Below are positions 1-52,020 of a stretch of 52,020 nt of DNA, one piece after another. The position numbers and the translations under genes are program-made. This DNA comes from Kocuria turfanensis (GTDB lineage: Bacteria; Actinomycetota; Actinomycetes; Actinomycetales; Micrococcaceae): the NCBI RefSeq assembly GCF_001580365.1, contig NZ_CP014484.1:1-52020 (forward strand), given 5' to 3'. Position 1 is the first letter of the stretch; each line of letters begins with the position of its first letter. Under the pieces are notes generated by a model that saw only the letters and a list, made by a program, of their open reading frames with translations, was not told the DNA's origin and made no database searches.

Positions 1-1000
1 GCAGGCATCGGCCGGCGGCTGCACCCCGTCCACGGTCGTCTCCGGTGAGGACTCCACCGACGCGGTGATCAACGTCCCTAACGGGTGGGGACCACTGGTG
101 GTGGAGGCCGCCAAGACGGCAGGGCTGCCGGTGAGTGTCGCGGCCGCCCAGCTCAAGCAGGAATCCAATTGGGACCCCCGCGCCGGTAGCTCCGCCGGGG
201 CTCAGGGCATCGCCCAGTTCATGCCCGACACCTGGGCCGCCTATGGGGAGAGCGGGGACGTGACCGATCCCGAGGACGCGATTCCTGCCTATGGGCGCTA
301 CATGGCAGCGCTGCGCAATGAGGTGAAGCCCCTGGCCGGTGATGACGCTGACCAGTTGGTGCGCCTGACCCTCGCCGCCTACAACGCCGGGCCTGGAGCG
401 GTGCAGCAGCACAAGGGTGTGCCGCCGTTCGCGGAAACCGAGCGCTACGTGGCCACGATCCTCGACGGCGGTCAGATCGAGTTCTCCCCCGGCTGTGAGG
501 CCCCCACCGGGGGCAAGGCATGGGACGGCGACCTGGGAGACGGGGAGTGGACCGCCCCGCTGCCCGGGGGCAAGTTCACCTCCGGCTACGGGCGCCGCAA
601 CGTACCCGGTGTGCCCGACTGGGCGCAGAACCACGTGGGCCTGGACTTCGCCACCCCCGGTGCCGGCTCCCGTCCGGGTGGTCCGGTGATCGCCCCGACC
701 GATCTGCGGATCACCGGATTCAACGACACCGACGGGTGCGTGATTGCCAAGGAGGACGGGGGCGATCCCGATTTCGGGTTCGCCTTCTGCCACCTGAACT
801 CCTGGGGCGTGAAGAAGGGCCAGAAGCTCAGCCGCGGCGACGTGATCGGTGTGGAGGGCAACCGGGGTCAGTTCGGCATGTCCACGCACCTGCACATCGA
901 GATTTACAAGCCCGGGGCCCCCGACGTCGTTTTCCCCTATCAGGGCTTCAACATCGACCCCGAGCCGATCCTGCGAGAGAAAGGAGCGTGGCCGCAATGA
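1..1000 (+). CDS. Conjugation cell-wall hydrolase (lytic transglycosylase + M23 peptidase), 3' part of gene crossing the circle join
   Basis: This is the main part of a 373-residue protein whose start lies at 51864, at the other end of the window; the reading frame is continuous through the shared 35 bases. After a membrane anchor the protein has an SLT-type lytic transglycosylase domain (motifs QLKQESNWDP with the catalytic Glu, GAQGIAQFMPDTW, AAYNAGPGAV) followed by an M23/LysM-type endopeptidase domain (HVGLDF, CHL, STHLHIEI, with the zinc-binding HLH). It should open peptidoglycan at the cell surface for assembly of the transfer channel, as such two-domain enzymes do in Gram-positive T4SSs. 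It is first in the transfer operon and its stop overlaps the next start (ATGA at 997-1000). An internal GTG at 65 would give a start without the anchor and is not preferred. Confidence 0.93.
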   Translation, partial: QASAGGCTPSTVVSGEDSTDAVINVPNGWGPLVVEAAKTAGLPVSVAAAQLKQESNWDPRAGSSAGAQGIAQFMPDTWAAYGESGDVTDPEDAIPAYGRYMAALRNEVKPLAGDDADQLVRLTLAAYNAGPGAVQQHKGVPPFAETERYVATILDGGQIEFSPGCEAPTGGKAWDGDLGDGEWTAPLPGGKFTSGYGRRNVPGVPDWAQNHVGLDFATPGAGSRPGGPVIAPTDLRITGFNDTDGCVIAKEDGGDPDFGFAFCHLNSWGVKKGQKLSRGDVIGVEGNRGQFGMSTHLHIEIYKPGAPDVVFPYQGFNIDPEPILREKGAWPQ

Positions 1001-1632
1001 GCCGCCGCCCCCACCTGATCACTGCCCTGGCCCTGTGCGCCCTGCCCCTGGCGGCGTGCTCAACCAGCCCGGCACAGGAGACGTCCGCCTCCTCCAGTGC
1101 AGCGGCCCCGGCCAGCTCGGCCCCGGCCGCGTGGCCTACGTCGAGCAGCTTCCCCACCCCGGAGGTGCCCGGGGATGGGACGTTCCCGGCCGTTGAGGAC
1201 GTGGACCGCACCGATGTGGACTCCACCGCCCGAGCGGCCGCCATTCTGCTGCACTCCTGGGACACCGTGGTGGACCACACGGAGACGGCGGCCGCGATCC
1301 GCACCAAGCCACTCATGTCGGACGATTGGGCGGCCCAGCAGGTCGAGCCGGAGCGCAACGCCTCCCAGGGGGCGTGGTTGGACCCTGCCTCGCACGGGGC
1401 CTACAGCCGGGCCCAGGCGGTGCCGGCGATCGGGGACACGGCCCGCGACGTCGCTGACGATAAGGCGATCCGGGCGTACAAGGTGACCTGGCGGTGGGCC
1501 AGCCGTGACGGGGAACCGGCCGAGGGCACCGGCACCCGGCACGTGACGATCTACCTGGAAAAGCACTCCGATGCCTGGGAGGTTGTCGGCCACCAGTCCC
1601 ACGAGCTGCCCGCCGGGGAGGTCTCCTCGTGA
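997..1632 (+). CDS. Transfer-operon lipoprotein
   Basis: A 211-residue protein that I cannot place in a named family. It begins with a lipoprotein signal: MSRRPH, a hydrophobic stretch and the lipobox LAAC with Cys21, followed by a Ser/Ala/Pro-rich linker. The rest looks like a small soluble extracytoplasmic domain of the kind found in VirB8/TcpC-like or NTF2-like proteins (residues about 75-205), but that fold assignment is inference only. AAGGAG at 981-986 serves the ATG, which overlaps the upstream stop; the end overlaps the GTG of the next gene. It probably sits on the outer face of the membrane as part of the conjugation machine. Confidence 0.85.
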   Translation: MSRRPHLITALALCALPLAACSTSPAQETSASSSAAAPASSAPAAWPTSSSFPTPEVPGDGTFPAVEDVDRTDVDSTARAAAILLHSWDTVVDHTETAAAIRTKPLMSDDWAAQQVEPERNASQGAWLDPASHGAYSRAQAVPAIGDTARDVADDKAIRAYKVTWRWASRDGEPAEGTGTRHVTIYLEKHSDAWEVVGHQSHELPAGEVSS

Positions 1633-3233
1633 GCGTGGCCGTGCACACCTGGCCGGTGATCACCCTGACCTTCGGGGCCGAGCAGATCGTGGCCGATGCC
1701 AACGGGGAGGTGCTGACCTACCCGGTGCTCGACGCCGCCACCGCGCACGAGGTCGCCGCGGATGCGGCCACTGAGGCGTGTCGACGACTCGGGTTGAAGG
1801 CGTGCCGGGTGCAGGGCCACACCGAGGACGGGTCCATGTTTGAGATGGTCGTGGACGCCGAACTGGGCACCCTGGAGGAGTACGAGCCTCCGGCTGGTCC
1901 CGGGGCGGCTGGTCCCGGGTCTGCTGAGCGCAGCGCAGCCCGGCGGGGCGGGAGCTCCGCCCGGACACGCACGGCGGGTGCCCGGTCCGGGAACCAGCGC
2001 CGTCGCGCCCTGGCGATCTGGGGCAGCGTCGGGGTCCTGGCCCTGACGGCCGGGACCTCGGTGGCGATGAACCTCACCGAGGGTGAGGGTGAGGGGGAGC
2101 CGGTGGCGGTGGTGCACACCCCGCCCCCGGCCCAGCTGCCGGTGCCGGCCCCGGCCGGATGGGACACCTACGGTGCATGGGCCACGCCCATGTCCGGGTC
2201 CCAGGTGCAGGCGGTCCTGGACTGGGAGGGCCGGCCCGTGAGTGTGGACGGTGCCAAGCTCATCGGCCACGACCCCGACACCGGGGTGGAACAGTGGAGC
2301 CGGTCCGCACCGTTCACCGTGACCCAGCTGGCGATGTTCACCGTGGACGGGCAGACCCGCCTGGCGGCCGCCACGGGCAAGGAGCTGGTGCTGTTCACCC
2401 CGGACTCCACCGAGCCGATCCGGGTTCAGGTGCCCCAGGAGGCCACCGTGGTCCTGGACGGGGGCACCGTACCCCGCCTGGACCTGCCCAATCAGAAGTC
2501 CCTGCTGGTGGCAGCGGACGGGTCCACCGCCTCCCGGGTGGTGCCAGCGGCCGCCAAACCCCTGGAAGCTCAGGGGGAGGACCTGATCGCCGCTGACGCC
2601 AAGGCGGGGAAGGTGTGGCGGGTCGGCACCGACTCCGCGGCCCTGCCCAAGCCGGCGACCTTGCCGGCCCCGGCCAAGGGTGCGGAACTGACCGGCATTC
2701 TCGGCAGTGTCGAGGGCCGGGTGGTGGCCGCGTGGAAGGACGGGAAGCAGACGATCGTCGGGTTCTATGACGTGGACGAGGCCACGGAGGCGACTGCGGT
2801 GAAGCAGGTCGCGGTGCGCGAACTCGACGGCAACCAGATCACCACCTCCACGGTGCAGACCGACCGGGTGCACGGGTTGCTGCTGGCCTCCACGGTGCTG
2901 ATCGATGTGGACGCCACCACCGCCCACCGTCTCGATGGCCAAGCCACGCTGGCCGCCGGCTACGCCTGGGTCACCAATGACGGCAAGCAGACCCAGGTCA
3001 CCCGTGACGGGGCGACCGAGGCGACCACCACGGCCGATCAGGCCGCGGTGCCTGACGTCATCACGGACAACGGGATGGCGCTGACCCGGGTGGCCGGTGC
3101 CACCGATGGCTCCCTCTACGCCCTGGTCGAGACCGGCCCCACCCCCACAGCTAGCCCCACGGCGAGCACGTCACCGGCTGAGAGCCCTTCACCGACTGAG
3201 AGCACTACCCCCACTGCCAAGGAGACCCCCTGA
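1629..3233 (+). CDS. Membrane-anchored beta-propeller-like protein of the transfer operon
   Basis: 534 residues. A cytosolic N-terminal part (1-125) carries a compact domain with many charged residues, then a basic stretch, one transmembrane helix at about 128-147 (WGSVGVLALTAGTSVAM), a Pro-rich linker, and a large outer domain with repeated short beta-type blocks of about 40-60 residues, such as GKELVLFTPDS and KSLLVAADGS, as in PQQ/WD-like propellers. The C-terminus is Thr/Ser/Pro-rich and wall-spanning in character. GTG start at 1629 overlaps the lipoprotein stop. No enzyme motif is visible; a scaffold role in the envelope part of the T4SS is the likely function. The family is not one I can name with certainty. 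Confidence 0.8.
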   Translation: MSVAVHTWPVITLTFGAEQIVADANGEVLTYPVLDAATAHEVAADAATEACRRLGLKACRVQGHTEDGSMFEMVVDAELGTLEEYEPPAGPGAAGPGSAERSAARRGGSSARTRTAGARSGNQRRRALAIWGSVGVLALTAGTSVAMNLTEGEGEGEPVAVVHTPPPAQLPVPAPAGWDTYGAWATPMSGSQVQAVLDWEGRPVSVDGAKLIGHDPDTGVEQWSRSAPFTVTQLAMFTVDGQTRLAAATGKELVLFTPDSTEPIRVQVPQEATVVLDGGTVPRLDLPNQKSLLVAADGSTASRVVPAAAKPLEAQGEDLIAADAKAGKVWRVGTDSAALPKPATLPAPAKGAELTGILGSVEGRVVAAWKDGKQTIVGFYDVDEATEATAVKQVAVRELDGNQITTSTVQTDRVHGLLLASTVLIDVDATTAHRLDGQATLAAGYAWVTNDGKQTQVTRDGATEATTTADQAAVPDVITDNGMALTRVAGATDGSLYALVETGPTPTASPTASTSPAESPSPTESTTPTAKETP

Positions 3234-4708
3234 TGAGAATGACCGCCACGATCGACTCCACCGGTGCCGTGCACCTGGACACCGCCGGGCAGATCACCCG
3301 TGAGAACCACTCCACCGTGGCCGATGCGCGCCGGGCCGTGATGGACACGGCAAAGAGCCTGGCGGAGCAGACGAGCCAGGACATGCAGCTGCACATCGAG
3401 GACCCTGCCGGGTCTCGCACCTTCCTGGTCGGTGCCGATGGCAGCTCCCGGCAGGAAAGTGTGGCCCCGGCACCGGCCACCGCCGAGTCCCCGGCCCCGG
3501 TCGAGCCCGCTCGGTCCGGGTCGGTGCCTGCCGTGGAATCGGTGGTGCCAGCGCCGGTAGAGCCGGTGTCCGCTGCTGAGCCTGAGCCCGTGCCTGCCGT
3601 GGAGCCGGTGGAGCCGGCGTCGGGAGAGACTGTCCCGGTGGCTGCTGCGGAGGAGGAGGAGCAGGCCCCCGCTGCACTGGCTACGGCGGCTGCTCCCGCG
3701 CCTAATCCGTTCCTCGGCGGCCGCCCGTCCACGGCCCGCCCTGCGGAGCCCGCGGTGGCGGAGCCCACGGCAGCTGGTAGCCGGCGGGAGTCGCTGCCGT
3801 CCTTCGTGGACCGCCCCGAGGTGGACGCCCCGGCCCAGCACGGGTGGCGCGGGGCACTGAACTCGATGGGCCTGCACTTGGCGCCCTCGGCCGCGGAGCT
3901 GAGCCAGCGGAAGGACGAGGCCGCGGTGTCGGCCCACTGGGCCGGGCCGCGCACGATCGCGGTCCTGAACCCCAAGGGTGGGGCCGGCAAGACGCCGACG
4001 GTGATCTGTCTGTCGGCCGTGTTCGCCCGCCTCTCCGGTGGTGGGGTGTTGGCCTGGGACAACAACAACTCCCTGGGCTCGTTGGGTTGGCGCACCTTCG
4101 ACGCCGGCCATGAGGCGACCGTGGTCGATCTGCTGGGGCGTACTGATCACTTCATGACTTCTGATGCCCGGGTGGGGGACCTGTCCGGGTACGTTCACCA
4201 CCAGCCGGCGGATCGCTATGACGTGCTGCGCTCCGATGACCGTTCCGGGGATCAGGAGCGGCACATGGTCACCGGGGAGGAGGTGGACCGGCTGCACGCG
4301 GTGGCCGCGAAGTATTACCGGGCGATCGTGATGGATTCGGGCAACACCGAACGCGGGGCGAACTGGCAGGCGATGATCGGCCACGCCGATCAGGTGGTGA
4401 TCCCGGTGAAGTCGGTTGATGACGCCGCCGAAGGGGCCTCCCGGGTGCTGGCCGCCCTGCACGCCGGAGATGAGCACGCCCAGGAGCTCGCGCGCAACGC
4501 GGTGGTAGTGGTGCTGTGCTGCGAGCCCGGCCACCAGAAGACCAAGGCCAAGGAACTCGCGGAGGAGTTCGCCCCCTACGTCCGGGCGGTGGCCACGATT
4601 CCCTATGACCGGGCGCTGGTGGAGGGTCGGGTGCGGTTCTCCGCGATGACCCCGGCCACCCGCCGGGCCTGGCTGCGCGCCGGGGCAGCAGTGCGGGAGG
4701 GCCTGTGA
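3233..4708 (+). CDS. ParA/MinD-like P-loop ATPase of the transfer operon
   Basis: 491 residues. The N-terminal 60 residues form a small domain, followed by a long Pro/Glu/Ala-rich linker (about 75-200), then a MinD/ParA-like ATPase. The deviant Walker A motif NPKGGAGKTP lies at about 246-255, with the two lysines that define the family; the usual final Thr-Thr is Thr-Pro here. A Walker A-prime-like Asp follows in LAWDNNNSLGS, and the switch-like AIVMDSGN is present. Proteins of this kind are found in actinobacterial conjugative operons, where they may position the apparatus or regulate secretion. The start ATG overlaps the stop of the previous gene (TGATG). It is distinct from the partition ParA at 40970-41740. 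Confidence 0.88.
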   Translation: MRMTATIDSTGAVHLDTAGQITRENHSTVADARRAVMDTAKSLAEQTSQDMQLHIEDPAGSRTFLVGADGSSRQESVAPAPATAESPAPVEPARSGSVPAVESVVPAPVEPVSAAEPEPVPAVEPVEPASGETVPVAAAEEEEQAPAALATAAAPAPNPFLGGRPSTARPAEPAVAEPTAAGSRRESLPSFVDRPEVDAPAQHGWRGALNSMGLHLAPSAAELSQRKDEAAVSAHWAGPRTIAVLNPKGGAGKTPTVICLSAVFARLSGGGVLAWDNNNSLGSLGWRTFDAGHEATVVDLLGRTDHFMTSDARVGDLSGYVHHQPADRYDVLRSDDRSGDQERHMVTGEEVDRLHAVAAKYYRAIVMDSGNTERGANWQAMIGHADQVVIPVKSVDDAAEGASRVLAALHAGDEHAQELARNAVVVVLCCEPGHQKTKAKELAEEFAPYVRAVATIPYDRALVEGRVRFSAMTPATRRAWLRAGAAVREGL

Positions 4709-5313
4709 TCGTGGACAGTCCCCGTAACCCCTTCGTGGCCGCCCCCGAGATGGTGGAGGAGGAGGACCCGATGGAGGAGGACCCGATCCTCGGCTCCCGG
4801 GACTCCATCCGCGGCCCGCAGAACCTCCAGCAGACCTTGGCTAAGGAACCGATCCCCGAAGAGGAGGAAACCGCCCCGGTGGAGGTCACCCAGGCCACGC
4901 TATGGCTCGTCGGGGCCTCCGGCGGGGTGGGCACCTCCACCCTGGCCGGCCTGTGCTCGGAGCAGGTCGTGGACGCGGCGGTGCAGGAACCGGAATGGGC
5001 GTCACGGGCGCTGCTGGTGTGCTCCACCAGCGCCTCCTCCTTGGAGGCGGCCGCCCAGCTGGCCCGGGCCTCGGCCACCGGACAGCTGCCCTATGAGCTG
5101 GTCGGCCTGGTCATCGTCCACGACCGGCCCAAGAACCGGATCACCAAACCCACCCTGACCTTCGCCCGGAGTGTGGCACGCATGTTCCCGGTGGCCATGA
5201 CCGTCCCCTATGAACCGTCGTGGCGCGAGGTCGGCGTCACCCCCTCCCCTTCCAGCACACGGCTGAAAACCGTGCTGCGGAAGATCGAAAAAATCGCCCA
5301 GACCGGGCACTGA
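4705..5313 (+). CDS. Small P-loop protein paired with the preceding ATPase
   Basis: 202 residues, GTG start overlapping the upstream stop. The first 60 residues are acidic and likely disordered. A P-loop-like segment GASGGVGTSTLAG (about 70-82) lacks the Walker lysine (GGVGTST in place of GGVGKTT), so ATP hydrolysis is doubtful. The rest keeps the MinD-like pattern (LLVCSTSASS, ELVGLVIVHDRP, VAMTVPYEPSWREVG). I know this as the kind of degenerate MinD-like protein (DUF6668-like) encoded beside the active one in actinobacterial transfer regions; a regulatory partner role is inferred. Confidence 0.8.
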   Translation: MIVDSPRNPFVAAPEMVEEEDPMEEDPILGSRDSIRGPQNLQQTLAKEPIPEEEETAPVEVTQATLWLVGASGGVGTSTLAGLCSEQVVDAAVQEPEWASRALLVCSTSASSLEAAAQLARASATGQLPYELVGLVIVHDRPKNRITKPTLTFARSVARMFPVAMTVPYEPSWREVGVTPSPSSTRLKTVLRKIEKIAQTGH

Positions 5314-5329
5314 GAAAGGAAACCCCCCG

Positions 5330-5623
5330 ATGATCACCCACACCCTCATGACCACCTCCCTGAGCACCCTCAACACGGTGCTGGTCCCGGCCATCAACGC
5401 CACCCCCACCCAGCCCCCGGGCATGGAGAACGTGACCATGATCCTCGGCTGGATCCTCTGGGCCGCCGGCCTGGTCCTGTTCGTCTACTTCATCTTCGGA
5501 CTCGTCACCGCCGGACGGAACCGCCGCCGCGGTGATGAGGTCGAGGCCCCGGTGTGGCCGCTGGTCGCGGCCGCCCTGCTCGGGGCGGCCGGGGCGATCT
5601 GGAACATGATCACCGGCGGCTGA
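5330..5623 (+). CDS. Small two-helix membrane protein, pilin-like
   Basis: 97 residues with two hydrophobic segments, about 39-61 (MILGWILWAAGLVLFVYFIFG) and 77-93 (WPLVAAALLGAAGAIW), separated by a basic/acidic loop. Size, position just ahead of the TrbL-like gene, and a short polar N-terminus resemble VirB2/TrbC-type subunits of Gram-positive T4SSs, but there is no diagnostic motif. AAAGGA (5315-5320) precedes the ATG. A gap of 16 bases follows the previous gene. Confidence 0.8.
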   Translation: MITHTLMTTSLSTLNTVLVPAINATPTQPPGMENVTMILGWILWAAGLVLFVYFIFGLVTAGRNRRRGDEVEAPVWPLVAAALLGAAGAIWNMITGG

Positions 5624-5671
5624 GCCGGCCCCCGATCCTCAACCGGCACCGCAACGACAGGGAGACCCCCG

Positions 5672-6469
5672 ATGGACACGAACAACAACAACGCAACCCG
5701 GACCCGCCCCCGCTGGTTCGGCCCGGCCCTGATCGCCCTGGTGCTGCTGCTGGTCGCGGTAGCCGGATGGACCATCCGCAACCTCACGACCCCCGATGAG
5801 GTCCAAGCCCCCACGGCTCCGGCTGCCTCGACCGCCCCCACCCAGGGGGCGGCCGAGGCAGCAGCTCCCTCCTCGGGGGAGGACTTCGCCTGGGACTGCC
5901 AGGCGCAGCTGAGCACGGACACCTCCTCGGTGGCCGATGAGGCCCCGGAGGTGCAGGACTGGGTGGCCGCCGGCTACAACGTGGTGCCCTCCTCCCCTGA
6001 GTTCGGAGGCTGCGAACGACGCGACTCTGGGTTGCGGGTCGGTTTCGCTCACTCCGAGGCCGGGGCGCTGATGGCTGCGGCAACCTACGCGATGGCCTTG
6101 GACCCTTCGGTGAGCGAGGAGGCCGCGGAGGACGTTGAGGTGGCAATGGCGGAAGGTCCCAACCGCGACCAGATCGAGGAAAAGGCCCAGCGCATCCGCG
6201 ACGGACTGGAGCAGGGCGACGACGGGACCACAACGGCCTCGTCCACGTTGCTCGGTTACTCCCAGCTCAACTACACCGATGAGGTCGCCTCCTACCAGCT
6301 GGTCTACTCCTTCCCCTCGGGCAACGGCTTGGAAGAGAAGGCCCTCGCCCAAGCTGACCTGGTGTGGGAGGACGGGGACTGGAAGCTGGACCCGGCCTCG
6401 GGCACGAAGATGATGACGGCGGACCTCTACCAGGGCCAGCCCTACGTCGAGTGGGGGCCCAAGGTCTAA
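5672..6469 (+). CDS. Bitopic transfer-operon protein, VirB8-like by position only
   Basis: 265 residues. One transmembrane helix near the N-terminus (about 16-32, ALIALVLLLVAVAGWTI) preceded by positively charged residues, then an Ala/Pro/Thr linker and a globular outer domain of about 190 residues containing CQAQLS and CERRDS cysteines that could form a disulphide. The topology (short cytosolic tail, one helix, outer domain with an NTF2-sized body) is that of VirB8/TcpC proteins, but sequence identity to them is not evident to me. An SD (ACAGGGAGAC) precedes the ATG and the stop overlaps the next start (TAATG). Confidence 0.8.
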   Translation: MDTNNNNATRTRPRWFGPALIALVLLLVAVAGWTIRNLTTPDEVQAPTAPAASTAPTQGAAEAAAPSSGEDFAWDCQAQLSTDTSSVADEAPEVQDWVAAGYNVVPSSPEFGGCERRDSGLRVGFAHSEAGALMAAATYAMALDPSVSEEAAEDVEVAMAEGPNRDQIEEKAQRIRDGLEQGDDGTTTASSTLLGYSQLNYTDEVASYQLVYSFPSGNGLEEKALAQADLVWEDGDWKLDPASGTKMMTADLYQGQPYVEWGPKV

Positions 6470-8160
6470 TGGGACTGCTCGGAGACCTCGCTAGCAGTGT
6501 TGCCGGGGACACGGTGGAGAAGCTGATCCTGTTCATGGCCGGGTGGCTGGTCGAAATCTTCACCACCATGCTCGATTTCGTGGGCACCTGGTGGCTCAAC
6601 ATCGGCGCACCGGCAATGGGCGCCGGATCGGCCACCGAGCGGGTGCAGACCGCCACCACTACCTTCGTCGGCGTCGCCGGCATCATCGGCACCGCCTTCG
6701 CTGTCATCAAGATAGCTCGGGACCACAGCCGGGACTCGGCCGAGAACCTGGTGATGGGTCTGATCCGCACCGTGGTGGTCTCCGGGCTGGCGGTGTCGAT
6801 GGTGTCCCTGTCGCTGGCGGTCACCGATGAGGTGGCCCCGTGGCTGGTGGACACGATCGCCGGCAACGCGGCCCGGGACGGGCTGGGACAGTCGATGGAC
6901 CTGGACGCTGTGACCGGGTCCAAGATGGCGCTGACCACCGCTGGAATCCTGATCGTGCTCGCTCCCTTTGCCATCCTCGGGGCGATCCTCAACGCGGCCC
7001 TGGTGATCTTCTCCTACGGAGTGGCCGGAGCCTTGTGCGGGCTGCTGCCGATCTTCGCCGCCGCTTCGACCACGGAGCGGGGACGCAAGGCGTTCGACAA
7101 AGCGGTGGGCTGGCTGATTTCGGTGATCCTGTTCAAGCCGGTCGCGGCCGTGCTCTACGGCTTCGGCCTGGCGCTGATGAACGGGATCAGGGGAACCGGT
7201 GACGGTGAAGTGGCCAACCATGTGATCACCCTGCTCACCGGCACCGTGATCATCTTCTCCGCCTGCCTGTCGATGCCCGCCCTGGCCCGCGTCATGGTCC
7301 CGGCCGTCAGTGCTGGCCCCCGCGGCATGGGCGCTGGTGGGCTGGCCATGCTCGGTGGTGCCGTGGCCATCGGCGCACTCACCGCTGGTGTCGGCACCGC
7401 CGCCGCCGGAGCGGCCGCCGCGAGTGCCGGAGCTGCCGGGGCCGGTGCTGGAGCGGCCGGTGGCGCTACTGGAGCTGCTGGTGCTGGAGCCGGTGGCGCT
7501 GCGGGTGCTGGAGCCGGTGGCGCTGGAGCCGGTGGCGCTGGAGCCGGTGGCGCTGGAGCTGCCGGGGCTGGTGCCGGTTCGGGTGCTGGGGGCGGTGCCT
7601 CCAGTTCGACCGGGGCGCCGGGATCGACTGGTGCTGGTGGTGGCTCTCCCTCGGCTGGTGGACCCGCCGGTGCCGAGAACGTGGAGAGCACCACAGCTGG
7701 TGCAGCTCCTACGTCCGCACCGGGAACCACGACAGGTGGAGCTTCGGGTGCGGAGAACGTGCAGAGCCCCACCACGGGTGCTGCCCCCAGCAGTGCAGCA
7801 GGCACGGGTACAGGCGGGGCCTCGGGCGCGGAGAACGTGCAGAGCCCCACCACGGGCGCTGCCCCCAGCAGTGCAGCAGGCACGGGCACGGGCACGGGCG
7901 GGGCCTCGGGTGCGGAGCAGGTGCAGAGCTCGAGCCCGTCCCCGGCAGCTGCCGGTGGGGCATCCGAGGCGTCTGGGCCGGCCGGTGCCGAGGCGGTGGC
8001 TCCGACCAATGGTGCCGGGCCGACCGGGCACCCGGGCGGGGAAGGGTCCTCGGTCACGGGGGCCAAGAAACCGTTGATCAACGGCCAACGGCTGGAATTC
8101 GGGCTGCGGGAAGTCGTCCGGGACGCTGAGCAATCCATTGAAAGTGGTGAGGATCTGTGA
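6469..8160 (+). CDS. TrbL/VirB6-like polytopic channel protein with Gly/Ala-rich tail
   Basis: 563 residues from the ATG at 6469, which overlaps the previous stop. A longer in-frame start (6364) would run deep into the upstream gene and is rejected. Residues 1-300 contain about six to eight hydrophobic helices (for example FVGVAGIIGTAFAVIKIA, AGILIVLAPFAILGAIL, GWLISVILFKPVAAVLYG), the pattern of TrbL/VirB6 inner-membrane channel proteins. Residues from about 305 are extremely rich in Gly, Ala, Ser and Thr, with short GAG-type repeats and then four copies of a roughly 26-residue unit. Such low-complexity tails are common in actinobacterial TrbL-like proteins. It likely forms the membrane pore of the conjugation system. 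Confidence 0.88.
   Translation: MGLLGDLASSVAGDTVEKLILFMAGWLVEIFTTMLDFVGTWWLNIGAPAMGAGSATERVQTATTTFVGVAGIIGTAFAVIKIARDHSRDSAENLVMGLIRTVVVSGLAVSMVSLSLAVTDEVAPWLVDTIAGNAARDGLGQSMDLDAVTGSKMALTTAGILIVLAPFAILGAILNAALVIFSYGVAGALCGLLPIFAAASTTERGRKAFDKAVGWLISVILFKPVAAVLYGFGLALMNGIRGTGDGEVANHVITLLTGTVIIFSACLSMPALARVMVPAVSAGPRGMGAGGLAMLGGAVAIGALTAGVGTAAAGAAAASAGAAGAGAGAAGGATGAAGAGAGGAAGAGAGGAGAGGAGAGGAGAAGAGAGSGAGGGASSSTGAPGSTGAGGGSPSAGGPAGAENVESTTAGAAPTSAPGTTTGGASGAENVQSPTTGAAPSSAAGTGTGGASGAENVQSPTTGAAPSSAAGTGTGTGGASGAEQVQSSSPSPAAAGGASEASGPAGAEAVAPTNGAGPTGHPGGEGSSVTGAKKPLINGQRLEFGLREVVRDAEQSIESGEDL
7488..7931 (+). repeat. Tandem repeats inside the TrbL-like gene
   Basis: Two repeat types encode the protein tail. 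Around 7488-7560 the 15-base unit GGAGCCGGTGGCGCT recurs in tandem. From about 7673 a longer unit of near 78-84 bases recurs, with copies starting close to 7673, 7750, 7828 and 7912, each encoding a GAENV(Q/E)S block. The frame is kept throughout, so copy-number change would alter tail length without breaking the gene. Confidence 0.85.
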
Positions 8161-9689
8161 GTAGCAACCAGGTAATCGTGCGGCAGTACGGCAACATCGC
8201 GGAGGACAAGACGGCCGGGCTGCTGGGGTTCTCGATGGCCTCCACCGTGGTCCTCGGTGTCGGGTCGGTGCTGGTGTTCTTGTTCATCATGGCCTCCCAG
8301 ATCTGGGTCGCGGCCGGCATCGCGGTGGCCGCGTTCATCGTGGCCACCGTGCTCGGGTCCAAGGACCGCAACGGCCGATCCAAGCCCGAACGCTGGATCG
8401 CCCGGGGCATGTTCTCCCGGGCCGAGAAGAAGAATCGCACCACGTACAAGGCCGGTCCGACCTCACAGATCCCGGATGGCTCCTTTCGCGCCCCGGGCGT
8501 GCTGGCCGCCACCGAGCCGGTGTCCTTCACGGACCTGTTCGGCCACCGAGGGGTGATGCTGTGGCACCCGAAGTTGAAGACCGGCACGGTGTTCGTCATC
8601 GCCAACTCCTCCGGGCTGGGCCTGTTGGATCAGGACCGGGTGGACCGGATGGTGGGCACCTGGGCCGCCTTCCAGCGCGACGCCGGTTCCAACACGGAGC
8701 TGGTGCAGGTCTCGGTCACCACCCAGTCCACCACCGACCCCGGAGAGCGGCTGCCCGATGCGGTGGCCGTGGGCCGGGCCCAGGCCGGGTCCCAATCGGT
8801 GCCGGCCTTCGCCCGGGCCACGATGGACGAAGTGGTGGCCAACCTCAACCAGGACGTGCCCAAGCTGGAGCAGTGGATCGCGCTCACATTCAGCGGCAAG
8901 GCCAACGAGGGCGAGGGCGTACCCGAGCGCACCGCCGAGGAGCTGGCCACAGACGTCTCCTCGCTGCTCAGTGGGTTCCTGGAGCAGCTGGAGCAGGCCG
9001 GGGCCGGGTCGGTCTCCCTGATGCAAGAACACGACCTGACCGACCAGACCTATGTGGCCTATAACCCGTTGGCGGCGGCCGCGGTGGAGAAGGCCCGGCT
9101 ATCCGAGGCCGGCACCGGGCTGCGCTGGGAGGAAGTAGGACCCTCGGCGGCCCGGGTGGTGGGTTACCCGGGCCGGTACGAGCACGGTGGGGTGGTGTCG
9201 AAGTCCTGGCAGATGTGGCGGCCCCCCGCTGGCACGTTCCGGGAGAACGCGCTGGTGGCCCTGCTTGCACCGAATGCGGAGATGTTGCAGAAGCGGGTGA
9301 CGGTGTTCTACCGGCCGCAGTCCCCGGACAAGTCGGCTATTCAGGTGCAGCAGTCCCTCACCAATGCGCAGTTCGCGGCGAACCAGAAGAACCGCCGCCC
9401 CACCAGCTCCCAGATCATCGCCCTGGAGAAGGCCCGGAAGGCCGAACGTGAGCAGGCCGAAGGGGCGTCGCTGGTGCGGTTCTCGATCGTCGTGACCGCC
9501 ACCGTGGAGCGGCCCGAGCAGTTGCCGAGGGTGGCGGCCACGCTGCGGCGCAACGCCTCCCAGGGGGTGCAGCTGGGCCTGCGGGAATGCGACTACAACG
9601 ACGATGCCGCGTTCGCGTTCAACCTCGGTCTGGGCGTGGTGCCCGATGCCGTGGCCACCATTCCAGCTGATGTGCGAAAGGCGCTGTGA
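8157..9689 (+). CDS. SCO6880-like membrane protein of conjugative elements
   Basis: 510 residues, GTG start overlapping the upstream stop. Two transmembrane helices near the N-terminus (about 22-45 and 48-66: LGVGSVLVFLFIMASQIWVAAGIAVAAFIVATVLG), then a long cytosolic part without P-loop. This is the architecture of the SCO6880 family, which in actinomycetes always lies directly ahead of the VirB4-like ATPase, as here. The first part recalls PrgI/VirB3-type subunits, and the rest recalls the N-terminal domain of VirB4, so the pair may be a split VirB3-VirB4. Its end overlaps the next gene. Confidence 0.87.
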   Translation: MSSNQVIVRQYGNIAEDKTAGLLGFSMASTVVLGVGSVLVFLFIMASQIWVAAGIAVAAFIVATVLGSKDRNGRSKPERWIARGMFSRAEKKNRTTYKAGPTSQIPDGSFRAPGVLAATEPVSFTDLFGHRGVMLWHPKLKTGTVFVIANSSGLGLLDQDRVDRMVGTWAAFQRDAGSNTELVQVSVTTQSTTDPGERLPDAVAVGRAQAGSQSVPAFARATMDEVVANLNQDVPKLEQWIALTFSGKANEGEGVPERTAEELATDVSSLLSGFLEQLEQAGAGSVSLMQEHDLTDQTYVAYNPLAAAAVEKARLSEAGTGLRWEEVGPSAARVVGYPGRYEHGGVVSKSWQMWRPPAGTFRENALVALLAPNAEMLQKRVTVFYRPQSPDKSAIQVQQSLTNAQFAANQKNRRPTSSQIIALEKARKAEREQAEGASLVRFSIVVTATVERPEQLPRVAATLRRNASQGVQLGLRECDYNDDAAFAFNLGLGVVPDAVATIPADVRKAL

Positions 9690-11221
9690 TGTCTGTTTTC
9701 GACCAGCTCACCGATTCGATCCTCAATAAGTTCTTCGGCCGTTCCGCCGCCGCCGGTACTGGGCAAATGCGCGAGCTCACGGAGAAGGGCATGGACGTCA
9801 CCCACGGCGGGATGAACTCCTGGGTGGAGGCACCCCCGGAATTCACCGCCACCTCCAACCAGACGGCCGGGCTGTGGCCCTTTGCCGTGGGCACCTCCTC
9901 CCCGCTGGTCGGGGCGGTGCTGGGGCGGAACCAGCTCAACGGCTCAGTGGTGTGCGGGGACCCGATCAACCTGTTTCTGCGCGGCATCATTTCCTCCCCC
10001 TCCTGCTTCATCCTCGGACTGCAGGCTCGGGGGAAGTCCTCGGTGGCGGTGCGCATGGCCCTGGCCCTGGTCGATCAAGGGTTCTTGTTCGTCGGGGCCA
10101 GTGATGTGAAGCCGGACCTGGCCGGGCTCACCGTCGAGGTCGGCGGGCAGGTCATCCGGGTCGCCCCCGGAGTGGGCTCGATCAACCCGCTCGATGCCGG
10201 CCCTTTGTGGCGCCGGCTGGCTGAGCTACCCGAGGCGCTGCAACGGCAGATGCGCGCAGAGATTCACAGCCGCCGCCTCAACGCCCTCACCGGACTGCTG
10301 GAGCTGGTCTTCAAGGCACCCCTGGATGCCCGCCAACAAGAGCCCACGGTGCTGTCCATGGCGATCACCGAGGCCGCCGAGCACGCCGAGGCCCAGGGCC
10401 GGCAACCGATCATCGAAGACGTGGTGGACGTGATCACCGCCGCACGCCCGGCGATCATGGCCGCGATCCTGGTCGATGACCAGGCCGCCTATCGGGGGCA
10501 GGTGCGCAACCTGCTGGCCGGGCTCAACGCCCTGGGCGCACATGGCCCGTTCGGGGATGTGTTCTGCCGGCAGACCTCCGAGGAGATGCAGATTGATCAG
10601 TCGGTGGACTTCGATCTGTCGGCCATCGACGAGACGCTGCTGGACCTGCGGGCCGCAGTGCAGATCGTGTGCTGGTCCTACGCCCAAGCCGGGATCTCCG
10701 CGGCCAAGACCCTGGCCGAGGCCGGGCTCATGGAGGAGCGCCACCACCTGATGATCATGGACGAGCTGTGGCAAGCCCTGCGCGCCTCGGAGCTGCTGGT
10801 GCACCAGATCGACGGCATCACCCGGCTGAACCGCACCAAAGGACTCGGGCAGCTGTTGATCACCCACTCCATGAAAGACCTCCAGCTCTCGACCGAGGAG
10901 CTGACCAAGATCGCTACCGGGTTCATGGAGCGCTCCTCGATGAAGGTTCTGGGTGGGCTGGCGCAGAACGAGATGGGGATGCTGGAGACCGTCTTTCCCC
11001 TGTCTGAGCAGGAGAAGGCGTTGCTGGTGGCGTGGTCGGCGGAGGGCTCGGTGAACCCTAAGACCGGGCGCACCTCGCCCCCTCCGGGGCGGGGCCGGTT
11101 CATGTTGAAGACCGGGGAGGCCCCCGGGGTGCCGTTCCAGACCAACCTCACCGCCGGGGAGCTGCGGGTCCATGACACCAATGCCGCCTGGGCGGCCGCA
11201 CAGGCCCGGGTGAACGCATGA
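9689..11221 (+). CDS. VirB4-like conjugation ATPase
   Basis: 510 residues. The Walker A motif is GLQARGKSS at about 110-118; Walker B is LMIMDELWQALR near residue 352-363, followed by a sensor-like GQLLITHSMKDL. This matches the motor domain of VirB4/TraC/TraE ATPases that energise pilus and channel assembly. The N-terminal VirB4 domain is missing and appears to be supplied by the preceding SCO6880-like protein. ATG at 9689 follows a GTG at 9686; either could serve, and both overlap the upstream stop. The end overlaps the coupling-protein start. Confidence 0.92.
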   Translation: MSVFDQLTDSILNKFFGRSAAAGTGQMRELTEKGMDVTHGGMNSWVEAPPEFTATSNQTAGLWPFAVGTSSPLVGAVLGRNQLNGSVVCGDPINLFLRGIISSPSCFILGLQARGKSSVAVRMALALVDQGFLFVGASDVKPDLAGLTVEVGGQVIRVAPGVGSINPLDAGPLWRRLAELPEALQRQMRAEIHSRRLNALTGLLELVFKAPLDARQQEPTVLSMAITEAAEHAEAQGRQPIIEDVVDVITAARPAIMAAILVDDQAAYRGQVRNLLAGLNALGAHGPFGDVFCRQTSEEMQIDQSVDFDLSAIDETLLDLRAAVQIVCWSYAQAGISAAKTLAEAGLMEERHHLMIMDELWQALRASELLVHQIDGITRLNRTKGLGQLLITHSMKDLQLSTEELTKIATGFMERSSMKVLGGLAQNEMGMLETVFPLSEQEKALLVAWSAEGSVNPKTGRTSPPPGRGRFMLKTGEAPGVPFQTNLTAGELRVHDTNAAWAAAQARVNA

Positions 11222-12897
11222 ACACCAACGACCAGAACAAGAGTTTCATCGGCATCTTGATCCTGTTCACGGCCGTGATGGGCGCGGTGGGCCTGGTGCA
11301 CCTGGGGAACGTGCTGACCCCGGTGACCGGGGACCTGCCGTGGAACCCGTTTACCTTGGGCATCCAGCTGGCGACCGGGGCGGTGGACTGGCCGATGGCC
11401 GCGACTTTCCTGGTCGGTTTGGAGGTGGTGGCCGGGGTGGCGGCGCTGATGGTGTGGGGCACCCGGAGCCCGTCCAAGACCCAGGAAGCCGCCCGGCGGA
11501 TGAGCCCTCCGGGCCGGATCAACCCGGCGATGGCTGCTGCCCGCACCACTGAGGCCCACCGGTTGCACCCTGATGCCCAGGGCATTGGTCCGGGGCTGAC
11601 GATCGGGCTGGTGGGCAAGAACCCGGTCTATCAGGGCTGGCGGGAGTGCTCGGCCCATGTGTGGGGCACTGGGCGGGGTAAGACCACCTCACAGGTGATT
11701 CGGCACGCCACCGAGGCGCCGGGGGCGTTCCTGATGACGACGAACAAGGTGGATGGGGTGGCCGAGGTCCTGGCGGCCCGAACCACTACGGGGAGCACCG
11801 TGTGGCTGTTCGACCCCCAGCGCATTTGGCGCGACAGCGCCCGTCCGGCGATGATTTTCAACCTGTTGGCCACGGTCACCGATACGGTCTCGGCCGGGGA
11901 GGTCGCCTCAATCTTCGAGACCGCCTCGGCCTCCGGCTCGGCCGGCGGGAAGGGTGATCCGCAGTTCGACTCCCAGGGCCGCGATTACCTCTCCTGGTGC
12001 CTGCTGGGGGCGTCCAAGAGCGGCAAAACGCTCTCGGACGTGCTGGCCTGGGTGTCCTCCGCGAATTTCCTGGAACCGGCCCAAGCCCTGAAACAGGCCG
12101 GCCACACCGGACCGGCCGCCGCGGTGGAAGGTATGGGCCGTCAGCCAGAGGACACCCGGGGGTCGGTGGCTGCCAGTGCACAGCGCATGGCTTCCGCACT
12201 GGTCCACGATGAGCTGCTGGCCTGGACCACTCCGACCCCTGGGGTGCCGGTATTCAATCCGCACCGCTTCGTCACGAGCAAGGACACTCTGATTCTGCTC
12301 ACCCAGGATGCTGCCGGGTCTGGGGCGGCGTTCGTCTCGACCCTGGTCTACGCGGTGGTTACCGCCGCCCAGCACGCCGCCCGGCGTGCTGGAGGCAGGT
12401 TGCCGGTGCCGCTGGTGGCTGACCTCGATGAGGTCGGCAACGTGGTGAAACTCAAGCAGCTGCCCGAGTGGTACTCCTTCTTCGGGTCGATGGGCATTGT
12501 CGTCTCGGCCTACTTCCAGACCAAGGGCCAGGGCGTGGACATGCTGCAACGCACCGGGTGGGACACCCTGTGGTCGGCGGCCGCGGTGAAGGTCTACGGC
12601 GGTGGCTCCGATGACGCGGAGTTCCTGGAGTCGTTGCGCAAACTGATCGGCACCTATGACGCGAAGGTGCGCAGCACCTCCACCTCCCGCGGGGTGGCCT
12701 CCCGGTCGGTGCAGACCGTCCAGCGCGACATCATGCCAGTCTCCAAGCTCTCGGAGCTGCCGGCCGGGCACGCCTGGGTGAAGACCTCCACCGGCGGCGG
12801 CACGATCGTGCGCACCGTGCGGTGGTTTGAGGACAAGGACCTGAAAGCCCGGATCACACCGGTGCTAGAGCGGATCACAGAAGGACAGCGGCGATGA
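11218..12897 (+). CDS. VirD4/TraG-type coupling ATPase
   Basis: 559 residues. Two N-terminal transmembrane helices (about 10-32 and 62-82), then a RecA-like motor domain with Walker A GTGRGKTT (150-157) and Walker B VPLVADLDEVGN (near 395-406). The segment NKVDGVAEVL...VWLFDPQ is typical of type IV coupling proteins, which bring the relaxase-DNA complex to the channel and pump the strand. It should act with the MobF relaxase at 14974-19503. ATG overlaps the VirB4 stop and its own stop overlaps the DUF4913 gene. Confidence 0.93.
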   Translation: MNTNDQNKSFIGILILFTAVMGAVGLVHLGNVLTPVTGDLPWNPFTLGIQLATGAVDWPMAATFLVGLEVVAGVAALMVWGTRSPSKTQEAARRMSPPGRINPAMAAARTTEAHRLHPDAQGIGPGLTIGLVGKNPVYQGWRECSAHVWGTGRGKTTSQVIRHATEAPGAFLMTTNKVDGVAEVLAARTTTGSTVWLFDPQRIWRDSARPAMIFNLLATVTDTVSAGEVASIFETASASGSAGGKGDPQFDSQGRDYLSWCLLGASKSGKTLSDVLAWVSSANFLEPAQALKQAGHTGPAAAVEGMGRQPEDTRGSVAASAQRMASALVHDELLAWTTPTPGVPVFNPHRFVTSKDTLILLTQDAAGSGAAFVSTLVYAVVTAAQHAARRAGGRLPVPLVADLDEVGNVVKLKQLPEWYSFFGSMGIVVSAYFQTKGQGVDMLQRTGWDTLWSAAAVKVYGGGSDDAEFLESLRKLIGTYDAKVRSTSTSRGVASRSVQTVQRDIMPVSKLSELPAGHAWVKTSTGGGTIVRTVRWFEDKDLKARITPVLERITEGQRR

Positions 12898-13253
12898 CCG
12901 ATCAAGTAGCAGAGACGGCCGAGAACAAGCCCACGCTGGAGGATTTCATCGAGTGGGTCCAGGCCACGATGGCCGATGTGGAGTCCGTAGACCGCTCCGC
13001 CAACATGCACTGGTGCTCCCAGTGGTGGGCCCACCCCGAGGCCGTGAAGCGGTTGCGCGCCCTCCACGAGGAGTGGCTAATCCGCCTGGCCGATGGGGGC
13101 ATGTCCTCGTGGTGGGTTGATCACTTCGATGCTCACGCCAAGGTGCTGTTCTCCCGGAACGGCCCCTTTGGAGAGTGCGGGGTCTCCCACACCGAACGCG
13201 GAATGCGCCGGACGCTGGCCTGCGAGCAACCCCCTAGCGAGTGGTCGTGGTGA
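12894..13253 (+). CDS. DUF4913-type small protein closing the transfer operon
   Basis: 119 residues. The conserved pattern HWCSQWWAHPEAVKRLRALHEEW ... WWVDHFDAH is that of the DUF4913 family, which is found next to coupling proteins on actinobacterial plasmids and integrative elements. No catalytic motif; function unknown. Translationally coupled to the coupling ATPase (ATGA), last gene before two strong hairpins, so it ends the operon. Confidence 0.88.
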   Translation: MTDQVAETAENKPTLEDFIEWVQATMADVESVDRSANMHWCSQWWAHPEAVKRLRALHEEWLIRLADGGMSSWWVDHFDAHAKVLFSRNGPFGECGVSHTERGMRRTLACEQPPSEWSW

Positions 13254-13264
13254 CCACATAGACC

Positions 13265-13306
13265 GGGGGCAGGCCGCCGTCTCTTCCCAGTAGGCGGCCT
13301 GCCCCC
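13265..13306. terminator. GC-rich hairpin after the transfer operon
   Basis: Perfect 14-bp inverted repeat (GGGGGCAGGCCGCC and its complement) around a 14-base loop, 12 bases after the last transfer gene. There is no long T run, which is usual for high-GC actinobacterial terminators. Confidence 0.75.
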
Positions 13307-13339
13307 CTCCGGAGGGACAGGCACTCGTGCGCTGTCCCA

Positions 13340-13380
13340 CAGTGGCCGGGGTCCCTCCTTCCCAGGGACCCCGGCCACTG
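13340..13380. terminator. Second strong hairpin
   Basis: Perfect 17-bp inverted repeat (CAGTGGCCGGGGTCCCT and complement) with a 7-base loop. With the hairpin at 13265-13306 it makes a double stop between the transfer operon and the acetyltransferase gene. Confidence 0.7.
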
Positions 13381-13395
13381 CCATGCCCAGACAAG

Positions 13396-13443
13396 GGCAG
13401 CCGCACATTTCCTCGGCCCTGGCGGGCCTCCGAAGTGATTGCC
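13396..13443 (-). repeat. 48-bp dispersed repeat, copy A
   Basis: Read on the minus strand this 48-base segment matches 43235-43282 (plus strand) at 42 of 48 positions with no gaps; similarity stops sharply at both ends. Both copies are free of stops in the frame that reads GNHFGGP.GPR.CAAA. Origin unknown. Confidence 0.8.
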
Positions 13444-13533
13444 CAAGGGTGGTGTGGTTGCTTAGACCTGGTCTGGGAGCCGGTGTCAGCTATGCTCCCG
13501 GCCGGTTGCTGCTGGGTTCAGTAGCCTGACGAG

Positions 13534-14151
13534 ATGGACTTCCTTGCGATTCCCACGCTGCGCGGTGATCTGGCTTCCCTCGAACCACTGGCCCCGGAGC
13601 ACGCCGAGGAGCTGGCGGAGGCGGTAGCCGAGGAGGATCTCTACAAGATCTGGTACACCCGCCTGCCCACACCGGACCGGATGAGCGCGGAGATCGAGAA
13701 GCGGCTGGCCGGCCACGCCGCCGGTCAGATCGTGCCGTGGACCATCCGGGCCGCGGACGGTCGCGCCGTGGGGATGACGACGTTCCTGAACATCCGTCCC
13801 GACCACCGGCGGCTGGAGATCGGCTCCACCTGGATCGCCCCGTCCGCCCAGGGCACCGGGGTCAACACGCAGGTGAAGCTGCTGCAGCTCGCTCACGCCT
13901 TCGAGGCTCTGGACTGCATCGCCGTGGAGTTCCGCACGCACTGGCACAACCACCGCTCCCGTGCGGCCATCGCGGCCCTGGGCGCGAAGCAGGACGGGGT
14001 GCTGCGCAACCACGACCTGTGGCGTGACGGGTCCATGCGTGATGTGGTGGTGTTCTCCATCATCGACTCCGAGTGGCCCACCGTGCGGCTGTCGCTGACG
14101 GAGAAGCTACGCACCCGCAATCGAGTCTCGACGGCCTCCAGCACCCGATGA
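13534..14151 (+). CDS. GNAT-family N-acetyltransferase, RimJ/RimL type
   Basis: 205 residues. The layout is that of RimJ/RimL-type acetyltransferases: LRGDLASLEPL at the start, a central WTIRAADGRAVGMTTFLNIRP strand pair, and the acetyl-CoA pyrophosphate loop in APSAQGTGVNTQVK (Q-x-T-G-x-N form) followed by FRTHWHNHRSRAAIAALGAKQDG. The acceptor cannot be predicted: protein N-termini, small amines or a drug are possible. It stands alone between hairpins and a transposase scrap, so it is likely cargo. Confidence 0.9.
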   Translation: MDFLAIPTLRGDLASLEPLAPEHAEELAEAVAEEDLYKIWYTRLPTPDRMSAEIEKRLAGHAAGQIVPWTIRAADGRAVGMTTFLNIRPDHRRLEIGSTWIAPSAQGTGVNTQVKLLQLAHAFEALDCIAVEFRTHWHNHRSRAAIAALGAKQDGVLRNHDLWRDGSMRDVVVFSIIDSEWPTVRLSLTEKLRTRNRVSTASSTR

Positions 14152-14192
14152 GAACACGTCCCTGATGCGCTGGGGTGTCCCAGGGCTCATGC

Positions 14193-14321
14193 TCATGCGG
14201 TGGTGCGGGCGCGGCGTCGTAAGTTGATCAGCGTGATTGCCAGCAACAACAGCGGCCGCAGAGTGGTCTCGGTGCGGTCGTAGCCGATGCCGAGACGCTT
14301 GAAGCGCGGCACCCAGGAGAT
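14193..14321 (-). pseudogene. 3' remnant of an IS5-like transposase
   Basis: On the minus strand about 42 codons read ISWVPRFKRLGIGYDRTET...LLLLAITLINLRRR and a stop at 14193-14195. This is the usual C-terminal end of IS5-superfamily transposases. A stop codon lies just upstream in the same frame and the rest of the element is gone. No inverted repeat could be assigned. Confidence 0.75.
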
Positions 14322-14427
14322 GGTTCGCTAGGACCTTTCTTCGTGGGCCTGCGATAAGGGGTGGCTTGTGATGCAGGCCCTCCTGTGTCGCTCGGTTCAA
14401 AATGGTGAGAGCGAAGGGAGACGACCA

Positions 14428-14955
14428 TTGGTCCTTGCTGAGATTGTGCGTGTCGAGCTGGTAGACCCGTGGTGGCAGCAACTGCTTCCCCTCGCGGCTT
14501 TGGGGATTTCGTTATTTAGCGTCGTGCTGACCATGGTGTTCCGCTACGGCGAACGAGTGCGAGTCCGAGTAACAGCGCACAAGATCGTTCCTCACCAGTC
14601 CCGACGTTCCGGTGACCTCAGAGTGTCAGTGCGAAATCTCAGCCGCGGGATCAGTACCAGCGCGACGGGCGTCACCATGCTCGTGGAAAGTCGTATCGAG
14701 GGGAGGAAGGACGTGCAACGCATACCCACAGGAGCGGAGAACCAGCCTCCCCGCCTTTTATCCCCGGGTGAACAGGTCGACGTTTCCTTTGGTTGGACCG
14801 GTGTACTCCACGCACTACGCGAACACGATCGAGTCGTAGAGTCGATTCGCTTTGAAGTGAACACAACGCATGGTCCTCGTACGAGCAAGCATGATCGCCA
14901 GCTCATGCGAGATCTCTATGCCGACCTAGATCCGGTCCTCACGCCGGGTAGATGA
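14428..14955 (+). CDS. Hypothetical protein with one transmembrane helix
   Basis: 175 residues from a TTG at 14428, which has GGGAG at 14416-14420; starts further upstream (14368, 14371) lie in the transposase remnant region and lack an SD. After a short periplasm-facing tail there is one helix (about 13-33, LLPLAALGISLFSVVLTMVF), then a soluble domain of about 130 residues with beta character (GERVRVRVTAHK, GDLRVSVRNLSR). No family recognised. Its plan (one helix, then a beta-rich domain with RPVEV/VRVTAHK-like start) is similar in outline to the protein at 44179-45036, but I see no clear homology. Confidence 0.65.
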   Translation: MVLAEIVRVELVDPWWQQLLPLAALGISLFSVVLTMVFRYGERVRVRVTAHKIVPHQSRRSGDLRVSVRNLSRGISTSATGVTMLVESRIEGRKDVQRIPTGAENQPPRLLSPGEQVDVSFGWTGVLHALREHDRVVESIRFEVNTTHGPRTSKHDRQLMRDLYADLDPVLTPGR

Positions 14956-14973
14956 CTTGCAGTTAAAACTGGT

Positions 14974-17900
14974 CTAGAGGCTACGTCCGCCGTCACGGCG
15001 GGCGGTGTCGGCAGCTCGTCGGGCCGCTGCGGCCTTACTTTCCTGACGGCGAGCCTCTTGCTCGGGGCGTCGAGTGGCCGCGTATCGCTTGGCGAGCTCC
15101 GCTTGCTTCTGCTCTATCCCGGAGGTGTGCTGGCGGCGGTTGGAGTCGTTCTGGGCGTTCTGGGCGTTCTCGGACACGGCGGGTTCCTTCGGCTGAGTGG
15201 CCGGCGTGGGGGACGCCGGCGCATGGGGGGCAGCTGCATCGGTGGTCGAGGTGGCCTGTTGGGTTTGGGCCCGGTGCTGGGCCACTACGTGAGCGATCAG
15301 CTCCTCCCTGGTCAGCACCTTCCGGGGTTCCTCGGCTACCGGGGCCGTGGCAGCCTCGGTGACGGCCGCCTCCCGGGCCTGCGGGGCCGGCAACGGATCG
15401 GCGGCCTGCGCACGGGTGGCGCGCAGCGCCTCCACGGCCTCCTGGGCTTCGGCCGGGGTGGTGCGCACCCGCTCGGCCACGTGCGCCTCATCGGCGGCCT
15501 GGCGGATCTGCTCAGGCGTCTGGGGTGCCGCGGTGGTGAGCGCGGAGTGCTTGTGCAGCGCGGTGGCGCGTGTCATGAGTGCGGCCGCCACCGGGTCCTG
15601 GTGGTGGGTCTGGGGGATCAGTGCGGTTTCGTGGGCGGGGATGTTGTACCGGTTGCGGTACGCCTCGACCTCGGCGGCGACTTGGTGCCACTCGGCGGCC
15701 TTGGCGGGTTTGGTCGGCACCGGCCCCAACGCCGCAGCCCACTCCGGGCGGGTCTCGGCCAGCTCGGCACCGCGCACCATGACGCGCTCCTCCATGCGGG
15801 TGCGCAGCCGCACCAGCTGCTCCCGATATTGGGCCGGCACCTGCGGGTCGGTGATCAGCGCGGTGGGGGCCAGGTCCTCGCTCACCCGGCGCCGGTCCGC
15901 CACGGGGACCGGTGCCGGGGTCCTAGCGGCCACCGCGCGCACCTGTTGCTCGGCGGCGATCGCCTCACCGATCGACACGCCCGTGTCAGCGCGGGGGCGC
16001 TCCCCACGGGCGATCTGCTCCACCGCCGTCTGCTCCAGGGACAGCCCCGCCCGGCGCTCTTGCTCGGCGCCCATCGTGCGGGCGGTCCAGTCCAGGTGCA
16101 GCGATGTAGTGGACTCCCACAGCTCCGGGGGCAGGGCCAGGTTCTCGGCCTCGGCACTGGCCTTCGCCGCAGCCAGATGGGCCGAGGGCACGAGCGCGTA
16201 GGGGTGGGCCGCCCACTGTGGGTCCTCGACTGTGGGCTGGGTCTGGGCGGCACGCGCACGCTCGGCCAGCCGCTCCAGGTGCTCGTCGGTGAGGTTGCCC
16301 AGGGGCCGGCGGTCGGTGTTGTCGATGATCCGTTGGGCGTCCTCGATCTGGTGCTCCAGCCGCCACGCGAGCACCGCAGCGGGGTCCTCGGCCCCGCCAA
16401 AGCCGCGCTGATTGACTGCCTTCGCAAGCAACGCGGCCGGGTCCATGCCCTGCTGCTGGACAGTGTGCAGGTGCGTGGCCACCGCGCCCCACGCCTCGGC
16501 GCTGGTGAAGTCCGCGGCCTTGTCCGAGCCCAGGACCTCCACGGCCATCGTGCGGGTCTTGGCCGCCCAAGCGGCGTCAGCGGTCTCCCGGTAAACCTCG
16601 CCCAACGTGGCGACGTCGCCGGCGCGCATGGCCTCGGCGGCTACCGTTTCGTGGGCGTTCAGGTTCCGGTCGTAGGCGCCGGCGATGCTCTCCAGCACCT
16701 CGTCCCGGCTCTGACCCTCGCTCAGGGCGACGTAGAGCTGGTTGGTTTCGCGTCCGCGGGTGGCGGCCACGTAGGCGGCGGCCCGGGCGGTGGCGGAGTC
16801 CACGATGGCGTGGGCGGTGTCCACGGTCGCGCCCTGGGCGCGGTGCACGGTGGCCGCGTATCCGAGCTGGCCATGCTTGGCCAGGTACTCGGCGTCCAGG
16901 GTGATCTTGCCGCCGTGGCCGGTGTGGCGCAGCGTGGCGGTGTCGGCCCCGATCTTCTCAACGGTCCACACGTCGTTGTTCTTCACGAAGTCGCGGCCGC
17001 CGTTGAGCTGCAAGGTCCGGTCGTTGCGGCGGGTCACCACGACGTCCCCGGTATGCGCCGTGAGACCGTCGCGCAGCACCACGGATTCGCCGCTGGCATC
17101 GAGGGCTCCGGTGGCGATCCGTGCCGCCTGAGCCCGGGCATTCAGATCATTCACGGTGGTGTTGTCGGTGGCGATCAGCAGGGACCGCTTGCCCGCTTCG
17201 GTGTCCGTGATCCAGGCCCGCAGGGCGGTGTCGGTCATGGCCTCGGCGTCCCCGGCGACCACCCGGCGGTTCTCCAGATACCAAGCCCACGGGACGTCGG
17301 CCCCGGCCGCCGGCGACTCGCGCAGCGCCAGCGACGCGGCAGCCTCCCCCTCGGTGCGGAAGCGATGGACAGCTTCCAGGCGAGTCGCTCCCACCTCGTT
17401 GTCCAGCAGGCGCAGCGCCCCGCCGGAGCCGATCGCCCCGAGCTGTCGGTCATCGCCAATGGCGCGCACCACGGCCCCGTGCCGGGCCGCCACACCCACG
17501 AGCTCGGCCAGCTTCGGGGTGGTCACCATACCCACCTCATCGACGATCACCACGTCCCCGGCGTGCAGCTGAGCAGCCCCCGTGCGCCCGGTGCGGTGGG
17601 CAATCAAGAAGGCGTCAATCGTCGTGGCCTGCGCCCCAATGTCATCCGACATGACGGCAGCAGCAGCAGCCGTGGGGGCCAAGCCGACAACGTTGCCGCC
17701 GGTCGCCCGAACAGCATCAGCGGCCAGGGCCAGGCTCGTGGTCTTACCGGCACCGGCCGGTCCAATACCCAAGGAGAGCAGCTTCTCATCCGTGGCGAAG
17801 GCACGGGCCAGGGCCACCTGCCCCTCGCTGAGCGGGCCGGCATGGGCGGCCAGCACCTCGTCAAAGGTCTGGGTGGACACGGCCGGGATGACGGTGCGCT

Positions 17901-19503
17901 GGGCAGCGGCGAGCACCTGGTGCTCGGTCTCCAAGACCTCGCGGGAGGTGTACACCTGGGCGTCGGAGCGCACGAACTGGCTGGTGCCATCGGCACGGGT
18001 GAACTCCGCAAGGTGCGGCACATCGGCCTGCGGGGTGACGGACAGGCTGTGTGTTGTGGTGGCTTCCTTGACGACTTCGGCCACCAGCTCATCGGGCACG
18101 GTGCGCCCGATCATGGTCTCTTTCAGGTGCCGGCGGGTCTGGGCCTGGACGTGGTTCACACTCCAGGTCGCCCGCTTTTGGGACAGCTCGTGCACCACCA
18201 GACGGGCGTGCTCGGCCACGTCGATCTGGGTGGCATCGGGGCCGGTCGGCATCCCGGTGGCGGCGGCCCGCACGTGGGTTAGCAGGTCGTCTCCGACCGG
18301 CATCTGCATCTGCTGCCCGTACTCCTGGCCCCACTGCTCGACCAGCTCGGACAGGCGTCGGGCGGACTTCTTCGCCGGTCTCGACTCCAGGGTGGCTTGC
18401 TGGGCCAGGGCGATCTTCTGCTTGGCGTTGGGGGCGTAGCCGTGGCGGTCGGTGAACTCCGCGTGCAGCCGATCAAGGGTCCCGGCAATGTCAGCCCGGC
18501 GGGAGGAGGCGTGGTGGATGGCGTCCAGGTCCACCCCGGCAATCTCATAGATCGGCTCGTTCCCACCGGCCATGCGCGGGACGGCAGCGACACCCAGGGA
18601 CGCGGTGACCTTCTCCATCACCTTGGCGTTGTAGGTCTCCGAGGCGGCCACATTCGTCCGGTACAAGGTGCGCCCGTCCAGCGAGGACCACTTCCCATCC
18701 GCGCCCAAAACCTTGTTGGCGATCACCACGTGATCGTGCAGCTGAGGGTCCCCATTCCGGGAGTCGTAGTGACGGAACTGGGTGGCCACCAACCCGCCCT
18801 CGACGTCGATCTGCCGCACCCCGTTGCGCCCACGCCGGGTGTACGTCCCCTCCTGCTCCAGGAAGTTTAGGGTTTCCGCGATGGCCTCGTTGTGCGCCGT
18901 CTCGACCGCTTTGCGGGCCTCGTCGCCGCCCAGGGCCCAGAGCAAGGAGACGGACTTAGCGGGGGAGAACACCAGGTCATACCCGGCCACGGTCTGCTGC
19001 TTCGGGGTGGTCTGAGCCGTGATGAACCGGCCCAGCTCCTCCTTGTTCCGCACGTCGCGCCCGTGGGTCTCACGGAACAACTGGCCACCGACGCGACCGC
19101 GAATGGCTTGGCGTTCCTCGCGGGTTGGGGCCGTCCCGGTGGTGCGTTCGTGCCGGGCGATCTCCTCCTCCAGGCGCCGGGTCAGCTCCGTGTCAGCACT
19201 GGCATAGCGGTGGTACTTCTGCCCCAGGGCCACGTCGGCCTCGGTGCCGCCGGCGGCAAGGATACGGTCCGCGTCCGGGCGGATGCCCTCCCCGAACAGG
19301 GCCGCCATCTGCGCCTCGGTGACCTCCCCAGAAACCCCCAACAGGGCCTCTGAATGAGCGACCCACTGCCCCGGGGGCATGCCCTCGACGGTGTAGTAGT
19401 CGCCCAGCTCGCGGCCCTCCGCGCGCAGCTCATCAGCCGAGGCGACCTCGCTGGTGTAGTAGGCATAGCCGTCCCCAGCGCTGAGCTTGTGGACGGTCAT
19501 CAC
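14974..19503 (-). CDS. traA: MobF relaxase-helicase (TraA/TrwC type)
   Basis: 1509 residues. The N-terminal TrwC relaxase domain has tyrosines at 14, 16 and 17 (DGYAYYTSE), SPAKSVSLLWALG, and the metal-binding three-histidine set at about 245, 256 and 258 (FRHYDSR ... DPQLHDHVV). A RecD2/TraI-like helicase follows: Walker A GPAGAGKTT near 580-588, Walker B VVIVDEVGM near 651-659, and the terminal motif GYAATVHRAQGAT...AYVAATRGRETNQLYVAL. The last 400 residues are Ala/Glu-rich and coiled in character, with a basic tail. It should nick oriT, bind the 5' end and unwind the transferred strand. Its start (ATG 19503 or 19500) faces the oriT candidate. A long open frame on the opposite strand is only a GC-rich shadow. 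Confidence 0.95.
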   Translation of the reverse strand: MMTVHKLSAGDGYAYYTSEVASADELRAEGRELGDYYTVEGMPPGQWVAHSEALLGVSGEVTEAQMAALFGEGIRPDADRILAAGGTEADVALGQKYHRYASADTELTRRLEEEIARHERTTGTAPTREERQAIRGRVGGQLFRETHGRDVRNKEELGRFITAQTTPKQQTVAGYDLVFSPAKSVSLLWALGGDEARKAVETAHNEAIAETLNFLEQEGTYTRRGRNGVRQIDVEGGLVATQFRHYDSRNGDPQLHDHVVIANKVLGADGKWSSLDGRTLYRTNVAASETYNAKVMEKVTASLGVAAVPRMAGGNEPIYEIAGVDLDAIHHASSRRADIAGTLDRLHAEFTDRHGYAPNAKQKIALAQQATLESRPAKKSARRLSELVEQWGQEYGQQMQMPVGDDLLTHVRAAATGMPTGPDATQIDVAEHARLVVHELSQKRATWSVNHVQAQTRRHLKETMIGRTVPDELVAEVVKEATTTHSLSVTPQADVPHLAEFTRADGTSQFVRSDAQVYTSREVLETEHQVLAAAQRTVIPAVSTQTFDEVLAAHAGPLSEGQVALARAFATDEKLLSLGIGPAGAGKTTSLALAADAVRATGGNVVGLAPTAAAAAVMSDDIGAQATTIDAFLIAHRTGRTGAAQLHAGDVVIVDEVGMVTTPKLAELVGVAARHGAVVRAIGDDRQLGAIGSGGALRLLDNEVGATRLEAVHRFRTEGEAAASLALRESPAAGADVPWAWYLENRRVVAGDAEAMTDTALRAWITDTEAGKRSLLIATDNTTVNDLNARAQAARIATGALDASGESVVLRDGLTAHTGDVVVTRRNDRTLQLNGGRDFVKNNDVWTVEKIGADTATLRHTGHGGKITLDAEYLAKHGQLGYAATVHRAQGATVDTAHAIVDSATARAAAYVAATRGRETNQLYVALSEGQSRDEVLESIAGAYDRNLNAHETVAAEAMRAGDVATLGEVYRETADAAWAAKTRTMAVEVLGSDKAADFTSAEAWGAVATHLHTVQQQGMDPAALLAKAVNQRGFGGAEDPAAVLAWRLEHQIEDAQRIIDNTDRRPLGNLTDEHLERLAERARAAQTQPTVEDPQWAAHPYALVPSAHLAAAKASAEAENLALPPELWESTTSLHLDWTARTMGAEQERRAGLSLEQTAVEQIARGERPRADTGVSIGEAIAAEQQVRAVAARTPAPVPVADRRRVSEDLAPTALITDPQVPAQYREQLVRLRTRMEERVMVRGAELAETRPEWAAALGPVPTKPAKAAEWHQVAAEVEAYRNRYNIPAHETALIPQTHHQDPVAAALMTRATALHKHSALTTAAPQTPEQIRQAADEAHVAERVRTTPAEAQEAVEALRATRAQAADPLPAPQAREAAVTEAATAPVAEEPRKVLTREELIAHVVAQHRAQTQQATSTTDAAAPHAPASPTPATQPKEPAVSENAQNAQNDSNRRQHTSGIEQKQAELAKRYAATRRPEQEARRQESKAAAARRAADTARRDGGRSL

Positions 19504-20027
19504 AGAAGCAATCTATCGCGTTTTCATCCTCATTTATCAATGATGCATGAGGTGTGACGTTCTGATAGGGCGTGGAGGTTCGATGCGAGCTTGCGAGTCA
19601 TCGGGTCGAAGCGACCCAGAATGTCCGTCACGAACGTGACGCGGTTGTGCCCACGAGATGGTGGGTGTGGACAGGGGATGCCAAGGGAGGACGAGGAACG
19701 AGGACGAACCGCAGAGCATCAGCTGTCCACACCCACCATCGATTGGGTGCAAGCGAAATCAGGTTGTCCACATGTGCTGTTCGTGTGGGCAACCTGCACG
19801 AGGTGTGCTGGGGGCTGTGGGTCCGGTGGAGAGACCGGAGGATGAATCTCGGAAGCGGTCCACAGCCCCCACCACAGCTCAGAGCACTGCCGCCGGTTAG
19901 GGGCCCTTTCTCGCACCGCCGGTTCGGCCGGCGGAACGGGTCGGTGTGGAGAAGTTGGTCTATAACCGTTAGGCCGGGGTTGGTGTTCAATGGGAGGGAA
20001 TGGTGTTGCTGATGTGAAGGAGTGGTG
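19504..20027. other. oriT: Candidate origin of transfer (oriT) between relaxase and accessory gene
   Basis: About 520 bases without a gene between the divergent relaxase and relaxosome-like genes. It holds five inverted repeats: CGTCACG-AA-CGTGACG (19626-19641); a perfect 18-bp pair 19657-19674 / 19723-19740; a 15-bp pair 19760-19774 / 19782-19796 with a 7-base loop; an 11-bp pair 19810-19820 / 19860-19870; and CCGCCGG-TTCGG-CCGGCGG (19916-19934). At 19955-19967 TTGGTCTATAACC resembles the nic region recognised by the MobF relaxase TrwC of R388 (TTGTCT/ATAGCCC). Location beside a MobF gene plus this structure makes oriT the best reading; the nic position is inference. Confidence 0.75.
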
Positions 20028-20447
20028 ATGGCGCAGCGTAAGAGTGCGACGAAGACCGAGGCGCGGGAGCGTGCCCGCCGGGCGGCCGCGGAGTCGATGG
20101 CGCGGGAGCAGCGGTTGTTGGAGCTGGGTGAGGAGTTCTTCGTCGCTCAGGGCGAGGCCGAGCAGATCATGGAGACGGCCGAGCAGCGTATTGCGGAGGT
20201 CCGAGCCAAAGCCGAGCAGGAAGCGGCTCAGGCTAAGGAAGCGCAGGCCAGTGTGGTGGTGCGCATGAAGGGTGAGCGGGTGGCGGTCTCCGATATCGCT
20301 CAGCGATTGGAGCTGTCAGCAGCCGCGGTGCGCGCCCTCTTGAAGGACAACGCGGGTGACGACTCTGCGACGCCGAAGGACGCCGGTTCCGCCGACGTGA
20401 CGACTCCAGTCGACAGTGAGCTGGAGCGAGAGACCGTCGACGCTTAG
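20028..20447 (+). CDS. Small coiled-coil/HTH protein, probable relaxosome accessory or regulator
   Basis: 139 residues from ATG 20028 (GAAGGAG at 20016-20022; in-frame GTGs at 20022 and 20025 are inside or at the SD). Basic N-terminus, a long Ala/Glu/Arg helix (about 15-80) that should form a coiled coil, then a short helix-turn-helix-like segment VAVSDIAQRLELSAAAVRALLKD (about 90-112), and an acidic tail. Facing the relaxase across the palindromic region suggests binding to oriT, as accessory proteins of other conjugative plasmids do. Family not recognised. Confidence 0.75.
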   Translation: MAQRKSATKTEARERARRAAAESMAREQRLLELGEEFFVAQGEAEQIMETAEQRIAEVRAKAEQEAAQAKEAQASVVVRMKGERVAVSDIAQRLELSAAAVRALLKDNAGDDSATPKDAGSADVTTPVDSELERETVDA

Positions 20448-20449
20448 AC

Positions 20450-20486
20450 CCTGCCCGGTGACTCTTCAGGTCACTCTGCGGGCAGG
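20450..20486. terminator. Bidirectional terminator between convergent genes
   Basis: Nested hairpin: CCTGCCCG/CGGGCAGG outer arms with GTGAC/GTCAC inside. It lies between the converging stops at 20447 and 20471 and overlaps the last codons of the minus-strand gene. Confidence 0.7.
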
Positions 20487-21304
20487 ACTGTCTCGCGAGT
20501 GGTCACCCACCGGTACTGAGTCGCCTGCAAGTCCTCATCAGCTGGGTCCCATGGACTCACGGTGAACCGTGCGCCCTGATCGTCGATCTCACCGTCCTGA
20601 GTGAACCGCAGGCCGCTAAGGATGCCCATGATGCACTCACCCGGGTGGCGCCGAGCGTGTTCGACTTCCCCGCTGGTCACGATCACGGACGCACCATTGG
20701 ACTGCGTGCCTTTGGCCTCTAGGTAACGGATCTGTCCATTCTTCCGCGCGATGGCGTCGTAAGGGCCGTCGAAGCGAACGTCCTCGACCTCCCACCCACG
20801 ATCGCGGTAGTAGGCCTCCAGGCGGGACTGGGCGGCGTCTTCCAGTGCCTTTCGCCGCTGAGGGTCCAGGACCCGCCTTTGTCCCCCGGAGTCGGGGTGC
20901 TTAGGCTCATCAGCCGCCAGAACCTCATCGAGTTCCGGTGTCGGATGGTAAGTCAGCGCAGCCCGGTTCCGAGGCCGCTCGATACACATGAGGACGTCGC
21001 GCACCGGATGGCCCTTTTGCAGCACATACCCCTGGAGAGCTCTACGTCGTTGGCCGTTCTGCTGGAACTCGGGACCGACGTCCTCGACCCCGGTGATGGC
21101 GGCCACCAACACGACTCTTCCTTGCCAGGAAAAGGTGGCGATCCGCTCGTCCTCGATACGGTCCCCGAACCGCCAGACTCCTCGGTTGTACTCCCAGACC
21201 TCTTCAAGGTGCGCATCAGAAGCCCAGCCCTGCCACGGCCGTCCCGCCCATGACTCCTTCGGATCGAGAACCTTCTGGTCGAACAGCTTGAAGTTGATAG
21301 CCAT
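20471..21304 (-). CDS. DUF3883-type PD-(D/E)XK nuclease-like protein
   Basis: 277 residues. The N-terminal half (1-125) has an unfamiliar domain with FSWQGRVVLVAAITGVEDVG. The C-terminal half has the DUF3883/NOV C-terminal-like fold: YYRDRGWEVEDVRFDGPYDAIARKNG followed by IRYLEAKGT and VTSGEVEHARRHPG. The D...E-x-K arrangement (PYDA ... LEAKGT) is a PD-(D/E)XK nuclease core. Proteins with this domain accompany restriction and other anti-phage systems, usually as one domain of larger proteins. It closes a minus-strand group of five genes and is separated from the HNH gene by 50 bases. Defence role is inference. Confidence 0.8.
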   Translation of the reverse strand: MAINFKLFDQKVLDPKESWAGRPWQGWASDAHLEEVWEYNRGVWRFGDRIEDERIATFSWQGRVVLVAAITGVEDVGPEFQQNGQRRRALQGYVLQKGHPVRDVLMCIERPRNRAALTYHPTPELDEVLAADEPKHPDSGGQRRVLDPQRRKALEDAAQSRLEAYYRDRGWEVEDVRFDGPYDAIARKNGQIRYLEAKGTQSNGASVIVTSGEVEHARRHPGECIMGILSGLRFTQDGEIDDQGARFTVSPWDPADEDLQATQYRWVTTRETVLPAE

Positions 21305-21354
21305 CGGATCTCACTCAGCCTTGTCTCTCGGTGCACATGCAGGACGTGATGGTT

Positions 21355-21837
21355 CTAGAACAGGGTGGGATGGTCGGGGTCGATGCCGTGCACTAGCTCG
21401 CGCACCACGTCCTCGTCCCACCCGTGGGTTTTGAGCTCCTCGCGCAGCTGTCGGGACCGGGCCGAGCGTTCCGCCTTCGACAGCCGGCGCCAGCGGGCGG
21501 CGGTGGCCGAGGGCATCCGACCTTTCATGGCCCGGTCAGCCATGTTCTCCGACCGTGTGCCCAGCAGCAGGTGCGTGGAGGGCTCCAGGGAGGCGTGCAC
21601 GCACAGGGGCACGTCGCACCAGTGCAGCGCGGTCAGCCCCTCGATCGCGGTCAGGCCACCATGGATGGTGGCCAAGGAGAAGCGGTGGGCGGCAACTGCT
21701 CTCTGTCCGTTAGGGGTTGTCAACCAGAAGCGGCCGTAGCCGTCATCGCTGATCGCGCCGAGCCACAACCAGCACGACTCGGGCTCCGGGCCTTTCAGGA
21801 CGTGGGAGTAGAAGCGCTCAACGTCGGATGACTGCAC
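21355..21837 (-). CDS. HNH endonuclease
   Basis: 160 residues. Pattern CWLWLGAISDDGYGRF ... AHRFSL ... LHWCDVPLCVHAS ... THLLLGTRSENMADRAMKGR is that of phage and plasmid HNH_3-type nucleases: the His-Cys-Asp of the betabeta-alpha metal site, a second Cys, and His in THLLLGT. Such genes are frequently free-standing homing-type or defence nucleases. The start overlaps the 3' end of the small membrane gene by 20 bases, so they are co-translated. A C-terminal basic helix follows (ATAARWRRLSKAERSARSR). Confidence 0.85.
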   Translation of the reverse strand: MQSSDVERFYSHVLKGPEPESCWLWLGAISDDGYGRFWLTTPNGQRAVAAHRFSLATIHGGLTAIEGLTALHWCDVPLCVHASLEPSTHLLLGTRSENMADRAMKGRMPSATAARWRRLSKAERSARSRQLREELKTHGWDEDVVRELVHGIDPDHPTLF

Positions 21838-22102
21838 GGCGGGCCTCCGCTTCGTGGACCAGCAGCAACAGCAGGCCCGTGATCACCGCGCCCACTCCGA
21901 TCGCCGGCCAGGTGTTGTCGTTAATGCCCACCACGTCCCACACCATGAGCAGATACGGGGTGATGGCTACGGTGCCGGCCAGGCGGTGCCGCAGCGCGGA
22001 CGGCATCGGGATGATGCGCAGCACCCAGTGCGCTATCCCGTGACCGATGCGGTAGTACAACCGCACCCACCACAGCAGATAGGGGATCAGGATGCGGGGC
22101 AT
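21818..22102 (-). CDS. Small membrane protein
   Basis: 94 residues with two hydrophobic segments (about 42-60, AGTVAITPYLLMVWDVVGI; and 66-82, WPAIGVGAVITGLLLLL) after an amphipathic aromatic N-terminus (YLLWWVRLYYRIGHGIAHWVL). Homologues without known function occur in actinobacterial transfer regions. Its ATG shares one base with the upstream recombinase stop (TGATG), and its end overlaps the HNH gene. Confidence 0.75.
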   Translation of the reverse strand: MPRILIPYLLWWVRLYYRIGHGIAHWVLRIIPMPSALRHRLAGTVAITPYLLMVWDVVGINDNTWPAIGVGAVITGLLLLLVHEAEARRAVIRR

Positions 22103-22812
22103 CAGCGGTCTCCTCTCGGCGCGGGGTCATTATGGGTGGCCGCCAGTGCCTCGGCGTCCCAGACGTCAATCTCGTCTTCGGGTAGCTCCAGACTCACATG
22201 CGCCAGGGACTTAATCTCCCCGCGCAGCACCCGTCCCACTGCCCCCTTGGATACCCCGACGCGGCGGTGGATCTTGTAGTGGGACAGCCCCGCCCGGTGC
22301 AGCCGGTGGATAGCACGCACCTGCTCGGGGGTGATCGGGGACTTCCGCCCCAGCTGCACCCCGCGGGCCCGGGCGGCCTCCAGCCCGTCCTGGACCCGCT
22401 CCACGATCAGCGCGCGTTGGTACTCGGCCATCGCCACGAACACGTTGAGCTGAAAGCGCCCGGCCGAAGTGGTGGTGTCGATGGTGTCGGTAAGACTGCG
22501 CAACGCGACTCCGCGGCGGATCAGCTCGTCAATCGTGGTGACCATGTGCACCAGAGACCGGCCCAGCCGGTCCAAGGAGTACAGCACCAGGGTGTCCCCC
22601 TCCCGAGCCTCGGCCATAAGCGCGGCCAGGCCCGGGCGCTCTGCCTGGGTGCCGCTGATCTTGTCGGTGAAGACCAGCTCAGCTGGCACTCCGGCATCGG
22701 TGAGTGCGCGCAGCTGCACATCGAGGTTCTGGGAGATGGTGGACACTCGGGCGTAGCCAAGCAGCCGGCCGTGTTGACTCGAATCTAGGCTGTTGTGAGC
22801 TTTTTGAGTCAT
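22102..22812 (-). CDS. Serine recombinase (resolvase/invertase family), first of two
   Basis: 236 residues from the ATG at 22812; a GTG at 22884 is possible but would read through a strong hairpin. The resolvase catalytic domain shows LGYARVSTISQNLDVQ with the nucleophile Ser, DKISGTQAERPGL, and LYSLDRLGRSLVH with the conserved arginines. A Hin-type HTH follows (ITPEQVRAIHRLHRAG...GVSKGAVGRVLRG). A further 40 residues, acidic, extend past the usual end. Likely resolves plasmid multimers or inverts a segment. It shares the catalytic layout but little else with its neighbour at 22884-23462. Confidence 0.9.
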   Translation of the reverse strand: MTQKAHNSLDSSQHGRLLGYARVSTISQNLDVQLRALTDAGVPAELVFTDKISGTQAERPGLAALMAEAREGDTLVLYSLDRLGRSLVHMVTTIDELIRRGVALRSLTDTIDTTTSAGRFQLNVFVAMAEYQRALIVERVQDGLEAARARGVQLGRKSPITPEQVRAIHRLHRAGLSHYKIHRRVGVSKGAVGRVLRGEIKSLAHVSLELPEDEIDVWDAEALAATHNDPAPRGDR

Positions 22813-22855
22813 CGCGTATCGAGCCCTGGATTTCGAGTCGGGATTTTGGAAGCTG

Positions 22856-22883
22856 TGGCCGGCCCTCGTCGGCGGGCCGGCCA
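22856..22883. terminator. Hairpin between the two recombinase genes
   Basis: Perfect 10-bp stem TGGCCGGCCC / GGGCCGGCCA with an 8-base loop, directly after the stop of the upstream recombinase. It supports starting the next gene at 22812. Confidence 0.6.
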
Positions 22884-23462
22884 CTATGGATTCCGAGCCA
22901 GGGACCGGTAGAGCGTGGAACGGTCGATACCCAGCTGACGGGCCACCTGGGCCTTGGGCACCCCGGTATCGACCAGCTCACGAGCGGTGTCCAGTTGCTC
23001 GGTGGTGAGCTTGCGGGCTCTGCCTTGATAGACCCCCCGGGCCTTGGCGGCACGGATGCCCTCGGCCTGCCGTTCCCTGGTGATCGCCCGCTCCAGCTGG
23101 GCGAAGGAGGCCATGATGTTCAGCTGGAACTCCGCGAACGGGTCCGCATCACCGGGTTGGAAGGTGACCCGCTCGTGGACGAACTCCACCACCACGCCCT
23201 TGGCCACCAGCTCCCCCACGATCTGATTCAGATCCACGACCGAGCGGGCCAGCCGATCCATCGAGGAGACCACGACCGTATCCCCGGCCCGGGAGTAGCC
23301 GATCAGGTCCGCCAAGGCCGTGCGCCCCTCACGCTTGGCCCCGGACTGCTTCTCCTCGAACACCCTGCTCACCTCGCCCAGGGCGGTGAGCTGCCGGGTG
23401 AGGTTCTGGTCGGTGCTCGATACTCGGGCGTACCCGATTCGCTGCCCTGCATGTTGCGCCAT
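22884..23462 (-). CDS. Serine recombinase (resolvase/invertase family), second
   Basis: 192 residues from ATG 23462 (alternative ATG-like start at 23480). Catalytic motifs RIGYARVSSTDQNLTRQ, EKQSGAKREGR and VSSMDRLARSVVDL are intact, with a linker helix and a C-terminal Hin-type HTH (LTTEQLDTARELVDTGVPKAQVARQLGIDRSTLYRSL). Length is that of Tn3-type resolvases and invertases. Stands first in the minus-strand group 23462-20471. Multimer resolution is the common role on plasmids. Confidence 0.92.
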   Translation of the reverse strand: MAQHAGQRIGYARVSSTDQNLTRQLTALGEVSRVFEEKQSGAKREGRTALADLIGYSRAGDTVVVSSMDRLARSVVDLNQIVGELVAKGVVVEFVHERVTFQPGDADPFAEFQLNIMASFAQLERAITRERQAEGIRAAKARGVYQGRARKLTTEQLDTARELVDTGVPKAQVARQLGIDRSTLYRSLARNP

Positions 23463-23507
23463 GTTTAGAGCTTTGCACATATCTGGGGCAAAGGTCAGAA
23501 AATGACC

Positions 23508-23831
23508 CTAACGCCACGTGAAACGATAGATGCCAGCACTGTTGCACTGGGGTATACCCAACGGAACACCGCGGGCGATGAGTTGACGGACGCATGGGGC
23601 TTCTGTGTGCGCGTCCGCACCGAAACCGGGCAGGGACTGGGCATACGAGCCTCTGGGTCCAGTTAGCTTTTCGCTGGAGCTATGGACCCACCGGGCGGTC
23701 GTGGCTATGCTCTTTCTCGGGTGGTTTCTGGACCTCCCTTCTCCGAGTCTGAGTGCCCACGCTACGAGGACGCCGAGGACAACAGTTGCTGATCCAGATG
23801 CCAGTGCCTTTCGGATAGAGATCTCTCTCAT
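23508..23831 (-). CDS. Doubtful small protein with N-terminal hydrophobic segment
   Basis: 107 residues, ATG at 23831, no clear SD. The first 30 residues form a signal-anchor-like segment (ALASGSATVVLGVLVAWALRLG); the rest is polar and has no recognised pattern. It occupies an otherwise empty interval (23463-23882) and is divergent from the gene at 23883. It may be a chance frame; composition is not decisive. Confidence 0.3.
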   Translation of the reverse strand: MREISIRKALASGSATVVLGVLVAWALRLGEGRSRNHPRKSIATTARWVHSSSEKLTGPRGSYAQSLPGFGADAHTEAPCVRQLIARGVPLGIPQCNSAGIYRFTWR

Positions 23832-23882
23832 ACCAATGGGCTTGTGCGCGTGGGGTTATCAAGTCCCGGAATTGAGATTGAG

Positions 23883-25019
23883 ATGACGTCCAATAACCGC
23901 ACAAACAACCGCGCAGTGCAGCAGGATGCCCGCGCCTGGAAAGACTTCACAGGGTGCAATTACACAGCCGCACTGCGTCAGATGGAGTCACCCTTGGCGC
24001 AGGGTTTCCTTGGTGAAAGGGTCAGCGCACGACAGCTGATTTCGACTCTCGAAGATCACGCACTGATCGGTGCCGACGGCGGCGAGTTCGTCCTCGGCGA
24101 CGTTGGGTTCTACGCGGACAAGCCGTTCAGCTTTAACGGCGAGACCGACTACATTCAGCTTGCCTTGCTCGTTGACGTGCTTCGCATGTTCAGCCCAACT
24201 GAAGGGCCCGCTACGCCGGAAGTGGGTAGCTACACGCTCAAACACACTGCGGAGAAGTTCCTTCCCGCCCCTTACTCGTACGTGACCAATGGTCGCCTGA
24301 TCTGGGCTGCAGCTGCGCTGGGACTCCCCATCGCCGAGTACGACAGCGATGGCGGCCCGAACTTATTGATCGGCATACCCGACCGCGAGCACAGCTACGT
24401 GCGAGGGATGGTCGATAAGGGGATGAATCAGCCACAGGCACACCACTACCGCCCGCCTGGATTCACCTACTTGGAGGACGCGCTCCGGCGATGTGCTGCG
24501 GGTGAGCCTGTCGAGGGGCACTGGGTCAGGCCCGCTCCCGTGGAAGTATCAGCCCCGTTCCATGACTGGTTGGTGGCGCAGGCTGATCGGGACGACCCGA
24601 TCGGTGATTTCGCCAGTGACTACGTAGCAGGTGTACGGAGCAGTCAGCACCGATTCACTCCCACGCCCGATGACCTGTTGACCCTCCTCACCGAGGTTTC
24701 TCGCTCTTCTGAGGCGTACGAAGCGGCGCGGACCGCAATCGGGGAATGGCTTGAAACCACTTCACCGTCAACGGGCGTCCGCACTCAGAGCATCAGCGAG
24801 GCGTCCGAAGCTGTTGGAGGATTCGGTGCTGGCGCAGGCACTACGGATCGCGTTAAGTTCCGGTGTCCCTGTGGTGACGGGATGATTATCGAAGAGCATG
24901 ACAACATCCCGGGATTCCGCGATCACAGTGTCTGGCTTGAGTGCGACAAGTGCTTGGCCGAGTGGCGTTTCCTCAGCGGGCGTTCTGCGCGGGACTGGGC
25001 CTTGGAACCGGTGCTTTAG
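23883..25019 (+). CDS. Hypothetical protein with YozE-like segment and zinc ribbon
   Basis: 378 residues from ATG 23883; the earlier GTG at 23844 lacks support. Not a family I recognise as a whole. Around residues 225-245 the segment FHDWLVAQADRDDPIGDFASDY strongly resembles the YozE SAM-like domain (pattern F..WL..Q..RDDPIGDLA.D). The last 60 residues hold CPCGDG and CDKC, a treble-clef or zinc-ribbon pair, followed by WRFL. The N-terminal half has ALRQMESPLAQGFLGERVSARQLISTL, common to nucleic-acid-linked proteins in actinobacteria. It ends 7 bases before an IS1634-type terminal repeat. A lower-GC, solitary gene, likely cargo. Confidence 0.8.
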   Translation: MTSNNRTNNRAVQQDARAWKDFTGCNYTAALRQMESPLAQGFLGERVSARQLISTLEDHALIGADGGEFVLGDVGFYADKPFSFNGETDYIQLALLVDVLRMFSPTEGPATPEVGSYTLKHTAEKFLPAPYSYVTNGRLIWAAAALGLPIAEYDSDGGPNLLIGIPDREHSYVRGMVDKGMNQPQAHHYRPPGFTYLEDALRRCAAGEPVEGHWVRPAPVEVSAPFHDWLVAQADRDDPIGDFASDYVAGVRSSQHRFTPTPDDLLTLLTEVSRSSEAYEAARTAIGEWLETTSPSTGVRTQSISEASEAVGGFGAGAGTTDRVKFRCPCGDGMIIEEHDNIPGFRDHSVWLECDKCLAEWRFLSGRSARDWALEPVL

Positions 25020-25025
25020 ACTCCC

Positions 25026-26728
25026 GCATCAGACCCGAGTCGTGCCAATTTAGTGGGTTGGCCATTCGGTGCCGGTGGCGGTGAGGATCTCGCGGGCGGT
25101 GTCGGTCAGCGGATCGGCGGCGACGTGGGGGTGGCCGGCGATGACGACGGTGACCTGTTGCAGCGGGCGTAGAGCCTGGACGATCTTCTTGATGCTCATC
25201 CCGGTCTGGTCCTGCAGATGGCGGGCGACGGCCAGGGCGGTGACGACGATGGTGAGGTGGGCTTCGATGGCGTCGCGGTCGTGGTGGAACATGGGCCGGG
25301 CTCGCAGGTCGGTCTTGCTCATCCGGAACGAGGCCTCGACCTGCCACAACGAGTGGTAGGAGGCGATCACCTCCGCTGCGGGCATGGTCGTGACGGGCAG
25401 GTTGGTGACGTAGCCCTTCAGCCCGGCCAGGCTGCGGGCGCGGGCCAAGGCGTTCTCGTCCAGACTCGTCGAGCCGTTCACCGTCTTCACGAACCGCGGT
25501 GTGCAGGCTGGCTTCTCGCCGGCGATGACGGCCTTGGCGCGGTTCTCCTGCAGGGTGAGGGTGGCCCGGTCCCGTGCGGCGCGCTTGGCGGAGTACGCCC
25601 ATACCGCCCGCCACGACCGTTCGTGCACCGCGGGGTCCCAGACGGGTTCGGCGCGTTTGTTGACGTCGTTGACGGAGGCCGCCTTGGCGGTGGCCACCCG
25701 TGGGGTGATGGTGTCGATGATCTGTCCGTCGGCGAAGGCATCCCCGTGCCACCGGAAGTGGGAGGCGAGGTCGCCCGGGGCCTTGGTGACCCGCGAGCCG
25801 ACGATGAACCGCAACCCGGCCGCATCGAGCTCCTTGAGGTTCGCCGCCGAAAGCATGCCCGCGTCGGCGACCACCACGATGTCGGCCAGGTTGTGGCGTT
25901 GCTGGAACTGCTCGATGATCGGCAGGATCGTGGTGGTCTCGGCCTTGTTGCCCTCGAAGCACCCGACCTCCAGGGGAAACCCGGCACGGTCCACGAGCAG
26001 CCCCACGACGACTTGGGGGTCCACGCGCCGTTCCTTCGAGTAGCCGACCTTGCGCAGCTCGTCCTCCTGCTCGGCCTCGAAGTAGAGGGTGGTCACGTCG
26101 TACAGGACCAGCGACAGGTCCCCGTGACCGGTGGCGTGGGCGAAGCACGCCGCCGCGATCTGGTCGCGGTAGCCGCGTTCCTGGGCGCGGGCCAGGCACC
26201 GGATCATCGTGCGCAGCGACGCGTGCGGGACACCGAGCTCGTCCAACACCCGCAGTGAGTCGGCCTTGCTCGTCGGCTCCACGATCCGCGCCAGCACCAG
26301 CGCCTTGAACGCCTCATCGCCCAGGGCATCGAACCCCAACTTGGCGTACGCGCTGGTCAGAACATGCCACAGCACCGCGCTGCTCTTGCCGGTGATCACC
26401 GACTGTCCCGCCGGCACCGCGCCCGCGCTCAGGTCGAGCTCGCCCTGGCCCGGGTGCATCTTCACCCGGGCGGCCTCCAGCAGCGCGGTCAGCTCGGCGT
26501 CGGTGTGCGCTGAGCCCAGGTGCTCCAGGACCTTGTCCCGTCCGCCCTGGCGCTCAGCGATCTGCACCGCCGTCGCTCCCGACGCCGTCCGGACCTTGCA
26601 CACGAACACCACGACCCGACCCTACTCACACGATTAGTGTGTTGCCGACCCCCACCACAAGACCCTGACCAGCGACAACACCAGCCAAGTCAACCAACAC
26701 CCCTCAAGTGGCACGAGTCAGGTGATGC
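25026..26728 (-). mobile_element. IS1634-family insertion sequence
   Basis: About 1.70 kb. Imperfect terminal inverted repeats: 25026-25050 and 26706-26728, both reading GCATCA...CTCGTGCCA (with a 2-base gap) from the outside in. They enclose a single transposase gene on the minus strand. Flanking bases show no clear target duplication, so the exact ends or the original target are unsure. Confidence 0.8.
25050..26612 (-). CDS. IS1634-family DDE transposase
   Basis: 520 residues, within the usual length. The DDE residues are recognisable: Asp in LVLYDVTTLYFE, Asp in IVVVADAGMLSAANL, Glu in HSLWQVEASFRMSK, with the family signature RARPMFHHDRDAIEAHL. An N-terminal domain (about 1-140) with QIAERQGGRDKVLEHLGSAH is typical of the IS1634/IS1549 group. 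The frame is intact, so the element could be active. Confidence 0.93.
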   Translation of the reverse strand: MVFVCKVRTASGATAVQIAERQGGRDKVLEHLGSAHTDAELTALLEAARVKMHPGQGELDLSAGAVPAGQSVITGKSSAVLWHVLTSAYAKLGFDALGDEAFKALVLARIVEPTSKADSLRVLDELGVPHASLRTMIRCLARAQERGYRDQIAAACFAHATGHGDLSLVLYDVTTLYFEAEQEDELRKVGYSKERRVDPQVVVGLLVDRAGFPLEVGCFEGNKAETTTILPIIEQFQQRHNLADIVVVADAGMLSAANLKELDAAGLRFIVGSRVTKAPGDLASHFRWHGDAFADGQIIDTITPRVATAKAASVNDVNKRAEPVWDPAVHERSWRAVWAYSAKRAARDRATLTLQENRAKAVIAGEKPACTPRFVKTVNGSTSLDENALARARSLAGLKGYVTNLPVTTMPAAEVIASYHSLWQVEASFRMSKTDLRARPMFHHDRDAIEAHLTIVVTALAVARHLQDQTGMSIKKIVQALRPLQQVTVVIAGHPHVAADPLTDTAREILTATGTEWPTH

Positions 26729-26778
26729 ATTAAGTGCCCCCAAGCCTTGGGGCCAAGCCACCCTGCGGCAGGCTGAGG

Positions 26779-27669
26779 CTATGCGGCGTAAGTAAGCAAA
26801 AGCCTGTCGTGCACCACTTCATCCTCAAGGGACTGTCCAACCATCTGGAATCGACGAAGCATGGAACGTCCCACAGTGACCGCAGCTTCCGTTTCAAAAA
26901 GACCGTCCGGGAAGTGATGCACGACCTCGTACAGTCCCGAACGCTTCGTGCCATCGATTGACAAGGCAACGCGTACACCACGCGACTTGGCCTTATCAAT
27001 TTCACTAATGAGATCCTCTAGTACGAAGCCCTGTGCCCCATAGAGAATAGTTTGAGTGTCGGTATAGGGCGGGTCACAGTAGATGACGTCTCCTGCCTGC
27101 GCTTCTTGGAAGGCTTCCCGGAAATCTAGGTTCCGGAAGGCTGCACCCTTGGTGCGCTCGTGCCACAGTTCAACGTGCTTCGCAAACTTTTCAACTGGCA
27201 TGGGTGTGTGTGCACCACAAGGCGTGGACATATGTCCGTCTCTGCGCCTGAAGCGGACCACACCGCCATAGCAGGTGCGGGAAAGGAATAGAAGGTCCGC
27301 ACCATTAGGGTTCGCATTATACGAAGCCTTGACGCGGTCATACGTTTCCTTCTTTGAATCTACGTCAACCACATGCTGACGCCGCTCTCGGTACCATTCC
27401 ACTACCGTGCCTGTATCACTGGAGAGCATGCTCCATATCTCCATCAGCGGAGCGAGCGCATCTGATCCAAAGGCTCGCTCGGGCGCGAGCGTTCCCAGCA
27501 CAGCACCAGAACCCAAGAATGGTTCATGGTAAGTGCGCATATCTCCGGGCAAAAGATTTGCAATCTCGTGGGCCATGCGCTGCTTGTTGCCAATCCACTT
27601 CAGCAATTGCTTCTTTAAGGGTTGCACCATGTGGATTGGGAGAGTCTCGGTTTCGGGGTACGTCGTCAC
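26779..27669 (-). CDS. N6-adenine DNA methyltransferase, D12 class (type II modification enzyme)
   Basis: 296 residues from a GTG at 27669 (ATG 27630, giving MVQPLKKQLLKWIGNK, is an alternative). Motif order is that of alpha-class D12 enzymes: KWIGNK, FxGxG as EPFLGSGAVL (about 49-58, AdoMet binding), then IYCDPPYTD (about 196-204, catalytic). Protects host DNA from the enzyme at 27976-28974. Transcribed away from the control protein gene through a short shared promoter region. The stretch 26780-28980 is clearly poorer in GC than its surroundings, a sign of recent transfer. Recognition sequence unknown. Confidence 0.93.
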   Translation of the reverse strand: MTTYPETETLPIHMVQPLKKQLLKWIGNKQRMAHEIANLLPGDMRTYHEPFLGSGAVLGTLAPERAFGSDALAPLMEIWSMLSSDTGTVVEWYRERRQHVVDVDSKKETYDRVKASYNANPNGADLLFLSRTCYGGVVRFRRRDGHMSTPCGAHTPMPVEKFAKHVELWHERTKGAAFRNLDFREAFQEAQAGDVIYCDPPYTDTQTILYGAQGFVLEDLISEIDKAKSRGVRVALSIDGTKRSGLYEVVHHFPDGLFETEAAVTVGRSMLRRFQMVGQSLEDEVVHDRLLLTYAA

Positions 27670-27733
27670 GAGGACAGCCTACATCGCGCCATGCACTTTT
27701 TGCATATCGGTAGTCAGTTGCTTTGCTGTGCCT

Positions 27734-27979
27734 GTGGACAAGTCGATCTCTTCGCAAAGGCACAGGCAACTTGCCCGGCTGCTGCGGGAGCTGCGCATCC
27801 GCACCGGCATGAGCCAAGCCGAAGTTGCCGAGTTAATTGACGAGGATCAGTCCTTCGTTAGTCGGTACGAAGGCGGCCTCCGGCGCCTCGACCTCGTGGA
27901 GCTGGAGCAGGTTGCCTTTGCTCTCGGGGTGCCGCTTAGGCAAATCGTTGAACTTTTTGAGGAAATAGAGACCCCATGA
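27734..27979 (+). CDS. Restriction-modification control (C) protein, XRE family
   Basis: 81 residues from GTG 27734 (GTG 27728 also possible). A single XRE/Cro HTH fills the protein: QLARLLRELRIRTGMSQAEVAELIDEDQSFVSRYEGGLRRLDLVELEQVAFALGV. Its ATGA stop-start overlap with the nuclease gene is the classical C-R arrangement of C-controlled type II systems, in which C protein activates its own operon and delays nuclease synthesis after entry into a new cell. The DNA region 27670-27733 should contain C boxes. Confidence 0.88.
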   Translation: MDKSISSQRHRQLARLLRELRIRTGMSQAEVAELIDEDQSFVSRYEGGLRRLDLVELEQVAFALGVPLRQIVELFEEIETP

Positions 27980-28974
27980 GAGCGGATTCACGATTTATCA
28001 ACCAGCCCTCCACTTTCTGGGCATATGTGCGCATTATCCCAGAAGCTTCAAACTATGCCACGCGTACTACCAAGAAAAGCGGGCCGGGGAAAGTGCGAAC
28101 CTTTTCCATCGCAGAAATGATTGAAGTGTTGGAGCGACTGGGCCGTTCTTATGAGGCGCTTGGCACGCCTTCTGCCCCATCAGAATTTGGACAACTGCTC
28201 TGCGATTACTTCGAGTACAGGGCAGGGGTTATCAATGGCGATATTCGGTCTAATTTGATGGATAAGCACGAAGCTGCTGCTGAATTCAAAAGTGTAGTCA
28301 ATAGTACGGGTGCGGTATTTGAGGGCGAAGTCTACGGTTCCAGTGCTGGCAAGGGCAGTCCAGAAGTCGCTGTTGGATACAAATACCGCGTGCATGGCAC
28401 GGAAGTGCGAGTGCCCTTCAATAAGCAGAAGGGGGCAATGAGGCAGCCCGCATTTCTTACGGGTATGGTGAATTTGCTTGTAGCAAATGAACTGGCGGGT
28501 GAGGAATTTGAACAGGACCCCCGACGCTTGCCTGTAATTGACCACGATGGAATGCTTTACGCTGCACTTTCCAGGCGCATGGATGGCGCTTACCCCTCAA
28601 GCGTCAATCCAATTGCGATTTGGGAACTCAAAGAATACTACTATACAACTACGTTTGGCTCAAAAATCAGCGATGCAGTCTATATTAGCGCCCTCGATGG
28701 TTATGAGCGGCTAGAGCTGGAGCTTGCTACCAAAATTAAAATCGAACATCTATTGATCGTGGATGCAAGGGAAACATGGTGGGACAAAGGTAAGTCGTAC
28801 CTGTGTCGCCTTATCGATATCTTAAATATGGGTCACGTATCTGAGATTCTTTTTGGGCGTGAGGTGGTCGAAAAGATTCCCCAGCTTATGCAGGGGTGGG
28901 TCGAAGTTAGGAAGGATGCCGACTCTAGGGAGCCGGCTCTCCCTACTGCGCCTGTGTTGCCGGTTGTCGACTAG
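27976..28974 (+). CDS. Putative type II restriction endonuclease
   Basis: 332 residues. I do not recognise a named enzyme. A PD-(D/E)XK-like core is suggested by PIAIWELKEYYYTTTFGSKISDAVYISALDGYERL (about 208-240; the E-x-K being WELKEYY) and the preceding IDHDGMLYAAL. The later LLIVDARETWWDKGKSYLCRLIDILNMG closes the fold. The assignment rests on the motif and on context: coupled to a C protein and divergent from a D12 methylase. Low GC and codon usage match the methylase, so the three genes moved together. Confidence 0.8.
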   Translation: MRADSRFINQPSTFWAYVRIIPEASNYATRTTKKSGPGKVRTFSIAEMIEVLERLGRSYEALGTPSAPSEFGQLLCDYFEYRAGVINGDIRSNLMDKHEAAAEFKSVVNSTGAVFEGEVYGSSAGKGSPEVAVGYKYRVHGTEVRVPFNKQKGAMRQPAFLTGMVNLLVANELAGEEFEQDPRRLPVIDHDGMLYAALSRRMDGAYPSSVNPIAIWELKEYYYTTTFGSKISDAVYISALDGYERLELELATKIKIEHLLIVDARETWWDKGKSYLCRLIDILNMGHVSEILFGREVVEKIPQLMQGWVEVRKDADSREPALPTAPVLPVVD

Positions 28975-29098
28975 GCGGATTGCGCGCAACTTTGAGGCCC
29001 CGGGGCAGCGTCGGTTGGGGCGTCTGGTGATGACAAGCCGTGTCCCCTGCCGTTCCTACAGTGGAGGGGTAAGCATCCCCCAGCAGTGAGGCAAGGCA

Positions 29099-29371
29099 TT
29101 GTCAAAGATTCAGGAAGTCCACCACGGAGGGCTGACTCCTTCGGCCCTCGGCAAGTTCGTGACTGTGCAGTACCACCACGGCGAGAGTGTTGCGGGCACG
29201 CTGGTGAGCTATGAGTACCGGCACGTCTCCACGCACACCAACGTTCGCATTCCCGTCGTGGCGTTCGACATGCTCATCGGTGACCAGCGAATGCACTTTG
29301 AGTGCGACCCTCACCACTCCGGCTCATCGCGCGGCCTGGTGACCTTCCAGGTCCGCATGGAAGACGAGTAA
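29099..29371 (+). CDS. Hypothetical 90-aa protein
   Basis: Begins at a TTG (29099). The sequence GGLTPSALGKFVTVQYHHGESVAGTLVSYEY ... RIPVVAFDMLIGDQRMHFECDP ... GLVTFQV alternates hydrophobic residues and looks like a small beta-barrel. No family known to me. It ends 17 bases before the left end of the IS5-type element. Real coding is supported by composition; the start is uncertain. Confidence 0.6.
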   Translation: MSKIQEVHHGGLTPSALGKFVTVQYHHGESVAGTLVSYEYRHVSTHTNVRIPVVAFDMLIGDQRMHFECDPHHSGSSRGLVTFQVRMEDE

Positions 29372-29388
29372 CACCAGGGCATGAGTAA

Positions 29389-30348
29389 GAGGTCGCGCGG
29401 GTAGGGCGCGGCTTGTCGGGGATGTGACGCAGGCACGGGATATCCGCTTCGATGTGGATTGCCTAGATCTACGTCGTCGCGAGGAGTCCCGTGCCTGCGG
29501 TGCCAGCATCCTTCATCGAGCCGCTGTGGGTCCAGTTCCAGGTCCTGATCCCTGCGCGGGTCGACACTCATCCGTTGGGGTGTCACCGGCGGCGGGTACC
29601 GGACCGGGTGGTGTTCGACAAGCTCGTGGCCCGGCTCGTGCTGGGCGGCTCCTACCAGGCGCACGCCGACGACCGGGTCTCGGCCACGACCCTGCGGGCC
29701 CGCCGCGACGAGTGGATCACCGCGGGTGTGGTCGACCGTCTCGAACAGGCCGCGCTGGAGGCCTACGACACGGTCGTGGGACTGGACCTGCGCGACCTGG
29801 TCGTCGACGGCTGCATCGTCAAGGCCCCGTGCGGCGGGGACAACACCGGCAAGTCCCCGGTCGACCGCGCGAAGTCGGGCCTGAAACGTTCGCTGCTTGT
29901 CGAGGGCGCCGGCACCCCGATCGGGTGCGAGCTCGCCGGTGCCAACCGGCACGACTCACCGCTGCTGCGCGAGGACCCTGGAGCGGCTGAGCAGGTTCGG
30001 GTTCGACCTGCCCGAGACCATCACGGTCCACCTCGACTCCGGCTACGACTCCGCCGTCACGCGCGAGCTGCTCGATGAGCTCGGCTGCACCTGGCAGATC
30101 AGCCCGAAGGGTCAGTTCGTCCCGATCAACCACACCCACCGCTGGAAGGTCGAACGCACGAACTCCTGGCACACCCACGGCTTTCGCACCCTGCAGATCG
30201 TCACCGATCGCAGCGAAGCGATCCAACGCGCCTGGATCGCGCTGGCCAACGCCATCATCATCGTTCGGCGCCTGATTCGGACCGCCTGGACCACTCACCG
30301 CTGGGACACACGACCCCACCGAAGACCCTGACCTACCCGCGCGACCTC
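29389..30348 (+). mobile_element. IS5-family insertion sequence, IS427 group
   Basis: 960 bp, with perfect 17-bp terminal inverted repeats (GAGGTCGCGCGGGTAGG at 29389-29405, its complement at 30332-30348) and a TAA direct repeat on each side (29386-29388 and 30349-30351). A TNA duplication and a transposase split over two frames fit the IS427 group of IS5. Confidence 0.92.
29491..30331 (+). pseudogene. IS5/IS427-type transposase in two frames
   Basis: Frame one runs from GTG 29491 (GAGGAG upstream): FDKLVARLVLGGSYQAHADDRVS ... LVVDGCIVKAPCGGDNTGKSPVDRAKSG ... GTPIGCELAGANRHDSPLLRE. The sense then continues in another frame to 30331: TLERLSRFGFDLPETITVHLDSGYDS ... WKVERTNSWHTHGFRTLQI ... IVRRLI. 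All three catalytic acids are present (VVDG, LDSGYD, KVERTNSW). One extra base near 29967-29970 (GAGGACCCTGGAG) separates the frames. IS427 members often use programmed frameshifting, but no obvious slippery run is here, so mutation is as likely. Confidence 0.85.
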
Positions 30349-30351
30349 TAA

Positions 30352-30726
30352 GCCCCCGGCCCTTCTCAGGGTTCGGAAGCATTGCCTTGCCCGGTCAGCA
30401 TCACCCTGTCTCACGAGACACCCGAGTGTCTCGCAACGGTCTTTGAGTACACCAAATTGGCACAACAATTGAAACACATAGTTGTGATACAGATGAGCCC
30501 TTGCAAATTAAGGCATCTCACTCGCCGTTGTGTCTTGTGCAAATCCGTCTTCAAAGCCTTGGCATGAGGAGCGGCTTGATGTCACATTGCTCAGCCTGCT
30601 TCTAGAATTATCGGTCCTGCGCCTACCCTGGTAAATCACCACGGGGCCCCGGCCTGCCGGCACGGCCCTGCCCTGCCCCAAGCCGGCGCCGCGGGACCAT
30701 CCCTCACCTGCGAACAGGAACAACAC
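30352..30726. other. Intergenic region with a short palindrome
   Basis: 375 bases without a convincing gene. CGAGACAC-CCGA-GTGTCTCG around 30415-30435 is an 8-bp inverted repeat; the tail is AT-richer (30440-30520). Possibly promoter DNA for the gene at 30727, or a recombinase site; nothing else seen. Confidence 0.5.
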
Positions 30727-31140
30727 ATGACGACCTCTGCCCCTGGAGCCCTGGCCGTCGAGCTGCAACGGGCCTCTCCCACCCAGTGGGTTGCCACCTA
30801 CTACCCCATGGTGGTCACCCCCGCGGGCCGTTGGGCCGAGGTCACCTGGGATCTGCACCAGCACCTGATGCCCGCCGCTTCTGCCCCGCGGGAGCCGGCA
30901 CGGTGGCTGGAGGCGTGCAGCTCCGATCCCGATCATCCCTGCTACGCCGGCCACCAGGAGTGGGCCACCGAACTGGCCGCCGGCTACGCAGCCGCACAGG
31001 CCGTCCACGACACCGAGGTCATCGAGGAACCCCTCTCGGACCAGGAGGCGCAGTCGCTGCGCGAGGACACGTTCGTCGTCCCGGCCGGACAGCTCTCGGA
31101 GTGGGTGCTCGAGGACGAGACCTCGAGCATCGGGAGCTGA
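30727..31140 (+). CDS. Hypothetical 137-aa protein
   Basis: ATG at 30727. Sequence is acidic and rich in Ala and Trp (WATYYPMVVTPAGRWAEVTWDLHQHLMPA; ARWLEACSSDPDHPC). No signal peptide, membrane segment or motif. Length and composition look like an actinobacterial cytosolic accessory protein. Family not recognised; isolated gene. Confidence 0.65.
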   Translation: MTTSAPGALAVELQRASPTQWVATYYPMVVTPAGRWAEVTWDLHQHLMPAASAPREPARWLEACSSDPDHPCYAGHQEWATELAAGYAAAQAVHDTEVIEEPLSDQEAQSLREDTFVVPAGQLSEWVLEDETSSIGS

Positions 31141-32040
31141 TCCTGCGCACGGGCCACCCCTTCCCGCCACGCCCGACCACCCCAACCCCTTCTATTCACG
31201 ACCGCACATTGTTGTTTCAGGTTGTGAACGCGAATACACCCCCGACATTGCCGCACGGGGCGGGGATGAGCATCCTGGATTACCAGGGGGACAGGTGATC
31301 TGCATCAGACCATCCTCCAGCTTCGGCCGTGTTGACCGGGCGCACCGTGGTTCCGGGGGGATCCAGGGTGCGAGCCAGATCATGGTCCGCGACGAAGCAG
31401 CGCAGGGGCGGGATGGCCGGGGGGCCACCCCGCCCCTGCCACATCTATCCACGATCTCGCAGCGGCGGCAGGCGGATCCGCCCCCCAGAAGACGTCGCTC
31501 AGCCCAGCCCCCGACTGACGAGTCATCCCCTCGGTCGGGCGGCGCTCTTGTGAGCGACGTTGATCCCAGGGCAACCATCATCATCGACGTCGCCCCCTGG
31601 ACTCACTCGGTCATACGCGTCCACCACGGCACGAAGCCTCTAGTCAGCGGCCCTCACGGTGTTTCACGCTGGTGCTGTGGCGGAAAGGCACCCCCACACA
31701 GAAAGCCGGACACCATCCCATGTCCGGCTTTCTGCTTTCCCAGCACAGCGAGGGATTCCCCGCCCAGGAGCACGACCGGGTCCTGCCCTTGACCCATCAG
31801 CTCTCCCATCCGGTGGTCCTGCGTAGCACCGCCACCGCAGCACCGGCAGTCCAACGCGCTACTCACCCATGGTCCGAGGCGGTCGAGCAACCAATGCAGA
31901 AGCTCAAGACGGACGTCGGGAACACCGACGTCGGTGCGGAGGGGATCATCGCCACTAACGCCCATGACCGTGGGCAGAGCCCAGCCAGCTGGGGATGCCC
32001 ATCCGGCTGAGCCCGGACAGTCAAGGGGTGTGGTGAGGAG
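31141..32040. other. 900-bp region without convincing gene
   Basis: Several open frames exist on both strands (for example 31295-31792 plus, 31192-31584 minus) but none has a recognisable product or good start, and they overlap one another. It may be decayed mobile DNA. It contains the strong hairpin at 31700-31733. Confidence 0.55.
31700..31733. terminator. 13-bp stem terminator-like hairpin
   Basis: AGAAAGCCGGACA and its perfect complement TGTCCGGCTTTCT with an 8-base loop. A-rich on one side and T-rich on the other, as in a bidirectional intrinsic terminator. Confidence 0.7.
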
Positions 32041-32673
32041 TCAGCCTGTCGGATCAGGGTCGGCTTCGGCGGCGGTGACCGGCCCGGCGGTCACCGACTC
32101 CGGAGGCCTCGGTGGGAGGTGGCGGTAGAGGGTGGTGCGGGTGATGCCAGTCTTGGCCACGATCTCCGCCATGGTGTGCCCGGACTCGCGCAGATGGGCT
32201 GCGTAGGCCAGCTTGTCCGGATCCACCACCGAAGGCCGCCCGATCCGCCGGCCCTTGGCCGTGGCCACCGACCGGGCATGAGCGGCCCGCTCGAGGGTGT
32301 AGGTCCGTTCCATCTGCCCGAACAGCGCCAGCAGCACCACCGCCAGCTGCGCCATCGGATCGTTCGGGTTAGTGGAGTCCACCTTGATCGGATCCGCCAG
32401 GTTGCGCACCCCCACCCCCCGCTCGGCCAGATCGTGGATCAGGTTCAGGGTGTCGCGCACGGTGCGCCCGAGCCGGTCCAGGGTGTGCACCACGATCACG
32501 TCGCCCTTCCGGGCGTAGGCCAGGGCCGCGGACAGACCGGGACGGTCCGTGGTGGCCCCGGACTTCTTGTCCACATAGATCCGCTCGGGCGCGATCCCGA
32601 CCTGCCGAAGGGCATCGATCTGCCGATCGAGGTCCTGCTTGGCCGTCGAGACCCGCGCGTAGCCCAATTCCAT
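32041..32673 (-). CDS. Serine recombinase (resolvase family), third
   Basis: 210 residues from ATG 32673. MELGYARVSTAKQDLDRQ (nucleophile Ser in RVSTAKQ), VDKKSGATTDRPGL and VHTLDRLGRTVRDTL mark the catalytic domain; a C-terminal HTH follows (VDPDKLAYAAHLRESGHTMAEIVAKTGITRTTLYRHL). Similar in length to the enzyme at 22884-23462 but clearly divergent. DNA just upstream (32674-32760) contains two TTTGGTNC direct repeats 13 bases apart and could include its binding site. Confidence 0.92.
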   Translation of the reverse strand: MELGYARVSTAKQDLDRQIDALRQVGIAPERIYVDKKSGATTDRPGLSAALAYARKGDVIVVHTLDRLGRTVRDTLNLIHDLAERGVGVRNLADPIKVDSTNPNDPMAQLAVVLLALFGQMERTYTLERAAHARSVATAKGRRIGRPSVVDPDKLAYAAHLRESGHTMAEIVAKTGITRTTLYRHLPPRPPESVTAGPVTAAEADPDPTG

Positions 32674-32955
32674 GCGCCCAGCGTACCGGAAGTCGAATCC
32701 GTACGGCCCAACCGGTTCATGACTTTTGGTCCAAGCTTTGGTACAGGAAACGCCGATCATGCACACTGAGCAAGGATCTCCACGCGGGTTGTCCCACTAC
32801 CAAGGAAATGGGACGGTCGCCCCGAGCGTGACGAGACGTCTCGCATCCCTTGCCTTCAAAGACACCAACTATGAGCTAGGCGTGACTGTCTGGAAATTGC
32901 GTGCAATGGTTACGATGAAGTTTGCCGCTGTTAGTTACACGCCATAGGGGGAACG

Positions 32956-33444
32956 ATGCCGTTCGAGGTGTTCGGCAAGAGAATGACTCCGCTGGCCAAG
33001 GCACCAAGCGTGACGATCCAGAAGCGCGGAGTCATCTCGCTGAATAAGGCCGCCCACGATCTGATCGGCAACGCCGAGACAGTGGAGCTGCTCTTCGACC
33101 GCGACCGCCAGGTCATGGCAGTGCGCGCCACCGATGACTCCTCCCCGCACGCCTACGTGGTCCGGAACGGATCCAAACGCGGGCCCGGGCAGGCAATCGT
33201 CTCGGCCACCGCCTTCACCGCCCACTACGGCATCGACACCACCGCCACCCGGCGTTGGAAGCCGTTCGTGGAAGACGACATGCTCTGCGTGGACCTCACC
33301 ACCGAAGGCACCGTGATCACCGGCAACCGCACCAAGCCCACGGCACCGGTTCAAGACGTCGAGGCAGCAGATCCCGTGGACGACATCGACGCCGTCGCCG
33401 CCCAGGACAACCCGACCGGCGATGACACCACCGACGACTCCTGA
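32956..33444 (+). CDS. Hypothetical 162-aa protein upstream of lsr2
   Basis: ATG at 32956 with AGGGGG at 32946-32951. The core has the look of an AbrB/SpoVT- or SHOCT-unlike small DNA-linked protein seen in actinobacteria: PSVTIQKRGVISLNKAAHDLIGNAETVELLFDRDRQVMAVRA, where strand-turn-strand pattern suggests a swapped-hairpin fold. The last 40 residues are acidic. It precedes lsr2 by 61 bases and is likely co-transcribed. Function unknown; DNA binding is inference. Confidence 0.75.
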   Translation: MPFEVFGKRMTPLAKAPSVTIQKRGVISLNKAAHDLIGNAETVELLFDRDRQVMAVRATDDSSPHAYVVRNGSKRGPGQAIVSATAFTAHYGIDTTATRRWKPFVEDDMLCVDLTTEGTVITGNRTKPTAPVQDVEAADPVDDIDAVAAQDNPTGDDTTDDS

Positions 33445-33505
33445 CCACCCGTACGCCAGCACAACCCTGTTCTACGACCCCCTCACTGATAAGGAACCCA
33501 CACCC

Positions 33506-33835
33506 ATGGCCCAGAAAGTCCAAGTGCACCTCGAGGACGACCTCGACGGCGGCCCCGCCGACGACACCATCACCTTCGCCCTGGACGGCAAGGACTACGA
33601 GATCGACCTGTCCACCACCAACGCCGAAAAGCTGCGCGAGGCGCTGCGCCCCTTCGCGCAAGCCGGCCGCAAGACCACCCGCAGCAGCGGCCCCCGCGCC
33701 ACCCGCAGCCGTAGGTCGGGTAGCGACCCGGACACCGCGAAGATCCGGGCCTGGGCCAAGGGCAACGGCTATGAGGTCTCAGACCGCGGCCGCATCCACC
33801 AAACCGTCAAGGACGCCTACTACGCCGCCCACTGA
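33506..33835 (+). CDS. lsr2: Lsr2-family nucleoid protein
   Basis: 109 residues from ATG 33506 (AAGGA at 33491-33495). N-terminal dimerisation domain: MAQKVQVHLEDDLDGGPADDTITFALDGKDYEIDLS ... AEKLREALRPF. C-terminal DNA-binding domain: IRAWAKGNGYEVSDRGRIHQTVKDAY, with the minor-groove RGRI hook (the usual R-G-R). Lsr2 silences AT-rich foreign genes in actinobacteria; a plasmid copy could dampen the fitness cost of the plasmid and silence its low-GC restriction genes. Confidence 0.96.
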   Translation: MAQKVQVHLEDDLDGGPADDTITFALDGKDYEIDLSTTNAEKLREALRPFAQAGRKTTRSSGPRATRSRRSGSDPDTAKIRAWAKGNGYEVSDRGRIHQTVKDAYYAAH

Positions 33836-33961
33836 ATCGGCAGCGTCTAACTCACAACCTTCGACTAAAAGACAATAAAAGGGTGCTCAACTTTGAGGTT
33901 GACCCCCTTCGGTGGACGTCCTTGATGGTCAGGCCTGGTGCCTGGCAGGGAGGATGTTCCT

Positions 33962-34258
33962 GTGGGAGCCAAACGGAAGAGGTACACGCCCGCGTACCGG
34001 CGTGATGCCGCGCATCTGGTGATCGACACCGGGCGCCCGATCGTCCACGTGGCGAAGGAGATCGGTGTCGGAGAAGCTCTGCTGGGTCGTTGGGTCGCGA
34101 TCGAGAGGGCCAAGATGGACGACCCGCCCTCAGCACTGGATACCGATGAGCGGGCAGAGCTGGAGCGGTTGCGCCGTGAGGTGGCCGAGCTGCGGATGGA
34201 CCGGGAGTTCCTGAAAAAAGCAGCCGCCTTCTTCGCGACCGAGAACCAGAACCGGTGA
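33962..34258 (+). CDS. IS3-family transposase OrfA
   Basis: 98 residues from GTG 33962 (AGGGAGG at 33947-33953). HTH of IS3 OrfA: KRKRYTPAYRRDAAHLVIDTGRPIVHVAKEIGVGEALLGRWV, then a leucine-zipper-like helix ending LRRELRMDREFLKKAAAFF. The A6G run at 34214-34220 offers a site for -1 frameshifting to make the OrfAB fusion. Confidence 0.92.
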   Translation: MGAKRKRYTPAYRRDAAHLVIDTGRPIVHVAKEIGVGEALLGRWVAIERAKMDDPPSALDTDERAELERLRREVAELRMDREFLKKAAAFFATENQNR

Positions 34259-34260
34259 GG

Positions 34261-35151
34261 ATGTTCGAGCTCATCGACGCGGAGAAGGCCGACTACGAGA
34301 TCACCCGCATGGCCGAGCTGCTCGAGGTGTCCCGGTCGGGCTACTACGCCTGGCTGGCACGTCGCGAGGGGCCGCCGGGTCCCTCGGCTGTGCGACGGGC
34401 CCAGCTGGGCCAGAAGGTGCTGGCCGCCCACACGGCCTCCGACGGGGTCAACGGTGCGCCGCGGATCCTGGCCGACCTGCGCGCTGTCGGGGAGGTGGTC
34501 TCGCGCAAGACGGTCGCGAAACTCATGCGCGCCCACGGCATCGCCGGCATCAGCCCGGCCACCTGGCACCCGGTGACCACGGTCGCAGACGAGTCCGCGC
34601 ACACGATCCCCGATCTGGTGGAGCGCGACTTCGATCGCGGCCGCCTCGATGCGGTGTGGACCTCGGACATCACCTATTTGCCCACCGATCAGGGATGGCT
34701 GTACTTGTGTGCGGTCCGCGACGGCTGCTCGCGGCGGGTGCTGGGCTGGGCGGTCGATGACCACCTGCGCACTGAGCTGGTCGAGACCGCGCTGCGCCGG
34801 GCAGTGACCCTGCGCCGGTGTGACACCACCGGAGTGATCTTCCACGCCGATCGCGGCTGCCAGTACACCTCCGCCCGGCTGGCCGAGGTCGCCGCCGAGC
34901 TGGACGTCAGGATCTCGGTCGGGCGGACCGGGGTGTGCTGGGACAACGCGCAGATCGAATCGTTCTGGTCGACGTTGAAGACCGAGTACTACCACCGGCG
35001 GAGATTCACGACCAAGGCCGCCGCCAAGCGCGGCGTCGGCGCCTGGATCGAGGCTACCTACAACCGGACCCGACGGCACTCGTCACTGGGCATGCTCAGC
35101 CCGGTAGCCTTCGAGCACCAGCTCATGAACCCCGCGGCAGAAGCCGCATAA
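34261..35151 (+). CDS. IS3-family transposase OrfB, DDE integrase
   Basis: 296 residues from ATG 34261 (GTG 34255 overlaps the OrfA stop). HTH_21 region (ITRMAELLEVSRSGYYAWL), then an rve integrase core: VWTSDITYLPTDQGWLYL with the first Asp, VIFHADRGCQYTS with the second, and WDNAQIESFWSTLKTEYY with the Glu. Ends YNRTRRHSSLGMLSPVAFE. Intact, so probably functional through frameshifting. Confidence 0.93.
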   Translation: MFELIDAEKADYEITRMAELLEVSRSGYYAWLARREGPPGPSAVRRAQLGQKVLAAHTASDGVNGAPRILADLRAVGEVVSRKTVAKLMRAHGIAGISPATWHPVTTVADESAHTIPDLVERDFDRGRLDAVWTSDITYLPTDQGWLYLCAVRDGCSRRVLGWAVDDHLRTELVETALRRAVTLRRCDTTGVIFHADRGCQYTSARLAEVAAELDVRISVGRTGVCWDNAQIESFWSTLKTEYYHRRRFTTKAAAKRGVGAWIEATYNRTRRHSSLGMLSPVAFEHQLMNPAAEAA

Positions 35152-35230
35152 CTCGATGTCCACGAAACGGGGTCAACCCCAACTTGTACAACTGAGGTGG
35201 TTGTTAGGAAAGCTGCTGAGATAGAGGGGG

Positions 35231-36541
35231 TTACAAGTCCTTCGCAAGAGGTTCGGTGAACAATTCGCGGTCGAGCCAGTTGCCGATGGTATCGATCAAA
35301 ATTTGATGTCCATGCGGAAGCGTCAAGGACATCAGATTAAGTGGAAGCGCGGTCAGCTCAATGTCTTTGCTACCTAGGGCCGAGGAGACCCGCCAGACTG
35401 TGGGATCACGCTCTAGCGCTACAGGATAGGTCAGGGAGATGCGTTGGCATCCGAGGACGTGGCCCGCCGTAAGCACCTGATACGTGTCAGGGGCCTTCGG
35501 CCGGGAGCCGAAACGCTTGTACTTCGAATCAGTGACCGCAACGGTGATTCCTTGGCTGTCACGGAACACAACATCCGGCGTGGTCTGCAGCAGCGAGCCT
35601 TGCCCCGAGATCACAGTGCCGAACTTGTTCGCAGTCTTGCTGACCCGTTCGCCGCGATTGCTGGCCGCACGCCTGCACAACCAGTAGATGTAGTTTTCGT
35701 AGATCACATCAGAGTTCCACAGGAAGCCGGACAGAGCGTGCTCTCCACGTGCGTGATGTACGCCGGCGCCTTCGAGAAGTAGGGTTCCAACAACTCGTGC
35801 CGTCTCCAGAGCCTGGTGTTGAGTCCCTAGGGAGATCCTCTGCGCTTCGAAAAGGTGGGGAGGCAACCTTCCAACGTGGGAGAGGCTACTTGCAATGTCG
35901 CGTACCGCGCGAGCACGCCCGGGCGCTTTGACTGTTGCTGCGAGGCACTCGGCGGTCCAACGCAATAGTCGGGCCAGCGGGGTGTCATCGGTCAAATGGT
36001 CTGCGACGTAGGGAACCTCCCACGGGCGCGCAATCCAGTCGCCCACGCGCGACATGTCTAAACTTCCTCGGAGCAGCGGACCAGAGGCTCGCTCCGTCAG
36101 ATAACCGCGCGGCACGCCCCGGGCAGCGCCTTTGGCGTACGAAGCAAGGAACATCTCGGCGAGCAGGTCCGGCATGGAGAGTGAAGCGACTTCGTGGGCG
36201 GTCGTCAGGTTGTCGTCGACGTGCCCACCCTCGACGACGGTGAGAATCCGCCACAGCACTGTCTGCCAACTGCCATCGGCGGTGTTCAGGAATTTGGGCG
36301 CGATTTCGATATCGGTGTGGCCGACTCGCACCACCCCGGTTATTGCTTCCGCTCGCATCTGCACGAGTCCATCGCCAAGGTCTTCGACCCGGATTGGGTC
36401 TCCGGACAGGCCTAACGCACGTGTCCAGCGTCTGTTTGCCTCAGCTAGCGCGTGAAAATCGATCTCCCTGGCATGGAGAACCGCTGGTGCCCCGTACTCC
36501 TGGAGTTGAATGCGCGGCGGCGCGGCTAGCGTGTCAGCCAC
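35231..36541 (-). CDS. mcrC: McrC-type nuclease subunit
   Basis: 436 residues. An N-terminal beta-rich part, a middle region (VASLSMPDLLAEMFLASYAKGAARGVPRGYLTERASGPLLRGSLDMSR) typical of McrC, and a C-terminal PD-(D/E)XK nuclease with TTPDVVF at about 320-326 and VTDSKYKR at 336-343. McrC stimulates the GTPase of McrB and cuts DNA. Last gene of the five-gene operon, with its start overlapping the end of mcrB by 16 bases. Confidence 0.92.
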   Translation of the reverse strand: MADTLAAPPRIQLQEYGAPAVLHAREIDFHALAEANRRWTRALGLSGDPIRVEDLGDGLVQMRAEAITGVVRVGHTDIEIAPKFLNTADGSWQTVLWRILTVVEGGHVDDNLTTAHEVASLSMPDLLAEMFLASYAKGAARGVPRGYLTERASGPLLRGSLDMSRVGDWIARPWEVPYVADHLTDDTPLARLLRWTAECLAATVKAPGRARAVRDIASSLSHVGRLPPHLFEAQRISLGTQHQALETARVVGTLLLEGAGVHHARGEHALSGFLWNSDVIYENYIYWLCRRAASNRGERVSKTANKFGTVISGQGSLLQTTPDVVFRDSQGITVAVTDSKYKRFGSRPKAPDTYQVLTAGHVLGCQRISLTYPVALERDPTVWRVSSALGSKDIELTALPLNLMSLTLPHGHQILIDTIGNWLDRELFTEPLAKDL

Positions 36542-37701
36542 CTGAACGACCGTTTGATGACGTCGATGTGGAGTTCACTCGTCCGCACGGGGGCAAGCGT
36601 GCGGGCATTGACAGTCGCACTTTTGGATGTCCGCAGCTTCCATGCATACTCGCCATCCGTTGGGGCGGTGGCGACGTTCAATAGGTCCATTAGCTGATCC
36701 GGCCGACCGGAGTAGCGGTCTTCCAATTGAGGGAACAGCACGTCGTCCCAGGTCTTTGCGAGGCTTCGCCACGCGTCCTTCGCGTCGACTGGCTCCTCAA
36801 CGCCGTCTGAATTCACCTTGGTCGCTAGAACCGGAGTCAAAAGACCGTGGCCGAGTTCGAACTCAGGGCCAAGGTCCGACGCAATGACAACATTGAGTCG
36901 GTCGAGGATAAGGTAGCCGGTCTGGAATGGCCCGAGCGACTCCCAGTTGTCCTCGGTCGGTGTCGGAATCGCCGTTATGTCAAGATTCCAGTGCTCGGCC
37001 AGAACATCGAGGGCGGGACGCATTTCGATCCGGTCGAATCGCCGCGCAAGGGCGCTGTCGATGGGTACGGCTGCACGGTCGACACTATTCATCGTCGAAA
37101 CAATATAGACGTGCTTGGGGAAGGTGAATCCCTCAGGAATCATGGCTGTATTGCCACCCGGTCGGCAAACCTTCTCGCTTTGACCGTTCTCATAGGTCAG
37201 CTGTCGCAGCGGGAGTGGGAGCGGAACAGTGCCGCCGTCGCGGTAGTCAAAGTCCAGGAACGTCATGAACTCCCCGAAGATACGAGCAGCGTTTCCACGA
37301 TTTATCTCGTCGATGAAAATGACGACCGACTTGTACTCCGACTTGGGATCAGATAGTTCCAGTGCCGCGTCAAGAAAAACGCCAGCCCACGGTTGGAGCC
37401 GAGTGCCGTCCCTGGTGATTTCCGGCCTAAGTCCTAGCACGAAATCCTCGTATCCATACGACTGATGGAACGTCGTCCACACGACTTTGATGGGTTGCGG
37501 GATGGTGATCTCTTGCTCGGGCCGGCTGAACTCAGTATCTTCGGGGTCGAATCGGATGCCTCGTTGGCTCTCTGGCGGGGTGTTCAACGCATCGAACAAC
37601 TCGCTGATGAGTCGAGTTTTACCCGTAGCTGGGGGCCCGTAGAGGAGCGCGTTCCTGCCCGCGCTCCAGGACGAGAGAATGTCCTCGATCTTGTCAGCCA
37701 T
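36526..37701 (-). CDS. mcrB: McrB-type AAA+ GTPase subunit
   Basis: 391 residues from ATG 37701; an earlier start at 37764 would overlap the preceding gene. Consists of the AAA+ motor only: Walker A YGPPATGKT (21-29), Walker B VVIFIDEINRGNAARIFGEF, and sensor-like IVSTMNSVDRAAVPIDSALARRFDRIEM, which carries the MNxxD signature of McrB GTPases. The N-terminal DNA-reading domain of classical McrB is missing; the separate 185-residue protein encoded just upstream may serve instead. Motor for translocation in a McrBC-type restriction complex. Confidence 0.94.
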   Translation of the reverse strand: MADKIEDILSSWSAGRNALLYGPPATGKTRLISELFDALNTPPESQRGIRFDPEDTEFSRPEQEITIPQPIKVVWTTFHQSYGYEDFVLGLRPEITRDGTRLQPWAGVFLDAALELSDPKSEYKSVVIFIDEINRGNAARIFGEFMTFLDFDYRDGGTVPLPLPLRQLTYENGQSEKVCRPGGNTAMIPEGFTFPKHVYIVSTMNSVDRAAVPIDSALARRFDRIEMRPALDVLAEHWNLDITAIPTPTEDNWESLGPFQTGYLILDRLNVVIASDLGPEFELGHGLLTPVLATKVNSDGVEEPVDAKDAWRSLAKTWDDVLFPQLEDRYSGRPDQLMDLLNVATAPTDGEYAWKLRTSKSATVNARTLAPVRTSELHIDVIKRSFRWLTR

Positions 37702-37709
37702 GTCACACC

Positions 37710-38267
37710 TCAGTCCGCATCGATTACGCCGCCTACAGTCCGGCCCTGGGTGTAGAGATCCCACGCAGGGTTGTTGGGTTTCATGTTCGCAGGACGTAAA
37801 CCCTTGGTGAACCCTGCGTAGTAGTCACCTTCCACTGTTTTGAAGATGTATATGCGGAGCCCACCCTCAGGGAAGTACGGCAACGCTTCTTCCTTATTGC
37901 GGACACCATCAGGGGCAAGCGGGAACCCCCGGGCAGCTGTCCAGGCCGGATGTCGCTGCGAGTTAGGTTGCTGGCGGTTCTGGCGCGCGATGCGCATGCG
38001 TCCGCCGGCCTTACGTTGGAACTCAATAGGAGCAGACACGCCTGACGTATCGGCGACTCCCGCCTGGATGGTGATGGTCGGTAGGGCTTCGACGTCAGTG
38101 CCCGTCGCGTCGAGGAAGTCGAGGGTCGCAGGAACCATCGAGCTGGGGATTTCGATGTAGAGAGATCCACCCCCGCCCTCGATTCGATGGTAACGCTCAA
38201 TGTTGTAGAACTCGCCGGGTTGGACGTTGCGCCACCAGATGCGATCGACGTTGAGTTTTTGGGCCAC
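37710..38267 (-). CDS. Unknown protein, candidate recognition subunit of the McrBC cassette
   Basis: 185 residues, not a family I recognise. WWRNVQPGEFYNIERYHRIEGGGGSLYIEIPSSM looks like a strand-rich fold, and GRMRIARQNRQQPNSQRHPAWTAARGFP is basic enough to bind DNA. The C-terminus (GGLRIYIFKTVEGDYYAGFTKGLRP) recalls EVE/restriction-linked beta modules. It lies 2 bases after the adenine methylase stop and 8 bases before mcrB, so it is firmly part of the operon. A target-recognition role is inferred because McrB here lacks its own. Confidence 0.8.
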   Translation of the reverse strand: MAQKLNVDRIWWRNVQPGEFYNIERYHRIEGGGGSLYIEIPSSMVPATLDFLDATGTDVEALPTITIQAGVADTSGVSAPIEFQRKAGGRMRIARQNRQQPNSQRHPAWTAARGFPLAPDGVRNKEEALPYFPEGGLRIYIFKTVEGDYYAGFTKGLRPANMKPNNPAWDLYTQGRTVGGVIDAD

Positions 38268-38269
38268 GA

Positions 38270-39292
38270 TCAGATTGCCTCGACGTGGTAGAGATGCTCC
38301 AACACTGATCCACCCTTTACTCGGTCGTTACTGCGGAATCGGACATGGGGTTGCTCGTGAACGGTGACCTTGCCGAAGTCGCTCAGGATTGACATCAGCT
38401 CGTCCTCATGGACCTGGCCGTCCTCACTGTAGGAGATAAACACGTGCGGAACGTTGAGGCGCTCCAGCGTCTCGCGAAATGCCTTGCCTGCACTGCGCCG
38501 GTAACAGAAATCGGACGCCTGGTCGGTCCAGGGACGTAGCCCGCCATCGCCCGCTGCAACCGGCTCGTCGCCCTGAGCCAATGTCTCCAGGACGTGATAG
38601 TTCCCCGCGTACTGCCGCTTGGTATACGGGGGGTCTAGGTACACCGCGTCTGTGGTGAGCGTCGTTGCGAGGTCCTCAACAGCGCTCTGGGTGACGGTGT
38701 GATTCCCCAAAGTGTCCTCGAAGACGATGGGCTCGAAGGCCAGTGGTCGAAGAGACGGCGCGGAGAGCGTAGACCTGAAATAGCCGTATGTCCCGGTGAT
38801 GTTGGCAACCTTGTTGGTCGCGAGAATCAGATGGTGAAGCAGCACGCTGTGCTCGATTTCGGTCAGGATCCCAGCCGAGCGCAACGTACGGATGCCCTCC
38901 CGTATGCCGTCGATGTGGGCCGCATTCCTGGCGGAGAAATAGAGCCGGGGGGCGCGTCCGTTGTCGGGCTGACCAGACTCGCCGAACTCGCGGAAGAAGT
39001 AACCCTCGCGAGGCGCGGCCGACCGCATCCAGTTCAAAGCCTCGTCATAGCCGCCTAGGGCCGCGAAGGCTGGGGGCTGCTTGGCGAGCAGGCGAGTTCG
39101 GGCGTGGACTACAGGGAATGTCAGGGCATCTGCGGCGGTGACTGAGTACCCGGCTCGTGCTAGGGCAATCGAGATAGCTGCAGTACCGCACATGGGGTCT
39201 GCAATCGAAGAGCCCGGAGGAAGAACCCGTGCAATCTCGCTGACGATCCACTCGGACAACCGTGTCTTATTACCTAGGTAGCGGTACGACAT
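38270..39292 (-). CDS. N6-adenine DNA methyltransferase, D12-like
   Basis: 340 residues from ATG 39292. MSYRYLGNKTRLSEWI is the KxxGNK-type start of alpha-class methylases; AdoMet pocket SSIADPMCGTAAISIALA (about 30-45); catalytic DAVYLDPPYTKRQYAGNYH near 208-226. The final part (VFISYSEDGQVHEDEL, HVRFRSNDR) is that of enzymes paired with restriction operons. Second gene of the cassette. Confidence 0.92.
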   Translation of the reverse strand: MSYRYLGNKTRLSEWIVSEIARVLPPGSSIADPMCGTAAISIALARAGYSVTAADALTFPVVHARTRLLAKQPPAFAALGGYDEALNWMRSAAPREGYFFREFGESGQPDNGRAPRLYFSARNAAHIDGIREGIRTLRSAGILTEIEHSVLLHHLILATNKVANITGTYGYFRSTLSAPSLRPLAFEPIVFEDTLGNHTVTQSAVEDLATTLTTDAVYLDPPYTKRQYAGNYHVLETLAQGDEPVAAGDGGLRPWTDQASDFCYRRSAGKAFRETLERLNVPHVFISYSEDGQVHEDELMSILSDFGKVTVHEQPHVRFRSNDRVKGGSVLEHLYHVEAI

Positions 39293-39326
39293 GCACACCT
39301 CTCTGTCTCCTCATGCGTCCGATCAG

Positions 39327-40361
39327 TCACAGCCGCTTGTTCCTGATAACGATCCGGTCGTACATGCGTCGGTACGTCCCGTCACCATTTGGAAGATAGA
39401 AACGGGGTCCGCCCTGCTGGTAGGTGCCTTTGTTGGCAACTTCCGACATTGGCCTACCTAAGGTCTTACTCGAGCCGATAATTTCGAACTGCTCTGGGTT
39501 GTACTTGTCGAGAAAGGTGATAGGCACGCCCATGGGGCCGTCATAGTCGACGGGAATATCCATTGTCTTACTAACGTCAATGGCGTCAAAGTTGGCGTAC
39601 CTCGGATACTCCTCGGGATTATATGATTTATGGAGGATCAGGTCTTTGTGTCGTTCGGGATAGTCCAAGTTGGTGAACCAGCGGACTCCCTTAACCCGGA
39701 TGAACTTGTTACCGTTTTCGTCGATTCGTGAACCAACGGCAGTTATTGGATAGTCGTCAGGCACACCAAACTCACGATCTCCACTGCGAATACTTGGGCC
39801 GTACCACACCTGGTCGTTCTGAAATAGCGGAAAAATTTCTTTGTATGTCAAAGCGTTCATGTTCCCGATAATAAGAAACTGCTTTTTGTACTCAACCAAC
39901 TGGGCGACATACTCACGAAACAGTGAGAATGGCGGGTTGGTAACCACAATATCTGCCTGCTTCAGCAAATTTATGCTCTCGGGGCTGCGGAAGTCCCCGT
40001 CTCCCATGAGCGGCTTGACCCCAATCTTCCTGGGGTCAGAAGCGTCATTCCCGCTCCCTCCACCGCCATACTCAAGATATACGGCCTGGTCAGCGGAATT
40101 CCGACTAAAAAGATCAGCACTCTGATTTTTATAACAAGTAGTAATCAGCTTTTTGAGTCCGAGTTCGTCAAAATTCGAGGAGAAGTAGCGAAAGAAGTTG
40201 GATATCCGCGGGTCGTCGCAATTGCAATAGACGACCTTGTCCTTGAAATGCCCCGTGTAGTGCTTTAGTTCTCGCTCGATGTCGACAAGCTGGGTGTAGA
40301 ACTCATCTTTTTTCGCTTTCCGAGCCTCCAGAAAGTCGCGGTTCCGTGTAGCTATCTTCAT
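39327..40361 (-). CDS. N6-adenine methyltransferase of the M.EcoRI family
   Basis: 344 residues from ATG 40361, SD AGGAG directly upstream. Family features: KAKKDEFYTQLVDIERELKHY at the start, CNCDDPRISNFFRYF, and catalytic VVTNPPFSLFREYVAQLVEY (NPPF). M.EcoRI modifies the second A of GAATTC; this homologue may have any specificity. First gene of the five-gene operon, so modification is made before restriction. Visibly lower GC than its neighbours, pointing to a different origin from the mcrBC part. Confidence 0.93.
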   Translation of the reverse strand: MKIATRNRDFLEARKAKKDEFYTQLVDIERELKHYTGHFKDKVVYCNCDDPRISNFFRYFSSNFDELGLKKLITTCYKNQSADLFSRNSADQAVYLEYGGGGSGNDASDPRKIGVKPLMGDGDFRSPESINLLKQADIVVTNPPFSLFREYVAQLVEYKKQFLIIGNMNALTYKEIFPLFQNDQVWYGPSIRSGDREFGVPDDYPITAVGSRIDENGNKFIRVKGVRWFTNLDYPERHKDLILHKSYNPEEYPRYANFDAIDVSKTMDIPVDYDGPMGVPITFLDKYNPEQFEIIGSSKTLGRPMSEVANKGTYQQGGPRFYLPNGDGTYRRMYDRIVIRNKRL

Positions 40362-40622
40362 GCCTCTCCTAGCCCAACCCAAGGTTCCCTGACCTCAAAG
40401 CGGAAAATCTTAACTATAGACGATTAAATCGCCTGGGTTTACATGGCATTTTCAACCTAAAAAACGCGAACGGTGTCACACCGAAATACAATGCACTGGG
40501 GAAGCCACCGACACGTCGGTGCAGATTCGAGGAAATGGCGCTGGCGACACCCAACTCGCTGCGCACCCTACGGGCCGAGCTCGGCGCCAATCGCAAGACC
40601 AAGCAAACAGTGTCCCCAGCAG

Positions 40623-40973
40623 CTATCGGTTGATTTGTTGGGCGTAGGCGCGCACCGCGTTCTCGATCACTGCCCGAGCGGTACCGTCATGCTCGGTGAG
40701 CTCCTCGATCAGATCGGAGACATCCTGAGCCACCCGAACCCCCAGCTGGATCGTGGGTTCCCGGCGCGGCCGACCCCGCCCACGCTTCGGCGCGGCCACC
40801 GCGGGCTGCTCCGCCGGGACCGCCTGTACCGGCGGCGTCGACGCCATCGGTGTCGCGGGCTGGGGTGTGGCGGGGGCCGCAGGTGTGTAGTCGACCGGGT
40901 CGATGTGCTCATCCGGGGCCGGTCGGGGCCGGCGGCGGGCTAGCGAGGCGGGACGCTCGGGCTTGTCGGTCAT
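40623..40973 (-). CDS. ParB-like small partition partner
   Basis: 116 residues from ATG 40973, which overlaps the parA stop. N-terminal half is Pro/Ala-rich and disordered; the C-terminal 55 residues (KRGRGRPRREPTIQLGVRVAQDVSDLIEELTEHDGTARAVIENAVRAYAQ) have the basic stretch, strand and two helices of a ribbon-helix-helix/CopG-like DNA-binding module. Such small RHH proteins encoded after type Ib ParA bind centromere repeats; here the repeats at 41772-41850 are the likely target. Confidence 0.8.
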   Translation of the reverse strand: MTDKPERPASLARRRPRPAPDEHIDPVDYTPAAPATPQPATPMASTPPVQAVPAEQPAVAAPKRGRGRPRREPTIQLGVRVAQDVSDLIEELTEHDGTARAVIENAVRAYAQQINR

Positions 40974-41740
40974 CGCAGCACCTTCTTCGCAATCGCGGTG
41001 TAGGCATCCAGCACCCGGGAGCCCTTGCGGTACTGCCCGTACCACTCCCCCGAGATCCGCACCTCCTGGACGATCGCCCGGTCCGGGATCAACGGCTCCA
41101 GGAACAACCCCGTGGCCCGAAGCTCCTCGAGGCTGGCCACGGCCGCCCGGCTCATGATCGTCTCCTTCACCCCACCGACGACGATGCCGGCCTCGGTGAG
41201 GGTGTCCGGGGCGCCGAGCTGCTGGCGGTGCCGACGGAATTGGGCGACCGTGCGCCGGGCCCCTTCCACCCCGTCGATGCCGTCGCTGGTGGCGGTGGCG
41301 GCGTAGACCACGGTGTCCGCGGCGTTCAACGCCGACAGCGTCAGCGGGCCGCCCTGCCGGTTGGGGCAGTCAATGACCACCACATCCGCTGCCAGACCGG
41401 TCAGTGAGATCTTCAGCCGCAGCTCCGCATGATCAGCCCGATCCGCCTCCCGGTTGGAGACGTTGCGGGCCGAGGGAATCACCCGCAGGTTTGGGTGCCA
41501 CCCACTGGGCACCGCGAGATCCTCGGCCCAGCCTTCAGGATTCTCATCACCCAAGATCGCACCGACGTGCATTCCTTCCGCCGAGGGCTCCACCCCGAAC
41601 CACTTGGTGGAAGCCGCACGGGGGTCGAGATCAACGAGTACTACACGGCGCCCCTCGGCAGCAGCGACCATTGCTAAGGAGACAGCGGTGGTGGTCTTGG
41701 TGACCCCACCAGATTCGCTGTAGACCATCAGGGTTTGCAT
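40970..41740 (-). CDS. parA: ParA-family partition ATPase
   Basis: 256 residues, ATG 41740. Deviant Walker A YSESGGVTKTTT (8-19, usually KGGVGKTT; first Lys is replaced by Ser), Walker A-prime VVLVDLDPRAAST, and Walker B VVVIDCPNRQGG. Lack of an N-terminal HTH makes it a type Ib ParA. The changed first lysine, the residue that acts across the dimer, is notable. With the small gene and upstream repeats it forms a par locus. Confidence 0.92.
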   Translation of the reverse strand: MQTLMVYSESGGVTKTTTAVSLAMVAAAEGRRVVLVDLDPRAASTKWFGVEPSAEGMHVGAILGDENPEGWAEDLAVPSGWHPNLRVIPSARNVSNREADRADHAELRLKISLTGLAADVVVIDCPNRQGGPLTLSALNAADTVVYAATATSDGIDGVEGARRTVAQFRRHRQQLGAPDTLTEAGIVVGGVKETIMSRAAVASLEELRATGLFLEPLIPDRAIVQEVRISGEWYGQYRKGSRVLDAYTAIAKKVLR

Positions 41741-41771
41741 GGGTTCATGCTACCAATCTAACGAGCACGCT

Positions 41772-41850
41772 GGCTAGCTACCTAGACAGCTAGCTAAATA
41801 ACTAGATAGCTAGGTTGGTCTCAAGATAGGTAGCGAGTATTCTATCTACC
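41772..41850. repeat. parS: Centromere-like (parS) repeat cluster upstream of parA
   Basis: A short AT-richer stretch with repeated CTAG/AGCTA words: GGCTAGCTACC, CAGCTAGCTAA, CTAGATAGCTAGG, GATAGGTAGC and TATCTACC, spaced about 10-20 bases, some palindromic. Position directly upstream of parA suggests both centromere and operator. Confidence 0.65.
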
Positions 41851-41923
41851 AATAAATGAAAGGCCTTGATCCAGTCCGGGGCTCGGAGGTTCCCGCGGCT
41901 TCCCTTGGATGCCTCTGTGTTTG

Positions 41924-42983
41924 TCAAGCGGCTGCCTGGGCAGTCTGGCTTCGTTCAAGACGTCTGGCTTCGTCGCTGATCATCACGCGCCAGAGATGGT
42001 CAGCCAGACGTCTCTTAAGGCATCGCGTGGCCTCACGTGGGGTCTTGCCCTGGTCGATCTTGGTTCTGTAGTAGCGATGGCCGCGGCTGTTGGGCATGCG
42101 GATCTGGGTGATGGCAATGGTGTGCAGCACGGAGTTGAGCTGCCGATCACCATGCCGGGAGAGCCTGTGGCGGGACTTGTCCGCGCTGGCGATCTCGATC
42201 GGCGCCGCCCCCGGCATAGTTGGCGAAAGCCGAAGAGTTGGGGAAGCGACTGGCACGTCCCGTTCGACTGATGAGTCGTCCGGCCATGATGGGACCCACC
42301 CCAACTGTCTCGGTCAACGTGCTGCCCGACGCGGCCACGAGCTCGGCAATAGCCTCAGCGTTGGCCTTCAGCTGCTGATCCAGTGACCGGATCTCGGACA
42401 CCAGGTCCTTGGCCACGGCCTTGCGGGCTTGTTCCACCACCCCACTGGGACGCACCGTACGCAACAAAGCAGTCGCCGCGGCCGCCGACAGACTGCGAGG
42501 GGCGCCACCGGCGATCAGGGCCCGCAACAGGGCATGGAGCTGGTTGACGGCCCGCACCCGGGACTGGGCTAGGTTGACGCGGCGTTCGTCCAACACAGCC
42601 AACGCCTCCGCCTCACCTTCGGCTTCGACGTTGCGGGCGTCGCTATGGAGAGCGGCCACACAGGCAGCAGCGGCCGCATCGATACGGTCGTTTTTGCGTC
42701 CACCACCGCGGGAGAGCTGCCGGATCCGCGCGGTGGCGGTCGAGGGCACGTCGAGGACCTCTTCACCGCGGGCCAGCAGCCACGACGACAGGTGCCGGCC
42801 CAACCCCTCAGCGTTCTCAACCACCCAGCGTCGCTGGGGCCACCGGGCCGCCCAGGTCAGCATCCGGCGGTACTCACCCAGACTCGCCTCGATCCGGATC
42901 GAGGCGATCTCTTGATGGGTGTCGGGGTCGACCGCCGTGGCGGTGTGGGTGGATTTGTGCGGGTCGATACCAATCAGCATCAT
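41924..42983 (-). pseudogene. IS110-family transposase with a one-base frameshift
   Basis: The gene reads LIGIDPHKSTHTATAVDP (RuvC-like Asp) ... RGGGRKNDRIDAAAAA ... down to FANYAG, then continues in another frame as AAPIEIASADKSRHRLSRHGDRQLNSVLHTIAITQIRM ... TPREATRCLKRRLADHLW. A run of five C (42208-42212; five G on the coding strand) carries one base too many for continuity. The Tnp20 part with its serine region (LSRHGDRQL) is intact but out of frame. Mutation or sequencing slip in a homopolymer both explain this. No terminal repeats are expected for this family and none is seen. Confidence 0.88.
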
Positions 42984-43234
42984 CGGAACCAGTCCTTCTG
43001 CCTCGAGTGGGGTAGGGATCCGCGGCTGACAATCCGACTTCGAGATACCTGCACCAGCGCCTCACCGTCATGCCTCTGTTGAGTCAAACCGCGAACAGAC
43101 ACCGGCGAGGCGACACACCCAAGGCGAGCCAGCCCGAAGGCGGCAGCAATCATTCGAGTCAACCCGCCCGGTGTCCTACGAGACGCTACGGGCAGCTGAC
43201 CCGATCACGACACTCGCTACGTTTCATACAAGTC
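42984..43234 (-). other. Non-coding DNA upstream of the IS110-type gene, possible left end with bridge RNA
   Basis: Elements of the IS110 group carry a structured bridge RNA in the non-coding DNA before the transposase. About 250 bases without a convincing gene lie before this transposase start. I could not fold it reliably by eye; the assignment follows from family knowledge only. Confidence 0.4.
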
Positions 43235-43282
43235 GGCAATCATTTTGGAGGCCCGCTAGGGCCGAGAGAATGTGCGGCAGCC
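43235..43282 (+). repeat. 48-bp dispersed repeat, copy B
   Basis: Matches the minus strand of 13396-13443 at 42 of 48 positions. Four of the six differences fall on third codon positions in the shared open frame. It lies between the IS110-type region and the gene at 43298. Confidence 0.8.
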
Positions 43283-43297
43283 TTCCTCACTAACCTG

Positions 43298-44182
43298 TCA
43301 CCTCGCCAATCTGTCGCTGACCATGGAAATTGGGGTTGCTCGAGCAGCTTCCCTGGCCGCTCTTCGCGCTGCCTTTCGGATCCTCTTATGGTGCTCCTCG
43401 CTGAGCTCAAGCCGAGGGATAGCCCCGTTATCCCGGGCCACTCGGTCCAAGTAGTTCTGGCGGCCCACGTTGCCTTCGAGCATGCACACCGCCTGCGCCA
43501 ACCAAATCATCGACGTCAGCAGTTGATGCGGCCACGTTAGATCCACGCCGACGTCGGGCTTCACTACCCGAATTGCTCCACCCGTCTCCAGCGGCATGCG
43601 GACCCACTGATGCAGGATTCCCGCCGTAGGGTGCGTCTCTTCTGACATCAGTCGATAGTGTGCATAAAAATCCTTGCTAGGCGTTAGTTCCCGACATCGG
43701 TCTTTGAAATTGGCGCCCCAGTGTGTGTGGTCATTTGCCAGGTTCGCCGGATCATGCTGCAGCTGGGCTCTTATTTGCTCCGCCCACTGAGTCCATGGTT
43801 CTTCGCCCATGCTGATGAACTCTTTAGCGGTCTTACTCCGTTCTTCACCAGAGTGCTGGGTCAGCGCCTTCCACCCGTCTGGCACTAAGGCCACCCACTG
43901 GGCTGTGACAGCCTGCTCGAATACAGCACGCACCAGCGGCACCAAGGCCGTCTCCGGGACACGCCTCACTGCGGATAGGTATGCACGCGCCTGCTCAAAG
44001 CCCTGTACAGCGAACCCGGCAACGTATAGGTATTGCCGGATATCCTCTGCTTCTACGCGAGGGTTGCGGGCCTGCCACCTGTCCCAGATGCGCAGAAGTT
44101 CCCTTAATGGCGCTAGATCGCGGGCTGCCACGACCATGCCCTCCCGGTAATTTGATCCACCCTGCGGCTGCTCGGTGCTCAT
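43298..44182 (-). CDS. DUF5677-like helical protein
   Basis: 294 residues, ATG 44182 overlapping the stop of the upstream gene. Almost all helix, with ARAYLSAVRRVPETALVPLVRAVFEQAVTAQWVAL, then KDFYAHYRLMSEETHPTAGILHQW and a highly basic tail (HHKRIRKAARRAAREAARAT). This matches what I know of DUF5677/HEPN-like proteins, some of which carry an RxxxxH RNase motif; the R..S.ETHP segment (YRLMSEETHP) is the closest candidate here. Function not proven. Paired with the membrane protein encoded before it. Confidence 0.75.
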   Translation of the reverse strand: MSTEQPQGGSNYREGMVVAARDLAPLRELLRIWDRWQARNPRVEAEDIRQYLYVAGFAVQGFEQARAYLSAVRRVPETALVPLVRAVFEQAVTAQWVALVPDGWKALTQHSGEERSKTAKEFISMGEEPWTQWAEQIRAQLQHDPANLANDHTHWGANFKDRCRELTPSKDFYAHYRLMSEETHPTAGILHQWVRMPLETGGAIRVVKPDVGVDLTWPHQLLTSMIWLAQAVCMLEGNVGRQNYLDRVARDNGAIPRLELSEEHHKRIRKAARRAAREAARATPISMVSDRLAR

Positions 44183-45036
44183 TCTGTGTCCCGTGTTTTG
44201 TTCACAACTCGTGCGATGGCAATTCGCTGCATCTCCCGCATCTGTTGCTCGTGCTGTTCGTCGATAACGGCTTGTTCGCTGTCCTCGACTGCAACGACAT
44301 CTTGCTTTCCAAATCCTTGACTCGAACAGTGGAGACCGATGGACACTTCTTCTACGAATTGGCTACGCCGTTCCCTGGGGCAGTACGGTACCCATTTGTC
44401 TCGCTTGGGGGACCACTTTTCGTACTTACCGTTCCATAGGTCCTGCGCAGCTTTGCCTGGAGATGCGACATGAACCCTGAATGCACGGTCTCGCAATCCC
44501 CTTCGGGGCCAGCCTGGCACTGCCCAGGTCAAGCCAACCATGACGTCCCTAGCGGTCCACGGTGCCGTGTGCGCAGTCATCTCCGCATCTGCTGGCCCCC
44601 CAGGGCGTTGCAAAACAACGATCATTGGTGGGTCCCCGGGCCCCCAGGACTCACGAGCCTTGGATAGCTGCACAACCTCGACACCATCTTTTGGTCCCCA
44701 AACCCGGAGCGACACGCCATATCTGGCCCCGGGTCCTACCGCGTGAATTCCGATGACCAGCTGTGTCGAGATTGTCGTCCCCGACGAGCGCCGCCCATTC
44801 GGACTGACTGATACCGGCAAGGGAACCTCTACCGGCCGAGCGGTAATGCGGAAATCAAGACCTTGAAGAGTCGCTTGCTGGCGATCGTGCAGCAGGGTGA
44901 CCAGCGCAACTACTAGCGCCACCAGTGCCACTGTGAGCGCTCCCCACGACGACACAATGTCCTCTGTGTCGGTCAGGAACCTTCCAGCGTGTTGAAGAAC
45001 ATCTCCCACGATTCCAAGCCACTTTTCGATTGTCAT
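44179..45036 (-). CDS. Membrane-anchored hypothetical protein
   Basis: 285 residues from ATG 45036 (in-frame GTG and TTG lie one and two codons upstream). One transmembrane helix (about 33-50, GALTVALVALVVALVTLL), then a beta-rich domain (LDFRITARPVEVPLPVSVS ... GVSLRVWGPKDGVEVV) and a long C-terminal helix with many Gln/Glu/Arg. No family recognised. Coupled by ATGA to the helical protein, so the two probably act together; a membrane-tethered sensor with a helical effector is one possible reading. Confidence 0.72.
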   Translation of the reverse strand: MTIEKWLGIVGDVLQHAGRFLTDTEDIVSSWGALTVALVALVVALVTLLHDRQQATLQGLDFRITARPVEVPLPVSVSPNGRRSSGTTISTQLVIGIHAVGPGARYGVSLRVWGPKDGVEVVQLSKARESWGPGDPPMIVVLQRPGGPADAEMTAHTAPWTARDVMVGLTWAVPGWPRRGLRDRAFRVHVASPGKAAQDLWNGKYEKWSPKRDKWVPYCPRERRSQFVEEVSIGLHCSSQGFGKQDVVAVEDSEQAVIDEQHEQQMREMQRIAIARVVNKTRDTE

Positions 45037-45095
45037 CACCAAGTCATTTTCCCAGCAGGTCTATGCATTATGCGGCCACGACTCCTCAACTGCGC

Positions 45096-46355
45096 TCAAC
45101 TGACGCTGCGAAGCTCGCTCCAGTCGGTGGTGTATCTGGGGGAGAGGTCGGCTTGGTGGTTGGCCCAGGGGGCGGGGGAGTGGGTGCCGATTCGGCCCAG
45201 GGCGAGGGTGCCGGTGCCGAAGCGGCGGTTGACCGCATCGATGAGCTCCCCGATCTGGGCGGGTTGCTCGAGCACTCCGGGCAGAACAGGCACGGCCCCC
45301 TCGAGGGCGAGGTCCATGCAGAGAATGCCGGCCCGCATGTAGGACATCCCGTGCATGAGCTTGGGCACCAGCGCCGACCGGGCGGCGGCCACCAGCGGGC
45401 CCGGCTCATTGGTGGGCACGGCCAGGCGCACGTGCGCGGAGACATTGTGCGCGGGCCCTGGCCGGTGCGGGGAGGTACTGGCAAAGACGGTGAAGCGTCC
45501 GGCCACCTCACCTTCCTTCCGCAGCCGGCGGGAGGCGCGTTGGGCGAACTCGGCTACGGCTTGGCCCACGATCTCCGGGTCCCAGATCGGGTCCGGGAAG
45601 GAGCGGGAGACTAGGATCTGGGCCTTGGTGGCCACCTCGTCCTCCACCGGGATGGCGGGGAACCCGTTGAGCTCCAGCACGGTGCGCATCTGCACCACGG
45701 AGAACTTGTGCCGGATGGCCACCGGGTCGGCATCACGCAAATCGGCGGTGGTCTCGATGCCCATCGCCTCCAGGCGTTTCGCCAGCCTCCCGGCGATTCC
45801 CCAGACCTCGGTGACGGGCAGGGCTTCCATGAGCCGGTCCCAGTACCCCTCCGGGGCCTGGTCCCAGTGCACCACCCCACCGGTGGCGGGCAGCTTTTTA
45901 GCGCATTCTGTGGCGATTTTCGCCCTCGTCTTGGAGCTGGCGATCCCGATGCTCACCGGCAGGCCGATGTTGCGGGCCACGGTGGCTTTGAGCCGGCGGG
46001 CCCACCGCACCTGCTCCTCGGGTGTGCCGTGCGGGGGGAGGAGGAAGCACTCGTCGATGGAGTACACCTCCTGCCCCCGTGCGTGGCGGGCCAGCAGCAG
46101 CATCACCCGCTCGGACAGGTCGGCGTAGAGCTGGTAGTTGGAGGAACGCTTCTCCAGCCGCCACCGCTTCGCGTCGGCGCGCAGCTGGAACCAGGGATCG
46201 CCCATCTTGATCCCCAGGGCCTTGGCCTCAGCGCTGCGGGCGACGACACAGCCGTCGTTGTTGGAGAGCACCACCAGTGGCTTGCCCGCCAGGGAGGGCT
46301 CGAAGAGGGCCTCGCAGGAGGCGTAGAAGTTGTTCACGTCGACCAGGGCGATCAC
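45096..46355 (-). CDS. umuC: Y-family DNA polymerase, UmuC type
   Basis: 419 residues. Starts [22 protein letters not shown] (catalytic Asp and steric FYASCE), followed by [18 protein letters not shown], active-site YSIDECFL near 104-111, and the thumb helix-hairpin [27 protein letters not shown] little-finger region and UmuC-type tail follow. Performs lesion bypass with UmuD-prime. Fourteen bases separate it from umuD, so they form an SOS operon. Confidence 0.95.
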
Positions 46356-46369
46356 CGTCGTCCACCGTC

Positions 46370-46810
46370 CTAGTGCAGCTTCCGCTGGTTGATGTGGCGG
46401 ATTCCGTAGACCACGACACCCCAGATGTGCAGGGTCGACAGGGACGGGACCTCCACGTTGGGGTAGGCCGGGTTCTCCGGGTGCAGCACGACCCGGTCCG
46501 GGTGGACGTGCAGGGTCTTGATGGTGAAGTCGCCGTCGAGCACGGCGATCACCACGCTGCCGTGCTTGGGGGTCAGGGAGCGGTCCACGAGGACTTCGTC
46601 GCCGGAGTAGATCCCGATGCCTTCCATGGAGTCTCCGGTGACGCGGAAGATGAAAGTGGAGGTGACATCGCGGATGAGCACCTCGTTGAGGTCGATCCGG
46701 CCGTCGTCGAAGCTGTCCTGGGCAGGGGAGGGGAAGCCAGCCGGGACTCGGACCAGGACCGCAGAGACCAGCACGGGGCGGTCAATGGTGAGCGGTACTG
46801 AGTGTCTCAT
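46370..46810 (-). CDS. umuD: UmuD-like self-cleaving S24 peptidase
   Basis: 146 residues from ATG 46810. Cleavage site Ala24-Gly25 in VPAGFPSPA lies at the position of Cys24-Gly25 in E. coli UmuD; catalytic Ser61 (TGDSMEG) and Lys98 (DFTIKTL) are both in place. No LexA-like DNA-binding domain. RecA-stimulated self-cleavage should give the UmuD-prime partner of the polymerase. An SOS box lies 11 bases upstream of the start. Confidence 0.95.
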
Positions 46811-46820
46811 GCCGCCAGGA

Positions 46821-46836
46821 TAGAACACATATTCTA
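46821..46836. promoter_or_regulatory. SOS (LexA) box of umuDC
   Basis: TAGAACACATATTCTA: arms TAGAA/TTCTA and core GAAC-N4-ATTC close to the actinobacterial LexA consensus TCGAAC-N4-GTTCGA. Immediately upstream of umuD. Confidence 0.85.
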
Positions 46837-46938
46837 AAGCTCATCCCATAAACACAATAGACCCGTACAAATATACGATGTGGCTAGTGCCGATGGTGCG
46901 GATTTTTCCCCGTCGACCGGACACGCCAAGGGGCCCGG
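46837..46938. other. AT-rich strip between umuD and rep
   Basis: About 100 bases; the first 50 (46837-46880) are markedly AT-rich (AAACACAATAG, ACAAATATACGATG), probably the umuDC promoter. No gene. Confidence 0.5.
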
Positions 46939-48177
46939 CTACGGAGCCGAGGCGGCGCCGGCGGCTTGGTTTTGGCCGGCGGCGATCTGGGCGGCCCAGC
47001 GTTGCCGGAACGGCCGGCGGGGGCCAGGCTCGGGGGCCGACGCTGGCACGGCCGCGGAGGCAGCCAGGCGGGCCGCGGAGCGTTCAGCGGCGGCGCGTGC
47101 TGCCGCACGGCGCTGAGCGGCCTCGGCGGCGACACGCTGGTCCCGCGACCGCATCGGGGTGCCGTCGGGGTGGGTCCAGGCGCGCATTCGGGCGGTGAGC
47201 CAGGCTCCGGGGTTCTCGATGCCCTCCACGGTCAGGAAGCCGTAGCGGGTGCCCTGAGGCGTCCAGTCCAGGGCGGTGAGCACATCGGCGATGGTCCATC
47301 CGGCCTCGAAGAACGGCCTGAGCACGCTCACGACGTGGGCGGTGGTGAGCTGGCGCAGGACGATGGCCTCGTGCTGGAGCTCCAGGGCAGCCGCCCGCTG
47401 AGTCTCCTTCCGCGCCCGACGGGTCATCCGCCCCGTCAAAGGCTCCGTCGTCGCATGACGGGGCCACAGCGAGGCTGTACGACGACTCAGGGCGGCGACC
47501 ACTTCGCGCCGCTGCGCGGCGCGCTTTCGGGTGGGTCGCGGCGCAGCCGCGTCCTTCGGGGAAACCTCTTCGCGCGCGTGCGGGGAAAGACTCTCCCACT
47601 TCGTGGGGACCGGGGTGTCAGTTAGTTCCACAGGCTCCATTGCCGGCTGGACGGTGTTGTGGATGAGCGCGTAGACGGGGGCCTCGCCCTGGGCGCGACC
47701 GGTGGAGCGCGGGGTGCGCCCCGCGCTGCGGCCGGTGGCCACCACGGCCAGCAGCCCGCAGTCGCGCAGGTGACGGATCACCCGCGCCACAGTGGAGCGG
47801 GAGCGGTCGATCTTCGCAGCGACCCAGTCCCAGGTCGTGCGCCAGGTGCGCGAGGCGGGGTTCTGCTGGGAGCAGATGATCTCCACCACGGCCAGCACGT
47901 TCGCCCGAGCATCGGCACGGATCAATTCCAGGCTGGGGTGCTCCAGCACGGCCCGGCGCCAGGCGACGACGTGCTTGGCGAGCTGGCAGCCCTTGGGCAC
48001 TGCCCGCTGCACGACGGCCTTGGACTGCTCATGCTCCACCCGCACCCGACGGCGACGAGAGGGGAACTCCCCAGCGGCCTCGAGAGCAGCGTCAGGGGCG
48101 GAGTGTGACCGAAAATCGGCGTGACTGAGTGAAGAGGGGTCCATTTGCGGACGCGCCTCAGGTACACTAGGGGACAC
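46939..48177 (-). CDS. rep: Plasmid replication initiator, winged-helix type
   Basis: 412 residues from GTG 48177, which has AGGGG at good distance; ATG 48144 is the alternative. A winged helix-turn-helix lies at about 108-145 (TWDWVAAKIDRSRSTVARVIRHLRDCGLLAVV). Further on, VLRQLTTAHVVSVLRPFFEAGWTIADVLTALDWTPQGTRYGF and the Ala/Arg-rich C-terminal third are known to me from Rep proteins of actinobacterial plasmids. As the only plausible initiator here, it should bind an origin nearby (48189-48272). The SD and start codon sit in a hairpin. Confidence 0.75.
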   Translation of the reverse strand: MSPSVPEARPQMDPSSLSHADFRSHSAPDAALEAAGEFPSRRRRVRVEHEQSKAVVQRAVPKGCQLAKHVVAWRRAVLEHPSLELIRADARANVLAVVEIICSQQNPASRTWRTTWDWVAAKIDRSRSTVARVIRHLRDCGLLAVVATGRSAGRTPRSTGRAQGEAPVYALIHNTVQPAMEPVELTDTPVPTKWESLSPHAREEVSPKDAAAPRPTRKRAAQRREVVAALSRRTASLWPRHATTEPLTGRMTRRARKETQRAAALELQHEAIVLRQLTTAHVVSVLRPFFEAGWTIADVLTALDWTPQGTRYGFLTVEGIENPGAWLTARMRAWTHPDGTPMRSRDQRVAAEAAQRRAAARAAAERSAARLAASAAVPASAPEPGPRRPFRQRWAAQIAAGQNQAAGAASAP

Positions 48178-48188
48178 AACAGTCCCCT
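48169..48188 (-). promoter_or_regulatory. Hairpin covering the rep ribosome-binding site and start
   Basis: On the coding strand AGGGGAC (the SD), loop TGTTGT and GTCCCCT form a perfect 7-bp stem. The GTG start at 48177-48175 lies at the loop-stem border, so folding of the mRNA would hide the SD. Translational control of rep is the natural inference. Confidence 0.7.
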
Positions 48189-48272
48189 GGTATTGGGTTC
48201 ATGAGGTTCCTGATTCAGTTCTGTTGAACCAGCTGTCACGAGTTTGGCGACCTGGGACAGCTGATTGACTTC
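48189..48272. other. Possible origin/rep leader with inverted repeats
   Basis: Contains GGTTC...GAACC (48206 to 48229 region) and the 8-bp pair CAGCTGTC (48230-48237) / GACAGCTG (48256-48263). Sits in the rep leader, so either control structures or Rep-binding sites. Confidence 0.45.
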
Positions 48273-48300
48273 GACGGCCCGCCTTGCCCGGCGGGCCGTC
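48273..48300. terminator. Terminator after the RHH gene
   Basis: Perfect 11-bp stem GACGGCCCGCC / GGCGGGCCGTC with a 6-base loop, 7 bases downstream of the stop of the minus-strand RHH gene. Confidence 0.75.
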
Positions 48301-48306
48301 AGTCGT

Positions 48307-48522
48307 TTAAGCGGTGTTGCTGAGGGGGAGTTCTGTCTCCTGTGGGTTGTCGAGCTTGTTAGTCCTTCCCGAGTCACGCTCGATGAGCGCGCCGATGTAC
48401 TCAGCCATGGAGAGCCCTACGCGAGAAGCGTTCTCTGCTGCCAACCGGTGCTGATCCAGTGTCAGGCGCATGCTGAATGGCACTTTGCGCCCGATCATCT
48501 TCGGTGGCTTGTACTCGGTCAT
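48307..48522 (-). CDS. Ribbon-helix-helix (CopG-like) regulator
   Basis: 71 residues from ATG 48522. Pattern KVPFSMRLTLDQHRLAAENASRVGLSMAEYIGALIERDSGR: a strand followed by two helices with the GLSMAEYI turn of plasmid RHH proteins. Likely represses itself and may control copy number of the neighbouring rep. Two GCACATTTGC direct repeats lie just upstream. Confidence 0.82.
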   Translation of the reverse strand: MTEYKPPKMIGRKVPFSMRLTLDQHRLAAENASRVGLSMAEYIGALIERDSGRTNKLDNPQETELPLSNTA

Positions 48523-48545
48523 GGCGCTAGTCTGCCACGGTAAAT

Positions 48546-48596
48546 GCACATTTGCCCACAGCGGAGCGGCGTGTTTCCCAGCTAAAGCACATTTGC
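48546..48596. promoter_or_regulatory. Direct-repeat operator upstream of the RHH gene
   Basis: GCACATTTGC occurs at 48546-48555 and 48587-48596 (41 bases apart, about four helical turns). The first copy is embedded in AAATG-CA-CATTT. Probable binding sites for the RHH protein. Confidence 0.65.
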
Positions 48597-48619
48597 ATAC
48601 GGCGCCCCACGAAGAGGCG

Positions 48620-48631
48620 TGAACATGTTCA
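48620..48631. promoter_or_regulatory. Palindromic operator TGAACATGTTCA
   Basis: Perfect 12-bp palindrome upstream of the ImmA/IrrE gene, overlapping a TTCATG (-35-like) with TAGGCT 16 bases later. Related 12-bp sites lie at 51284-51307 on the far side of the same cassette. A second hairpin CGGTAG/CTACCG (48646-48663) ends 2 bases before the ATG. Confidence 0.65.
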
Positions 48632-48665
48632 TGGTAGAACATCACCGGTAGGCTCTTCTACCGAC

Positions 48666-49205
48666 ATGCGCACGAGCCTCCACCCCAAGCGCGAGCCGAC
48701 TCGTGTGAGCTCCTCCCGGTACAGTCATGAGGTGAAAGTCCTGGCTCTTCCACTGCGCCTCCCCGGTGTTGACCTCGACCAGTTATTACCCAGTGCCTCG
48801 TCATTGAGATCCTGGCCGGACATACACGCGGCTGTGGAACGGCAGCACGGATACAAGATCAGTGTGGGACCAGCTCCGCAGAGCCTTGGTCGGTCAGTCA
48901 CTGGCGTGTGGATGAGGACAGAGACGCAGTCCTACATCTTCCATGACGAGGGATGCGTACAGTCCGATGCATTCGTCAGGCACATCGTGGCGCACGAATA
49001 TGGACACATCCTGCTGCGCCACAGCGGGTGCGAATTGAGCATCGGCACGGCGTTCTCCAAGGTGGGTAAGAATAAGAGCGTCCGGCAAGTCCTTGCCCGC
49101 AGCGATCGGTGGACCTCTCAGGAGAAGGACGCCGAGGCAATTGCTGTGGCCCTGGCTGCCCATCTCGCCGGCCAGCCAGACCCCATCCTCGAGCTGTTCG
49201 GCTGA
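48666..49205 (+). CDS. ImmA/IrrE-family metallopeptidase
   Basis: 179 residues from ATG 48666; GTG 48732 (reading VKVLALPLRLPG) is an alternative that may even be leaderless. Zinc peptidase motif HIVAHEYGHILLRH (HExxH) at about residues 108-121, with a likely third ligand in KDAEAIAVALAAHL. ImmA/IrrE enzymes cleave or relieve a cognate XRE repressor; the HTH protein at 50797-51234 is the obvious candidate. First gene of a four-gene cassette. Confidence 0.88.
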   Translation: MRTSLHPKREPTRVSSSRYSHEVKVLALPLRLPGVDLDQLLPSASSLRSWPDIHAAVERQHGYKISVGPAPQSLGRSVTGVWMRTETQSYIFHDEGCVQSDAFVRHIVAHEYGHILLRHSGCELSIGTAFSKVGKNKSVRQVLARSDRWTSQEKDAEAIAVALAAHLAGQPDPILELFG

Positions 49206-49209
49206 GCCT

Positions 49210-50169
49210 GTGCTGATTGACCTACTCAAGCCCTGCGCCGCCTTGGTCCTGTTTGCCATCACCGTGCTGCGCCTGCCCGTCATCTTCCACCGTGCTCGTA
49301 GCCATGCCGCTTGGCTGGGCACCCTCCTGGGCGCCTTAGCCCTATCGATCAATCCGGTCTTCATCACGGAGCATGAGGTCGATGCTGTACTCGGTGGACA
49401 CAACTGGTTCCACCTCGTACGCAACGTTCTCGTCTTGGGAGCCATGTGGTCCCTGCGAGTGGCCCTGCTGGAGGCACTACAGGCAAACCCCTGGCCCCGG
49501 CAACAGCGACGTGTTGAGGCGATGATCGCGGCCATGATCATTGGTCTGATGACGTTTTCGTTCTGGGGCATCGACAAGGCCGTGACCTCAATGGCATTCA
49601 TCCCCGAGCACATCGACCAGTTACCTACGCTGCTCTACGGCACGGTCTACATGGCCGTGGCTGCGGGTTTGATGCTTGATATCTCTTGGCGCGTGCTCGG
49701 TGGACTGCGAGAGAAGCGCCGGCGCCACGCGCGGGTGCGCGTGGCACTGTCCTTGGTCTGTGCAGGGGCGCTGAGCATGGGAATTGCCTCAGTAATCGAG
49801 TGTCTCTACATGGCCGCAGACCACTTTCACGCTACTGACAGCCGTTTCATCACGGTCACGCATGCGGCCTTCGGACCGTTGTACCTACCCGGAGCCGGCT
49901 TGATGGCCGCGGGCCTGTTTGTGCTGGCAGCTTCGGCAGCACTTCGGCGTTGGCACCTCGGCGATCGCTACCACCTGGGTCGTCTCGTGGCAGAACGCCA
50001 AGGGAGACTGCGCCACGGCCTCGCCGTAGCGACCTGCAGCCCGCGACCTCGGCAGGATCTCTACAAGGCCATGATCGCTGCCTACGATGCCGAATCCCGT
50101 GGAGACATCCCTCCCTGTCCCAGAAGGGACAAGATGATGAAAGCCGTGGAGGCTCGCTTTGGTAGTTAG
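49210..50169 (+). CDS. Seven-helix membrane protein (MAB_1171c-like)
   Basis: 319 residues from GTG 49210, 5 bases after the peptidase stop. Six or seven hydrophobic helices (for example LVLFAITVLRLPVIF, GTLLGALALSINPVFI, AMIIGLMTFSFWGI, GTVYMAVAAGLMLDISW, AGLMAAGLFVLAASAAL), then a cytosolic tail. Membrane proteins of this plan beside ImmA/IrrE and XRE genes in actinobacteria are annotated as MAB_1171c-like putative transporters; I am fairly but not fully sure of that family name. Substrate unknown. Confidence 0.78.
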   Translation: MLIDLLKPCAALVLFAITVLRLPVIFHRARSHAAWLGTLLGALALSINPVFITEHEVDAVLGGHNWFHLVRNVLVLGAMWSLRVALLEALQANPWPRQQRRVEAMIAAMIIGLMTFSFWGIDKAVTSMAFIPEHIDQLPTLLYGTVYMAVAAGLMLDISWRVLGGLREKRRRHARVRVALSLVCAGALSMGIASVIECLYMAADHFHATDSRFITVTHAAFGPLYLPGAGLMAAGLFVLAASAALRRWHLGDRYHLGRLVAERQGRLRHGLAVATCSPRPRQDLYKAMIAAYDAESRGDIPPCPRRDKMMKAVEARFGS

Positions 50170-50785
50170 TACAGCAACAACGACCGAACACCGTGCTCGG
50201 AAGGTCGCTGTTGCGTTCAGCGAGGCGTTTCAACCCCCGATAGTGCTTTCCGTTCTATTTGTGATGATGCCCTCCCTGGTCCAGGGGGCAGGGCTTGCCG
50301 GAGCCCTGTGGGGACTCTTAGGGGCGTGCGCGATCTGCTTGATCCCCTTCGCCGTCGTCATCGTCCTGGCCCGTCGAGGCGTCCTGTCTGACCATCACGT
50401 CAGCGACAAGAAGGAGCGCGCCCCCATCATGGCCGCCACCTTCGCCCTGGCGGGGCTCTATATGATGGCTTTGTTGACGTGGCAAGGTCCATCGATTCTG
50501 CTCGCCCTCGCTGTAGCTTTCGCCTCCGGGATGGTGGGGCTGATCATCATCAGCCCGTGGTGGAAGATCTCCGGACATGCCATGACGGCAGGGAGTGTGG
50601 CAGCCATTGCCACGTTGTCCTGGGGCCCATGGGGACTGTTAGCCATCCCGGTGTGTGCCTTCGTGTGCATCAGCCGGGTGGTGTTACGCGCCCATACCGC
50701 TAGTCAGGTGATGGCGGGGGCGACTTTCGGCGTGGCCGTCATCGGAGGAATCTACGCTGTGACGTACCGACTGCTAGTCGGGTAG
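50159..50785 (+). CDS. PAP2-like membrane phosphatase
   Basis: 208 residues from a TTG at 50159 with GGAGG just upstream, overlapping the previous gene by 11 bases. Five hydrophobic helices. The PAP2 signature is partly kept: WWKISGHAMTAGS (the SGH motif with its His) and SRVVLRAHTASQVMAG (R...H of motif three, where the usual final Asp is Gln). An N-terminal KxxxxxRP motif is not obvious. Acts on a lipid or isoprenoid phosphate if active. Its partner is the membrane protein before it. Confidence 0.8.
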   Translation: MVVSTATTTEHRARKVAVAFSEAFQPPIVLSVLFVMMPSLVQGAGLAGALWGLLGACAICLIPFAVVIVLARRGVLSDHHVSDKKERAPIMAATFALAGLYMMALLTWQGPSILLALAVAFASGMVGLIIISPWWKISGHAMTAGSVAAIATLSWGPWGLLAIPVCAFVCISRVVLRAHTASQVMAGATFGVAVIGGIYAVTYRLLVG

Positions 50786-50796
50786 AGGGAGTAGGC

Positions 50797-51234
50797 ATGG
50801 AACAGGACGAGCGGACCCCACAGCAGGTCTTGGCCAATAAGGTCAATTTGCTGCTCGACGCGCTGCCCGGCGAGGACGGTAAACCCCTGAACTTTCCTGC
50901 GATTCAAGCTGGCTTGCGGGAGCGCGGTGTCGCCCTAGGGCGAACCAAGTGGTATTACCTCACCACTGGCCATCCAGCGCTTCGCACCGATCGCGAGCTG
51001 CTGAGCGCCATTGCTGACCTATTCGGTGTCGATCCTGGATTCCTCTTGCACGAGGACGGCCCCTTGCCCGACCAGATCGAGCGGGAACTGAACATGATCA
51101 TCTCCATGCGTCGCGCACAGGTACGTGACTTCGCCATGCGCGCCCTCGGGGACATCGACCCCGCAGGACTTCAGGCCATCCTTGACGTGATCGAAAAGAA
51201 CGAGAAGTCGTCTGCGGACGAGACACCCCAGTAG
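50797..51234 (+). CDS. HTH regulator of the cassette (XRE/EspR-like)
   Basis: 145 residues, GAGGGAG before ATG 50797. N-terminal HTH resembling mycobacterial EspR: PQQVLANKVNLLLDAL ... NFPAIQAGLRERGVALGRTKWYYLTTGHPALRTDRELLSAIADLFGVDPGFLLHEDG. A C-terminal helical part (EELNMIISMRRAQVRDFAMRAL) should dimerise. Likely binds the TGAACANGTTCA-type palindromes on both sides of the cassette and may be the substrate of the ImmA/IrrE enzyme. Confidence 0.82.
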   Translation: MEQDERTPQQVLANKVNLLLDALPGEDGKPLNFPAIQAGLRERGVALGRTKWYYLTTGHPALRTDRELLSAIADLFGVDPGFLLHEDGPLPDQIERELNMIISMRRAQVRDFAMRALGDIDPAGLQAILDVIEKNEKSSADETPQ

Positions 51235-51247
51235 CCACTCCCTGTCG

Positions 51248-51307
51248 TTGTGATGCCGCTTCGGGTACCCCTATAGTTGACCGTGAACAGGTTCATGAAC
51301 AGGTTCA
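51248..51307 (+). promoter_or_regulatory. Promoter with tandem 12-bp operators
   Basis: TTGTGA (51248-51253), 18-base spacer, TATAGT (51272-51277): a good sigma-70-type promoter. Two abutting copies of TGAACAGGTTCA (51284-51295 and 51296-51307) cover the expected transcription start. An SD and GTG follow at 51333-51350. Confidence 0.7.
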
Positions 51308-51344
51308 TAGCCCGTTGGATGACGAAATCACAGGAGGGAAGATT

Positions 51345-51701
51345 CTAGTGAGACCCCAGGGGCACCCCTGTGTCCTTATCGGACATACCCCCAAGCGCGT
51401 ATTCCGCGAGGGCGGATAGCAACTTCTCCAGTTGCACCTGGTTCGCGTAGTACAGCATGGGGCGACCTCGTCCGCGCTGCGCCTCTGCTTTGACGGCGCC
51501 CACGGCCTCGAGCTCGGTCAACTGGGCGCCGATAGTTTTGGCCGGGAGTCCTGTTTTAGCCACCAGTTCCGTGCGTAGTGCCGGCCCGCGCCCGAGGACA
51601 TGGATGATCGACAGCCGGACGGTGTTGCCAAAGACCATGGCGGCTTGAGCGACGAGTTCGGACTGGCCTGCGGGGCGGACTATGGACGGCACGAAAGCCA
51701 T
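51345..51701 (-). CDS. Winged-helix (ArsR-like) regulator divergent from the transfer operon
   Basis: 118 residues from ATG 51701; longer starts up to 51746 exist. HTH: VFGNTVRLSIIHVLGRGPALRTELVAKTGLPAKTIGAQLTELEAVGAVKAEAQRGRGRPMLYY, with wing RGRGRPMLYY; no metal-binding cysteines seen. It diverges from the conjugation operon across 162 bases that hold two TTTTATAACTG repeats, so it is the likely repressor of transfer genes. Confidence 0.82.
   Translation of the reverse strand: MAFVPSIVRPAGQSELVAQAAMVFGNTVRLSIIHVLGRGPALRTELVAKTGLPAKTIGAQLTELEAVGAVKAEAQRGRGRPMLYYANQVQLEKLLSALAEYALGGMSDKDTGVPLGSH
51348..51419 (+). CDS. Short 23-codon reading frame behind the operator promoter
   Basis: GTG at 51348 with GGAGGG at 51332-51337, 23 residues (MRPQGHPCVLIGHTPKRV...), stop at 51417-51419. 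It overlaps, in antisense, the 3' end of the winged-helix gene. May be a small peptide, a leader, or the scar of a gene lost when the transfer operon was joined here. Confidence 0.4.
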   Translation: MRPQGHPCVLIGHTPKRVFREGG

Positions 51702-51771
51702 TGTGTCGCACCCGCGCTGAGCACCCACCCCTGCGACCCTCACCAAGCAGCTTCCACACCCCTTGAAGGAC

Positions 51772-51835
51772 TTTTATAACTGCTTTACACAGGCAAGACG
51801 TGCTAGTTTTTATAACTGTCTAAGGCAGTCAATTG
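51772..51835. promoter_or_regulatory. Promoter/operator of the transfer operon
   Basis: TTTTATAACTG occurs at 51772-51782 and 51808-51818 (36 bases apart), the second followed by an ACTG-N7-CAGT imperfect palindrome (51815-51829). The AT-rich words include TATAAC as -10 candidate. GGGAGG at 51852-51857 is the SD of the first gene. Confidence 0.6.
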
Positions 51836-51863
51836 GAAGGTAACCAGGAAAGGGAGGTGGCTC

Positions 51864-52020
51864 ATGGAAGAAGACGAGTCCAAGGGCTCCTCCGGCCTGG
51901 TTTTCGCTGCTCTGGCGCTGGCCGGGGTGGTGGCTGTAGGCGTGCCCGTGGTGGGTGTTGCGGGACTCGCGCTGGTGTCGGATATGCAGGCATCGGCCGG
52001 CGGCTGCACCCCGTCCACGG
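51864..52020 (+). CDS. 5' part of the cell-wall hydrolase gene, continuing at base 36 of the window
   Basis: ATG 51864 with GGGAGG 7 bases before. Encodes an acidic start and a membrane anchor (LVFAALALAGVVAVGVPVVGVAGLALV) and runs open into the 35 bases that repeat the window start; the frame then continues as STVVSGEDSTD to 1000. Counting the repeat once, the gene is 1,122 bases (373 residues). Confidence 0.93.
   Translation, partial: MEEDESKGSSGLVFAALALAGVVAVGVPVVGVAGLALVSDMQASAGGCTPST
51986..52020. repeat. 35-bp terminal repeat equal to bases 1-35 (circular overlap)
   Basis: The 35 bases are identical to the first 35 of the window, and an open reading frame passes through. This is the overlap of a circular molecule cut open, not a biological terminal repeat. 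Confidence 0.95.

Follow-up and report, generated by a model that had tools for sequence, protein, structure and literature searches.

What does an McrBC-type restriction engine do in the company of two adenine methylases? The question is raised by the Kocuria turfanensis plasmid NZ_CP014484.1, which carries an intact five-gene McrBC cassette within positions 35231-40361, all on the minus strand, of the 52,020-nucleotide stretch of DNA analyzed here (the window). In a recent census, one passage finds it surprising that McrBC, as a Type IV family, should be linked to predicted DNA methyltransferases, and defers the matter to future work (PMC11090510). Judging from its sequence, the cassette probably marks its own DNA by means of the two adenine methylases and directs a GTP-driven McrBC nuclease at DNA that lacks the marks.

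Results

The genes stand in the order given by the first-pass annotation, an EcoRI-type methylase (M1), a D12-class methylase (M2), a 185-aa protein (U185), McrB and McrC, and all five are intact. The neighborhood search for the 185-aa protein suggested along with that order was run: all 13 loci fetched with this protein also hold M1, M2, McrB and McrC, arranged as in the window (13/13, four phyla), so the grouping is not due to chance. Correlations of distance from gene to gene are 0.80-0.94. Few of the genomes searched have U185, it being found in its own genome only among 396 genomes drawn from the phylum and again in its own genome only among 59 relatives; in a large protein collection, 300 of 448 candidates were homologues at E<=0.001. 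A phage cargo was considered and rejected, as 50,697 phage records gave no U185 match, and none of 22 pattern-matched stretches of viral contigs encodes a U185 relative. Plasmid records yielded 282 with an McrB-like match, a minority of which were viewed in context, and 95 with an M2-like match, of which 9 were viewed.

M1 (39327-40361, minus strand; 344 aa) is an M.EcoRI-family N6-adenine methyltransferase (Pfam EcoRI_methylase PF13651, E 2.1e-139), and M2 (38270-39292, minus strand; 340 aa) is one of the D12 class (MethyltransfD12 PF02086, E 2.1e-22). The motif NPPF of M1 and the motif DPPY of M2 are each kept in 14/14 cassettes, and these motifs and families bear out the earlier assignment of both methylases to the adenine type. 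M1 is 49% identical to an E. coli plasmid methylase whose neighbor is annotated as R.EcoRI, and M2 is 43-44% identical to its D12 counterparts in the reader-HNH systems described below; by sequence, no relative of solved structure was found for M1 or M2.

The M1 proteins of the 14 cassettes form one clade (support 95/97), and the methylases around it in the tree are partners of GmrSD_N (DUF262) proteins. The first-pass annotation had named as counting against its reading a lack of McrBC linkage in most methylase homologues, which is what we find in the M1 family at large and not in M1's own clade. Two systems could be stacked at this locus, with M1 standing alone as an independent orphan or left over from a system of EcoRI or GmrSD_N type, and the working unit made up of M2, the reader and McrBC. 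The closest M1 relatives outside the cassettes do sit with GmrSD_N proteins rather than McrBC, and the M1-M2 spacing is the most variable in the cassette (-23 to +48 bases, against -19 to +11 at the other joins). Against this, M1 keeps its motif throughout its single clade and tracks the remaining cassette genes (Spearman 0.80-0.91), and a parallel family of cassettes likewise keeps two N6 methylases. Nor does the window encode a homologue of R.EcoRI or DUF262, tblastn with R.EcoRI giving no match at E 1e-3. We consider stacking unlikely; as it too would leave a Type II-like unit at work, this reading overlaps with the one we prefer and the likelihoods of the two do not sum to one.

The McrB-like AAA+ GTPase motor (36526-37701, minus strand) has 391 aa from its ATG, or 412 aa if an upstream GTG is taken as the start, and the longer form, which was used in the scans, matches Pfam AAA_5 (E 3.5e-9). 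Because just 21 residues lie between the ATG and Walker A, there is no N-terminal reader domain, in agreement with the earlier claim that this McrB lacks its DNA-reading part. Its motifs GPPATGKT, DE[IV]N and MNSVDR are present in 14/14 cassettes. The CoCoNuT branch of McrBC, defined by an NxD motif in the GTPase (PMC11090510), was rejected as a home for the cassette, the motif being NSVD, that is NxxD and not NxD, in all 14. McrC (35231-36541, minus strand; 436 aa), whose gene overlaps the end of mcrB, is the PD-(D/E)XK nuclease subunit and matches Pfam McrBC (PF10117, E 2.7e-30), the one Pfam family that it hits at E<=1. PDVVF and D[SA]KYK occur in 14/14 cassettes, and the window protein does have the intact PDVVF/DSKYK nuclease that had been ascribed to it.

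U185 (37710-38267, minus strand; 185 aa, GTG start) has no match at E<=1 in Pfam, NCBIfam or PADLOC, and its sequence profile found no relative among solved structures (best E 0.64). The fold predicted for it resembles the B3 domains of plants, as well as the domains by which BfiI, EcoRII, UbaLAI and H. pylori LlaJI.R1 recognize DNA. VIA-align with the U185 model gave B3 in 24/24 entries listed, and the Foldseek TM-scores of the restriction-enzyme matches are low (0.35-0.45). On the strength of the model, U185 is a predicted B3-fold DNA reader.

This prediction bears on whether the cassette is instead an McrBC of Type IV, with methylated DNA as its substrate and methylases that are passengers or serve some other purpose. 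The PF10117 membership of McrC and the NxxD type of the McrB motif would suit such a role, and the McrBC census, which files the family as Type IV, has branches near predicted methyltransferases (PMC11090510). Methylases that made targets would endanger the host, yet both are kept in 13/13 relatives, and the reader is predicted to be B3 as in LlaJI rather than SRA/DUF3578, YTH or EVE, none of which was found by Pfam as a cassette reader. Since both methylases are fixed partners and the sole reader found is B3-like, Type IV is not the best reading, and we regard it as very unlikely. A mixed system, with one methylase protecting and the other making a mark that stimulates the nuclease, is compatible with the anatomy, and native mixed systems have been posed as a question (PMC3874153). 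But Pfam, NCBIfam and PADLOC scans found no modified-base reader among the five proteins, whose one reader is B3-like, and this alternative, raised in the first-pass annotation as a mixed modification-dependent system, gained no support and appears extremely improbable.

Relatives of the reader occur in other settings. On Roseobacter and Paracoccus plasmids, a U185 relative fused to a C-terminal HNH domain has two N6 methylases beside it, one of them homologous to M2. These reader-HNH systems share with the cassette a homologous reader domain and a homologous D12 methylase; they differ in that U185 is free-standing and in that their second methylase, unlike M1, bears a TaqI-type specificity domain. 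No McrB or McrC match was found in the reader-HNH stretches searched. The parallel family has the plan of the cassette, with a D12 methylase, an Eco57I-like N6 methylase, a 187-198-aa protein, an AAA protein and McrC; for a relative of the third of these proteins, VIA-align likewise predicts a B3 fold. Foldseek alone found no match at E<=0.001 for the model from this family, potassium-channel chains outranking the first B3 domain. By hhalign, the Citrobacter-type small protein is not significantly related to U185 or to the HNH-fused family (E 0.48 and 0.06); despite this, VIA-align groups the U185 and Citrobacter-type models with B3 domains. There are signs that the reader and M2 stay together while the nuclease and the second methylase are exchanged.

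Among short sites counted in the window, GAATTC occurs 6 times against 4.3 expected and is not depleted; the counts for GATC, GGATG and GAAT are 348 against 334, 59 against 60, and 80.5 against 96 expected.

Discussion

We conclude that the cassette very likely makes up a whole restriction-modification system, Type II-like and driven by an McrBC engine, in which m6A would protect and the reader would target the unmethylated site. The five intact genes, the kept catalytic motifs, the predicted B3 fold and the co-transmission are what sequence and modeling supply, and support comes from the joint retention of both methylases with the restriction genes in 13/13 relatives from four phyla. The distance correlations, the B3 domain of LlaJI, the reader-HNH systems, the parallel family and the cleavage of unmethylated DNA described for LlaI, BsuMI and LlaJI speak for it too; the low Foldseek scores of U185, its profile with no solved relative, the undepleted GAATTC, the PF10117 membership of McrC and the Foldseek result for the parallel family speak against it. 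The first-pass proposal of a GTP-driven McrBC protected by m6A thus stands as the best reading, strengthened because U185 is predicted to be a B3 reader. Its accompanying suggestion that no example had been described fails in principle, LlaI (with an adenine methylase), BsuMI and LlaJI being described McrBC relatives that cut unmodified DNA.

In the mechanism that we envisage, M1 and M2 would place m6A in what is most likely an asymmetric site, each methylase serving one strand, and the B3 protein would find its sequence when unmethylated. McrB would assemble as a GTPase motor and translocate with McrC, which would cut once the complex is engaged. We infer the binding of reader to McrB, the block by m6A, the asymmetric site and the cleavage of unmodified DNA. 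The closest M1 relatives outside the cassettes are the sole methylase of two-gene systems, which fits a palindromic M1 site and weakens the idea of one strand for each methylase.

The related systems suggest a broader view, to which we give about even weight: the B3 protein may act as a specificity subunit in its own right, much as the S subunit does in Type I systems, moving together with M2 and combining with varied engines (McrBC in trans, fused HNH) and second adenine methylases (EcoRI-, TaqI- or Eco57I-type). If so, McrBC would be a motor-nuclease that can be programmed by exchanging its reader, and the methyltransferase-linked branch reported as surprising would be explained. The cassette itself suggests an answer for one McrBC branch, with a reader of unmodified DNA beside McrB and adenine methylases protecting, and its free-standing reader makes B3 recruitment of a GTPase motor, and the steering of McrBC by swapping a small subunit, testable.

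Comparison with known systems places the cassette more closely. With E. coli McrBC, a Type IV system, it shares the engine of GTPase and PD-(D/E)XK nuclease, but there a methylcytosine reader sits on McrB, whereas the cassette McrB lacks an N-terminal domain and has two adenine methylases as fixed partners. E. coli McrBC is not known to have a cognate methylase. EcoRI restriction-modification has in common with the cassette a methylase of the M.EcoRI family, but no R.EcoRI adjoins M1.

LlaI, known to us from papers and from an LlaI-like locus, combines an adenine-type methylase with three restriction genes, as does the cassette. M.LlaI differs in having two FokI-like domains in one chain. Hill et al. 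(1991) reportedly use the term type II A methylase for the LlaI enzyme in their title. On the Lactococcus plasmid pTR2030, the methylase gene lies in an operon with the three restriction genes, and LlaIB is a short McrB-like protein of 337 aa (PMC1459862); reportedly, unmodified sequence is recognized and two methylases are needed (PMC3874153). Judging from its AAA protein of 337 aa and a nearby abiA gene, one locus on a Lactococcus plasmid appears to be LlaI-like; it has D12 pieces similar to M2. Its first restriction protein, of 252 aa, gave one chance-level match in the structure library and no BLASTP match to U185 at E 0.01; its nuclease is annotated as LlaJI family without a Pfam match at E<=0.1, whereas the cassette McrC belongs to PF10117. 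No EcoRI-family methylase is found among the annotated genes of that stretch.

The methylases of BsuMI and LlaJI are of the C5-cytosine type, in contrast to the two N6-adenine families of the cassette. BsuMI of Bacillus subtilis has a three-gene restriction cassette in which BsuMIB is a short McrB-like protein of 343 aa (PMC1459862), and it has been placed among systems with a methylase pair in a source that also describes cleavage of unmethylated DNA by LlaI, BsuMI and LlaJI (PMC2614495). LlaJI recognizes an unmodified asymmetric site via a B3 domain (PMC12707154), which is part of its 585-aa McrB-like protein R1 (PMC1459862), whereas in the cassette the predicted reader is the product of a separate 185-aa gene.

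An open-access literature search gave no description of this exact gene combination. The cassette shares with the Type II-like McrBC systems an McrB-like GTPase (Walker A, Walker B, NxxD), a PD...(D/E)XK McrC and a linked methylase pair, and its predicted B3 reader matches their reader fold where that has been solved. The principle of an McrBC engine acting on unmodified DNA is thus not new, and belongs to a kind that is known but little studied; new, as far as our searches go, are the signs noted above of a reader and M2 kept together amid exchange of their partners, the pairing of an EcoRI-type with a D12 adenine methylase, and a reader encoded apart from McrB.

Organization and conservation of the cassette

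The cassette lies on the minus strand (35231-40361) and consists, with ATG or GTG starts taken directly from the window sequence, of M1, an N6-adenine methylase of the EcoRI_methylase family (40361-39327), M2, an N6-adenine methylase of the MethyltransfD12 family (39292-38270), the 185-aa protein U185, which has no family match (38267-37710), an AAA_5-family McrB (37701-36526) and an McrBC-family McrC (36541-35231). Consecutive genes from M2 through McrC overlap or lie at most 8 bases apart, an operon arrangement. The flanks are formed by a plus-strand transposase gene with integrase-core domains (34255-35151), IS3-type by our reading, and on the opposite side by a ParA-type gene (40970-41740).

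Of 448 candidates, 300 qualify as U185 homologues at E≤0.001, and scanning species genomes with the U185 alignment yielded 13 loci (Actinomycetota 7, Pseudomonadota 3, Bacteroidota 2, Thermodesulfobacteriota 1). The gene order described in the first-pass annotation, M1-M2-U185-McrB-McrC, recurs in 13/13, a count that shows the partners of U185, the search bait, and not those of M1. With the window included, NPPF, DPPY, GPPATGKT (Walker A), DE[IV]N, MNSVDR, PDVVF and D[SA]KYK are intact in 14/14 cassettes using variant-tolerant patterns; narrower patterns that disallow variants match in 11/14 for Walker B and 8/14 for DSKYK. Across the same 14, the joins among M2, U185, McrB and McrC span -19 to +11 bases and the M1-M2 join -23 to +48 bases, and pairwise distances correlate from gene to gene at 0.80-0.94, the sequences being related and the points not independent. 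By these sequence comparisons the five genes are a unit and no chance grouping. The cassette is rare, being found in its own genome alone among 396 genomes of the phylum and likewise among 59 relatives.

The contig, which is probably a conjugative plasmid, also encodes a TraG/TraD-type coupling protein (11218-12897), a TrwC relaxase (14974-19503), a Y-family polymerase (45096-46355), transposases and a resolvase. Its two ends have 35 identical bases in common, and the best plasmid matches to 10000-34000 come from Kocuria rosea and cover up to 40%. Two overlapping, function-unassigned genes (43298-45042), the first matching DUF5677 and weakly a HEPN domain, may form a second defence or toxin-antitoxin unit. 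Elsewhere in the host genome, contig C1 (locus at 2498899-2499840) carries a second McrC (PF10117) with an McrB homologue 29% identical to that of the cassette.

Probable origin of the EcoRI-family methylase

M1 homologues occur in 80 plasmid records; two plasmid records match U185, neither being among the 40 listed of those 80. Ten M1-homologue plasmid loci gave no McrB or McrC match: a DUF262 (GmrSD_N) protein lies directly downstream in eight (one partial at the record end), R.EcoRI in another and a more distant DUF262 stretch in the last. Within the phylum the family is present in 11/396 genomes, including our own, and in the 2-4 kb examined around the homologue the other ten show a DUF262-type neighbour in seven (one weak), none in three, and no further cassette genes. 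In a midpoint-rooted tree of 31 methylases, the 14 cassette members form a single group (95/97; 93% of bootstrap trees), one of them (L015) on a long branch, and the next branches are DUF262-linked methylases from Gordonia and Sulfitobacter. By the neighbour survey and tree, M1 was probably recruited once, out of a two-gene system, and the intermixing of phyla within the cassette clade indicates transfer. A separate origin for M1 counts against assuming one asymmetric site common to M1 and M2, and we propose no target.

The pairing of an EcoRI-family methylase with a following GmrSD_N protein is itself a widespread two-gene unit (L018:5986-8216, L019:5995-8147, L020:5995-8122, L030, L032-L034), with two such methylases in tandem in L032. 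The DUF262 protein from Gordonia, the only one scanned, carries an HNH domain at its C terminus. The unit resembles a Type II-like restriction system, and we know of no description of it.

Proposed mechanism and relation to known systems

The B3 folds of BfiI, EcoRII and UbaLAI read unmodified sites. In the cassette, M1 and M2 would methylate host adenines, U185 would bind their presumptive site when unmethylated, m6A would block this binding, and McrB rings, loaded there through a putative contact with bound U185, would hydrolyse GTP and work with McrC, which would cut. The motor and nuclease steps are established for McrBC (PMC7680126, PMC12707154). We are strongly inclined to regard the cassette as a Type II-like system. 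A Type IV reading is unlikely because the B3 fold predicted for U185 is one known, from LlaJI, to read unmodified sites, and because every relative fetched retains the methylases.

A B3-like reader domain is also fused to an McrA-like HNH domain (L017:7995-9113, L022:3993-5126, L016:7995-9113; alignment A2), in a family with 339 search matches at E≤0.001, not every one of them screened for both domains. Members go by the name 5-methylcytosine-specific restriction protein A in some sources, which is probably misleading because two adenine methylases, in pieces in L016, adjoin the gene in these three loci.

In the open-access literature searched we found no description of an EcoRI-type plus D12 methylase pair, of a free-standing B3 subunit in an McrBC system, or of an HNH nuclease taking the place of McrBC beside the same reader and methylase. 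The first-pass suggestion that no example was known did not hold in principle, and its claim to novelty is lowered, since there is a described precedent for an McrBC system protected by adenine methylation. LlaI, BsuMI and LlaJI are McrBC relatives that cut unmethylated DNA, carry a methylase pair and were classed as a separate group by 2008 (PMC2614495); three-gene restriction cassettes encode the short McrB-like proteins LlaIB and BsuMIB (PMC1459862); LlaJI reads an unmodified asymmetric site via B3 (PMC12707154); and a 2024 census reports methyltransferase-linked McrBC branches but postpones their treatment (PMC11090510). A Lactococcus plasmid locus that we take to be LlaI-like encodes a 337-aa AAA protein and a LlaJI-family nuclease, with abiA nearby. 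Its apparent LlaI cassette (L026:5998-11276) has a methylase gene in pieces followed by three restriction-type genes annotated as open frames, and its D12 pieces are similar to M2.
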